A DNA stretch of 64,000 nucleotides from Anthopleura xanthogrammica (Eukaryota > Cnidaria > Anthozoa > Actiniaria > Actiniidae): assembly GCA_964019055.1 (NCBI GenBank), contig OZ025212.1, forward strand, positions 12,795,391-12,859,390. Reading direction: 5' to 3'. The translations under genes were made by a program, and so were the position numbers. Below are positions 1-64,000 of the stretch, in pieces (the stretch's first letter is position 1; each line of letters starts with the position of its first letter). The notes beneath the pieces are model-generated. The model saw only the letters and a program-made list of their open reading frames with translations, did not search any database and had not been told where the DNA came from.

Positions 1-3000
1 CCATGACAACCATCTTCACACCACAAAATTAACAACCATTCCGACCAATTATTTTTCTTCAAAACCATGGAGACAAAGCATTAAAAAAAAATGATAATCA
101 TTTCTTAGGACGTCTTTGCTGAGACAGGATCGTTTTGAAAGCTTTCAGACTTCAAGACGTTTATATAGTGGTATCTTCCTCTACTTGCGTCTAAATTTTT
201 ACAGCACTTGAATTCCATTTCACAAGCCTACTCATACTAATAAAGCGAATTTTCAGTGTTGGAACCCAAGACCGTTATGAGTGCGTTGAGTGCGACCATC
301 GTCCAGGTGAGTTGTAAGTGTAGTCTTCAGAGAAGTTTGTCACTGACGTTTCGACAACGGAAATCATATTTTTTTTAGAGTCAACTGCTTCGAGTACTAT
401 TTCTCGACAGCATCTTGAAGTTTCAGAGACATCTCCGACTTTTTTTCGGTATGAGAAGGGAATGTTGTTCACGCTCCTTGTACTCAAGAACAAACGAGTT
501 GGAGGCACCTTAAACGCGCATGTACGCTTAAGGACGTTCGCGGGCATTGCTTTGGAAAATTCAAAGTAAAAAATCGAGTCCCATGCAAGATTTTAAGGTT
601 TCGCCCTGTTGAAGTTCAAAACGTATATGGTTTCTCAATAAATCTTTTAGAAATTATTGCGATCTTGAGGCCACAATACAAATTTGGCGGCTCTCTCCAG
701 GTGATCTGGAATCTAGACGCGCAATGCATTGTTTGTCACAGCGGAAATTTCCAAGTGTTTTTTATTATGTCTTGTCAAAATGAAATATTTTCCACCAACG
801 TACAACGATGAAGTATGCTTTTTCTAAAAGGTATTTGACGAATATTTGCACCGATGAGTTTTATTTTCTTTATTTTCGAGCAAAAGCTGTTATAAATCGA
901 GCCGAAAACCTGGAACTAGGATCGAAACATTGAGCCACGAACAAAATGTTCGCTGATTGGCTACTTTTTTCGGCATGAGCGAACCGAGATCACCTGGCCC
1001 TCCCGATTCGGCGGTTTTTGTGCGCGCACACATCGTGGGCTCAAATTGAACGTTCAATAGTAGGCAGACAGGTTTTTGGGAATCTTTACTATTTTCATGT
1101 TGATAGTTTAATACAGGACCATGCTTGCACGTCATCGAATGCTGAAACACCGAATCTGATGACACTTGCATTGTGTCCAGGGATACCCCAATACTGCTAC
1201 CCGACTGAGGTGAGGAATCTTGCTATGACCAACAAATCTGATATCTCACTTCCAGTTAGATCACTGATAGATAAAAACACGTGACCACTTCTTTCCGTGA
1301 TGCAGAGTAGGACTGGTTACGTCGGCGAAAAAATCTGAGCGTTAATATATTGTAAACTTTTGCGCAATAAATAAATAGATAAATAAATTAAATAAAATTT
1401 GACTATAACTTGAAACTACTGCAGAAAGCAGTCGCTTTCATTGAACTTTTCAATGAAAGGTAGGAAATAAAAATTGTATATTTATACTATGTTGGTCGGA
1501 ATACTATATTTGCTGAATCACAAAACGAAGTTGAAGACCATCGGCCACAACGTAAAGAGTGAGATGTGTCCAATTTTATGAATTCTTAATTAAATTAACG
1601 TTTTTTCGACCAAGTACCAGAACATTGCTTGGGCTGCCTGTGCACGTGAGCTACTAAGTAAACTCACTTCCGTTCACGTCAACTGGGCGGCAAAACTGCC
1701 ATCTTGAAGTGCTGGAATATATCGTCCAGAATGGTGAGTAATTTAGAGTTTTAAGCAGAATTGAATGAAAAGTAATCGAAACAACTTCAGATTCTAGTCT
1801 TGGAAGGTTAAAAATAGCAAAAAAAGTTGTTAAAGAGCTTCAAAACAAGAAGTCCTCGCGAACTCCGCTAAAGCGAGTAAACCCTTTCTCTCCGAGGGAA
1901 AAGTTTTATAATATCAGTATCAGTTTTATTCTACTATAAAACGATTAGTTAATCAGTGGGGACATATTACTACAGAGAAACAAAATTCTGTTGTAGTAGT
2001 CCATTGAAGGCTTTTCTGTCTTGTGTAGATCTTTTAGCTTGTTCTTTATCAACATTTAAAAGTTTCTCAATCTTGATCCAAGGATCTCTTACAAATTTGG
2101 CTGATGGATTTATGAATATGCTAGGAAAATATGGATCGTTTCGAATTAAAACTCAAAAGCTGAATTAAAGCTAGGAGAAAAAGCACCGAACTCAGTTGTA
2201 CGACGTTTAAAAGTACCGGGAAACAGCAAAATCATCTAAATAATCGAACTCTACGCTGAGTACGAGTCACCGAGTATGGTCGTCGTCACTTCAAAATACT
2301 ACTAAGCTTAATTCCAAACGTTTTGAAAAGTTTTTAAACTAAATTCTCAAAATTATCCGAATGCTAATTTCGAATTTTAAGTTATTTAGCTGAAAATTTA
2401 AGATTTTGGTGGAAAAAAGAACGAGAAGTTTGAGCTTTAGTTGATGAAAATATGATAAACTGAACTTACCAATCAAGCCATTTTGCACCTTTGCAGTCCT
2501 GAATGAATGAGTGAAGACATGCCCGCGTGCTCGTTTATATACCAGATTCAGCTGTCAATCAAACCTTTCGACCAATAGAATGTGGGAATGTAACATGGTT
2601 GCTTTTTGATTGTTTATTATTGAGGTCAACCGTTTCTCAAAGTCATTTAAAGGACGATTAATAATTTGTGAAAAATTAACTCTCTATCTGTCTGTCTGTC
2701 TCTGCTTCTTTTTCTCTCTTTCCAGCCTAGGTTAATAAGCCAGTCAGTTCAAAGTTTAAGAATCGTTTTCAGTGCGCATACAATTTTATTCCGAATTTCT
2801 CACCTTCTTTTGTTTAAACCTTTTGTTTAAGGGTAAGGGGTCGAAAGTCTGAAGCTTCCCCGTGCAAACTGTTTAGAATTGAGGGGGGAGGGGGGGTGGC
2901 TATCTACTATTCGGCCAAACTGCCAGCGTGTCTGTCTGCCCGCTTACCTGCCTACTTCATCATTTGCTTATTTTCACTTCCATTTAATTTACCACAATAC

Positions 3001-3200
3001 ATAATCCAATGAGATTCAACCTCATTTCACTACCATAACCCTTTATTAAACTAAATCCTACCGGTAAATACAGTGCAGAAACAGACGTACACAATTCAAT
3101 GTAATTATATAATCCTTTTACAGTTGATCAAAGATTTTGAACTTAATTTTGTAATTTAGCAAATAACATCGAACCATGTCACAAATCAACCAATATAATG
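1..3200. other. gene-poor intergenic DNA
   Basis: Only short, unsupported reading frames occur on either strand and none has a recognisable domain. An ATG directly followed by a good donor (ATG|GTGAGTAA, about 1731-1741) could be the end of a first exon on the + strand, but I found no matching downstream exon. A G-rich tract lies at about 2882-2897. Confidence 0.5.
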
Positions 3201-3214
3201 AAAAATCATCCTAA

Positions 3215-3700
3215 TCCTACATGGCTGCCACTTTTATTCTCTTAGGTAAACCATCTATAGTGAACATCATCAAACATGGCTGCCACTTTTATTCCATTAG
3301 GAATGATTACAAACTCCGGGGGGGGGGGGGGGGGGGGGTACTCCCCATAATTGGCTATACGGGGATGCTCCGCCCGAAAGGGGTACCTTTCTCAGGCCGC
3401 AGGTATAGAAAAGGGGTGGGAATTTGTGAGTTTTGTTTTAGAAAAGGGTCGGGAATTCGCTTAGATATATAAAAGGGGTACCTTTCTGCTGAAATTTGGC
3501 ATATAAAAGGATAAGGGGTCGATAGTCCGGGTGGAGTATCCCTGTATGAAAAGCCCCGAAGCACCCTCCCTCCCCCCGGGTTACAAACCACCTATAGTGA
3601 ACACCATCCAACATGGCTGCCAATTTGTTTTTTGTCTTAGGAATGATTACAAATCGTCTACAGTGAACACCATCCAACATGGTTGTTATGTTTTTGTCAG
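3215..3700. repeat. dispersed repeat cluster around a poly-G tract
   Basis: A short unit containing 'aacatggctgccac/aa' with 'tatagtgaacaccatc' occurs about four times (near 3222, 3262, 3590 and 3660). The copies flank a block that starts with a run of more than 20 G (about 3318-3339) and contains repeated 'aaaaggggt' motifs. The small ORFs here are by-products of the repeat. Confidence 0.6.
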
Positions 3701-3814
3701 CTCTCTTGGAGATACTAGAAAAATACCGATCATCAGTTTATAAAATTTTCCCTTATGATTACTAGTTAATGTATTAGTATCTAACTATATTATGCAGTAT
3801 CTGTACAAATATCT

Positions 3815-5622
3815 TTAGGAACTAGCATCTTCATAGATATCTTCGTCTTCGTTGCGCACAGGTTCGTAAGGAGGCCTTTTATCCTCCGGCAAAACGACGC
3901 CAAATCGATTGATGACTATCTCGAAGCAACAAAAAACAGAATGGAGCCGAAAGAATATGCACAAGGGGAATGCAACATGCGACAGAATCAACCATGATTT
4001 TCTGGTATAGGCACGTATTTCAGGGACCTCTGCTTCATTAATATCTCTTAAGTCGAACGTATCCATGACCCACATGCCAATATTAGCGATACTTAAAAAC
4101 GCCGAACATCTACGCACAACCAGCGCTGAGGAAATTTTTCTATTTGATAGCACGGCGTCTGGGGAGCACCTAGGGACTTGTGAGCACCTTCTCAAAGCTC
4201 TGACAATGAAAAATGCCTGTAGAGTGAACTGGATAAGTGCGCTGGCTAAATCTGCGAAGGTTACCCGGAGGTACATGCAGCTCAGTTGAGTGGCAGGGTT
4301 AGGTGTATAAGTGTTGTTACACGTTGAATAGTCACTGGCGGTTGCAGTGATATCGAAACCTATAATTAGGTAGCAGCCGCCGACCCCAATCATAATCAGT
4401 GCAGTGTCGACGATAGTGTGATGGTTCTGGTCTAACAGTTCATGCTCCCTCAGGTACTTCAATCCAAACAAGCATATAAATGACATCAGCGAAAAAAGTG
4501 TGATTCTTGAACCGAGATAAAAATAGACTGCAACTCTTTGGTCGTCATGGAATTCAATCACCATCACTGTCACGATTAGCAAGATGAAGATCAGCATAAC
4601 AACTCCGAGAACATAGCCACAGATTGCAGATCGCCAAAATGAGATGGGCTTTTTTTCACCTTGGGGTATGCCTTCCCTGCAGCATTTGTCAAAGAAGAAA
4701 TTTTTGAGTCGCGACCAACGTGTGTATTGCAGATGAGGCTCGCTTTCTGAACTTTGTCTGACTTCTGGTCGTGGAAGAGGGTCATTCGGCCTTAGGCGAT
4801 ACCACAAGAGAAAAAGAAGAACCGATGACATCACCGAGTATTCAATGCTAAAAGGATACAAAAAGCGATCAATTCCTTCTCTAATGCCATCAATGGCCTT
4901 GAATGGAGGACAGCTGTTAGTAAACGTTGGGTACCTTGGAACATTTGGTGTGCGGTCTACAGACTCGTCAACTATTATGTAAAACCATGTGCATAGATTG
5001 ACAGCAATGATGTGCATTAGAAAAATCTTTACACAACAAGTATCTAAGAAGGTTTTGCTGGAGAAACGACAAAAGAAGTAGAGTTGAAGGACCAAGAATA
5101 CGAATTTCGTAAAGGAAAAGATAGCTTCACTCCCTAGCTCCCATTGTATTTTATCTCGTAATTTATGCGTGATATTGAGTTTGGAGATGTCACAAGCCTT
5201 GCTGAATGCAAACGGCAAGAATTCCACAGCAGTAATGAAGGAGCTTCCGATGCACAGAAATGTAACCCCAATAATCAGATATCCAGGAATGTGGCCGTCA
5301 TATTGTCGCTGAGCTAAACAGCAGCCAGACTTGTTTCCACAACAAAATGCTCCAATTATCCACAGAATGGAGATCCACATATAGACGATGAGAAACCAGT
5401 AAAGATTTGATTTGGTGATGTGCTCTGCCTTCTTTAATTCAGCTGCGATTGAAAGCGAAATTCCAATTGCAAGGGTACAAATGAAATGGACCAGACTCAG
5501 AGTGGATATTTCGGTTTTGTAAAAAGGAGAAGAGATCAGACTCCATAAGAATGTCCGGCGGAACCTTTCATACCAGGGTTGTGCTGGAGGTACAGCGGTG
5601 TGATATGAAGAGATAGAAGAAC
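3815..5622 (-). CDS. otopetrin-family proton channel, large 3' exon (5' end missing)
   Basis: Otopetrins are multi-pass plasma-membrane proton channels. This exon opens after an AG acceptor at 5623-5624 (two bases complete a split codon), stays open for about 600 codons and ends at TAA 3815-3817. An ATG at 5380 is internal: the frame is open upstream of it and codes another membrane helix (LVHFICTLAIGISLSIAAEL). About ten hydrophobic segments are visible. The C-terminal end carries the family hallmarks: FLSIANIGMWVMDTFDLR, then a Trp and a helix ending in FPLCIFFRLHSVFCCFE, which corresponds to the conserved P-x-x-IFYR-H-x(5)-FE block. LIQFTLQAFFIVRALRR matches the family's 'LQTLFI..GLRR' helix. 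The tail is acidic (EDEDIYEDASS). The first exon or exons were not found. The family call rests on recalled motifs, not an alignment. Confidence 0.78.
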
Positions 5623-7488
5623 CTTATTTTAAAACATTTGACAATCAATAAATAATGATGAAGTAGAGTTGATGTAAAAAGTTACGTGTCAATATGCTTC
5701 GTAATCATCAACATTTTCATTTTCATCAATGAAGGATTTTACGCGCTGTATTAGACATTTAATAGTGTGTTTTAAATAACCTTTTTAAAGTGCCTATACC
5801 ACCTCTGACAATATTCTCAGTATTATTCTACATGATGAGGTTACCCTGCTTGATATTCTGTCGAGCATTCCGGTGAAGTTGCAACACAGACTCAGACCAT
5901 GTCAGCTGATAAAATCACCGGGCTCGTTAATAGTCAGTGGCTATTTTATATCGTGACATGCGTGAAAATTCAAACTGGTTTTAAGGGGTTTAAGACCGCT
6001 TGTGAGTTAATTCAGTATTCGTCCAGAGTTTTGGATGGCTTCGAGCAGATCCGTCCAGAGGTTTCCTTTCCTTCTTCTTAGAAGAGAGAAATAAAGAAAC
6101 CTCTGCCAAGCAGGATAACATGGGGACCAAATATACATATATATATATGGTTTGAATGATGCGTCTTGAAATTATGAAGGTTTATCCTCGTCATATGCTA
6201 ATGACTGTGACGTCAAAATAGTCATCATTTTGAAAATATACAAAACTCCACCGGTACAGATAAATTAAATTTGGAAAGAATCACTTTTTCACCCACGGCT
6301 CTCATAAAAACTATTGCTAACTAGTTTCCGCATAGCAGCCAGTGTTTCCAGTTACAAGGAACAACAAATAAACATAAATGACTATTTTGACGTGACAGCC
6401 ATTAGCATACGACAAGAAAAACCTTTAAGACGAATCTTCAAACTATATAATTTCTTTGGTCACTGAACAGCTCATCTCGTGTAGAATCTATACTAAAAAA
6501 TATTATCAGAGGTGGTATAGGTCATCATGATCATTAGCATAATCATCGTCATCATCATCGTCAACATCATCATCACCGCACCGCCACCACCACCATCACA
6601 AGGCATGTCATCACCATGAAAAGACGACCTCTTTAGACCGTATCTATTTTGCTATTTCAGACCACTTTAGAGAACTTTAGTCGACCCAATATTTTAGAAT
6701 ATCAAGTGGTACGATTTCTTTCCAATTTTTTCTCATTACTCCAAAGTGATGTACCAGCAGCTTTAGATAAAATTAGGAACCGAAAACAGGTAAATTGACT
6801 ATTTTTCATGCACGACGTTACTAAATTATTTTGTTTTTGCAAAATTTCTATGCTTCAAAACTTCAGCTTCAAATTTCTCGAAAAAGCTCTCACAGATTTC
6901 CTTCAAATTTTCTGAACCTTGAGCAAAGTACTCATCCTCCAAGATGTTAAGCGCGATTTAAAAACTTAGGTCAAAAAAAAAATATGGAGAAAATAGGCAG
7001 TCAAGAAAACGCACTACCTCTTCACAGGGGTTTTATATTAATTCTGATTTCATTAAAAACCTACTCATTCGAAAATTTCATCTTTCTCTTAAAGCCTTGT
7101 TAAATCCCCCCCCCCCCCCCCCCAATTGTTTGCGTCTATATGCGTATAACTTCCATTAATGGAGGCACTTTGTGTTCACTCTCCCTCCTTCCCCTAGTAT
7201 ATCATCGACTTACTTGGGGGAGTTTCTGTGATGGCTTCAGGATCATATCGACGCCGTCCCCTCTCCATATGTGATAACTTGAATAACACTGAATATATCT
7301 TTGAAGAGAAGAAGGCAAAAAAGCCACTCAATTCCAGCTGATTCAAAGAGTGTTGAAATGCGAGTAGCAGTGGTCAAGAAACCTGTAGACAAATATCTCG
7401 TGTTTTACAAACAAATCGTACAAGCGAGGCTAAGAGCCTGTTTACAAACAGGTAGGGTAACCCTAGTCCAACCAGGATCAATAGATAA

Positions 7489-7848
7489 CTAAACATCATG
7501 ATATCGATGACATGAGTCTGTTCTAAATATACAAATATAAGAATAAATAGTATAAATTAAAACAAAAATCACTAAAGCTAAATTATATTTAGGTACTAAT
7601 CTATTACTAAATGAATTTTTAAAACGTTCTGTGGAAATCTTTGTTCTAGGGCAAGAGATATTTCTTAGGCTGTAAATATTATTCTTCATTTTTGGAATTA
7701 ACGAAACTAAAGGATGACCTTTGGTATTAATAATTTTATCTAATATTTGCTTATCCGATAAGTGACTGTCTCTTAATAAATCATGAATAGCAAATTTAGT
7801 AGAAATATAATGATGCAAACATCGTCGTCTCGGGACCACAAAACACAC
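7489..7848 (-). pseudogene. possible non-LTR retrotransposon reverse-transcriptase C-terminal remnant
   Basis: A 119-codon frame contains HPLVSLIPKMKNNIYSLR followed by a Thr/Lys/Arg patch and RFKNSFSNRLVPKYNL. This resembles the basic end of cnidarian and fish LINE ORF2 proteins, where 'RF.NSF.NRL..KYNL' is common. There is no catalytic domain, so it would be a 5'-truncated dead copy. The similarity is from memory and weak; an unrelated ORF is possible. Confidence 0.3.
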
Positions 7849-10378
7849 TGTTCCCCTCGGTCTCTGTCAATAAGTGTCAATAATTGTCAAAAGTTTTCAG
7901 GTAGAAAAAAGTGCTTGAACACAGGGTCACCCACAAAAAATCACATCGGTCTGTGATTGGTTAGAAAATTTAACGCCGCTCAGCTGGTAAAAAATGGATA
8001 AAAATTATGGTTTGCCCCTAAAAATGCAGAAAATATGCATGCAGAAAGTAGCGTTAATTTCAGTTCTGGAACCCCCCAGAAACAAAGAAAATGACCCTAC
8101 CACTACTGAGGGTAACCTGCAATGCGTGTACTTGTAAAAGCATTCAAATAAATAAGAGAAAAAATGTAGAAGCAATTAAGGTATACGTAGTCCTATAGGT
8201 TTAACCTTCCTTTCTCCTTGGAAAAGCACAACAGGACAGGAGTCCCGTATAAAGTTCCTCCAACATATAAATAAATGGCGCTAAACCTAAACTACGAACA
8301 GCAGATGGTACGAGATGTTTGGAAAAATTAGTGTCTGTAAAAATGAAGTTTTAAACGTTTTCGTAGAAGAACAGTTTCGGATTGAGAACGGCAAAGCATT
8401 CAATGGAAAGACTGTGCAGTTGAAAAAAGAGCTCAGTGAAAAGCGTTTATATTGTTTTGCAATGGCCGGGCTGAAGAAGATTAGCAGAAGTCAAGCAGAG
8501 ATTTAGAGCGGTTTAGAGGAATTTGTTACAAAGTTTGTCAAGCCCCTACTGACTAATAGTGACTAATACTAATAGTCAACACAAAGGGTTCACTTCATTG
8601 GTGTTCAACACACCAACGCAGTCCCAACGAAAATAGTAGATATTGAATTTCAAGGTAGGCGGCTGACCCCTCTGCACCCCACACCAAGATCCGCTAATGA
8701 AAGTTAACACAGAAGGGAGACAGGATTACAATATGTGACCCGGCGGTTGCGCTCTGATGAGCTGCAAACGGTTGTTTGTCTTAGGAAGACAGAATACGTT
8801 TGAACGCGTATATTATCGCTGAACTAACACGAGGCCCTGTTTCAACATGCTGAAACGTTTTGCTTAAACTTCTTCGAGCTGGCGAGTTTGTTTTTAAGTA
8901 TAAAGCTTACAAAGAATGCCGGGGAAACTGGCTTTAGAACTCGAATAGACTCATCGATATCGTGATGTTTATCCGCAGCTTTTTGCTTCTTTAATCGCGA
9001 GAAGAAAAGCATATTGACGGGGTTCGTCGCACATCTACAAAACATAATTCAAGGACTTTTTAAGGGCTTTTCGAAGTAACATCGACGTAAAATGATGGAA
9101 AGTAGCATAACAAACTTGTCATTCTTGGAACAAAGAATTAAACTGTGAACAAAAATTAGATTACAGATGATCCTAATAAACTAGGTATAATATTCAAGGG
9201 CTACTCCAACACAACTTTTCTATTTTCAAGGGCTTTTAAAGGATTTCGAGGAGTAGCACGAACCATGAATTTAGTCATACTGAACTATTCCCTTCTTATG
9301 TGTTATTCTTTGCCACAGAACAGGAAATAGTGACTGTTGGTTTCCTGTTTTTACCTTCTTTTCCCTCAAAATAACATGACTGAAAATTACACGTTTAACT
9401 AAACAGCTTCCAGTTTCATACAATGAAATGTAGTTTTAGCGAAAGCCGATACGGTCTTATTTCATTCAGTATCGCAATTCTCCTATAAGTTTCATTGGGA
9501 GAGGTATATTTTCTTCCAAAGCCGTCAATATAACCCGTATTGATCCATTACAAAATGAATAAATCTTAAAATGATGTTCAAAATATATCTAGAAACGATT
9601 CACCATTGGTGATGTCTGGTCGGGAGTCATGACAGGCTATAAGAGCCGATACAATGGAAAAAAAACGTTACATAGGATATGTATCTTACCTTTGAAATAG
9701 GCTTTACAGTATAACGTTTAAAGATCGACACTGTAGACCGTTAAAAACGAAAATTTTTGGTGGAAATTTCTGCGCTACTTGAAGAGTTCAGTGTATCCCG
9801 GAAGCAACGCGGTGCAATATTGGATTTCCAAGAAATGCTTGAACAAACATAGTAGTTGGGATTCCTGTTGTGTTTAATTCTTTTGGGGCATTCCAAAGGA
9901 AGTGCACAGCATCAAAGAAATGCCTGGAACAAGACACATTTATTACAGTAGCCTTAAATTGTTACATTCACTTTATGATGACTTTATGTTATAAATAAGC
10001 CCGACATCAAATTTATAAACAATTTTCAAAAATGCAATTCAAAAATGCAATGAAGTAAAGACACGAAAGTGAACTCTCCGCCGGACCAAATCCACTGTTA
10101 ACTCGTCAGTTTTACCTGTTAATTCGCTTGAGCAAGAAATCTTGTTTTTTTCCTTCTAGCAATGCGAGAGAACAGACCTTAACAAGGGATCAAAATACTC
10201 AAGGTAATGATATGTGGCCTGAAATGGGAAACAGATTTGGTGCTATTGACTAGGAAAAGGTTGGGATTTGGTGAGCCACCTCAATGATCCTTTCTATCCA
10301 TTTTAAACTCAATAAAAACATATTCCCTTGTATCTCTTTGCAACCCACATCCTGTTTGCCATGAAATCTTGAAATCTA

Positions 10379-10716
10379 TTAAAGGGGCACTTGGACGAAA
10401 ATCGATGAAAATTGGAAATGACTTGAAACTTGGTTAAACCTATCTAGATGGCTCTAATAGTATGTAAGCAACATATTTTCTTCACAGTTAAAAGTGGTGG
10501 GTAAATTGTTCATTTTTTTCAGTATCAGTGACGTCATTTACTCAACCCTATTGTCCTTTTTGTTTTTAAACCAAAATTTCTCAACTGCAAGTGGCTGCCA
10601 AGCTAAGATTTCCGCAAATCTGTTTTCCTGATCATAATTGAGTACTATCATTCTCAAATATTTGAATTATTCGGACTTTCGAAAATGGGGGCGTTTTCAT
10701 CCAAGTGCCCCTTTAA
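10379..10716. mobile_element. MITE family 1, copy A (TTAA-bounded, terminal inverted repeats)
   Basis: The ends are near-perfect inverted repeats: TTAAAGGGGCACTTGGACGA at the left and the complement of ...TTTTCATCCAAGTGCCCCTTTAA at the right. A second copy of the whole 330-bp unit lies at 44424-44751. The TTAA borders suggest a piggyBac-type non-autonomous element; that assignment is inferred. Confidence 0.75.
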
Positions 10717-11265
10717 CAGCTGTCAATCAATCTATACTCGTACCTAGACCACTCTCTTGGTAATAATCTCTACCTGTTATCTTTAAATCTCTTGTATAAA
10801 TATATCCTTTATATATTTTATCTCCTTTTAACCCACAACCTGTTTATCATCAATGAACTGATTGACAGCTGTCAATCAATCTATGCTTGTACCAAGTCTT
10901 CTTGCATATTTCATACCTACAATGGAAAGCGGACTTGGCTTTGACTTCTTAGCCATCCTTTTATCTATTAAATACCTGATAACATTTTAAAAACGAATTA
11001 AATATCAATATAAGCGGTAAGCGGAAGTAAACATCACGCCAATTTTACTTCCGGTTTTAAAGTTTTTGAAGCAGTCGGTGAAATTTTAAAAAATTAATAA
11101 AAATGTACAGAAAGCTTAAACACTAAGATTCTAAAATTATTTTGACCATGTTCAGGTGCCCCTTTACTAAGCACGTGAAAATGGCGAACAAGAAATAATT
11201 TAATTGGGTTTCCTGAGATTAAAGAGATTAAATAAGAGAAAAAAAAAAACATGAAGTTATTTTCA

Positions 11266-11442
11266 CTAGATCTTGAGTTCAGTAGCAGTATTTGAGCTTG
11301 GTTTTCCTGGCAAGCCTGTACCATCATGCTTTGCAGTGTAAGGTTTTAGGGTGATCACGTGATTCAGCGCCTTTTCTTGTCCTTCAAATTGGAACTGTTT
11401 CTCTTTGTTTAACCCGTCTGCCTTGGACGCAATTCTCTTCAA
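11266..11442 (-). other. mosaic gene: terminal exon, cytoplasmic tail
   Basis: After ttctctcag the exon encodes 58 residues from LKRIASKADGLNKEK to NTATELKI and stops at TAG 11266-11268. The short basic and polar tail has no obvious signalling motif. Confidence 0.8.
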
Positions 11443-12335
11443 CTGAGAGAAAGAAGAAAAAGATGTTAACGACATACCTGTACTATACACGTACAGTAAG
11501 TTTACGACCATTCCGAGTCCCCCCCCCCCCCCCCCCCCCCCCGCGAAGTGTATAGACCCCTTGCAGCACGTCGAAATGCAGCTCACTTTGGAGGACTGAC
11601 AAAAGAATAGTTTCCAATTCTCAGGATATTATAATTCTTTCGTTTTTGTCCTCCAAATTGAGCTGCGTTGATTTCACGTGAAAGGGGTCAATATACACGA
11701 GCCATCAGACGTGTGTTATTAAGAAAAAATCATGTCACAAGTGAGAAGGTATCCCATTGACGAAAAAGCATTGTATCACTATTATATCCTACATTATTGA
11801 ATTAAAAAGACCTAGGCTGCAATGCCTAATGGGAAGAAATGCTGGAATATACAACAGGTTCCCTCCATTCTGATTGGCTGTACAGGATTTTTTTTCAATG
11901 GTGTTGAATTTTAAAATTCAAATTCATAATGCAGATTTGTCTTAGACTCACCAAGAATCGTCGAATAAGCAAAATAGCAACTACAAGAGATACCCCGATG
12001 CAGACACCACCAGCTACCAGTGCTATTGGGAAGCCCATAACCTCGAGAGGTTCTGTTTGGTATTCTTCTTCTTCTTTGATTGTAAAAAGGAAAATACCAT
12101 TGGCTTGAAACGAAACACTGTCATCCAGAACAAGAGTGAAATTCCTGCCTCTGACCTGAATCGTAAACAAGTATTTTAAAAAAGTGATTAAGTAATATTA
12201 TTATTATTATTCATTATTATTATTATTATTAATATTAAGTATTTAACAACAACAATATAATATTAATGATAATAGTAATATTAATAATAATAATAATAAT
12301 ATTGATAATATGATAATGATGATTATGATAATAAC

Positions 12336-12371
<36 letters not shown>

Positions 12372-15300
12372 AGTAAATAATACTAACTCTATTATTCTTA
12401 TTCTATAGTGATGATAATAATAACAACGAATAATGATAATAATAATAATAACAAATAAAAATCATGGATAGTAATAATAATTATAGATCAAATAATAATA
12501 ATGATGATGATAATAATAAAAGTAATAATAATAATCTCCCAAAACGCTGAAATTATTAAAACATGTTATACCTATACTAAGTAAGATGAACTAACATAGT
12601 GATTTCGGAATAAGACTGCAAAAACAATCTATATGAAATTAATCACAAGTTAGCTCAGGCCAGAAGCCCGCAAAGTTGTATGAAAAAAAGGTTCAAAGAA
12701 TCCAAATAAAATGTCAATGATGAGGATGAGGATGAGGATGAGGATGAGGATGAGGATGAGGATGAGGATGAGGATGAGGATGAGGATGAGGATGAGGATG
12801 AGGATGAGGATGAGGATGAGGATGAGGATGAGGATGAGGATGAGGATGAGGATGAGGATGAGGATGAGGAATAAATAGTAAATAATGATAATAATAACTT
12901 TATTTCTGTGTCAAATAATATAGCAATTGCCCACTAAGGTGAATAAAAAATATGAGGTGTAATCGTGGCAATAAGAGTATTAAATTATAAAATCAAATTA
13001 TTATATATTATTATTATTCAAGATGCTAACCTCAGCTTCGAGTTTTTGTACAGCCTGGTGGATCTTGTCATCCATTTCTTGCTCGTTGGAATCCTTCACT
13101 ATGTCATATGCTACTTTAATACTTCCTTCTTCCAACTATTAAAAAATGACAAAAGGAAAAAAAAAAAATTCAATAATCAAATTAAATAATAGATAAATAA
13201 ATAAATTGATAAATAAACAAATAGATAAATTGATAAATGAATAAATAATAAATAATAAATAATAAATAAATAAACAAATTAATAAATTGATAAATGAATT
13301 AATAAATGAATAGATAAATAAATAATAAATAAATAAACAAACAAATTAATAAATTGATAAATAAATAAATAATAAATAAACAAATTAATAAATTGATAAA
13401 TAAATGAATAAATTGATAAATAAATTGATAAATAAATAAATGAATAAATAAATGAATGAATAGAATAGTAGAGAATAAATAGTTTTTCATACCCTGACAT
13501 TTTTGATTTCACTTTCCAACACTTCAAATCTTTTTGCACCATCTCTGATAACCATCCTGTTTAAGAAATTAATCCAACCGAATAAAAATATATTTTTGAG
13601 TAACGTGGCGACTGTCTTTTGCACTACAAGATTGCATGATGGCTACTTACCAAATAAAAGCTAGTAACAGTTTAATCCATTTTTTCACTCACTTGGTTAA
13701 TTTTTCTGTGTTTTTCATATTCTTCAGTTCCTTGAGAGAGCCTGCCAGATGGTATTCTACCTGGAATATCCTGAAAAAAGTTGTCATGGCGACAGTGAGA
13801 GGTATGGACGAAAGGTGTGCTGTGGGAATGCTCGGAAAATCGAGAAACATTGTAACCGAAAAATTGTCAACGCTTCCTAATATGAAGCAAATTTTTGTCT
13901 AAATGAATTGCTTAACAGCCATTTTTTTTATTTGCAATGGCAGGAAGAAAATAAGAGAGAAAACTTAAAGAGAGGGCAGAGAGAAAACACCAAAAAGGGA
14001 GTTTTGAAAACATCTTACTTTTTTGTCTTGGTTTTTTTCTTTTGTTTCTCGGACGATATCTTATTACGATCTGCGAAACAAAAAATGAAATTCACTGGTG
14101 TGTCTTATATAAGACCCAGTTCAAACATCGAACTTCTCATGAGCCGAACGCATTGAAAACAATGGATAATAAGGCGGTCTTCTTTGATGTCATTAGGTTC
14201 GGCTCATGTGAAGATTGATGTTTGAACTGAGCCAAACATTTATTGTAGTTTAGTCTTGTGAGTTGAAATGTTCCCTCCGTAACAGAATATACTAATATAC
14301 TAATTCTTGGTAGGGCTGAAAAACGAGTCAGCGGTTTTGGGTAAAATCACCTGCTTGGGTTACCGCCTATGGTTTTTAAAATAATCTCGAAATCAGCTAC
14401 AAAAGTGCAGAAGGTAAGCTTATTTCTTGAAGGCGAATAAAAAATTGTATTCTAATCTAAGGTTTCTTTTTATTGTATGTAGAACTTTTCTAATGTTTGT
14501 GCTACTAGTAATATGATTTTCCCCAAAAACCTCGACCAATTTTCGTGTGACATGCAAAATTTTCCAGCGGCCATGTTTGTTTTCTTGGACAATTTGGCAC
14601 ATGCGCATACGTTTTTCAGCCTTGTCCTAGTTCTTACCACTGGAGATTTTGTTCCTAGGTTTTTCAGCTTCATCTGCTTCTGATTTTCCTGTCTTTTCAG
14701 GGTTTTGCAGCGTTTGAGACTTTGGCGTCACTTTTTCTGGTTTTTCACCAGGATTTTTCTTGTTTTCAGGCTTTTCTGGTATTTTAGGCAGACCTGTAGC
14801 TGAAACTCCTTGCTCTACACGAAGGTTAAAATAAACATAGTTTATTTTTGGCCTATACCATGAATGATGTGAATGACGCGTCTATTGTGTTATAATGCAT
14901 GCTGCTATTTATAACCTGATGCGTAGCGGAGTGCTTCTCAACACTACTAGCTTCTCGAGTGTTCTGACAATCCCCAAGTGCATGCTTTATAAATTTACAC
15001 AGCACAGCAAACAAGTTTTCTTTCATAAAATAAAAATAGTAGCCGTTATTTCAGACACGAATGATGAAATAGAAAGCACGTGCTGAGTTCGTGCTCTCAT
15101 AATGCACGAACTCTCAACCAATCAGAACGCGAGATTTATAACCGTTATTCTATAAACTGTAATAATACATGTCTCTTCTATTTTACCTGGATTACACGTC
15201 ATGGTTTCTGAATTACGCAGCTTTTTCTGGGTTCCATTTTTAAAGAGTCCATTTTCATCAACACACCAGCAAATCTTCTGATATGAATCGTCAGTGATGT

Positions 15301-18300
15301 TCTTACATTGAATTGCCATAAACTTGCCATCAGATCCACAGGATGGTAAGAACATCCCAAACGGCATCCTGGAATACAAAGTAGTATTTGACACATTGAG
15401 AACATATTGGAGCAAATCCAAAGTTTTATTTGACGATGGCACCGGGAGTTATTACTGCTCTGACTTAGATCTGCCCAAAGGTTGTTTCAGGGTTTGATCT
15501 GTGAGTTAGCCGTGCCCTGACTTGGATCAGCCCAAAGGTTGTTTCAGGGTTTGATCTGTGAGTTAGCCGTGCCCTGACTTAGATCAGCCCAAAGGTTGTT
15601 TCAGGGTTTGATCTTTGAGTTAGCCAGGTTGTTCCATGCTCAATAAAACGGTTTCTAGACAATGAGTCCAAAAAAGTGAGATAAGAGTGAGATCATCAAA
15701 CTATGTACATTTGCTCAGCAGATAGGGCAAAGCCGCACTTCTACCATACAGCGGGTGCCTGATAGCTCAGACGAGGATCAAACCACGGCTCTCTCGCTTA
15801 GAATGCAGCGTCAGGACACCCACTTCCCTTTATAGAGATAGGATAAAGGTTGATTGAAAGATTCTATGTTCGTTACCTTTTCGCGTAAAGCATGTTCTGT
15901 GAGCTTGATGATGGTCGGCTATGATTGCCTTGACTGGATCGCATTGATCCCCATCCTGGTTGACTTGATCCCATTGATCCTGGTTGACTTGATCCCATTG
16001 ATCCCCATCCTGGTTGTCTTGATCCCATTGATCCTGGTTGACTTGATCCCATTGATCCCCATCCTGGTTGTCTTGATCCCATTGATCCTGGTCCTGCTTG
16101 CCTTGATCCCATTGATCCTGGTTGACTTGATCCCATTGATCCCCATCCTGGTTGTCTTGATCTCATTGAGCCTGGTCCTGCTTGCCTTGATCCCATCGAT
16201 CCCAAAGACCTTGATCCCATTGATCCCGAGGACCTTGATCTCATTGATCCTGACCTTGACCTTAATCCACGCCTTAATCGTTTCATCTTACCGTCGTCCA
16301 TAATCAACGCTTCATTCTCCAGATCTATCGACCTCTTTCCTCTTCGTCTAAACCCTCCAGATTGTCTGCTACGACTTGGTCCACCCCTTGAATGTGATGA
16401 TGACCCTCGTGATCCTTGATTACCAGCTCCTTGACTCCTTGTTCCCATTCCACCTCGTTGCGAACCTTGAGGTGCTTTTCTTTGGGGTGACCATGGACTT
16501 CCTCCCCCTCTTCCTCCCATTGACCACGATTGCTGACCTCTTTGACTTCTTCCCCCTCCTCCTCCTCCTCCTCTTCTCCCTGGCCAGTTCTGGAGCATCT
16601 GTTGTATATTTTGACCTAAAGAACTCAATTTCCATCCCTTGGATACAGAGGATAATTTCTTCTTGTAAAGATTCTTCTTTTCCATAGCCATAACTCCTGT
16701 CCGCCGCATAATCTGACAAGTTGTGGCTGATTGTAAAAAAAAAAAAAACACGAAAGGAATACATATTAGGTTATTCAGATAATCTGAGATCATAATAGCG
16801 AAAGTATTAACGATCCAAGATTTTTTAGGACATCAAAAGAAGAAAGTGGATTCGAAGCCCAGTATATGCAAACTGCTGACATCTCCTCGTTTCTCTAACT
16901 GCTCTGTCACCTCTTTGATAGAAGGGATTGTTTTGGCATTTCGGGACTAAAGGACATGGCATAAATTGTAACTTACATTTTACAACCATCACTCCTCGTA
17001 AGGAGCTCTTGTGTGAGGTTCACTATACACGCACTACCACTACATTCACTATTTACAACACACAACACTCAACTCACATGTTGATTTTAACGGAGGGGGA
17101 AAAGCCGGAGAAAAACCCGTCTTGCAAGGGAGAGAACAACACATCAGAAAAACTCGACTCGCATATGCTGCTCAGCCAGTAATTGGCTTGCCCGTTGGGA
17201 ATTGTGGAATGGCAGGATCACTGGGATTTGCAGGAAGTGAGGGCCACCCAGCATGGATTACGTGCGCGATGACGGAACTGGCGGAGTCACTGATGGGGCG
17301 TTTCTCTGTATCATTTATCTTGAAAAACCAGTTTTACCTGTTTTACCTGCTGAGCAATTGACTTTCTCATCCTTGTCATTGACAAACTCTACTCGACACT
17401 TGTTGCAGGAATTGATCTTGCAGGTTGCCTGAGGATGTGCCGCACATGTTGCAAACTGACATGGATCTATGAACATGCGGCACTGGACAGGACGCCTGCC
17501 ACTTGGACATGCTGAAAAGAAAAAAATAAATTGACCGTTCAATAGTCCCTTTCACAGTTCCCTGCGCCATCTTGAAAGGTAACCGTGCCTTTGCATCGAA
17601 GCTAGACGAACAGTGACATTGCAATGATAGAGACCTTTTATTAACACATTGGAAAATTATGTCTCGCTTCGATGCAAAGGCACGGCTACCTTTCAAGATG
17701 GCGCAGGGAACTGTGAAAGGGACTACTGCGCAAAATTAGCTCAAGTTGAGGGCCAGTTTGGGACGAGAAGATAAGGGTACGTGGTTTAGCGGCAGTACAC
17801 TCGCCTTGCACTTCCGGTGACACAGATTCGTTTTCTAGACTGAAAATCGTAAATGAGCAGTTTATTTTATTGGATCTGATTTGATTTGAAATTTTTCTCC
17901 GGTTTTCGTTCCTCTGCAAAACCTAACAAGCTAAATTCCAATTCGATCTGTGAGATATCCGTGCCCTGACTTATAGATCAGCCCAGCGGTGCAATTGATT
18001 TCTCAATTTCGAAAATATTCAATTCAACTATTTAAATGGAAAAATGTTATATCTTAGTCGCAATGCATGATGGGATAAAAGTGGATCCTCCTCTGATAAA
18101 ATTTAAATTATACATAAAAGCACATGTAGCAATTTGAAAAATTGCTTTACTTACTTGGTTTGGACTCCAAGGTGCAGTTAACTGGCTTTCCATTGGAGTC
18201 AAAGAATTCTGCCTTGCAATTGTTGCATGGGTTCATCTTGCACTTGGCATCACGATTAGCTGGGCACCACGAGGAGCGGCATGTATCGTAGGGACAGGAC

Positions 18301-21300
18301 GTCGCTGTCTGACCGGCAGGGCAATCTGTAAATAATACACATCTTCATATAACTATCACGCCAGAATACTATAGTTAACAATTAGTCCTCGAGTCCGAAT
18401 GGCCTACGAGTTAATAGCCCATGAGGCCCAAGGCCGAATGGGCTATTGACTCGTAGGCCATGAGGGCGAGAGGTCTAATTGTTTTAGTAAAAACCTACTA
18501 ATCGGTCCAATAAAAGGATGCAAAAAGTTTTGGATTTTGCTTTAAATATATATTTTTTGGTTTTCAAAACCGGCGCTTTTCGCTACTAGAGGTCTATCAC
18601 TAATAGACCCCTAGTAGCTCAGCCAATCACAGGGCTCGATTGGTGATAGACCATTAGTAGGTTTTTTCTAATTTCCAATAGTTCTCTGTTGCGCAGGGTT
18701 AGTCTCGATTTTGTGTAAAATATTATTGTGTTCAGGTGCGTTGAAAGTGTTTGTTCATTCTATACTTTACCGTTGGTATTTATGAATATTCTGACACTGA
18801 AATGAGTATAATCCATTTATCCTCCTTTGATCTGCCTTATAACCATTATCGTTGAAGTGCGACCCTCGACGTTTGATGTCTCGTTGGCCAACTAGCATTT
18901 CGACGGCCGTCAGTCGAATAACTTAACTAGGAAAATTACATTTTGAGAGAAATTTTAGACTGAATTAGAAGTTTTAGACGAAATGGAATTAAAATTATTA
19001 ATTCAGTCCAAAATCTCCCTCAAGATGTTTTTTTTTTTCCTTTTGCAAACGAGACATCAAACGTCGCGGGCCACACTTCAACGAAAAACGGTTATAAAAT
19101 GAGATTGCTAGTTCAATCTTCAAAACCAACTCATTTCAATACCTACCACAATCAACCTTGGTGTTATTTCGGTCATAAAACTCAGGCTTGCAGTGGTTGC
19201 AGTAGTTCATCCTACAGCGAGCAGTCGGGTTCGCTGGACACTTGGCGCATGCGCATGAATCTCCATGCATACACATCTTGAACTGTTGTCCCTTTGGACA
19301 CGCTGAAATACACCAACAGAATCAATCAGAATACAGTTGAAGCAAAATTAAGTGCGCACTTTTTTTCTTATGAACGGCTGATATGATCTTTTACAGAAAA
19401 AAAAATGCATGATCAAGAGATTGGTCATTCTTATAACAGGGACACATTTAGAGCCCAAAGTCTCCAGGGATATCAGCAAAAAAAATTTTTTTTAAAGATA
19501 ATCAAGAGAATGACAAGTGGTTCAAAAAGGGAAAGGCAAGCATTACATCCAAAAATCTCGAGATTATAGGTGAAAAAATTAAAAAAGGAAGAAATAATAC
19601 TCAAGGTAATGACACGCGGATGAAAATGAAAAGATGGGAACCCTTTGTCGAATTTTGTTTGTGAATTCTGAGGAAACTCCTGACCTGGTTTTACTGGTTT
19701 TACGCAGGTTTTTCCGTGTCCACTGTTGCAGCATTTCTTTACTCCATCACAGTCCCCATCAGATTCACATGAGGCCAAACTCTTGGAAGGAGCTTCACTT
19801 GGGAGGACTGGGCATGAGCCTGGTTTGGGTACAGCTGAAAAACAAGAAAAAATATAATGAATAACTAATATGAATAACGAATGAACAAAAAACAAAAACA
19901 AGAAACGAAAATGAAACAAAAAGATAAGATAAAAAAAGAAATACAATAAAGCGAAAACAAAAAAAACAAAAAACACACAAAACAACAACGAAAAAAAGAA
20001 GCCAAAAAACAAACAAAAAACAAAAAAAATTAACCTACGAAAAATGCCAAAGCAATAAGAAACAAAACAAATAAGACAAACACTAAAACCGACAAAAAAT
20101 GTGCAAAAATAAACAAATAAAAACTGGTAAACTAAACTAAGATGGATTTGTTTTGCTGGTCATCCATCCATTCAGGAAATGTTTATCTATCCGGCTAGTT
20201 GCCATCACTAATACATACATGATATAGTACAGTTCGATAGTTTCCCCTTGGTTTTAGTATTTTTACGAGGAATACCATTCATCTTTACACACCAGCAGAC
20301 ATCTCCCACGCACTGGATCGGTGAGAATTTGCCGTCTCTCTGACACTTTGGCACGAAGACCCTCTTGGCGAGCATTTCAAGGTGTTCAACCTTTCTCCGA
20401 CATTGTTTCTCTAGAATGGATGTCATGTGAGATGAAAGGTGTTGAAAATAATTCCAGTTCTTTGTGCTTCGGGATGTCCCGTTGTTTCGGGACGAAGACC
20501 CGTTGCTTTGCGACCACTTGGACTGGAATGTTGAGTTTCTTCGAGAGAACGCCACACAAGAAGCGCTAACCTTTTCTACCAGATTTTGAATGGCATTCAG
20601 TCTCATTAACGCTTCTCGACGGGAAACTTGACAACCTGATAAAACTACAATAGCAAAATTACTCAAGGCGTATTTATAAACTTTAAATTACAAAAAAATG
20701 AAATATATTTATCTACAAAACGAAAAGAAGAGACGGACAAAATAATAATAAAAGGTTACAAAACTACAAAACAATCTATGGTAAAACTTGAGCCGGCGAT
20801 GTGCGTGCGCATAACTTAATCAGCTTATAACTGGTCAGTGTGGACCCATATTCGCATGTCATTGTGTGACGCCGTTGATGACGACTCGGCGCATGCTCAA
20901 TGGGTCACCGATCGGAGCACTACAAAAACAAAAGCCAGTAAAGCGAGAAAGGCTTGCGGAAATATAGAAACGACGAAAAGGGACCTCTGCTAACACGGTA
21001 CTCATTAAAGAAAGATGGTTCAAAATTGTAGATTTTTACCTGGCTGTGATCCATTACACGATGGTCTTCCATGGCGCATGTGTCGTCTTGTATTGTTTCT
21101 CTCATGTCCATGTTCATCTACACACCAGCACTGTCTCTTATCGTAGCTACACTGTGTTGCAGAAAATCTTCCATTTTTCGTGCATCTTGGAGTGTGGTGA
21201 TGCAGCAGCGAGGTGGTTCCAAGCATGTGAGTCAAACGATGGATATGACAAGGAGCATGAACTGTTGAGTTTGAGATGAAAAAAAAAATCAGTGATGAAA

Positions 21301-24300
21301 AAGCACTAAAGCTCTTTCTTTATAAATTTTTTATCGTAACATTGAAAATTGAAGCTATTTACTGTGATACAAAAAATAATGTTCGTGATCCCTTACCCTT
21401 AACGCAGTCAAGCTGGTTGCCATGAGAATCGAAGAATTCTGGTCTGCACGTCCCACAAGTGTTAATACGGCACGTGGCGTTCTCGTGACCAGGACACGTG
21501 ACTAGTCTGCAAAGCATGCTGGGACAGTTGTTCATCATTGGCTTGTCTTTAGGGCAAACTACAAAGGAAAAGGGAGTTGGAGTAAAAATACATACTGACA
21601 ATGCAAGCGGGGGAAGTAACAATCTTACCTGACTGGATAGTCGTATTTTTGTACTTCTCGCAGGGTAGGTTGAAGCACATGTTCTCTTTCAGGAAACCGT
21701 GTTTACCATGATGACCGTGCTTGCCATGATGACCGTTTTTACCATGATGACCGTGCTTGCCATGATGACCGTGTTTACCATGATGGCCGTGCTTGCCATG
21801 ATGACCGTGTTTACCATGATGACCGTGTCCAGCATGATGACCGTGTTTATGATGACCGTGTTTACCATGAGCATGATGACCGTGTTTGCCATGATGACCA
21901 TGTTTACTATGATGACCATGGCGACCACGTCTACCATGTACGTCGCTTCCATTGTTTTTGTCATCATTTCCAACGTCATCATAAACATCATTATCGTAAT
22001 CATCACCACTATCATCAAAACTACCATCTTCTCCACCACTGTCATACATGTCACTACCATCACCATCATTAACAGCATCATCATCAGCATCAGCATCATC
22101 ACCAACATCTTTAGCACCACTCACATCCATATCATCATCACCACCATCATCATTACCATCATCAACGGCATCATCATCACCACCAACATCTTTAGCACCA
22201 CTCACATCCATATCATCATCTGCATCATCATCATTACCACTGAAATCTTCTTGATCGTCAACATCATCGCCACTGAATGCATCGTCACCATCACCTTTAG
22301 CCTCATCATCATCATCACCACTAACATCATCATTGGCATCATTGTCACCATCACCACTACTACCTCTCAAGTCATCACCGTTGTTGCTGCTCTCATCATC
22401 TCTAGTGTCATCATCACCAGCCACATCACCACTATCGTCATAATCGTGGTCATCATCATCATCATCATCAACATCGTCATCATCTTGCATATCATTGTCA
22501 CTGTTTGTATCATTACTAGACTTGTCCTTCGTTATCCAGTTTCTTTCCCATCCTAGGACAAAAAGAAAGCAGTCAGTCATGTCAAAAGTATATCTTTCAA
22601 ATAAGTTATACACTTTTTTAATTCAGTAAATGGGAAAGAGATGCTTGTTTTCTCTTTTCGTCCCTGTGCTTCGATCGAGGGTACTTCTCCAGGTTCTTTG
22701 GTTTTCCTCCCTCTGCAAACATCAACTTATAAATTCCAATTTGATCATGGAACGATTGCCAGAAGTTTGCTAGCCACTGGCTGTGTTAAATTTACAAAAA
22801 CGTTTAGGGCAAGAAAAACCATGAAGAAATATATTTCATTACTTCAGCAGACGAAAGATGCCTCTTTATCTTATCACATTACCATAAGAAGGTGGCCTCA
22901 AAAGAGGTTTCAAACAAGATTCTCCACATCCAGTCCAACAGCACTTCAAGTCTCCTGAACACTCATGATCCGCAGTACAATTACTTGGGCAACTGAGGGA
23001 TTTATTTCCGTGTCGATCAACAGGGAAATTTGGTCTTGGGCAGAAACCTTTCTTCACTGGTGGGCAAAAATGTGAAAAAATGTAAATACGAATACAAAAA
23101 ATAACATAAATAGTACATACAAAAGACTGACCGACCAACCGACTGACCGACCGACCGACCGACCGACCGACCGACCGACCGACCGACCGACCGACTGACA
23201 TGACTGACTGACTGACTGACTGACTGACTGACCGACTGGCTGACAGTGGTTCCGCAGAGTGGCTCTTCTTCCACTGGATTCCAATTGGAATTTAGAATTA
23301 AGCTTATAAGATTAATTATATCCATTTTGAAATCACAGGTGATTCCTGCAACCTGATTGGCTCCAGCAGTGCGATTTAATCACAAATCAGTTCAATTACC
23401 ATTATAAATCGAAAATATGATTAAATTTTTCACATGAACAACTTATGCGAATTACTTACCAGGAATGCATACATAGTTGATTTTGATGTACTTCACTTTT
23501 CTCACACATTTTTTACCGAGCATTCTTGCATTTACTGCCAGTAAGCAGCGGTGCTTTCCTTCACATCGCTTCTTCACTTTGTGAACAATTTTCGTCCTGT
23601 TACATCTTGTAGCATTGGACGTTTCGTTGATCGTCGAGACGTTCTTGTGTGGCTCACAGGTTTTACATTGTTTGATTGGTTTGGTACCAAGGAAAATATT
23701 TTTGAGAGAGAGAACTCTTCTTTTGCCACAAAGCAGCTGGGTTCTTTGCTTAGGGCAGACGTACTTGGTTTGAAATGCTTTGAAAACAAACCGAAAAAGT
23801 ATTTATATTTTCAATATTTTATCAAACAATCAAACAAATAAACAGAAAAATAAGCAAATAAACAAACTACCTTATATGTAAACAAACAAACAAACCAACA
23901 CACAAACAGACAAAAAATATGAGTGCAAACGAACAAACAAATGAACGAACGAAACAAGCAAGCAAGATAGCAAGCCGCAAACAAACGGTAAACAAGTAAA
24001 CCAAGAATGACAAAGAAAAACAAGCAAGACAAGTAGCACTGACAAATAAACTGAAGAGGCTAACAAAGAAAAACAAACTTACAAGCAAACAAACAATATA
24101 CAAATAATCAATAAACAAACAGACGAACAAGGAGGCGGATAAAAACCCCGAAAGTTTTAAAATACCTTTTTTCTTGGAACATTTAGACTTTCCCTTGGTA
24201 AACGAATCGTGTTTAGATTTTCCTTCTTCATCCACGTTCCAAGACAAGCCCACAGCAGGCCATGTTTGTACACAACTATAGCTGCCATCAATGTCACATC

Positions 24301-25200
24301 TGGGAACAAATGGCGGGAAAACTGAGTTTCTGCGCGCGGCTGCCATCCTGTGGTCCTGACATGTGGTCTTGGATATCGGAAGACCTAAGAAAAAAAGAAA
24401 TTTATATATCTGATATAATTCCTATTTTATTGAAAAGACGATAGTAAATTAATAAACCATTTTTTAATATTATCCTATAAAATGGCAATAATTATTTTAT
24501 AAAAATAAATTAGAAAACTGAACTGTCAAGAAATAGTTATTTTGTGTTGTTGATCAATCAATTTTTCTCCAACTTTTATATATTTAATCTTAAATCGTTC
24601 TTTTTGGTTAAAATATATATATATATTTTTAAAGTTGACTCGATCACGGAACTTCCATGGTCCATAGTGCTACCCTCGTAAAAACAAGGAGTGTTTTTTC
24701 CCCCCATCTTTTGATATCCCCTCCATCTTTTTAGGATAAAATCCTTGATTAAAATCGCAATTCCTTGTTCCATTCCACTTTGTACTGCTATTTCCCAGAT
24801 CTAGGGCACTATCTTCAAAAGAACCTCTGGGTGACAGTGCACTTATTATAAGAATTTATAAACTGACTCGTTTATTTACTCGCTTATGCAAAACTGGCTG
24901 GTCATGTAAACAAGAAATAAAGTAGACATGCAAATCTAACTCCGCCATGCTGCATTCTGAATCAGTTCAAATTGACAAAATACTGAGGAAAAGTTAGACA
25001 AAGAAGTGTCGTAAATATAAATGTATTCTTGCTTGATTCACACTTTTCAAATCTTCAGCATGACGGAAAAGCGAGCACTTGCTTGTCTATTTATCAATAT
25101 TAGTCTTAGAGTAGAAAATTTGAATATCATTTGAATGTGTGGGATGGTGACCTTGGCGATTCGCAAAAGACAGCCCAATTACACAGACAGCTGCAAAGAT
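11266..25200 (-). CDS. mosaic type I membrane protein: Tg1-SUEL-WAP-acidic/His-Cys8-Tg1-WAP-Cys8-Tg1-SEA-TM
   Basis: Twenty-one exons join in one open frame (5016 nt, 1671 codons plus stop). In transcript order they are 25152-25200, 24166-24384, 23460-23777, 22883-23056, 21629-22552, 21397-21558, 21040-21261, 20219-20635, 19685-19834, 19147-19302, 18155-18325, 17347-17511, 15877-16726, 15187-15368, 14638-14814, 14019-14070, 13693-13770, 13493-13556, 13031-13135, 11952-12155 and 11266-11442. Nearly all N-terminal module exons are phase 1-1, the signature of exon shuffling. The first exon visible encodes a hydrophobic signal-like core (IFAAVCVIGLSFANRQ); the exon with the initiator ATG was not found. 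The Cys-rich ectodomain, single membrane helix and 59-residue tail imply a cell-surface protein whose ectodomain might be shed at the SEA-like domain. Substrate and partner are unknown. Thyroglobulin-1 and WAP modules often inhibit proteases, and the acidic and His-rich segments may bind Ca2+ or other metals (inference). Confidence 0.85.
11555..11690. mobile_element. MITE family 2, copy A (hairpin)
   Basis: A palindromic unit: 'gaccccttgcag..gtc.aaatgcagctca.tttggaggac' pairs with 'gtcctccaaattgagctgc..tcacgtgaaaggggtc'. Related copies occur at 48086-48498 and 59771-59973. It lies in the last intron of the mosaic gene, next to a long poly-C run (about 11519-11542). Confidence 0.72.
11952..12155 (-). 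other. mosaic gene: transmembrane exon
   Basis: The exon encodes the end of the juxtamembrane domain, an acidic patch (KEEEEYQTEP), and a hydrophobic helix of about 21 residues (residues about 1589-1609, IALVAGGVCIGVSLVVAILL) followed by RR. This is typical of a single-pass type I stop-transfer. Confidence 0.85.
12189..12540. repeat. (AAT)n-rich imperfect microsatellite
   Basis: Long interrupted runs of ATT/AAT with occasional GAT, in the intron between the SEA-like and TM exons. There is no coding potential. Confidence 0.85.
12717..12870. repeat. perfect (GATGAG)n hexanucleotide array
   Basis: About 25 uninterrupted copies of GATGAG, in the same intron. Confidence 0.95.
13031..13770 (-). 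other. mosaic gene: SEA-like membrane-proximal domain
   Basis: Exons 13693-13770, 13493-13556 and 13031-13135, continuing into 12155. They encode FQVEYHLAGSLKELKNM, a helix (RDGAKRFEVLESEIKNV), then LEEGSIKVAYDIV, a second helix (EQEMDDKIHQAVQKLEAE) and a strand. The 'GS-x-x-V-x-Y/F-x-I/V' strand after a helix is the SEA signature, where autoproteolysis occurs between Gly and Ser in membrane mucins. The assignment is from the pattern only. Confidence 0.6.
13185..13465. repeat. (AAAT)n-like array with GATA/AACA variants
   Basis: Degenerate tetranucleotides (aaat, gata, aaca, aatg). The opposite-strand Ile/Phe/Tyr-rich ORFs come from the repeat. Confidence 0.85.
14019..14814 (-). other. mosaic gene: charged Pro/Lys/Glu linker exons
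   Basis: Exons 14638-14814 and 14019-14070 encode a low-complexity stalk (PKIPEKPENKKNPGEKPEKV, later EKQKKKTKTKK) rich in Lys, Glu and Pro and without Cys. It separates the Cys-rich ectodomain from the membrane-proximal domain. Splice phases 1-1 and 1-2 are consistent. Confidence 0.72.
14113..14233. mobile_element. short hairpin element
   Basis: 'gacccagttcaaacatcgaa' plus '..catgagccgaac' is inverted at 'gttcggctcatg..gatgtttgaactgagcc', forming near-perfect 45-bp arms around a 35-bp loop. Confidence 0.7.
15187..16726 (-). other. mosaic gene: thyroglobulin type-1 module 4 split by a large Arg/Gly/Ser-rich insertion
   Basis: Exon 15877-16726 opens with TTCQIMRRTGV, the first Cys of a Tg1 module, and then diverges into a segment of more than 200 residues. 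It contains GRRGGGGGGGRSQRG, a dibasic RRRGKRS site and tandem GSMGSRQPGW/GSMGSSQPG repeats. Exon 15187-15368 completes the module with FLPSCGSDGKFMAIQC, ICWCVDENG and MTC. The phases (1 to 2 to 1) fit. A matching Pro/Ile ORF on the opposite strand is a shadow. Confidence 0.8.
15449..15635. repeat. 57-bp tandem repeat, three copies (family also dispersed)
   Basis: The unit 'cccaaaggttgtttcagggtttgatctgtgagttagccgtgccctgactt.gatcag' starts near 15474, 15531 and 15588. Reverse-orientation relatives lie at 35195-35400, 37185-37345 and 59240-59320, and a fragment near 17945-17990. Confidence 0.8.
17537..17730. mobile_element. MITE family 3, copy A (hairpin)
   Basis: 'gtccctttcacagttccctgcgccatcttgaaagg' is inverted at 17690-17725, with inner arms 'tgcctttgcatcgaagc'. 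A partial relative lies at about 46888-46968. It sits in the intron upstream of the exon-17347 module. Confidence 0.75.
18375..18672 (-). mobile_element. repeat family 4, copy A (about 298 bp, reverse orientation)
   Basis: Near-identical over its length to 46011-46308 and 63292-63589. It begins (family orientation) ATTAGAAAAAACCTACTAAT and ends GACTAATTGTTAA, with internal palindromes (gggctattgactcgtag; tctatcacta/tagtgataga). No coding capacity: a short non-autonomous element. Confidence 0.88.
18841..19097. mobile_element. MITE family 5, copy A (hairpin, partly eroded)
   Basis: 'gttgaagtg..ac.ctcgacgtttgatgtctcgtt' is inverted at 19045-19090. A fuller copy lies at 61957-62256. It lies in an intron of the mosaic gene. 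Confidence 0.75.
19685..19834 (-). other. mosaic gene: WAP-like module 2 (two cysteines missing)
   Basis: Residues about 829-878. PKPGSCPVLP, ASCESDGDC, VKKCCNSGHGKTC and KP follow the WAP order. Only six of eight cysteines are present; for example, the Cys expected in CC-x-x-GCG-x-x-C is a His. Confidence 0.78.
19860..20035. repeat. A-rich (AAAAC)n-like low complexity
   Basis: Dense A runs punctuated by C or G. The opposite-strand Phe-rich frames are artefacts. Intronic. Confidence 0.8.
20219..20635 (-). other. mosaic gene: thyroglobulin type-1 module 3 with enlarged N-terminal loop
   Basis: Residues about 690-828. The module starts GCQVSRREALMRLN, contains a Ser/Asn-rich loop of about 70 residues (NGSSSRNNGTSRSTKN), and ends with VPKCQRDGKFSPIQC, VCWCVKMNG and a late Cys. 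The donor at CAT|GTATGT keeps phase 1. Confidence 0.82.
21040..21261 (-). other. mosaic gene: thyroglobulin type-1 module 2
   Basis: Residues about 616-689. HHHTPRCTKNGRFSATQC, then QCWCVDEHG, then PSCNG: the canonical 'P.C...G.f...QC......CWCV...G.......C' layout is intact. Confidence 0.88.
21397..21558 (-). other. mosaic gene: eight-cysteine module 1
   Basis: The pattern is CP-x(7)-C-x(4)-C-x(3)-CP-x(6)-C-x(4)-C-x(2)-C-x-x-EFFD-x(6)-L-x-C, with GTCRPEFFDSHGNQLDC at the end. The same pattern recurs in exons 19147-19302, 18155-18325 and 17347-17511. I do not have a domain name for it. One module per exon, phase 1-1. Confidence 0.8.
21629..22552 (-). other. mosaic gene: Asp-rich acidic segment followed by HGHHGK repeats
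   Basis: One exon encodes about 308 residues. The first two thirds are mostly Asp with Gly, Ser, Asn and Ala, including runs of seven Asp and a duplicated unit DMDVSGAKDVG. The segment then changes sharply to tandem GHHGKH-type repeats (about 21700-21920) and ends with a short Cys pair (MCFNLPC). The codons are in frame with both flanking Cys-module exons and there is no stop. Polyaspartate segments are known from biomineralisation and Ca2+-binding proteins, and His repeats bind transition metals; both roles are inferred here. Confidence 0.85.
22883..23056 (-). other. mosaic gene: WAP four-disulfide module 1
   Basis: Residues about 196-253. All eight cysteines of the whey-acidic-protein fold are present: FCP, SCPSNC, then D-x-E-C, KCCWTGCGESC and LKP. 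It begins with VKKGFCPRP, matching the usual 'K.G.CP.P'. WAP modules are commonly protease inhibitors. Confidence 0.85.
23128..23240. repeat. (GACC)n / (GACT)n array
   Basis: About 15 GACC units are followed by about 8 GACT units. The opposite strand reads as Ser/Arg/Gly/Val repeats, which are not coding. Confidence 0.9.
23460..23777 (-). other. mosaic gene: SUEL-type (rhamnose/galactose-binding) lectin domain
   Basis: Residues about 90-195. The C-terminal half reads KVKKRCEGKHRCLLAVNARM, then a Cys, then KYIKINYVC. This matches the SUEL pattern 'v...C.gk..C.v.a.n..f...C....kyl.v.Y.C'. The N-terminal half has LLCGKRRVLSLKNIF, with the family's 'L.C.....I.I..a.yG' position degenerate. Exon phase is 1-1. 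The domain call is confident; sugar binding is untested. Confidence 0.7.
24166..24384 (-). other. mosaic gene: degenerate thyroglobulin type-1 module 1
   Basis: Residues about 17-89 of the model. TTCQDHR begins the module, FVPRCDIDGSYSCVQ is the usual 'P.C...G.....Q' part, and SKCSKKK closes it. The Tg1 hallmark CWCV is replaced by LSWNV, so one disulfide pair is lost while Trp and Val are kept. Confidence 0.7.
25152..25200 (-). other. mosaic gene: signal-peptide core exon
   Basis: After the acceptor tttttttcactcag the exon reads IFAAVCVIGLSFANRQ and ends in phase 1 before GTCACC. It is a hydrophobic stretch ending in S-F-A, fitting a signal-peptidase site. Its downstream phase matches the first Tg1 exon. 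The donor GTCACC is non-ideal, so this exon is less certain than the rest. Confidence 0.55.
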
Positions 25201-26029
25201 CTGAGTGAAAAAAAAGTATTTTTCATTATTTGTTTAAGAAGTTATGAATTCCATTTGTGAATAATTGACTCAGATGGACAATGGCTTGAAACTGAAGAGT
25301 CACTGAGCGGCGACGCTAAAAAATCATTTATTCTGCTAGAATTAACTTTTCCTCTGACAAAAAAGCTGTACGGATAAATAAATAAAAACCACAACTGACA
25401 ACAAACAAGAAGAACAAAGCCAAAACAACAATAATGACAAAACACAGAAAACTAAACAAAAATGAAAAAAATAAATAAATAAATAAATAAACCCAGCCCC
25501 AAACAAACAAAACGAAAATTGAAAACTGCCTTCAAGGTAGTTTTCACAAAATAAATTTATTTTAAACTAATTCGAGTTTAACATTTTAATGAAAGACTTT
25601 TTTTAAAAACCTTTCCACAAAACTAAAAAAGCCAACATTTTCCTGAAAACATCGAATGCAGTGACACTCAAAAGGTTTCCAAATCTAAGCATTGTGATTG
25701 GATAATTTGCTTTTTCTCGCTTTTTGATTGGCTCAGAACAGAAGCCACTTCAGAGTCTAAAGATGTCCTAAAATATTTAACCTTAGAATATTTATCCATA
25801 GAAGTATATTTATGCATATAGATATATACTTTACCAAGGCAAGGGTTGTCTTCGGATACATATTTCCGGATAATTTTATGGAACTATTAGAAAAGCTATT
25901 AGGCTAGCTGGACTGTTGATTGTATGTCGAAAAGATCTGTTGAAAATTAAATAAATAAATAGTCGACGAAAAACAAGCAAATTGGGATTTTGCTGAGTCT
26001 TCCCAAGTTAGTTAAAATTCAGGAAATAG

Positions 26030-26375
26030 AGGGAGAAGGAGGAGGAGAACGAGAACGAGAAGAAGAACCGGAGAAGGAGAACGAGAAGAACTGGAGAAGG
26101 AGGAGGAGAACGAGAAGGCGAAGGAGAACGAGAACGAGAAGGGAAGGTGAGAAGGAGAACGAGAAGGAGAAAGAGAAGGGGAAGGAGAGAAGGATAGAAG
26201 GAGAAGATGAAAAGGAGAACGAGAATAAAAAAAGAGGAGAACGAGAAGGAGAAAGAGAAGGCGGACAAGGAGGATACAGAGAAGGAGGAGGACAAGGACA
26301 AGGAGGTCGATAAAAAGGAGAAGGGCAGTACAAGGAGGAGAAGGAGAAGATGAAGGAGGAGAGGGAGTAAGAGAA
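26030..26375. repeat. polypurine (GAGAAG)n low-complexity tract
   Basis: About 345 bp almost wholly A/G on the + strand. The Glu/Arg/Lys and Ser/Leu/Pro ORFs in six frames are compositional. Confidence 0.9.
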
Positions 26376-26782
26376 TGCTGAGGAGATGGAGAACTAAACG
26401 AAACTGTATCATGTTCAGAAAAGGCAGGAAAACGGCGACATGTCAAGCGAGTTCTAACTTACAGCATAAATAAACTTCTCCACTTCAAATTCTCACAGGA
26501 CGATCTTACTCGACATCCTCATCGTTCAACATCTGTTGACAAGCTATCCAATGATCAAATGTTCAGAAATTAAAATTTAGTAGATGACGAAATTTAGAAA
26601 CCCCGAATTGAAGTCCTTGGGCAAATTACTGTTGAGTCGGTAAAATTTGCTCATGAATATTTTGTAGTATTAATTCCCCCAAGAATAAAAGAAAATGTGG
26701 ATTTTTTCCTCTTTAAATAAAAAGGGAAGTGAGTAAATGGAAATAAAAAGACGAAAGAAAAAAAGACAACAAGGCAAGAGGG

Positions 26783-26853
26783 AAGGAAGAAGGAAGGAAG
26801 GAAGGAAGGAAGGAAGGAAGGAAGGAAGGAAGGAAGGAAGGAAGGAAGGAAGG
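26783..26853. repeat. (GGAA)n microsatellite
   Basis: About 17 tandem GGAA units. Confidence 0.95.
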
Positions 26854-28658
26854 AAGAAAGGAAGAAAGTTAGGGGAAAAAGAAATTAAGCGAGAAATAAT
26901 TCAAAACTTGACCCTCAAAATATAAATAATCAAAAAATTTACTATATCGACATATTGTCATACAAACATTTTCAAAACTTTCTAACTTGACCAATATATC
27001 CCTAGTTCTATCGACTATTCAATATACCGTTCCATTTTCTTCGCATGCAGCACACGAGCTTTTAAAAAACTTACAGTATTTTTATACTCGAAGTTTGCCC
27101 GGCGGCGTTTGCAAGAGAAGTCGAATTTTTTTTTAACTTCACGATATTTGAATTTTAGAACTTTTTCAATCAATATTTTTTATGGCAGATGTTGGTAGTT
27201 TTAACAGTGGGGGTTTTTCTAGTGAGTTCGATGTTTGCAACTTGCCTGGGTAAATTACCGTAGAGCAGTTTGAGATGAGTATGAGCTTTGAATATTGATC
27301 AATGTAATAGGCAAGAATATCAGCGAGTGGTTATCACATGACAGACCATGTTAATACTAAAGACCAATAAGCGATTGAATGAACAACAAATGAATAAATG
27401 AAAAGCACAGCGACCGCAGTTCGACCACTTCAAGCAGCTACAACTATGCCAAGAATAGATTCAAGACACATATAGAAAGGACCTACCGAAAGAAGCAGCA
27501 AATATCCGACATTTCGAATAAAATATTCAACCATCCCTCCCCAGCCGAGTTGATCGCATTTCCCGAAAGGAATTATGGGTCACTATTTTTGGTTAGCATT
27601 TTTGGAGTATTTTCCGAGTATACAATGTAGAATTTTCTTGTTGATTGAAACTTAGTTCCGCCATGAGTTCGACTAGCGTTTACGATTAATTTAAAGAAGG
27701 AAGAACTCGTATTTCATAAATTTTCTTGGCAGAATAATGGGAAATGCTAGTCAAAATACGATATCGAATCATCAATTCTGATTGGTTGGCCTTGAGTTTG
27801 TTCTGAGGTCAACTCAGCTGGCCGCCGAAAAAAGCTAATAATTTGAAATCTTAGATGTATCTGATGAATGTGCTATCGATCTATCAAGAGCAGGAGCGAC
27901 CAAGATCCGACCAGTTAGTAAAAAGATACGACAGGAGGGACATCTGAGCACATTTTAAAGTTGGGGGAGGGGGGCTAGTATGCCAATTAGAGGGAAAAAG
28001 TGGGGAGGCTAAGAAACATTTGTAAAAAAAGTGTCAGGGGGTTAAAGCCCCCCCAAGTCCCCCTGGCTCCGCCGTTCCTGGACCATTCCGGCTCTAAAAT
28101 CGTCGACATACATATGGATAACCAAACGGTGGACAAAGCAAGCAATATTCGACCATTAATAAAAGGGTTCGGCCAACTTCAAAACAGAAAGCCATATATA
28201 TATATATAGCACAGGTAGCCCAAGCTCTGTATCTGTATATTATTATAAGAGACTGTATGTGGAGAAAGTCAATAAAATCAAAAGATAATAAAGATATAAA
28301 AAGATCCTCTATAAAACCATCTATATCTTTATTGCTTACTATCAAGAGACGTCACTTCCGGTAGTATCTCCGTTTTGACCAGCTTGGAGAATGTTGGAGA
28401 TTGTGTGTGTATCTTGTTTTCTGGTTTCATGTTGTACACACAGTCAGATAGAATACTTTAGGGAGTTATTTTGACATGATTTGATTTAAGAATCACTAGT
28501 TGCCCCCCAGCCAACCATTGGTTGCCCCCCAGTCAAATCCAGAAAAGTCACGTGATTGATAGTAAGCAATTGACTTTCTCCACATACATGATTTTTTTTT
28601 GAAAAATATTAGTAAAAAATAGAAAAGCTATGTCTAATATTTACAATATTGTATTACT

Positions 28659-28664
28659 TTTATT
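28659..28664 (-). terminator. candidate poly(A) signal of the selenoprotein L gene
   Basis: AATAAA on the minus strand, about 40 nt beyond the SECIS hairpin. It is placed so that the mature 3' UTR keeps the SECIS. Confidence 0.5.
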
Positions 28665-28704
28665 CAAAAAAGGATTTAATTATATATATTTTAAACATAC
28701 TGTA

Positions 28705-28766
28705 CTGATCTCCATCAAGCAACACCCACAAGTTTCTTGTTTAAGGCATTGCCATCATCTACTCAG
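28705..28766 (-). promoter_or_regulatory. SECIS element (form 2) in the 3' UTR of selenoprotein L
   Basis: On the minus strand an outer helix (CTGA/TCAG) and internal loop lead to the non-Watson-Crick quartet, UGAU at 28757-28754 facing UGAU at 28717-28714 (U.U, G.A, A.G, U.U). A nine-pair helix follows (GGCAATGCC with GGTGTTGCT), then a bulge TTAA supplying the unpaired AA, then a ministem ACAAG-AAA-CTTGT. This is the layout of a form 2 eukaryotic SECIS. It lies 57-118 nt downstream of the TAA, in the same exon. Confidence 0.9.
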
Positions 28767-28822
28767 CATTATAAATTAGTTTTTATATGTAAATATATTT
28801 AACAAATTATCCATTATTCATT

Positions 28823-31765
28823 TTATTGAAGAGCCTTGACCAAATCCTCCACTGTTGGCCTATCTGTTGACACTTTACTTCGATAAACAAGTTTCATGTT
28901 GCCATGGTAATCAATAATAAAGTCACCACCCATTTGTGAAGGATCATCTTCTTCAAATACACCAAAAAGCTTCCTTCCTTTTCGTTTCTGTTCAGCATAA
29001 TAAATCAAGGCAGTTGTACACCAGCTTTTTGAGACTGACCTGTGAAGCCCTAGTGCTTGGTACAGCTTTCTTTCATGGTCGATAAACATTTCAAACTTAC
29101 AGTTGGTTTGTTCGAGCCATTTCTTTGCTCCTTCCTAGAAAAAGAAAGCAAAAAATGGAAAGCTAAGATTGTACTCTGAAAGCTATGAATATTAAAATTG
29201 CCAAAATTATAGTGCAACAGGCCACCTGGATTCTTCCAGCCAATCATGGTCTAGTTTTTAGGTCAGATCCTGGATTTTCTTCAGGGATGGGTGCAGTGAA
29301 GTAAGGGTACAAAATCGACCGAGGGGAGGGTATGCACCCTTTGCACCACTCCCCTGGATTTGCTGCTGTTATTAAAAGCCAATGAAAAAACCTGTTATCC
29401 TTATTCACCACTGCAAGTATGACAGTGGCACAGCATAAGGGGGTCGAACTGAAATCAATGTCAAGGTGCCTCTTGCAGCTGCTATACAGTCCATGTATGA
29501 TCCCAGGGTACAGCTCTAACCAGTTTGAATTAGTTAGGGTCAGTTTGAGTGGAAGGAGGAAAAACCAAAGAGCCAGTAAAACCCTCAGAGTCAGAAGAGA
29601 ACCACCTAACTTGGCTCACATGAGGTTACTGGGATTCACACCCTGGATCTCAGAGGTGAAAGGTAAGTGTTTTACTATCATGCCATCCTGACATGATGGT
29701 AATCATATATTTTTTTGGAATTGTAAAACTTAATAATAATTTTCCAGTTGTTAGGTCTACTGGGAAAAAATGTAAATGGAATAATATGAAATAATTACCA
29801 GGTTTCCAAAGCTGACAACTACAGTGTGACCATTTTCTGCTTCAAGCTCCTTCCTTCGTGACTGAACTTGAGCAACATGGTCACGTCAAGGAAGTCAAGC
29901 AAAGTGCCGAAGGAGAATCAAAACCAGGCTGGAGCGACCAACAGACTTGAGTATGTCTTTTATCAGGCAATCCCTGAATGATTGGATGGAAGTAAATTTT
30001 ATATTACATGTGGCAGAATGTAGTTAAAAAATTAATGAATTGAAAAAGGATTTAAAATGAATCATTGTTTGTAAAAATAAACTAATGGCCAAAATGGATG
30101 GATAAAGTTCTGAATGAATAAATAATCAAGTAAACTTGGATGGATGGATGGATGGATGGATGGATGGATGGATGGATGGATGGATGGATGGATGGATGGA
30201 TGGATGGATGGATGGATGGATGGATGGATGGATGGATGGATGGATGGATGGATGGATGGATGGATGGATGGATGGATGGATGGATGGATGGATGGATGGA
30301 TGGATGGATGGATGGATGGATGGATGGATGGATGGATGGATGGATGGATGGATGGATGGATGGATGGATGGATGGATGGATGGATGGATGGATGGATGGA
30401 TGGATGGATGGATGGATGAATGGATGGTTGGATGGATGAATGGATAGATGAATTGATGGGTGGATGGATGGATGAATAAATGGAAGAATGGATGAATGGA
30501 TGGATGGATGAATGGATGGATGGATGGATAAATAAATGGATGGATAAATGGATGGATGGATGGATGGATGAATGGATTAATAAATGTAAGGATGGATGAA
30601 TGGATGGATGAATGGATGGATGGATGAATGGATGGATGGATGGATGGATGGATGAATGGATGAATGGATGAATGGAAGGATGGACAGATGGAATGGATTG
30701 ATTGATGCATGGAATGGATGTCTGGATGGATGTATGGAGTAATAGATGGATGGAAGTTGGACAGATGGATAGTTAATAGGCAGATCAATAGAATATTCAT
30801 CCCTCTCCACTTCTTCTCTACCAAGCACAAAATGGATCAATACATCCATGCCAAATAAAAATCTCACTCACCTGTTTGACCTCACATCTGTTAACATCAA
30901 GTCACAAGGGCCTGGTGAACCAATTATCAGCTCTTTCCTACTTTCATCTCCACCAACCAGCTTTCTATCAACCTCTTCTAAAAAGTTATTCCATTCATGT
31001 TCCAAATCCATCAGCCTATCTGTGCTCTCCACCAGATCTTCATCACTGTAATACTTCCCAATTTCCCTCTCCATTTCTTCTCTGCCGATGACTCCCAAAG
31101 CACAGAATGCATTATAGTAATGTCCAATACCACTGCTCATTCTCCTGACCTTATCACTGACAAACTCTTCAAGGGATGCTGCAAAAACTTTTTTTGCATC
31201 AACAAGTAAAGTTGACAGACATTCTTGTAGTTTGTTTATTTCCTTAATAAATGTTTCTTTGGTGACTGGAGTTTTGTGTTCCTATGTTAAAACATAAACA
31301 CATAATACTTAAGAATAATTCCTCATAGTCAAATGTTAGTGAAAACTCTTAAATTCACATCTATATTGAAGAATTTCAAATATTTAATTTTGTATTCATG
31401 ACATTTTTGTTGTTGTTCTTTCCATTTATGGGGACGACTAATTGATCTGCTTCTAAGTGGGGTGGGGAGGGGGGGGGGGTACGGTCATGTGACTTCTTGA
31501 TGCAAATCAACAAATGACCAAAGTTCAAGGAAAAATTCAAGCTCCATAGTTCCCTTTTGTAAGTCATTTGATAAGCTTAAAATGTATGGAAACATGTTCT
31601 CAAGTCACCGTTTCTCTCCACAAATTGCGACCGATATTCCTCTAAAATTTTTTATAGCTGCATTTATGTCAAAGAATGACTTAAATAGGCCTTTTATACC
31701 TGGCTTACGTCATCTTCGTCTTGTTTTTTAGGCTTTTTCGCCCTTGGTTCCTCCTCATCTGACAT
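28823..31765 (-). CDS. SelL: selenoprotein L: peroxiredoxin-like, UxxU redox motif
   Basis: Four coding exons, 31700-31765 (the exon itself may begin at 31822), 30872-31281, 29799-29973 and 28823-29134, total 963 nt: 320 residues if both TGAs are read as Sec. Splice phases (0, 2, 0) match. The C-terminal 160 residues form an AhpC/PRXL2-type thioredoxin fold: [20 protein letters not shown], then [54 protein letters not shown] and [16 protein letters not shown]. Two in-frame TGA codons (29895-29897 and 29886-29888, residues 185 and 188) occupy the CxxC positions seen in cysteine homologues. A UxxU motif capable of a diselenide bond, described from aquatic animals, defines selenoprotein L. The SECIS at 28705-28766 supports recoding. 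The N-terminal 150 residues are helical; the start [14 protein letters not shown] is chosen as the first ATG, but the frame is open upstream to the acceptor. Divergent neighbour: UBR7. Confidence 0.9.
29886..29897 (-). other. SelL: tandem selenocysteine codons TGA-CTT-CCT-TGA
   Basis: The codons read U-L-P-U. The flanking sequence (LLRHFA before, [11 protein letters not shown] after) is conserved with the 'LRH..C..CR.H.AQL' block of AhpC-TSA_2 proteins, so the TGAs lie exactly at the two redox cysteines. The exon is bounded by good splice sites at phases that need this frame. Confidence 0.92.
30138..30700. repeat. (TGGA)n microsatellite, perfect core with decayed flank
   Basis: About 70 perfect TGGA units (30138-30417) followed by about 280 bp of interrupted units. 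It lies in the intron between SelL exons 30872-31281 and 29799-29973. The Met-Asp-Gly-Trp and Ile-His-Pro-Ser ORFs are repeat artefacts. Confidence 0.95.
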
Positions 31766-32134
31766 AACACCTTTGGAACCTCTTGAACCGGAACATCTGC
31801 ATTCAAAGGCAGGCGTTCTTTTCTAACACAGGAACCCCAGTACAGAATCAAATATTTTATAAAAAGTGACCCAAACGTTTGCATAAAAACTATCAAAAAT
31901 AAAAAAAATTCATAAGAATTGCATTAGTAGCTTTTCTTTTATATTTCTCTTATTTTTTAAAGACTATTTTCGAATAAAAAAAACTATTTTTGAATAAAAA
32001 AAGAGTTGCTTAGTTTTGGCCGCGGGAGTCTGGTATCCATCCCATTTGGCGCCATTTTTTTTTCATAATAACTTTGAAAGAAGGAGGACGAATCGAACGA
32101 TTTCTTTTATTTCTTGTATTCTAACCTTTGCAAA
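31766..32134. promoter_or_regulatory. shared intergenic region between divergent SelL (-) and UBR7 (+)
   Basis: Only 369 bp separate the two start codons. The stretch holds the 5' UTRs, a likely noncoding first exon of SelL and 'ggcgccatttttt' at about 32048-32060. No TATA box is evident at a fixed place. A bidirectional promoter is inferred from the geometry. Confidence 0.5.
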
Positions 32135-35100
32135 ATGGATAAGGGAGAACTAGGAGAAGACGTTTTATCCATGGTGGATGTTCTTCAAGAGGATAATGAT
32201 TTAGAAGAAGAAGCGAATGCCGTTTTTGGCGATGGCGATGACCAGCAATGCACATATCACAAGGTACTAGAACCTTCCTTTCAACTTAATTATATACTTC
32301 AACATTTCATCGTCTTCAATCAAAAATTGAGCTTTTTATAGAAGCTATGTGGCCCCGTTTTTCTGGTTTAACAGATGTAAGCTTAAGCATACAAATTATA
32401 AACTTAAGCTTACATATTAAAATATAACTCTTGCGAATTAATGAAGGAAAAATTAAAGGATAGAAGAAATGAAGAGAGAAAAATACGAAAAATCAGATAA
32501 AAGAATTACTTAAGTAACAGTATACCAAATCTATAATAATAAGTGTACCTTTAATAACCAATTCCTATAATATTTTTTAATAATATCTTTTTATTGCCTT
32601 TTTATTTAGGGTTATGCGAGTCGACAGGCCTTGTATTCTTGCAGTACTTGTGTTCCTCCCAGCGCAGAACCAGCAGGCGTGTGTCTTGCCTGTAGCCTAA
32701 CCTGTCATGATGGACATGACCTGTATGAACTCTACACCAAAAGGTAGATAGACTATATTGCTGGTCTGCTGCTGTGAAGCATCCTGGGACTTTTGACTCA
32801 ATGAAATAACACCAAACAAAAGACATTGTGGTTTGCTGTTCTTTTGTTTGGGGTTATTTGATTGAGTTAACAGTCCCAGAATGCATTTCCAAGGCACAAT
32901 GCTCTTTTCCATAGTCTTTCCACAATCCATTATGATCCCAGCGCGAGCTCGAGGTCAGGGTAAAATTTGCATATTTTTTATGCATTTTTATGCACATTTT
33001 ACCCTGACCTCGAGCTCGCGCTGGGATCATAAGGGATTGTGGGAAGACTATGGAAAGGAGCATACAGTTATTTCAAAAAAGGTTGGTGAAGGTTTTGTTG
33101 CATGTTGCATGTTGAAATAGCTGTGGTCTAATGCATGTGTCCTGGATTTACAATATAAAATGCAAGATGAATAAAGGCATTTAAACTTTTGTTTAAATCA
33201 TCATTTTTTCATTAGGAATTTCAGATGTGATTGTGGTAACTCAAGGTTTGAAGGAATCATGAAGTGTAAACTTCGTCCTGTGAGTATTATATACTACTTC
33301 CATGCAGTTATTTACTAAGTTGACTGACTACTTTTGAACTTTCAATTTGAGCCCAAGATGCCGCATGCACCAAAACTGTGTAAAACCGCTTAATAAGCTA
33401 AGGGGGGGGGGGGGGGGGGGCATAAGGGGAGAAAAAGAAAAAAGTAAAAAAACGCAATACAGCAACACTTGCTTTGGTCTTGCATTTACTAATACAGACC
33501 ACACAGACTTTTTTCACCGATTACCCCGGCCTAAGATTTATAATAACCGCATAGTCTTGTCAAACTGCAATACGTACTGCAAGTTAAAATAAAAATTACT
33601 GTAGAACCACACCAAAAATAAGGGAATAATACATCAGCCCTTATGTCCCCCTACACTAGTCATCTATCTGCCCTTGAAATATAACACTGTTGTGAATTAT
33701 ATAATTTTAGGACAAGGATACAACAAACAGTAAAAACAATTACAATCAGAACTTTAGAGGAGTATACTGCACATGCCATAAACCATATCCTGACCCTGAA
33801 GATGACGTGAGTGTTAATGGTTATGAATGGACATACGATTATTAAAGTACTACAGACTATGATCAAAGTTTTGACTTGCCTTTTTTATGCATGGATTGGA
33901 AGACCTTTGATCGTGAAGTGAAATGTCACTTTCCTTTTTCAAATATCTTTTTTCCTTCCAAAGATATTGAAGTTTAAAAACTGGCGGCAATTGTTCCTGA
34001 TGACGTCATACATCTATTCTCAATACGTGACTAGCCTAGGATTACGATAAGCTATATCTCAGCCTAAAGGTCCCATTATCAAAAATTGGAGACATTAAAA
34101 TTTGATTGTAGTAGCACTTTAATAATTTCAGTTGTTTTGATTATATGTAAATGCAAGCCTCAATTTTATACTAATACTTTGCTTTGATTTGTTGAAGATT
34201 GAAGATGAGATGATACAGTGTGTAGTCTGTGAGGACTGGTATCATTCAAGGGTAAATATTCATTTTCAAGAATGATTACTAAGGTTCTTGCCATCTATTT
34301 TGCTTAGCACCTTTGTTGTGTGTGAGTTCATGGCCTTTCATCATGCACAGGGCTTACTGTCCTTCTACTCTAACCGCGGTCACCCAGAGTTCGTTGAGTA
34401 ATCAGATTACGACTGAATACAAAAACAAGAACAATATAATTCAAGTTCATACTTCTGTGCACGGTTGTTTTACATTAAACGACAATTTCTATGGCTGGAT
34501 TTTAATAAATAAGGGTTGTGTAAAAACTCGTAATCTTATTGGTCAACGAACTCTGGGTGACCGCAGTTAGAGTAGAAGGACTGTAAAATTGGCCACTCAG
34601 TCGCCAGTCATAATGACTGGCGAAATTAGTTTTTCCTCAGTCATACCTTGTTTCTAGCTCAACGTTACTGGTCAAAATGACCGGCAAGGCAAAGATTTGA
34701 CTGGACAAGTTCCAATTCTGGCCAGACATTGTCCAATGACTAGCTGTTATTTTAAGCCCTGGTGAGGCAGCTTTGTTGATTGGCACAATAAATTTCCCCC
34801 ATGTAGCCTCACATTCAAGCACTTCAGGATGAGGTTAGGTGTGGTTGAACAAAGGTTTTTATTCTCATGGGAATAAACATGGCACTGTGTGATAAAATTC
34901 CATGAGTTCCATGTTATTTTTTGCAGCATCTTGGATCTTTGCCACCAGCTGGTGGGGATTTCCAGGAAATGATCTGTGACGCATGCATGGAAAGATGTCC
35001 ATTTCTGCAGGCTTACTTGTCTCTGTCAGGTATGTGACTAGATTAGAATACTGAGGCTTGATACTATCAGCTTCCTGGCATGGCAGGTGATAATGGTCAC

Positions 35101-36244
35101 CAGGAAAGCATGAGTGGTGTTTGCTGGCCTGGTAATGCACTACTACCTCTCACCAATATCCATAGGTGGGTTCCAAACAGAAACACAAATCAATTTGATC
35201 AAACCCTGAAACAGCCTCTGGGCTGATCTAGGTCAGGGCATGGCTAACTCACAGATTGAACCCTGAAACAACCTCTGTGCTGATTAAAATCAAGCACACC
35301 TAACTCACAGATTGAACTCTGGAACAACCTCTGGGCTGATCTAAGTCACTTGAGGCACAGCTAACCTACAGATAGCACTCTGAAACAACCTTAGTTGATG
35401 GAGGAAAACTGGAGAACTCAAAAAAAGCCCCTCAAATCAAGTGAGAGACCTCAATTGACATGTAATGCCATGTCCAGGAATCAAACCTAAGATCCCCAAA
35501 GAATAAGGGCCACAGGTTTGTTAACCACTGGCTAGTAAGTAAAAAAATGATGATTTTGTTTTCACAGCACCAAGCCAAACAGGTCTTGGACCAAGCCAGC
35601 AAGTAATAACAAATGAAGAAAAAGATGTCTCAGTAGATGTTGTGAAAAGTGAAAAGACAGAGACTGAGACTACAAAGACAGGGCCAGGAAGTGCCACAAG
35701 TGAAGTGAAAACACAAGACAATGAAAAATCACCTGTGAAGGTGAGATAATAGCAGAAATATCAATAAAAAGGAATAAGAGGTGAATAAGTGAATGAATAA
35801 ATGGAAAAAAAGCAAGATTGGATGAATGAATGAAACAAAAAAATATTGGTAAATTCAAATGTAACAGAAGAAAATAGAATAGGGATAGAATAAAAAAATA
35901 ATAGGGAGAGAAGAATGGAAAAAATTAAATGAATGAACAAATGAATGAATGGAAATAAAGTGCAAGAAAGAGAAGTTGTATGGATCATTATAATGTTATA
36001 ATGATTTATGATTTATATAGCGTCCTTTCCATATGTATATATAATCAAAGGCGCTTTACAATCATCAGAGGTGGTTAGTATAAGGTGTAGGCACTGAGGG
36101 TGGTCGCTGCCAGGGTTTCTTTATGCCCTTAGTGGTTCTTTTACGTCCCTCCAATATTGGTTAGTGATGAAGTGTGGAGGGATTGTGGTCATCCCAGCCA
36201 CTTGAAAGTCTAACCGTTTGTAGATGTAATTACAAAGGCAGCAG

Positions 36245-36281
<37 letters not shown>

Positions 36282-39200
36282 TTTATAAATACTCCAGTTT
36301 CACATTCGATGGAAACCGCTGTTTTTGAAGACCACAGACTCATTTGTACAGGCTTAGCCTCGCTTATAAGTCAGCTATTCAACGACATCATTAAAAGTCT
36401 GTGGGATTTCAAAACATTGGTATTGTTCAACTTAGACATTCTTTACATTACGGTTGAGCCAACTGTAATGTAAAGAATGTGCAAGTTGAATAATACCAAT
36501 CCCACGGACTTTTAATGGTGCCTTTGAATAGATGACTTATAAACGAGGCTAAGCCTGTACAAATGAGTCTGTGGTCTTCAAAAACAGCGGTTTCCATCGA
36601 ATGTGAAACTGGAGTATTGAGAGGCAGCGTTGTATCAGATAAGTGGATATAGTGCTATAAGTGTTTTGGTTGAGCGAGCAAGAGTTTGATATCTTTTTCA
36701 GTTCAGTGGTTGATGGATGTACATGAATAACCTGGATTATAAAAGTGATATCATTACATGGCATCGATGGACACACTTCCCCTAGAAAACTGAATTCTTT
36801 CCCATGTAAACCAGATTAGACCAGATTCAATTGTTCCTGCCTGTCATGGCTACTATCACATGATGGTGCAAAGCCTCTATAGTAATTTTTGAAATTTTTG
36901 TTTTAGGGAAACACGTCAAACCAAACTGCACCTTCACTTTCATCAAATAATGAAACTGAGAACCAAGCCAATGGCGAAGATGATGATACCAAGAAAGATA
37001 CTGTAAAGGATGATAAAAGAGCTGCAGAATGTGACTGTAAATTAGTTCAGTTGCAGGCCAGTGTCACTGAAATTCGAAATGCTGCTTCTTTCTGGAACAC
37101 TGGCTGGCGAAGCCAGTTATGTACTTGTGACAGCTGTAAGGTACAGTAGATGAGACACACTTACCTTCTAATATCCTTGGGCTAGTCAATGTTAGGGCAT
37201 GGCTAACTCACAGATCAAACCCTGAAACAACCTCTGGGCTGATCTAAGTCAGGGCAGAATTAATTCACAGACCGAACCCTGTAAAAACCTCTGGGCTGAT
37301 CTAAGCCAGGGCATGGCTAATTCACAGATCTAACCCTGAAACAAATATATTTTTTCAAGGACTTATATAGTTCACTTGGTGTCTCCTTCCTGATGGACCA
37401 ACAAGACACCATAGTGGCTTACGAAGAAAGAGGAAAGCAAGCCCAGGCATCAAAGATGACATCCTATGAAAGTGGTATGCAAGCGCTGGAGGGTATGGGA
37501 AGAATTAACCAAGTGGAAGCAATCCATGGTAAATACAACTTATACATTCAATTGACGTTGTTATGGGTAAGGGTATATATGGTACTAAGTTTGTCAGTAG
37601 GGTGTTGGTGGGTTGTCAGTAGGGTGTTGGTGGGTTATTAGTAGGGTGTTGGTGGGTTGTCAGTAGGGTGTTGGTATGTTGTCAGTAGGGTGTTGGTATG
37701 TTGTCAGTAGGGTGTTGGTGGGTTGTCAATAGGGTGTTGGTATGTTGTCAGTAGGGTGTTGGTATGTTGTCAGTAGGGTGTTGGAGGGTTGTCAGTAGGG
37801 TGTTGGAGGTGGTCAGTAGGGTGTTGGTATGTTGTCAGTACAGTGTTGGAGGGTTGTCAGTAGGGTGTTGGAGGTTGTCAGTAGGGTGTTGGTATGTTGT
37901 CAGTAGGGTGTTGGTGGGTTGTCAGTAGGGTGTTGGTAGGTTGTCAGTAGGGTGTTGGTATGTTGTCAGTAGGGTGTTGGTGGGTTGTCAATAGGGTGTT
38001 GGTATGTTGTCAGTAGGGTGTTGGTGGGTTGTCAGTAGGGTGTTGGTATGTTGTCAGTAGGGTGTTGGTGGGTTGTCAGTAGGGTGTTGGTATGTTGTCA
38101 GTAGGGTGTTGGTGGGTTGTCAGTAGGGTGTTGGTATGTTGTCAGTAGGGTGTTGGTGGGTTGTCAATAGGGTGTTGGTATGTTGTCAGTAGGGTGTTGG
38201 TATGTTGTCAGTAGGGTGTTGGTATGTTGTCAGTAGGGTGTTGGTATGTTGTCAGTAGGGTGTTGTCAGTAGGGTGTTGGTATGTTGTCAGTTGGGTGTT
38301 GGAATTTTGTCAGTAGGGTGTTGGTATGTTGTCAGTAGGGTGTTGGTATGTTGTCAGTAGGGTGTTGGTGGGTTGTCAATAGGGTGTTGGTATGTTGTCA
38401 GTAGGGTGTTGGTATGTTGTCAGTAGGGTGTTGGTATGTTGTCAGTAGGGTGTTGGTATGTTGTCAGTAGGGTGTTGGAATGTTGTCAGTAGGGTGTTGG
38501 TGGGTGGTCAGTAGGGTGTTGGTGGGTTGTCAGTAGGGTGTTGGAGGGTTGTCAGTAGGGTGTTGGAGGGTTGTCAGTATGGTGTTGGTAGTTTGTCAGT
38601 AGGGTGTTGGTGGGTGGTCAGTAGGGTGTTGGTGGGTTGTCAGTAGGGTGTCAGTGGTTGTCAGTAGGGTGTCGGTGGTTATCAGTGGGGTGTTGGTAGG
38701 GTGTCAGTAGGGTGTTGGTAGGGTGTTGGTGGGTGGTCAGTAGGGTGCCCCCTTATTTCTCGCAATGAATGGATTACTACTGTACTTAGGATGAATCAAG
38801 TCTAAATAAGTAACTTTCAACTCTTCAGGATATAATGACATGAAGAATGAACTCACTGAATACCTGAGGGAGTTTGCTGATCAAGGAAAGGTACTAACTA
38901 CTGTATTCCTAGTCTGTTTTATTTTCATTTACATAATGGGAACTTCACACACGATTCCTCAGGCTAACGTAAGTTATATTGAGGATAGCCCGGAGGAGGT
39001 TAGGGGTCAATAACTCCTGGGAGTGATGGTGGTGAACATCGCTGATGGGAGGTTTGTGAGGCATGCTCTGAATTGGTTTTGATCTGAAATATATCTTTTT
39101 ATACGAAACGACCTGATGTGGTGGGCTTGGGTTGGCATGCTAAGTCAACCTACTGTAGGAAAAAAGGTGTTCTGTGTCGAGTCCCTAGAGAAAATAGTTA

Positions 39201-39802
39201 AACATTGTACAAGCAGGTACATTGAAAATAGTGTCAAAAGAGGCTTTGCACCATCACGTGATGGCAGCCATGACAGGAATCTCTTTCTCCTGAGAAACTG
39301 AATTCTTTCCCATGTAAACCAGATAAGACCAGATTCAATTGTTCCTGCCTCCTGTCATGGCTGCCATCACATGATGGTGCAAAGCCTCTATTGGATTCAG
39401 TGGAACTTAGAAGAACCACTCTGTGGATCCACTTATAAAATCCCATTTATTTTATCCCATTTATTTTATCCCATTTCTCTCATTTATTTTCTTCCCAGTT
39501 TTAGGTTGTTTTAGGAAGGACCACTCTGTGGATCCACTTATAAAATCCCATTTATTTTATCCCATTTATTTTATCCCATTTCTCTCATTTATTTTCTTCC
39601 CAGTTTTAGGTTGTTTTAGGAAGGACCACTCTGTGGATCCACTTAGAAAATCCCATTTATTTAATCCCATTTCTCCCATTTATTTTCTTCCCTGTTTTAG
39701 GTTGTCACGTCTGAGGATATCAAGAGCTTCTTTGAATCAATGCAGTCAAGAAAGAGACAAAGGACTGGCTCGGCAACTGCCATACAATACCAGTGCAAGT
39801 AG
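32135..39802 (+). CDS. UBR7: UBR7, putative E3 ubiquitin ligase with UBR box and PHD-type finger
   Basis: Eleven exons: 32135-32263, 32610-32743, 33216-33279, 33711-33806, 34199-34252, 34927-35029, 35568-35740, 36907-37140, 37360-37528, 38829-38890 and 39701-39802 (1320 nt, 439 aa; human UBR7 is about 425 aa). All phases agree. The N-terminus MDKGELGEDVLSMVDVLQED leads into a UBR box (CTYHKGYASRQALYSCSTC, CLACSLTCHDGHDLYELYTK, NFRCDCGN). A PHD-like zinc finger follows (GVYCTCHKPYPDPEDD, MIQCVVCEDWYHSRHLG, MICDACMERCPFL). A Glu/Thr/Lys-rich disordered segment comes next, then the UBR7 C-terminal region (FWNTGWRSQLCTCDSC, MDQQDTIVAYEERGK, EDIKSFFESMQSRKRQR). UBR boxes recognise N-degrons; UBR7 is also linked to histone H2B ubiquitination. 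Intron 9 carries a 1.2-kb minisatellite, and the last acceptor lies inside a 105-bp tandem repeat. Confidence 0.95.
32877..33070. mobile_element. long-hairpin MITE in UBR7 intron 2
   Basis: 'caatgctcttttccatagtctttccacaatcc.ttatgatcccagcgcgagctcgaggtcagggtaaaat' is inverted almost perfectly across a short AT-rich centre near 32975. There is no coding capacity. Confidence 0.85.
34358..34582. mobile_element. MITE with about 39-bp terminal inverted repeats (UBR7 intron 5)
   Basis: The ends read GTCCTTCTACTCTAACCGCG... and its complement ...CGCAGTTAGAGTAGAAGGAC, extending through 'gtcacccagagttcgttga'. The interior is AT-rich and noncoding. Confidence 0.85.
35195..35400. repeat. tandem 'cctgaaacaacctctgggctgatctaagtc' repeat
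   Basis: Three or four units of about 60 bp, inverted relative to 15449-15635. Related units occur at 37185-37345 and 59240-59320. Confidence 0.75.
36283..36620. mobile_element. about 340-bp near-perfect palindrome (UBR7 intron 7)
   Basis: 'aatactccagtttcacattcgatggaaaccgctgtttttgaagaccacagactcatttgtacaggcttagcc' is inverted at 36550-36617. The arms continue almost to the centre at about 36455 (ctttacattacggtt/aactgtaatgtaaag). Confidence 0.88.
36786..36884. mobile_element. partial copy of hairpin element also at 39237-39392
   Basis: 'aactgaattctttcccatgtaaaccagat.agaccagattcaattgttcctgcc' and 'atcacatgatggtgcaaagcctctat' are shared. Only one arm remains here. Confidence 0.75.
37577..38745. 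repeat. 22-bp minisatellite in UBR7 intron 9
   Basis: About 50 copies of GTCAGTAGGGTGTTGGTATGTT with common variants (gtggg, gaggg) and a few indels, ending in degraded copies near 38700. Confidence 0.95.
39237..39392. mobile_element. hairpin element, full copy
   Basis: 'agaggctttgcaccatcacgtgatggcagccatgacagga' is inverted at 39350-39392 ('tcctgtcatggctgccatcacatgatggtgcaaagcctct'). Confidence 0.85.
39411..39715. repeat. 105-bp tandem repeat (three copies) containing the UBR7 terminal 3' splice site
   Basis: The unit starts at 'ccactctgtggatccactta' (39416, 39521, 39626) and ends with 'tattttcttccc.gttttaggttgt'. In the third copy this terminal block is the real acceptor and the first bases of the last UBR7 exon (39701). 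Confidence 0.88.
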
Positions 39803-40891
39803 TGACTATGCCAGACACGACAGAACTGTTGATAAGATACGTATACTGTACCTTTGAATTAGCCAGTAACAAAACAAGCAAGGGGCTGGGTCCGATTTTT
39901 AAAAAAACTCATTTAATTAAGGTTCCAAAACAAATGACCCCATCACATGAAAGAGCAACATACATCAACCTTACTGACCAAGTTTCAGGATGTTTGACGT
40001 TATAGAAAGAATGGTATAAGCATTCAAGCACTGCCAAAATTACAGATACATGTATGGTGTCCCTCCAAACGTCCACAGCCACACATACATTCTCTGTATT
40101 TTAGAAATTAAAAAAAATATCGTAATTTCGTTTCATTTTGCCCAAAATTGATCAAATTTTTGATTCTGACTAATTTTTATGTGCTCTTTCTTATGGTATG
40201 ATTTGTTTGTGAATGAAATCAAATACTCAGTCCCAGTCCCCTGCTCGTTTGTTACGGGCGAATAGAAAATAGTGTCCTCAGAGAGGACATCAGCATGCGG
40301 TAGGGTGGTCATACTGCTAAAGGTAACTAGCTTTTTCTGGTGACAACTTGGGAAAGAAAATTTAAAAAAACTTGTCCCTAGCACCAATATCTATATCCCC
40401 ACCCCTAGACAGCCCGAATTTAGCAAAACCATAGTCCCATTAAAAGTTTGGAAAAAATCCCATTCTTATGATTTATGCTAGAGTTTGGGAAATTTTTCTT
40501 TTTTTCTCCCTATATCAACATATCAATATTTTCTAATGTATTTGAACTGTCGCATCTTTATGCCTGTGTCAAGTGCTGGCCTCTAACCAGATTGTCAGTA
40601 GCGTCAGTTTAAAAAAAGAACAAAAACAGGACATGTCTTCCCAACAGTATCCAAGAAAACAAATGTATAAATAATACTATATACTTAGCATTAGTTTATT
40701 ATCAATAAGAAATGTTGTATATTTAGATTAAGAGATGCTTTTTGTAAAATGTTGTGTTTGTGCAAGAGAAATTCCAAGTGCACTTTGGAGAAAAGAATCG
40801 TAGTTTTTACCTGCCTTCTCAAGCTCGCAGTTTTCGTCATGACAAAAAGCGTTTTGTTGGACAACAAACAGAGAAGTGTTGCAAGGCCGAC

Positions 40892-42165
40892 TGTGTTCTT
40901 GGGTGGCGTGGATGGTGATCTCGGGTAGCGTTGACTGTGATCTTGGGTGGCGTGGCCTGTGATCTTGGTTGGCGTGGACGGTGATCTCAGGTGGCGTGGA
41001 CTGTGATCTCAGGTGGCGTGGACTGTGATCTTGGGTGGCATGGACTGTGATCTTGGATGGCGTGGCCTGTGATCTTGGTTGGCGTGGACTGTGATCTCAG
41101 GTGGCGTGGACTGTGATCTCAGGTGGCGTGGACTGTGATCTTGGGTGGCGTGGACTGTAATCTCAGGTGGCGTGGACTGTGATCTTGGTTGGCGTGGACT
41201 GTGATCTCAGGTGGCGTGGACTGTGATCTTGGTTGGCGTGGACTGTGATCTCAGGTGGCGTGGACTGTGATCTCAGGTGGCGTGGACTGTGATCTTGGGT
41301 GGCGTGGACTGTGATCTTGGGTGGCGTGGCCTGTGATCTTGGTTGGCGTGGACTGTGATCTCAGGTGGCGTGGACTGTGATCTTGGGTGGCGTGGACTGT
41401 GATCTTGGGTGGCGTGGCCTGTGATCTTGGTTGGCGTGGACTGTGATCTTGGGTGGCGTGGACTGTGATCTTGGGTGGCGTGGCCTGTGATCTTGGGTGG
41501 CGTGGACTGTGATCTCAGGTGGCGTGGACTGTGATCTCAGGTGGCGTGGACTGTGATCTCAGGTGGCGTGGACTGTGATCTTGGGTGGCGTGGCCTGTGA
41601 TCTTGGGTGGCGTGGACTGTGATCTCAGGTGGCGTGGACTGTGATCTTGGGTGGCGTGGACTGTAATCTCAGGTGGTGTGGACTGTGATCTTTGGTGTCG
41701 TGGACTGTGATCTTTGGTGTCGTGGGCTGTGATCTTGGGTGGCACGGGCTGTGATTTGGGTGGCGTGGACTGTGATCTTGGATGGCGTGGACTGTGATCT
41801 CGGGTGGCGTAGACTGTGATCTCAGGTGGCATGGACTGTGATCTCGGGTGGGGCGGACTGTGATCTTGGGTGGCATGGACTGTGATCTCGGGTGGCGTGG
41901 ACTGTGATCTCGGTGGCATGGACTGTGATCTCGGGTGGGGCGGACTGTGATCTTGGGTGGCATGGACTGTGATCTCGGGTGGCGTGGACTGTGATCTCAG
42001 GTGGCATGGACTGTGATCTCGGGTGGCGTAGACTGTGATCTCGGTGGCATGGACTGTGATCTCGGGTGGGGCGGACTGTGATCTTGGGTGGCATGGACTG
42101 TGATCTCGGGTGGCGTGGACTGTCATCTTGGGTGGCGTGATCAGTCATCTTTTGTGGTGTGGACT
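40892..42165. repeat. 22-bp minisatellite, consensus GTGGCGTGGACTGTGATCTCAG
   Basis: About 57 copies with variants (cttggg, ctcggg, cctgtg). Because 22 is not a multiple of 3, each frame reads a 22-residue repeat, and on the minus strand frames stay open for long stretches (His/Ser/Pro/Thr-rich). The minus-strand GPCR frame runs into it. Confidence 0.93.
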
Positions 42166-43192
42166 GATCTGGAATGGCGTGGTGTATCATCTTGGTTGGC
42201 GTAGAATGCAATGTCATCCGGGGCGTCATTGAGTGTATTTTCTCTCTTCTAAGCCAAGAAAGTTTGCCCATCATTCTTGTACGAATTTTTGACAAGCGAA
42301 AAGAGAAGATGAGTGGATTGATGAGAGATTGAATGTGGACGAGAAAGACTAAGATATGATGAAGTTCTGCGATAACATCATTTTTCCATCCCTTTCCTTT
42401 TGCGTAGATGATGGCTTTCACTAACACTAAAGGACAATAGAATACTACCGATGTTAAAACTACTATCCCTAAAGTAAATGTACGTCTGTATTCCTTGATT
42501 CTTTGCTAGTTTGAGCATCGAACAGCCCTTCTTTGATCCATGATAACTTTCATGTGACGATGTGCTGTTGTGCTCACTTTGGCCGTGCAGCAAAATGTTA
42601 TCACGACCATTACCATGTTCACAGCACTTGGCGCTGTGACTCGTCTTGGTTGAAGATAATTGAACTGATTTATCCTAGAAACAATCAGTCCTACACCCAT
42701 TACCACCCAGCTTATTCCAGTAGCTAACATCAGCTTTCTAGTGGTAATCTTGCTGAGGTAAAAAAGAGGCTGTTCAATGGACAAGTACCTTTCGACGCTG
42801 ATTATCAATATGGTAACGAAGGACCATTCTCCGAGCAACAATGCTAGAATCGAGTAGGCGACGGGCAATTTACATGTCGAATATTCGCGTATCCAACATA
42901 TGTTTAAAAAAATAAACAGTGGGTATACAAGAAGGCCCACTAACAAGTCTGTCAGGGAAAGAATGGCAAGCAAGAGGTTGTAGCGGGCAGAGCGAAGCTG
43001 TTTACATTCAAACACTGTCCAAATAATCAGAAGATTGATGGAAATCGCTGGCAACGTGAAGATAGCGGTGAACACTGTAGTGAAGGTTAAGACAGGAAAC
43101 GCTGATCTTGGGAAGTATTCTTGAAGTGTTTCTGAAGGAAATTCCAATACGAATTGACAGTCTGAAGGCGGTTTGGGTGTTGCGTTCGCCAT
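41822..43192 (-). pseudogene. class A GPCR interrupted by an amber codon, tail encoded by a minisatellite
   Basis: From ATG 43190-43192 the frame encodes TM1 to TM5 of a rhodopsin-family receptor: NLLIIWTVF, LSLTDLLVGLLVYPLFIF (TM2 Asp), CKLPVAYSILALLLGEWSFV and ISVERYLSI (E/DRY-type), and a TM4 Trp. TAG at 42506-42508 then stops it in the third intracellular loop (RRAVRCSN*QRIKEYRR). The same frame continues without a shift through TM6 (LGIVVLTSVVFYCPLVLV) and TM7 (HIQSLINPLIFSFRL, the NPxxY position). It then runs into 22-bp repeats and ends at TGA 41822. The frame is clean apart from the amber, so this is a recent pseudogene, a segregating nonsense allele or a base error. The ligand is unknown; the sequence resembles the expanded cnidarian amine/melanocortin-like receptors. 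Confidence 0.75.
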
Positions 43193-44263
43193 TGCTAGCT
43201 TGTCTTCAATTTAAACGAGAACTTCTTTACCACCACAATAAGGTAACTAGCTAACAGACTTTAAAACCTAGAAAATATCCGTATCATGCTCAAGGCACTC
43301 GTAGGTCTGGCTCAATGGGATTTAAAGGAGGGATCCTTGACAAACATCAAAGAATTAACCGAAAGCACTGGTGGATAAGTGAATACCAGTTTGAACCAGA
43401 TTTCGCCGACTTTATAGCAACCGCCTTTCTGAAGATTAAACTTCACAGGTGTCAAATAATAGTGTCTTGTAGCTCACTAAAAACGTAGAAAATAGATGCA
43501 ACTACAAGTGGTTAATAACTTGCGAAATTATCAAGTTGCTTTTAGTTTTTTTTAGTTCCAATTAGTCGCGAAAGCCTCTGCCTTCGGTTTCGATCTTGAA
43601 GTTAAATAAATCAATCTTTATAAGGCTAAGAAATTCAGTCTAAAATAAAGAATATTTTAGAGGAATGTCAGAAAAAGTTTGGAATCCTTGAAAACAAAAT
43701 GTTATAAGATCCAGAACTTTAAAAAAAATTCCAATTCTATCTGGCAATCTGGTAACGAAAACTTAGATACTACAATAGTCAAGATACTGCAAGACATTTA
43801 ATACTACTTGCCTGCTCTTCGATGAGAAATTTAGGACAGTTTTTTTCGACTCTAGCTTAACGAACTTAGTGCGGTCCCAGGGAGTCTAAAACAGCGAAAG
43901 AGCTTGAAATTTTGGATTTTGAAGGGCATTTGGAAGTCGCTTTCTTCGAGAGCCTACCCCGGGCTCCAGAAGTTTCTAACGGGTGAAAGGGTTAAGTGAG
44001 CGAGCGCCGAATTAAAAACAACCCCATGAAAAGGAAGAAGAGAAATTTCCAGAAAGGGTTATTTTAAGAAAGACTTCAAATCGAGGAAGAAAAAACGAAA
44101 GATATCCAGGATAATGTGTTGATGACATCGAAGAAAGTATATAATAATGAAATGAGATGGGAAATGAAAAGAAAAACTTTATTAAAAAAGGGTATCTTGT
44201 TCGTACCAAAATCAATAAGAAAAAAATACATACTCTATATTTGTTTCGAGATGTCAGATGATA

Positions 44264-44388
44264 GCTGTTAAAGTACTGCGGGCGGGCATGGAAGCGAGGC
44301 AACAGTGGGCAAAAGGATTTGTTTGCATTTTTGCCCCTAATTGCCTCGCTCCCATGTCCACTTGCAGTACTTTTAACAGCGTTCATCA
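44264..44388. mobile_element. short hairpin element
   Basis: 'agctgttaaagtactgc...catgg.agcgaggcaa.ag.gggcaaaa' is inverted at 44330-44385 ('ttttgcccctaattgcctcgctcccatg...gcagtacttttaacagc'). Confidence 0.75.
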
Positions 44389-44423
44389 CCTCTTCGAATC
44401 AAACTATCATGATGGTGGATTGG

Positions 44424-44751
44424 TTAAAGGGGCACTTGGATGAAAATAGATGAAAATTGAAAATGGCTGAAAACTTGGTTAAACTTATCTATATGGCCCC
44501 AATAGTAGCCAAGCAACATATTTTCTTCACAGTCTAAAGTGGCGGATAAGAAATAATCAATTATTTGTGGCATCTAATTTGTTCTTTTAGCTCAGTTTAA
44601 ACCAAAATTTAACAACTGCAAATGCCTTCCAAGCTGAAGTTTTTGCCATTCTGGTTTTCATAATCATGATTGAGTCATATTATCCTCAAATATTTGAAAT
44701 ATTCGGACTTTCAAAAATTGGGGCATTTTCATCCAAGTGACTCTTTTTTAA
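44424..44751. mobile_element. MITE family 1, copy B
   Basis: Same element as 10379-10716: begins TTAAAGGGGCACTTGGATGA and ends ATCCAAGTGACTC...TTAA, with internal 'caacatattttcttcacagt' shared. Confidence 0.8.
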
Positions 44752-44821
44752 CTAAGAGAACACAAAGTTGATAAAAATAAACTTCAGATTAAAAAACGGC
44801 CGGGTGTGAATAGTGCGACAG

Positions 44822-47800
44822 CTATTCAAGTAATGGCTGGCCAGCGGTGACTCCATCTTCTATTGCGCACTCGTCAGTCCCGCGGCGAATTTTGAAATAA
44901 CCTACAAGAAACATGATGAGATTTTAAAATCGATTCTTGTGTGGAAGATCGCATCGTGCTCACCAGGAGCTTTAGGCTGCCTTTACACGGACCTGGTTTC
45001 ATTTAAACACGGTTTCATGAACATTGGAGGAAATAGAAACAAGTTTAGAGCAGATTGCGCAGGACTAAAAAAACCTTTCGGAGGAGGAATAGACAATACC
45101 GTGCATATTACAGTGAGGACACTCGAACCGTGAACACTTTGAGGTTTTTTCATACTTTTTTCTCCTTTATCCCTTGAGTGAATCGATTGGAAATATGATT
45201 TATTTTGAACAATAAGATTATTTGAGTTCAGTGCTTCATTTTCAGAAGGTTTGAAGCAGTAGAAAGTTCATAAAATAAAAAATATAAAAATATCAAGTGT
45301 TCATGGTTCGAGTGTCCTCGCTGTAATTAAGCAGTAATCTCCCGCAATGTTATTTGTTTAAAGGATATCGTTAATTCCGTAACGCGAACTTGCTGTACCG
45401 TTTCCCAGTCCTATACACTGAGAATCTGTTATTTTAACGTTGCAGGGTGTGGACACAATGCGCAAATATAACACATCGTATGTTCACACCTCAGTTATTT
45501 TTTGTGTGTGTTGAACATCGAAAAAACGTCTGAAAAATGCTTTCTTGTTCAAAAGTTTGTGATAGAAAATACGAAAAAACCTCCCCAGTGTCCCCCCTTA
45601 ATTCGAAAACGAGCGCGGTGACCCCCATTTTTTATTTCCTTCTTGAGTTTTGTAGACAAAGTTTGAAGAAAAGTTTATTGGAGGATTTATGGGGTCCCGA
45701 ACCACCTTGAGAGTTGTGTGTTGTATCTAATATTGAACGTAGTGCGTCTGGATACGGGGGTATGTTTAAGGGAGGCAAACCTACCTTGTAATCCCCAGGT
45801 TGGACCCCAGGAATTGGCACAAAGCTGAAAAAAAAATAGATATGCGTTGCTTAGGGACATAGGAGAGATATTTTAAAATGGCGAATATTCATTAAAAACA
45901 AGTCACTTACCCAGTATGGAACACCATTCTCTGTACCCCATCTAAAAAATGCAATAACATGTTGGTGACTATTGAAAATGATGATGATATTGGCGATGTT
46001 AATAATGAATATTAGAAAAAACCTACTAATGGTCTATCACCAATCGAGCCCTGTGATTGGCTGAGCTACTAGGGGTCTATTAGTGATAGACCTCTAGTAG
46101 CGAAAAGCGCCAGTTTTGAAAACCAAAAAATATATATTTAAAGCAAAATCCAAAACTTTTTGCATCCTTTTATTGGACCGATTAGTAGGTTTTTACTAAA
46201 ACAATTAGACCTCTCGCCCTCATGGCCTACGAGTCAATAGCCCATTCGGCCTTCGGCCTCATGGGCTATTGACTCGTAGACCATTCGGACTCGAGGACTA
46301 ATTGTTAAATGATCATTGATGATGACGATGGACTCGAAAAAATCTTTTTAAATAATCCTACAATGCACTGCGCACCAAAAACAATGCAATCCGCCATTTT
46401 CCCTGCCAGGCAAAATGAAATACCATTTAAGTTTAGATGTTTCCCCGGCAACGGCTCTCAGCGGGCAATAATATGTTATCTACCGGGAAATAACAAAACC
46501 GGAAGTGATTTCACCGGAAATCCAACTTTTTCTAAGTTTTCTTAAAATGTTAAATAATTAAAAAATTCGAATATTTTTTTGTGTGTTCTTTGACAGTCGG
46601 TATATAACAAAATACTGTTAAATAGATTATACTGCTGATGACAATATTTATAATGAAAGCAGTTTTAGGTGATGACGATGATTGATAATGGTCAAGATAT
46701 AAAGGATAATGATGATCGATGGTGATGGCCATGATGCATTCTCCCTTACCCAAGAACCTTGATGGCATGGCCTCCAACTTGCTTTCCTGTAGTGTGGATG
46801 TACACTCCCGTCTTGTACGTATAGAAATCTTGATAAACAGTGAAGGCAGCTACAAAAGGAAGATGCAATACTTCATATTTATACACCGTTGGTCTCGCTT
46901 TGATGCAAAGGCCCAGCTACCTTTCAAGATGGCGCAGGGAACTGTAAAGGGGACTATTGGAAGATTTTGGCATATTATCTTGATTTTGTGCTATCGTTGG
47001 GGTGGTTGGGGGACCTCGTTCAAAGCTCCGACCCCCCCCCCCCCCCATGGATCTATCTAGAATCAGAGCCAGCTGACAGATACCTTCAACAGGTCCATTG
47101 GTCATGATCTCCGTTTGCATCGCGGATACCTTAATTAATTAGAAAAAGCAATGCATCAGTTATGAATTCTCTGTTGCTCAGGATTAGCCTCATTTTATAT
47201 GTAGAATATTCATGTCCTCCAGAGAAGGTCCGTGGATTTTCAAAGTGTTTGCGTATTGTTGGAGTTGTGCATTCTTTATTTTACCGTTGGCATTTGTGAA
47301 AGGCTAACCCTATCTGAGTTGATGAGTCTGTAATCAAGAAACACAGCAACATTTTACAAATACAAGAAAGTTTCATTAAACATGCAATATTTTTATATTC
47401 ACCACATCCTGTGTTCAGGCGTTTTTGAGCACTACTCGGGCTTCCTTTGGACGTCCGAGTAAAATATGCTTTTATCGCGGTTTCGCCAAAAAAACTATTA
47501 AGGTCCTAACACAGATACTGCTTGCGTTTTACATAGCTTCTTCTCAAAGGCGCCGCGAAAAATCTATGACTTCCAAAGCTACTAATTTATCACAGGAAGC
47601 CCGAGTGAACGCATGCACGCGTCTAGTTTGGCATGTATTGTTCTTACGTTTCTAGCTGGGATTCTGTAAGCATTCTTGGCATGATAGAACCTGGGTACAC
47701 CAGCACTTCCACTCGGGCACTTCGTGATAGAGCTCCCGTTCAGCCTACACTGATACTGCTTAGCGTAGTAGGGACCGTAGCAGTCCTCTGTTAGGAGACT

Positions 47801-48159
47801 GGAATTGAAACCGTAAACATTTAATAAGTACAGTGTTTAACGGCCGGTAAACCTCTCATTAGCGGTCATTTAAAGTTCTGCAAAGAGGGCTTATGTACAA
47901 ATTTAAACCTCTATTTATCGGCCATTTGACAAAATTCGAAATTGGAATTTTTTGCACTCCTATGCTACTTGAGAATTCCCTGACCGAAGGTGGCCGCTAA
48001 ACAGTAGCAGATATCAGAGTTAAACTTCATTGTCTTAAGATAATCAAGTCGAGGCATTTGGTTCAACATGTGCCGGCATAGAAAAGGACCTAAATGCAGC
48101 TCAATTTTGAGGACAAAACAATAGGTTCCAATCAGGGGCGTAGCGAGGACCTAGGTTCT

Positions 48160-48190
<31 letters not shown>

Positions 48191-50682
48191 CTCCGCCAAA
48201 AATCGCCGAAGCAAAATAAAAAACAAAAAAAACCGCGATATTTACGACGAAATAGGGAATAAAACTTTCTCTACAAAAAGTGGGGGGCGCCAAGTACAAA
48301 AAAAAGAGAGGCCGAAATTATAAAAAAGGGAAAAAAACAAACAATTACCTATTTACCAAAAATTGTTTGGGGGGGGGCACGTGCCTCCCGTTTCCCCCTT
48401 CCTACGCTAGTGGTTCCAATCCTCAGGAGATTGAAATTATATTGTTTTGTCCTCCAAATTGTCAGAGCTACTTTGATGTCACGTGAAGGGGTCTATTGAG
48501 TGGGACTCTAATATCTGCTATTGTGTCGGTAGAGGAGAGGGGTTTATCTTACCCGGTCTTCACCATGTAGTTCCATGCCTTGATTGGCCAGCCTCCCTGA
48601 CATCCAGAGTTATCAGTATCACAGTCGACCAATTGCTGAGCAGAAAGAACTACATAGATTTTGTTATGACTGGCGATGGCAAAACGATCTGCCAGTGTTT
48701 CTGCAGAGGGAAAAAACGACAAAAGATTAAGCGTAGGGTATCGATTTAGGTATCGTTCCAGCGTTTACCAACGTTGCTGGTGTTTAATGGTATTGAACTG
48801 AACATTTGCGGCTAAATCCACAAACCGAGAATCAGTGCAAAGGTTCTATTTATAAAGGGTGGCACAGGGTTACGCATGACGCGTGATTTGGCTTTTTTTG
48901 GACCGTGATTCGTGAAATTCAAAAATATATGTCCGTGATTCGTGAATTTCAGTCTCCCCGTGATGCGTGATCTGCTTATTTTGAAGACCGTGATCCGTGA
49001 AAATTCGTATTACACACTAAATCCTTGTATCAAGGTTATCCATTCATCGTATTTCGTGATTCGTGAATCCATGAAAAATTTGTCCGTGATTCGTGATCGA
49101 TACCCCCCTGTGTCACCCTGTATATACAGCCGGGGGCCCAGCGAGGATCTTCGACCGGGGGGGGGGGGGGAGGCACTCGACGGACAAAAATCGCCGAACT
49201 AAACTACGCTACGCTACTGTCTATATATCTAAACAAGAAAAGAAAAAAACAAAAAAAAACTAGCAAACAAGCATGCAAACACTGAAACGAAGGCAAGCAA
49301 GCAAACAAACAAGGAAACAGGCCGGCAAGTAAGTAAATAAAAATGCTCTTACCTGAGGCTCCAAAAGCCCAGCAACTGCCGCACTGACCCTACAAAGAAA
49401 TGAAATCTCGTGTAAATAAACTGAGAGGAGAGGAGAGACCAGACGCGGGACTATCGATCTGTACCTGGTTTCTAATGGGATGTATTGAACCTGGCCATTG
49501 CTGACGTGAATCGAAAGTATCAGGAATGTTTTCCGCTATTTTGACTCGTCGTTCTTGAGGTGGATTTTCTCGTGGCCACCCACCTTTACTACCAAGCATC
49601 AAAGACGCTTTTTCCAGAGTCAAATTTGCAAACTTTGGGTAGAGAGTTGCTTCCCATCTGAAAAGGAAAAAAAAATCATTAGATGATCAATAAGAAATTC
49701 GTAATTTTTAATTACTACACGGGGTTTCATTACTGAATCGTTTCCGGGCGACGCATGATTTACTGTAATATTAAACTAAACTAGAACTATTCGGTGATTA
49801 ACTTTTAATTTTAATTTTTAGAAATAAACTTATTGCACCTGATCCCTTATACTATAAAAGCAGTTAAGGCTTTTTGAATTTAATTCTTGTTTCATTTTAG
49901 TTCAACGTTTGAAAATTTATCATGAATATTAACATATTTATTTATTCATTGTTCTAAAAAAATAGATTATCAAATAAGGCTAAAGTATTGAATTGTTCTG
50001 CAGACCAAGTAAATCGAAAGCCTATAGAGTGCAAATAATATAACCGTGAAATAGTTAGCTAGCTAACTAATGACTAATTATGTCCTAAGTTCTGCCTCAA
50101 TTTGATTAGTGGAGAAATAAGCGAGCCGTGATGGGTCTTGCACGTGCAAGCATGTTTATTAGTCAAATGATCACCGCTACGCTGCGGTTTTGTAATGCGG
50201 AATTAAAAAAAACAACCGTGATAATTTGAACAAACTTTTATTCCACATTAATCTATCAGTATTACAATTCAAATAGTTGTATCTGCGTCTTGATTTATTG
50301 ACCTGTGTCTTCATTTTTAACTCATTAAACGTCAGAAACACATTCTTTTGTGCACTGAGTCGTTGATCTAGAAAAAGCCCGTGCTCCTGTCATGCCTCGC
50401 TGATTTCCTATGTCTTGCCTAACTAAGCACTAACTATCTCCTATTTCTTGCTATCTATTTCACGGTTATATTATTTGCACTCTAAGATGAATCTTTTACT
50501 CACTATCGTGTAAGAAATATGTCAAAACACATATCTTATATTAACGTACTTGCAGATACTTACCCTACGTTCAAAATATTGACCTTCTTCACAATTTCTT
50601 CTGAGATTACCATCTCCTTTTCGTCTGCAGAGTAACATTTGGCAACTAGGAGAAGAGCTATCAAGAATGATACTCTCAACAT
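44822..50682 (-). CDS. cathepsin B-like cysteine protease without the occluding-loop histidines
   Basis: Ten exons, 50564-50682, 49465-49657, 49353-49389, 48553-48700, 47648-47798, 47084-47129, 46750-46849, 45911-45941, 45785-45824 and 44822-44901, give 945 nt (314 aa) with all phases consistent. The product is a secreted or lysosomal papain-family (C1A) protease. It has a signal peptide (MLRVSFLIALLLVAKCYS) and a cathepsin B-type propeptide (ISEEIVKKVNILNVGW). The mature start region is IPDTFDSRQQWP. The catalytic residues are Cys110 in QCGSCWAF, His259 in GGHAIKVLGWG and Asn279 in NSWGPTWG. NGPVEAAFTVYQDF and the terminal YFKIRRGTDECAIED are cathepsin B-like. Between CQGGWPIKAWNYM and NGPVE the usual Cys-rich occluding loop with its His-His pair is replaced by a shorter stretch (DCYGPYYAKQYQCRLNGSS...). 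Loss of exopeptidase activity is inferred. Confidence 0.93.
45108..45338. mobile_element. MITE with about 33-bp terminal inverted repeats (cathepsin last intron)
   Basis: Left end 'attacagtgaggacactcgaaccgtgaacactt', right end 'aagtgttcatggttcgagtgtcctcgctgtaat'. The AT-rich interior is noncoding. Confidence 0.85.
46011..46308 (+). mobile_element. repeat family 4, copy B
   Basis: Same 298-bp element as 18375-18672 and 63292-63589, in a cathepsin-gene intron. Confidence 0.88.
48086..48498. mobile_element. MITE family 2 copy B split by a poly-G element
   Basis: The arms 'aaatgcagctcaattttgaggacaaaacaataggttccaatc' and 'ggttccaatcctcaggag...ttgtcctccaaattg..agctacttt' belong to the hairpin also seen at 11555-11690 and 59771-59973. 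About 280 bp (48133-48412) of the poly-G family are inserted, with 'ggttccaatc' on both sides as a possible target duplication. Confidence 0.72.
48133..48412. repeat. poly-G repeat family, copy A
   Basis: 'ggggcgtagcgaggacctaggttctggggg(G)ncacctccgccaaaaatcgccgaagcaaaa', then A-rich sequence. Relatives lie at 49130-49220 and 63028-63290. The G run is about 25 long. Confidence 0.75.
48866..49115. repeat. degenerate 'cgtgattcgtgaa' repeats
   Basis: About nine occurrences of GTGATNCGTGA at irregular spacing, in a cathepsin intron, adjoining a second poly-G family fragment (49130-49220). Confidence 0.75.
50026..50487. mobile_element. MITE family 6, copy A (about 30-bp TIRs)
   Basis: The left 'agagtgcaaataatataaccgtgaaatag' is the exact complement of the right 'ctatttcacggttatattatttgcactct'. 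A shorter relative is at 53399-53546. It lies in cathepsin intron 1. Confidence 0.88.
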
Positions 50683-52293
50683 GTTTAGAGCTTAGGAGTT
50701 TAGAGAAAGCGAAAAAAAGATATGAAGCAGTTCAGCGAAGGGTTTCTGAAGCAGAATGACAAACGAACGAAGTGCATCTGGGGGTTTTAGTAAGCGAATT
50801 CCTGAACTCGTGATTTGATCTTCATTGTCTGAAATGACTCGAGGCATGTCATATGATTCGATAGGAAAAATCAAAATGTCATTGTTGTTGACAGATCAGC
50901 CATGTTTCGATAATTAAAGAAAAATCTGGAATTGGCTGGATTGGAGTTGGAAAAAATTTAATGTTATTTGGTAAATATGTAGAATTTATAATTATAATGT
51001 ACATAATAAACAATTATTGGATGAGGTTGAGCATGATATCGTAAATTATCAAGACCAAGGCCGTGTTATCTGCCGAAGCCGTAGGCTGAGGCGGATAAAA
51101 CGGCCGAGGTCTTGATATTTACGATATCATGCGAAAACCGAATTCAATAATTGTTTTATTATACATTTTGTAAACTAAGAATATAAATCTAATTCTGCTT
51201 TCGAAAAAAATAGCAAACGTATTGCCATTTCCATTCTGACCTTTGAACTCGACATGATAAATGTATTATCTGTAGGTAAAACTTACAGATAATACATTTA
51301 TCATGTCGAGTTCACACGATATCAGGAATTGGCTGAAGGCTCTCGGCCAATCAGAAGCGAGATAGTGAGTAAAATGTATAATAATATAAAATATATTAAT
51401 AAGTGCTTTTGACTTGATTTGTATGCAAGCCCAAATGAACAAAAGGAAAAAAATAAACAGTCTCAACTTTTTTTGCAATTTGCATAGATTTGAAATGGTT
51501 TCACAGAAATAAAACAGACATAATTTTAAGATTACAATAGACCTCTCAATAGCTGGGTTTTACTTGACATCATTTCCTGTCTCGTGCGGAATGTTTATCA
51601 GCTGAATCACAAGTTTTCAATAGAATTCTTTCTGGCTGACAGCACATGGTGGTCAGTGTTTGACCACCATTTGGAGCAGATAATGAGATTCAAAGCCTTT
51701 TATCAGCTGATTGAAACCCAGCTATACATCTCTTTACCTTCGTATGCAAATTGCCCATTTCAGACCACATGTCATTCCCTTGAGAAATCTTCTTTTGTTA
51801 AAATATTTACACATGAAAGAATCAACTCCCAAGAATGGCATCATGTGGTCGGCTGAAATTGGCACAACAAACAACGAAGGTAAAGAGGTCTATTTGTTTG
51901 ACCAGGGTGCAAGCAATGTTTTCCCATTTCAGACCACATCTTTCTCTTGAAAATAAGATTCCTTGTTTGAATCTGAAGCATCTATATCCTAACCATTACT
52001 GATAATAAAAAAATATATACTATCAACTATAAACTGAGGACTGAGTAAGCAGAGTGGTTTTAAAAGTGGGTTGTCTGAACAGGTTCCATCTAAAAACATT
52101 CTTCTTCCCTTAAGTAAACAGTGAACTACAATTTTCAGTCAGAAGATCAAAAATAGAACTTGATTCGTTATTCATTTTGATGAACTTTTTAGCTGTAAAA
52201 TAAGGGAATGTCATGTGGCATGGTCTGACAAAAACATACAGTTCCACCCCTCCCCCACCCCCTTGTGTTAGCCCCTCTAAACACTTCTGAGCT
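50683..52293. other. intergenic region between cathepsin-like gene and GEMIN6
   Basis: No gene was seen. It has hairpin DNA at 51030-51132 ('gcatgatatcgtaaat.atcaaga.c.aggccg') and 51247-51315 ('gaactcgacatgataaatgtattatctgta' arms), together probably one palindromic element of about 350 bp. Confidence 0.55.
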
Positions 52294-52821
52294 TCAGTTC
52301 ACATCAGTTAAATTCCTTATGAGTGTCTGTACTCTGTTTAAAACTATTTCATTTGTGCATCGGCAGCAGTCAGCCTCATAAGGAGGATCAATCCACAGGA
52401 CTCCCATAACGCATAAAACACCATCATCTGTTCCTTCTACTGGAATACGATTCTTCTTCAACCATTCTTCGAGCTTAGCTTTCCTTTGAATCAGTTCGTC
52501 CTCGGAGTAAGACTTGCAGTTCGCAGCCTGGAATATGTCTTTGAAATTTGGTTTTTCTAGACGGGAATCGTCTTGATCGATGATGATCGAATTGACGGCG
52601 TGACCCATGAGGAACATCACAGAATCACTGGTCTTGACGAGTACATCTTTCGATAAAATATCTTCTTTCACAGGCAGAACCACGACACAGTAAGTAATAG
52701 GATCAATAGTATAAACCCAGCCAACTATTCTTCTGTTATCACATAGAGTTATAGTTACTTTTTTGTCGACGAATTTTTGAAGAGAAGTTGGAGATAGTTT
52801 GGTGAAGTCATCGGCCGCCAT
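52294..52821 (-). CDS. GEMIN6: GEMIN6, SMN-complex Sm-fold subunit
   Basis: A single-exon frame of 175 aa (human about 167). The N-terminal Sm-like domain reads LQKFVDKKVTITLCDNRRIV then GWVYTIDPITYCVVVLPV and MGHAVNSIIID, matching the vertebrate 'GWVLTTDPVSA..V' and 'IMGHAVQTV' blocks. The C-terminal half has CKSYSEDELIQRKAKLEEWL, KKNRIPVEG, LCVMGVLWIDPPYEADCC and NEIVLNRVQTLI, the Gemin6 hallmark region. Gemin6 pairs with Gemin7 in the SMN complex that loads Sm proteins on snRNAs. The ATG at 52819-52821 follows 'ccaaacaaaatggcggcc', a Kozak-like context. It has no introns, unlike the other genes here. Confidence 0.93.
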   Translation of the reverse strand: MAADDFTKLSPTSLQKFVDKKVTITLCDNRRIVGWVYTIDPITYCVVVLPVKEDILSKDVLVKTSDSVMFLMGHAVNSIIIDQDDSRLEKPNFKDIFQAANCKSYSEDELIQRKAKLEEWLKKNRIPVEGTDDGVLCVMGVLWIDPPYEADCCRCTNEIVLNRVQTLIRNLTDVN

Positions 52822-54235
52822 TTTGTTTGGAGATAGACCCAGTCCCTTTGTGCGCAGTCGGTATTTGGATACGAGACTTTGGCCCCCTCGACCACGCCCT
52901 ATGATAGTGGGGCGGGGGTACAGACCTTAGAAATAGAAATAATACTAAAAATGAAACAATGATAAGGAGAGACAGACAGACCGACAGACAGACAGACAGA
53001 GCAAAGGAGAGAGACAGAATGAGTGAATGAATGAAACTTTATATTAACACGGAATTTCATCAAATTACAAATTTGGCTTCCATGAAAGCCGTTAAATAGA
53101 TAGAAAGACAGACAGACAGACAGAGACCCAGACAGTCAGGCAGACAAACAGACAGTCAGACAGACAGATAGATAGATAAATGAATATATAGATATGTGGA
53201 ATAGGATTTTAATTTATTTTTAAAAGTAGCTAGAGATGGAAGAAGGGGACACCAAAATTGGAAAATAAGAGTTGGGAAGGTAAAAAGAAATGGAAAAAAA
53301 GTAGGATGCAAAAGATATGAAAATATTAAATTCATATTTATATTAGCAACAACAACAATAGGTTTCTGCAAAATTTTATTTTTAACCTAAAATAAAAAAT
53401 AGAGTGCAAACAAAATATCCGTGAAATACAAATTACTAAATAGTACAAAATAGTGCTAGTTAAACAATAGAAAACAATAGAATTTTTACAAAATTGCACT
53501 ATTTAGTATAACTAATGTTTCATGGATATATTGTTTGCACTCTAGTATATTAAAATAATGTTAATAATAGTTTTATTTTGGATTCTTTCAAAATGTTTAA
53601 TTAGGTCTCAGCATAGTTATTTTTCATATACTTATATCATATTACTTGGTTAGTTATTAGTCATATATTAGTTATATATCACGTGGTTATGTGATCTCGG
53701 TATCATTTCAATTGCGTGTAGATAGATATTCATAGCAGTGTAGCTAGTCTGTGTTTAAAGTGCATATAAGGGTTCGCCAGTTTGTATTTAATATGAAAGT
53801 TCTGACCCTAAAAATCACATCAATAATTTTTTTTGGATTCTGTTGCGATTTCATTATTTTTTTGATGGTCAAAGTTGGTAAAACGAAGTAAAAAGCCAAA
53901 AGATCTTGGGAGCCTGGGACTAGTTGCTGGTGATGCCATTTATGGGACTCCTTATGGAGGGCAAGGAGGTTGTTTGTTTTACACATAGTCCTTCTAGTTG
54001 TTGAATAAACCTCCTTTTTGCCAAACTGAGTGGCATGTGTTGCCTGTTATGGTTCAGAATATTTATTGTCATAATTTTATCCTTTCTGACATCTGGGAAT
54101 TCTGAAATAGTACTACTATATTCACCATTTTCAAATGTAGGCCATTGGTTACACAATAGTTAATTAAGATTGGAAACGGTCACTCTGCTCCATAATTTAA
54201 TTTGCATATCTATTAGGAATAAATTATGAGATTCC
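52822..54235. other. intergenic region
   Basis: It contains (GACA)n runs (52970-53005, 53105-53170) and MITE family 6 copy B (53399-53546). Short ORFs at 53744-54156 have no domain signal. Confidence 0.55.
53399..53546. mobile_element. MITE family 6, copy B
   Basis: 'tagagtgcaaacaaaatatccgtgaaata' is opposite 'catggatatattgtttgcactcta', with inner arms 'aaattactaaatagta' and 'actatttagtataact'. Confidence 0.8.
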
Positions 54236-57200
54236 CTAGAAGAAGCAATTGTTGCCAACTCGTTTGGAAAGCTGTCCATCACCCTTAAGCTGTGACATCA
54301 CATCTACCTTGTTGCGGAATTCATCAATATTAACATAACAGCCCTGTGAAAGACATTTATATTGTGTTAGTCTGATCGGCAACTGGATGGTTAAATAAGA
54401 TAGGGTAATAATAATAACTTGTTTTACTCAGTTGCAGGTACATTGTGCATTACAAACAATAAACTTCAATACATAGAAATTGAGTATCATGTCTCTATAT
54501 TTACCAGTAATGTGTGAGAAGGTATTATAATTGATTTAAAAAACTCATGAATATTTAATGAGGAGAGCACAATATTAGGATCAGAATCATCATGGAGGAG
54601 GTTTTAAATCTGATAAAATATCATCTTCATTTCCATAAACTTTAACTAGGATTTTCTCGGCCAAACTTGGTTCATTCGGAAAAAAATCAGTAGAACATGT
54701 GAACATACACCTAGAGGTTTTTTAAGCCGTTTAAAAAACTCACAGATCGTGTTTTATTGGGTCTAAAACCACTCGGCTTCGCCTCATGTTTTAAACCCAA
54801 TAAAACACTCCTGCTTGTATATTAAACAGTAAAAAGCATGCAGTTTTAAATTGAGGGATGAAATTTTATAAAGTTATGAATAAAATGAACTATAAATATT
54901 TTTGATGACAGAAAGAAGCAAGATATACTTGATTTTTTATTCACCTTAAGTTGACGAATGCCACCATTAAGTTCAAATTCTTCACGGCCATGAAGGACTC
55001 GAATATTGTTGAAAGCAACCACTTCGCCTTCATTGAGTTTGAACTTCAACTGCATTACAAAATAATAAAGAGATAATTGTTAGTAACATCAATAAAAAAA
55101 TGTACTGAAATAGATGAATGGATGGATGGATGGATGGATGGATGGATGGATGGATGGATGGATGGATGGATGGATGGATGGATGGATGGATGGATGGATG
55201 GATGGATGGATGGATGGATGGATGGATGGATGGATGGATGGATGGATGGATGGATGGATGGATGGATGGATGGATGGATGGATGGATGGATGGATGGATG
55301 GATGGATGGATGGATGGATGGATGGATGGATGGATGGATGGATGGATGGATGGATGGATGGATGGATGGATGGATGGATGGATGGATGGATGGATGGATG
55401 GATGGATGGATGGATGGATGGATGGATGGATGGATGGATGGATGGATGGATGGATGGATGGATGGATGGATGGATGGATGGATGGATGGATGGATGGATG
55501 GATGGATGGATGGGATAGTAACTTTATTTATCCACGGTGGTTCTATCAAAATTTACAATAAAAGATTACAAATTCTGGTCTACCTAGAAGCTGTGCTAAA
55601 ATATGTACATGAATTAATAAAAACTACAGTATTTATTAAACAATATTAATATCAATATGGTAATTTAAAATAATAATAATTATATATTACTAGCTTTAGT
55701 CGATGCAGAGATCAATATCCTTCAATTTTGACTTGAATTTACTCAGGGACTTCTCTTCTTTTAAAGAATTTGGAAGAGAATTCCATAGTTTGGCTCCCGA
55801 AAAGACAAAGCTTTTCTTATAATAATCTGTTCTTGCACGCGGGATTCGTAAATCAAGTTTTGTTTTGTCTCTCAAACTATAGTGATTTGAGACATTGCTA
55901 TTAGTGAATAGCTCTTTCAAATATGAAGGTGTTTTGCCATTTATGATCTTATGCATCATAATTGCTTTATCTTGGGTTCTCTTTTTGTTTAATGGTGTCC
56001 AGTTAAGCTTCTTGAGTATGTCTTGCGACCTGACAGAGTAAGAGTCACCTGTAATTAAACGAGCAGCTCTATTCTGTAACTTTTGAAGCTTAACTGAAAA
56101 GGACAGATCAATGTCATCCCATACGATGCTACAATACATAAAATAAGGCTCGATTATAGATTTATATAGATTGGTGAGTTGGTCTTGGTTTAAGAACGGC
56201 TGAATGCGTCTTATAATTAGGCATCCTAAATTGCCAGAGACTTTCTTTTTAACACTCTCAATATGAGCAGCCCAGGTTAAATTTTCATCGATGTTCACGC
56301 CAAGACATTTTGTAGTTGATACTTTTTTTAGGGGATTCTCACCAACTGATAATTCTAAATCATCCTCTAGAGTAGCTATACTTTGTCTAGAACCGATAAG
56401 CATATATTCTGATTTAAGTGTATTTAAAGTAAGCTTATTTGTTTGAAGCCAAGAAGCCACATTGCTGATGTCAGAATTCAGTTGGTTTTGTAAATCAGCA
56501 ATGCAGTTACTTGCAGCAGTTAAATTTGTGTCATCAGCATAAAGCCTTGCTTTACTGTGGTCTAAACATTGTGAAAGATCGTTAACATATAGAATAAATA
56601 GAAGTGGACCTAGAATGGTACTTTGAGCAATTCCACAGCGAATGGCCATTATGTCTGATTGAACACCATTAACATAACATGACTGGGATCTTTCGTCCAA
56701 ATAGGAGGAAAACCAAGCAATAGCCTTGTTGTCTAACCCAAAGAAAGTAAGTTTTCTTAAAAGTAGAAAGTGATCTACTGTATCAAATGCCTTCTTTAGA
56801 TAAAGAAGGATGGATGGATGGATGGATTCTTACCAGTAAAGGTGAATTTTCAATCTCATGATTAAATTCCCGATAAGCTTTGTAATATGCTTCTACATCA
56901 TCCTGAAAGATTGTTAATACAATGTGATATAAATAAGTTCAACATACATTCTGATTTATAAAACTTAGATGGGGAGTTGAAAGCAATGTCTCTATATATA
57001 TGAAAACATTATAAAAGTGGTTGTGACTGTGACGTACAGCGTAAAAGCTAGTTACTGCACAGTTTTCAACTTAAATATAATTTATGTAGTTCCTGAGATG
57101 GCCAGCAGGACTCAAACCACATAATTATTTGGTGAGAGGGGAGCACTCTCACCACTACATGTGCTTCCCAGCTGTCATATATTACACTTACCTCATCAAC

Positions 57201-60200
57201 AAACAAAGGGCCCTCAAAAGGTGGAGACCAGGTGATAGCCACGATCTATTAAAGATTTGTTTTGTTAAAATCAATGCACAGTCATCATTGTAAATCAATA
57301 ATCATGACTGAAACAGTTGTGATAAAAAGATAAATTTTACACTGAATATGAATATGAATATGACGTTTTATAGCTCTCTGATCCCTGATCCTGGAGCTTC
57401 ACACTCAGATAACATACACTAAATTATAAATTCTAGTACAAATTATGCATGAACTCTACCTCTTTTCTGTGGTTCAGGCAAATATGAGGCCGTTGATACT
57501 TCAAGTATACTGGATAATCTCTGAAATATGAAAACTATTTTTAACAGCCTGATAGTTCCATGAATATGCGCAGTTTGAGAAAATGTCTATTTTAATACAA
57601 AAAATTGTTCATGGCCTTCTTCAGAGAAGGGATGAATGGGATTTCATAGAGAAGCCTACAGTGATATTACAGTATAACCATTAATTGCCTGCGACATAAT
57701 TTGTGCACAATATATGCCTTTTTAGCATATTGTTTTTTCCATTTCAGATCACATTTCAGATCACATGTCATTGCCTAGAGTATTATTACTTTGTCTAACG
57801 GTTGGACATGAGAAGACAACAGAAATATGGATGCAATTCAAAGGGCACTGACCTTTCAAAGTGTATCTTCTGGAATGTTGCTGGAACACGAACCAGGGTA
57901 TTAAATTCTTCAGGGTGTGTCTCCCTGAACCTTTCAGCAACTGCGAAAATATCCAGCAAGATACTCTCTCCCCCAACAACTTGTGGATCAAATCTAGAAG
58001 AGAAAGAATTGACTAGTGATCTTGTGTGCATCATCAAGACTAGAATAATTTATTGATAACCAGCATGCACCATCAAAATGTATCATCATCATCATTATCA
58101 TCATCACCATTATGCAACATCTGTATTAGGAATATTCATCATCATCATGAATATAATCATCATTGTCATCATCGTCATATCATCAGTTACAATCATCATC
58201 TGCCTTTATTATAATCATTCATCATTAGGTAAAACAACCAAGTAAAACAAGACGTTTTTAATATAAAATTCATTGTTTCACAAGATAAACGAGCCATACT
58301 ACTAGCCATCTACAGTCTTCGATGAATGTTGCAGGCATTGTTTAGGTATGAATATGAAGAAATCCTCATTGTCCCACATTTCGTTTTGGTCATGCAACTG
58401 CCAATCACCAATTGCCATTCGCTGTTCGCCCCATCAATATTTTTTTGAAATATATAGTTATATATAATTCTGGTGATGACCATTATAATTAATTCAGAAA
58501 TATAAATAAATCCAAATACCTCAAGCAGTGAAGTAGTTGGATTCCAGGAGGTGACTGATAATACGACAAATCCATGTGTAAAGGCAGGTAGGCACTTGAA
58601 TATGCAATGTTTATTGGCTTCGGCGTGCTTATCACATCAAAAAACTGCATGAAAAAAATTATCAGCATTTATACATATGTACCTAATTTCTAAACCTTCA
58701 CAGAGAATTGGGGGGAGGGGGTAATTAATTGATATTAATTAGACAATTAGACTAGTATATAGCTAGAGCACCTCTGGCTAATGAAAAATAGATCTTTTGT
58801 TTTAATGTTTGGTAAAGAAATAATAAGAAAAACATATATACCTGATTATATATGTGTCTATAAATACAGCTATTTCAAAAAACGTTGAATACTGAATACT
58901 GCATACTGTATACTGAATAGTGCATACTGAATAGTACATTGCAAGACAAAATGCATTTTGGGTCATGTAATATTGTCTAAAGTAAAATAGATAATATTTA
59001 TTTATTTTATTTTTAGTCCATTCCATCCAAAACAATATACTAGCTACATATAGAGAGCAAATCGCTGTTTTTTATTTTTTATTTCAAATTAATGAGACCC
59101 ACAATGCCTATTGGTCTTGGAATGCACTATTCAGTATTCAATGTTCAGTACGTATTCAACATTTTTTTGAAATAGCTGTATAAAATTGCTATGCTCTGGA
59201 CCTTCTAACTTAGGTAAAAAAATCTCAAATTTTATTGATATCCTGAAACAACTTGTGGGCTGATCAAAGTCGATCAATGTCAGGGCATTGCACAAGCAGT
59301 TAATTCATAAATTGAATTGAAATTTAGCTAGACCTGGGTGCTAGATTTTGTGGTTTGAGGAAAACCAGAGAATTATACCCAAAGAAAAACCCTCAAATCA
59401 AGGGAGAGACTTGACAAACTTACTATTCACATGTGCTATATCTAAGTCCAGGAACCCAGCTGAGAGACAGCCCAGAAGTGAGAGGCAAGTACACTAGCTA
59501 CTGCCATGCCAGTCCCTTGATTCCCATAAATACAGTTGACTTTTATTTTTGGAATCAGTCATAATATTTCATTAATTGTTAATTTTCTGGACAAAAATCA
59601 TACACAGTTAAAAGCTGACTAATATACCTCTCCATAGATGGTCCTTAGTACTGGGCCCATCTTTCCTGCAACCTGTTAGAAAAGAAATAAAAATTAATAA
59701 TAGAACCAGATAATATATCCTGCCCTAGCTTCTTAGACCCTTCCCACCCCTTGGGTAATCTATTCCCTCTGTGTGGAGTGTGTGGCATCGTACTACATCA
59801 ATGACCCCTTGCAGTATGTCAGAATACAGCTCAATTTGGAGGGCAAAATAAGAGAATTTCAAAATCCTGAGAATTGGAAATGTATTGTAAGTTTTGCCCT
59901 CCAAATTGAGCTGCAGTTTGATGTACTGCAAGGGGTCTATTGATGTACATAGTATGATGTCACACACTCCACAGTCTAAGTCAAATATTATGTAGTAGTT
60001 GGAGTGTTGCCATGGGAACTTAAACAATGGTTTGATACCTTAAGAACTGAATCATCCTTGCTTGGGACTTCCTTTACTACTGATAAACCATGATGATTCA
60101 CTTGGAGTAGCCATCTGACAATAATATTAAGCTATCAATAATTATAATATATGATTGATGCTTGATTCATAGCTAATAGGCGCAGCCTACCAATGGGTGT

Positions 60201-63200
60201 GGCTGTGGCCTATCTATAGGTACAGCTTATCTATGGGTGTGGCATATCTATGGGTACAGCTCATCTATGGGCTTGGCCTATCTATGGGTACAGCTTATCT
60301 ATGGGCTTGGCATATCTATGGGTACAGCTTGTCTATGGGCTTGGCCTATCTATGGGTACAACTCATCTATGGGTGTGGCCTATCTATGGGTACAGCTCAT
60401 CTATGTGTGTTGCATATCTATGGGTACAGCTTATCTATGGGCTTGGCCTATCTATGGGTACAGCTTTTTTATGGGTGTGGCATATCTATGGGTACAACTC
60501 ATCTATGGGTGTGGCTTGTGTACAAGTGCATCACAATCACAGGTGTCTGCTTAATATCTGCATATCGCACAAAGTATTAACATATTAATGTATATATTAC
60601 ATTAATGTCACTTACTCTAACAGCCCAGAGTCTGTGTTCATGACATCATGGTAATTGACAGAGGGAATTTCATTCTGTATAATGGACAAGAAGCATAAGT
60701 TCAAACAAAACTGGGAAGCTAGAGAACCCAGAGAAACCCTTGTGGCAAGGAAGAGAACAACACATCAAACAAACTCAACACACAAAACAGCGTTAAGTTG
60801 AGTATTGAACATGTGGCCCCAGACTTGAACTACACAGCAGTGAGAGATTAAAGCACGTTCTGAGCAAAGATTTTTGCTTTCATGGAAATTAATAAACATG
60901 GCCCCCATACTGGGATAGAAAGCCATGAACAAGTCTTGTACCCCAAGTACTCACCCCTTGGAATGCCTCAAACTTTCGTTGCACACTTTGCCTTTCAATA
61001 TCTTGCCTAGAATAGGAGTGCTTTTTTAACCAATCTAGTGGAAAAACACTTGTATGGTCTTTCTCATTCTTCCATGATACTCTTAATTCAGAAGATGCTT
61101 CTACAGGAAGGAATAAAAATATAGGAATTATTATTAAATAATAATTAACCCACCTCAAAACAACTAAGGCCTTTGAAAATTAGTGAGGTATGGATATTTT
61201 CTGGAACTACACAATATACCCTCCACAGACCCTCCCCACCCCTTGGAAATTCCAATCCCCTTCCATGGGAGAGGTATGGATGTTTTCTAGAACTACACAA
61301 AATACCCTCCTCAGACCCTCCCTACCCCTTAGAAATTCCAATCCCCCTCCATGGGTGAGGTATGGATGTTTTCTAGAACTACACAATAATTATATATCCT
61401 CCTCAGACCCTCCCTACCCCTTAGAAATTCCAATCCCCCTCCATGGGTGAGGTATGGATATTTTCTGGAACTACATAATATACCCTCCACAGATCCCCAC
61501 TCCTGGGAAATGCCAATCCTTCTTTATAGGGAAGTATGGATATTTTCTGTATATAACTACATAATATATCTTCAGAAGACCCTCCCTGTTACCCTTTAAA
61601 ATTTGCCTTAGAGTCAACCATCTCATCTCTTGGAAATTTCAAAAATTGTCGTTATAATAATCAATTAAATTTCGGTGGAGGAAAATATTTTGGTACCTGA
61701 AAAGTTAACATGCTCAAGAGATATGTCCTTCGGAAGCTTAGCAACATTTATTTCTTTCTGGCCGCTATGTTCTTGAGAACACTCATTACACTGACAATTC
61801 ATCCTCAACCAGCTGCTGTGGAATCTAATATTAAATCAAATAAACAGAACCGTAGATATATATGATATAAAAAGGAAGAAAATGATTCACAATATAAGAA
61901 ATATCGGAAATTTGAAAAATGATTTCATTATCAAGAAAACCGCTTACGTATACATCCATTATCATTGAAGTGGGACCCCGAAGTTTGATGTCTCGTTTGC
62001 AACTAGCATTTTGACAGCTGTCAATCAAAGAACTAGTGTAACTAGAAAAATTACATCTTTGAGGGATATTTTGGACTGAATTAAAGATTTTAATCTATTA
62101 TATTCTCTAAAAATCTTTAATTCAATAATTTAAATTTTCTCTCAAAAATGTAATTTTTCTAGTTTATAGTTCTTTGATTGATGGCCGTCGAAATGTTAGT
62201 TGGCAAATGAGACATGAAACTTCAGGGGTCGCACTACAAGATAATGGTTGTAAGGTTATTTTTCACCAAAATCCTTGTTATAAATAAATTGCTTGATGTA
62301 AAAACTGAATGTAAATTGGATAAAAAGGAATCAAAGCCAAAAAAATAAAAAAATATTAAACAGTGAAATAATCAAATAAAAAAACAAAATACACAGAATG
62401 AGATAAAAGAAAAGGTAAGATGAAATAAAATAAATAGCATAAAACTGTTAAATAGAAAAAATGAAATAGAAAATGAAATAAAAAGAAATATGAAATGAGA
62501 TAAAATGAAATGAAATTAAAAGCCCACTTTCGATATTCTTCTTGAGTGATCACATGTAAATCGATTTAAGACAAGGCTCCAGGGAAATAATGGAGTAATC
62601 CTAAATAAAAATATTCTTTTGCTTCCCCGGAGCCTCGTCTTGGATTGCTTTGTGTGTGATCACTCAATTGCAACCAGAATATTGAAAGTGGGCTATATTG
62701 GTACTGCAGGCTTTTTTTTACTTGTTTTTTTCCCCATCTTGCCATCCTATCTCTAGTCCTTTTCCGGCTTCCATCTTTTCTATTTGGACCTGAAGAGCCT
62801 ATATGCACAGTTAGGGACCGTTAATTTTTTACCAGTGATGCAGAGGCAGTGTCATAAAAAATCCTTCCCGATAAAATTGGAAAGTCACTTAAATTTCCAA
62901 GACATTTCCTTCACTATAAACAGAACAATAGCGGCAGATACAGGATTTTTGAAAAAGGTTGAGCAGAGAGACTGTTGCCTTTTTTATTCCTTATATGGCA
63001 AAGTACATGCGCACCAATACCACAGGAGACCCCAGGGGTGTAGCAAGGACCTAGGATCTGGGGGGGGGGGGGGGCACCTCACGTAAAAAATCGCCAAAGC
63101 AAAAAAAAAAAAACCATACAAAAAAAACCGGGGGAACATGGTAATTGCAGACGCAAATAAAACAAAATGACCAAAATCGCCGCAACAATTGTGGGTGCCA

Positions 63201-63909
63201 ATTCTACCTCTCACTAAAAAAGGTGGGGGAGGGGGGGCACCCCATATTAAAAAGTAAGAAAAAGATAACAAAAACAAATAAACTAACAAACATTAGAAAA
63301 AACCTACTAATGGTCTATCACCAATCGAGCCCTGTGATTGGCTGAGCTACTAGGGGTCTATTAGTGATAGACCTCTAGTATCGAAAAGCGCCGGTTTTGA
63401 AAACCAAAAAAAATATATTTAAAGCAAAATCCAAAACTTTTTGCATCCTTTTATTGGACCGATTAGTAGGCTTTTACTAAAACAATTAGACCTCTCGCCC
63501 TCATGGCCTACGAGTCAATAGCCCATTCGGCCTTCGGCCTCATGGGCTATTGACTCGTAGACCATTCGGACTCGAGGACTAATTGTTAAATATACCTAAT
63601 TTACCGTACTTTGCAATATCGTGTCCAGCTGCCGGACATAAGTTTTATAACTTCCATGCATCTTCAAAACATCAACAATTTTAATAGTAAGTGAATTCCA
63701 AATTTGTATTCTTTGTAGAAGAGCGAAGTGAACGAGCAGGCCGCATAGATATGGCGAAATGAGATTTCAAATATAACATGTTGCTAAGTCCTTCAAACAC
63801 ATATATAAGTTAAGCTTACCTTAGCCATTTGAGAATAAAGACGTCCTTTTGTGTCGAGCAAATGGCCACGAACCATGAAACTAAACATCATGTTACGAAG
63901 AAAACTCAT
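54236..63909 (-). CDS. gamma-butyrobetaine dioxygenase-like (BBOX/TMLHE family) Fe(II)/2-oxoglutarate oxygenase
   Basis: Twelve exons form one frame: 61697-61824, 60955-61100, 60616-60674, 60039-60114, 59628-59672, 58520-58644, 57853-57993, 57460-57520, 57192-57245, 56834-56902, 54945-55049 and 54236-54343 (371 residues plus stop). The family hydroxylates gamma-butyrobetaine or trimethyllysine in carnitine synthesis. The N-terminal zinc-type cluster is [17 protein letters not shown]. The oxygenase core has [18 protein letters not shown], with the metal-binding H-x-D, and [12 protein letters not shown], with the distal His; GGIRQLKGCYVN follows. Exon 63820-63909 ([18 protein letters not shown]...) may be the first coding exon with a mitochondrial-type presequence. 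However, its phase (0) does not fit the 61824 exon (which needs 2 nt), so at least one short exon is missing. BBOX and TMLHE paralogues cannot be separated by eye. Confidence 0.85.
55112..55513. repeat. (TGGA)n microsatellite, about 100 perfect units
   Basis: Uninterrupted GGAT/TGGA array in a BBOX-like intron, abutting the 3' end of a retrotransposon copy. The ORFs in it are artefacts. Confidence 0.96.
55514..56803 (-). mobile_element. 5'-truncated non-LTR retrotransposon with reverse transcriptase
   Basis: The minus-strand frame runs from about 56800 ([17 protein letters not shown]) through [20 protein letters not shown] and the catalytic RLYADDTNL to a basic C-terminus, ending at TAG 55696-55698. 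The canonical 'PQGS.LGP' is AQST-ILGP. The 5' half of the RT and any endonuclease are missing. The 3' UTR (55514-55695) ends in the (TGGA)n array, and a short GGAT run (about 56805-56825) lies at the 5' junction. It lies antisense to nothing: it shares the orientation of the host BBOX-like gene. Confidence 0.85.
59771..59973. mobile_element. MITE family 2, copy C (fullest palindrome)
   Basis: Outer arms 'gtgtggagtgtgtggcatc.tactacatcaatgaccccttgcag' and inner arms 'cagctcaatttggagggcaaaa' are both inverted on the right side, around a 20-bp centre ('tcctgagaattggaa'). Confidence 0.85.
60180..60525. repeat. 34-bp minisatellite in BBOX-like intron
   Basis: About ten copies of 'cctatctatgggtacagcttatctatgggcttgg' with g/t variants. 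With period 34, all three + frames stay open and read Tyr/Gly/Leu/Trp-rich 34-residue repeats; none is a gene. Confidence 0.92.
61183..61560. repeat. 85-95-bp tandem repeat, about four diverging copies
   Basis: The unit 'gaggtatggatgttttctagaactacacaa..taccctcctcagaccctccctaccccttagaaattccaatcccc' starts near 61184, 61271, 61359 and 61448. Confidence 0.88.
61957..62256. mobile_element. MITE family 5, copy B (full hairpin)
   Basis: Arms 'ccattatcattgaagtgggacccc.aagtttgatgtctcgtttgc' and 'gcaaatgagacatgaaacttcaggggtcgcactacaagataatgg' bracket inner arms containing 'aattacatctttgaggga'. Related to 18841-19097. Confidence 0.82.
63028..63290. repeat. poly-G repeat family, copy C
   Basis: 'aggggtgtagcaaggacctaggatctgggg(G)ncacctcacgtaaaaaatcgccaaagcaaaa' parallels 48133-48412. 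It is directly followed by a family 4 copy. Confidence 0.72.
63292..63589 (+). mobile_element. repeat family 4, copy C
   Basis: 298-bp element, near-identical to 46011-46308. It may interrupt the region that should hold a missing N-terminal exon of the BBOX-like gene. Confidence 0.88.
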
Positions 63910-64000
63910 CTTGCTTCTGGGAGCTTCTGCGCTTTAGCCAAATTAGCCACACAATCCCTGTGGTCAGGGTAGCTAGCCTGCAGGTAGACTGGGTTGTAAC

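Follow-up and report, generated by a model that had tools for sequence, protein, structure and literature searches.

Does a peroxiredoxin-like gene crossed by two in-frame TGA codons, found in the genome of Anthopleura xanthogrammica, encode an intact selenoprotein L (SelL) in which both codons are read as selenocysteine (Sec), or is it a decayed or truncated relative? The gene lies on the minus strand of a stretch of 64,000 nt (the window; C7:12795391-12859390) in an assembly of 289.8 Mb and 125 contigs. The SelL family and its two-Sec motif reportedly go back to Shchedrina et al. 2007. A preliminary description of the locus had drawn on the paired Sec of SelL in aquatic animals, and the citing literature bears this out in its available text: the two Sec are two residues apart and are inserted with one SECIS element (PMC3316567, PMC3541580), and an aquatic distribution and a diselenide are described (PMC2397514). 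SelL is also called peroxiredoxin-like in an excerpt of PMC2398784, and Table 1 of PMC3473315, in the part available, has one SelL each for the sponge Amphimedon, the placozoan Trichoplax, the sea anemone Nematostella, the annelid Capitella and amphioxus (Branchiostoma), while Lottia lacks an entry. Here, we consider it highly probable that the locus is an intact animal SelL (SELENOL) gene, for which both UGAs would be decoded as Sec via one SECIS to give a U-L-P-U protein, with the selenols acting, by analogy, as a redox diselenide pair.

A four-exon gene with two in-frame TGA codons

Four exons with GT-AG borders join on the minus strand (31765-28823) into a 963-nt frame of 320 residues that ends in TAA, and the TGAs at residues 185 and 188 are the sole stops upstream of that TAA. 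Coding exon 1 (31700-31765) runs from the ATG to the donor GTATAA and gives 22 residues, with an N terminus rich in lysine and acidic residues. Exon 2 (30872-31281, 410 nt) supplies an N-terminal region that aligns with long SelL homologues. Exon 3 (29799-29973, 175 nt) holds the motif RHFA-TGA-LP-TGA-RDHVAQ, in which the codons at 29895-29897 and 29886-29888 are the predicted Sec185 and Sec188, and exon 4 (28823-29134, 312 nt) carries the remaining peroxiredoxin-like domain and the TAA (28825-28823). At the three introns, every one of them GT-AG, the running coding length is 66 nt (phase 0), 476 nt (phase 2) and 651 nt (phase 0). The exon boundaries and their phases, the residue numbering and the two TGA positions first reported all match our recomputed spliced frame, and the observation of a complete two-TGA gene is confirmed; transcription and splicing of the gene are predicted from the genomic sequence.

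The TGA frame of exon 3 has no other stop, and the remaining two frames have two and four. As had been argued, the flanking phases compel this frame if exons 2 and 4 keep their conserved frames. An isoform that skips exon 3 was considered and rejected, given that the loss of 175 nt shifts the frame and runs into stops. Cryptic splicing around both TGAs within exon 3 is possible: 36 GT/AG pairs spaced by 30 nt or more would excise both codons, 12 of them at a multiple of three, as plain sequence matches unscored as splice sites. Intron 2 contains a (TCCA)n microsatellite of approximately 154 copies (30137-30754, minus strand), for which we suppose no functional role.

Candidate SECIS element and selenocysteine machinery

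One eukaryotic SECIS of form 2 is predicted in the 3'UTR (28703-28768, minus strand), with the reservation that its Rfam score is below the gathering threshold and with its location in the transcript taken from the gene model. The AUGA core at 28758 lies 64 nt past the TAA. Nine pairs without a mismatch make up helix II (ten counting an extra U-G), and the element further comprises an AA-bearing bulge, a 5-pair ministem (ACAAG/CUUGU), a UGAU on the 3' side and a closing helix I, so that all of the form-2 features (AUGA/GA core, helix II, AA bulge and ministem) are present. RNAfold assigns it -23.6 kcal/mol, compared with -15.03 on average for shuffled sequence (sd 2.38; z = -3.6), and none of 200 shuffles was as good. 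A strict descriptor, which asks for nine or more mismatch-free pairs, an AA within the bulge and a TGA on the 3' side, was composed after the element was seen and is hence biased towards it. It has a single match over both strands of the window, namely the SECIS (span 28758-28714); when the 173-nt stretch is shuffled, it matches 1 of 3,000 versions, and when one 64-kb strand is shuffled, none of six. A looser no-mismatch descriptor matches eight of the 3,000 short shuffles and two of the six 64-kb shuffles (one match each); with one mismatch permitted, the window has four anchors on the plus strand and six on the minus strand.

Rfam SECIS_1 aligns end to end at 28768-28703 with 26.4 bits versus a gathering threshold of 35 (E-value 0.0019 over 173 nt, 0.054 over 5 kb). 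Across the whole window, every Rfam family stays below its gathering threshold. The SECIS_1 alignment spans 54 to 120 nt past the TAA, in agreement with the form 2 SECIS originally placed at 57-118 nt. An AATAAA hexamer resembling a poly(A) signal, by sequence match only, lies 3' of the SECIS (28659-28664, minus strand), and an ATTAAA starting at 28680 on the same strand is a second such candidate.

The assembly was also searched for the machinery that would serve this element. The best of 21 matches to RF01852 scores 79.5 bits, and ARAGORN identifies it as a tRNA-SeC whose anticodon is TCA. Among the other 20, all weaker, a single match is over the cut-off (47.1 bits); ARAGORN calls this one and the next two tRNA-Ser (3 of the 20 checked). 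In a control, all 14 bacterial and archaeal genomes match at a loose threshold and 5 of the 14 are over the cut-off. The weight thus rests on the strong score and the anticodon, and not on a match as such. SepSecS (PF05889) has eight matches over its cut-off, all at C9:534534-552291, which cover profile positions 29-252 and 329-388; positions 253-328 were not found among the genome matches. Half of the eight cross stop codons, a pattern that can arise when exon-by-exon matches extend into introns. The PF05889 control matches 3 of 14 genomes: those of two methanogens and, unexpectedly, that of Bacillus subtilis. Given the tRNA-Sec and SepSecS matches, the host very probably makes Sec. Two C-terminal SepSecS matches with internal stops, downstream of the others (C9:547147-552291), look like repeated or decayed exons.

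Family membership and competing readings

The NCBIfam model SelL_rel_redox (NF040769) matches residues 166-318 at 135.8 bits, over its cut-off of 120, and Pfam places AhpC-TSA_2 (PF13911) at residues 197-302 (56 bits, cut-off 27) and AhpC-TSA at residues 172-251 (37.1 bits, cut-off 26). The locus thus combines an AhpC/TSA_2 domain, a UxxU-spaced UGA pair and a predicted 3'UTR SECIS, as SelL membership entails. The identification as selenoprotein L, already proposed from the sequence, is supported by the family profile, the homologues, the motif, the SECIS and the host Sec machinery.

Protein-database searches returned four homologues for the full protein and 11, the four among these, for an alignment (A1); the nearest protein has 43% identity across 92% of the query. 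The 11 come from a starfish (one), snails (three), amphioxus (two) and short contigs of 1.2 to 2.3 kb (four), and one is a JGI record named peroxiredoxin that is probably bacterial. At the two redox positions, four records have tryptophan twice (P0004, P0007, P0008 and P0009), as expected from UGA translated as Trp, judging from the protein records alone. Three have cysteine twice (P0001, P0002 and P0011), being either genuine Cys forms or records in which Sec was entered as C; the starfish P0001 and the snail P0002 are among the nearest homologues, and their cysteines count against our reading. In the remaining four (P0003, P0005, P0006 and P0010) the motif is absent, with gaps of differing size around the site, and P0010 also lacks most of the N-terminal part. 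Such losses would fit gene predictors avoiding UGAs, and they are in line with the prediction that annotation would be damaged at the TGA. An Ensembl survey agrees (PMC12822975): in its available text, <1% of Ensembl SELENOE, SELENOL and SELENOJ genes are well annotated, and of the transcripts that Ensembl gives for vertebrate selenoprotein genes, almost 22% omit the Sec exon or the relevant part.

Several further searches for relatives came back empty. Residues 1-184 alone, aimed at truncated annotations, gave zero homologues at E <= 0.001 among 169 candidates, which we count against the main reading. For relatives outside animals, scans with two short peptide patterns each matched 75 stretches of viral_contigs and 26 of genome_contigs, with none confirmed in either, and tblastn of P0001 versus phages gave no match. 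Given that the contig scans used two short patterns each, they do not conflict with the published marine bacterial relatives.

Conservation bears on whether the gene is functional. Identity with the Patiria homologue is 67 of 132 aligned residues 3' of the TGAs versus 51 of 156 before, and the identity share is greater after the TGAs than before in all 11 homologues, which is unexpected for a pseudogene or for a protein ending at the first TGA. We reject as extremely improbable a pseudogene in which two Cys codons of a CxxC peroxiredoxin-like protein have turned into stops. The three C..C records would suit such an origin, but the 963 nt contain no further stop or frameshift, the GT-AG borders are intact, conservation continues past the TGAs, and both stops are TGA, sit on the redox positions and have a SECIS downstream. 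Recoding of UGA as Sec is generally inefficient and here two codons must be passed, which, with the modest Rfam score of the SECIS, lends some weight to a gene in which translation mostly terminates or decodes just one of the UGAs as Sec, leaving a 184-residue truncated protein as the main product and the full protein as a minor one. We regard this as unlikely, given that the conserved domain sits past the UGAs and that published SelL inserts two Sec with one SECIS in the accessible text of PMC3316567 and PMC3541580.

A different doubt concerns the family rather than the decoding. SelU belongs to the AhpC-TSA_2 proteins, and SelU-type proteins have a single Sec or Cys; the gene could sit within the PRXL2 (SelU-like) branch of these proteins, outside SelL proper. 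The Pfam domain is common to both, two of the snail homologues bear the source name peroxiredoxin-like 2C, and the best solved chain is prostamide/prostaglandin F synthase (20.2 bits, E 0.0026). Moreover, all 12 rows of an alignment (A3), which contains both the query and the distant P0011, match the SelL_rel_redox model at E <= 0.001 (an E-value criterion, not the cut-off), so a match alone is not narrow. However, the query exceeds the cut-off of that model, its extended N-terminal part can be aligned to that of the other long homologues, and it has paired TGAs, in contrast to the single Sec or Cys of SelU-type proteins. This placement is very unlikely, and SelL proper remains our reading.

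Compared with published SelL, we see the same predicted Sec pair, single SECIS and peroxiredoxin-like character and no difference of kind. The SelL of Amphimedon, Trichoplax and Nematostella in the available part of PMC3473315 (Table 1) belongs to the same family in early-branching animals, a likeness by listing and not by sequence. The UxxU SelW of amphioxus and Ostreococcus, in the excerpt of PMC7539508, likewise has paired Sec in a redox motif but belongs to a different protein family. Hence, the gene is an ordinary addition to a published family; earlier papers already cover the family, its motif, its one SECIS and its occurrence in early-branching animals. The value of the locus is that a SelL gene, of a kind often damaged in annotation, is here cleanly resolved in genomic sequence, with its exons, phases, SECIS and poly(A)-like hexamer, and the motif missing in 4 of 11 homologous records shows what form that damage can take. 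Little is new beyond this.

Proposed mechanism and surroundings of the gene

In the mechanism that we propose, the mRNA would present two UGAs whose first bases are nine nucleotides apart, within the active-site loop of the peroxiredoxin-like domain, and the single 3'UTR form-2 SECIS would guide tRNA-Sec to both. Sec insertion at both UGAs, which the locus itself suggests, would yield a protein of 320 residues bearing the motif U-L-P-U. To judge from characterized SelL, the selenols of Sec185 and Sec188 may join in a diselenide and act as a cycling redox pair, and the protein would then react like a thiol oxidoreductase or peroxidase.

The position of the UGAs could also matter when decoding fails. 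They end 96 and 87 nt upstream of the last exon junction, and a stop more than 50-55 nt before the last junction, by the usual rule, exposes an mRNA to nonsense-mediated decay. Failed Sec insertion could therefore trigger decay and make the mRNA level sensitive to selenium supply. A full selenium-gated switch, in which scarce selenium leads to destruction of the mRNA and ample selenium to a diselenide protein of very low potential, reduced by a system yet to be found, is speculative and in our view rather unlikely. We know of no established diselenide reductant. In the available text of PMC2397514, diselenide redox potentials are described as very low and reduction as difficult, and it is raised as a possibility that aquatic organisms possess diselenide-reducing systems.

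Upstream of the gene, 370 bases from its start codon, a divergent plus-strand gene appears to begin at 32135 (32135-37640). Its exon-like pieces, in open reading frames at 32078-32341, 36907-37149 and 37321-37641, presumably resemble UBR7; a Pfam search of the three pieces gave no match. A long imperfect inverted repeat of approximately 110 bases within this interval (32777-32886), which several plant and animal microRNA precursor models match below gathering, is perhaps a small palindromic transposon. Tandem arrays with a 22-base period occupy 37591-38747 (approximately 50 copies) and 40889-42202 (approximately 60 copies), and the latter overlaps an open stretch that continues the frame of a rhodopsin-type receptor (7tm_1, 42509-43210 minus, 46.5 bits).

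Elsewhere in the window, all on the minus strand, a 602-codon open stretch (3815-5623) matches otopetrin at 128.6 bits, a Gemin6-like open stretch lies at 52297-52926 (Gemin6_C 83 bits, Gemin6 46.5 bits), and a reverse-transcriptase fragment lies at 55699-56829 (RVT_1, 63.7 bits). The last adjoins a long array of a 4-base unit, visible in the open frames at 55030-55649. At 20211-23291 on the minus strand, adjoining open stretches match a thyroglobulin type-1 domain (50.5 bits) and a WAP domain (37.8 bits) and are perhaps one secreted multi-domain gene.
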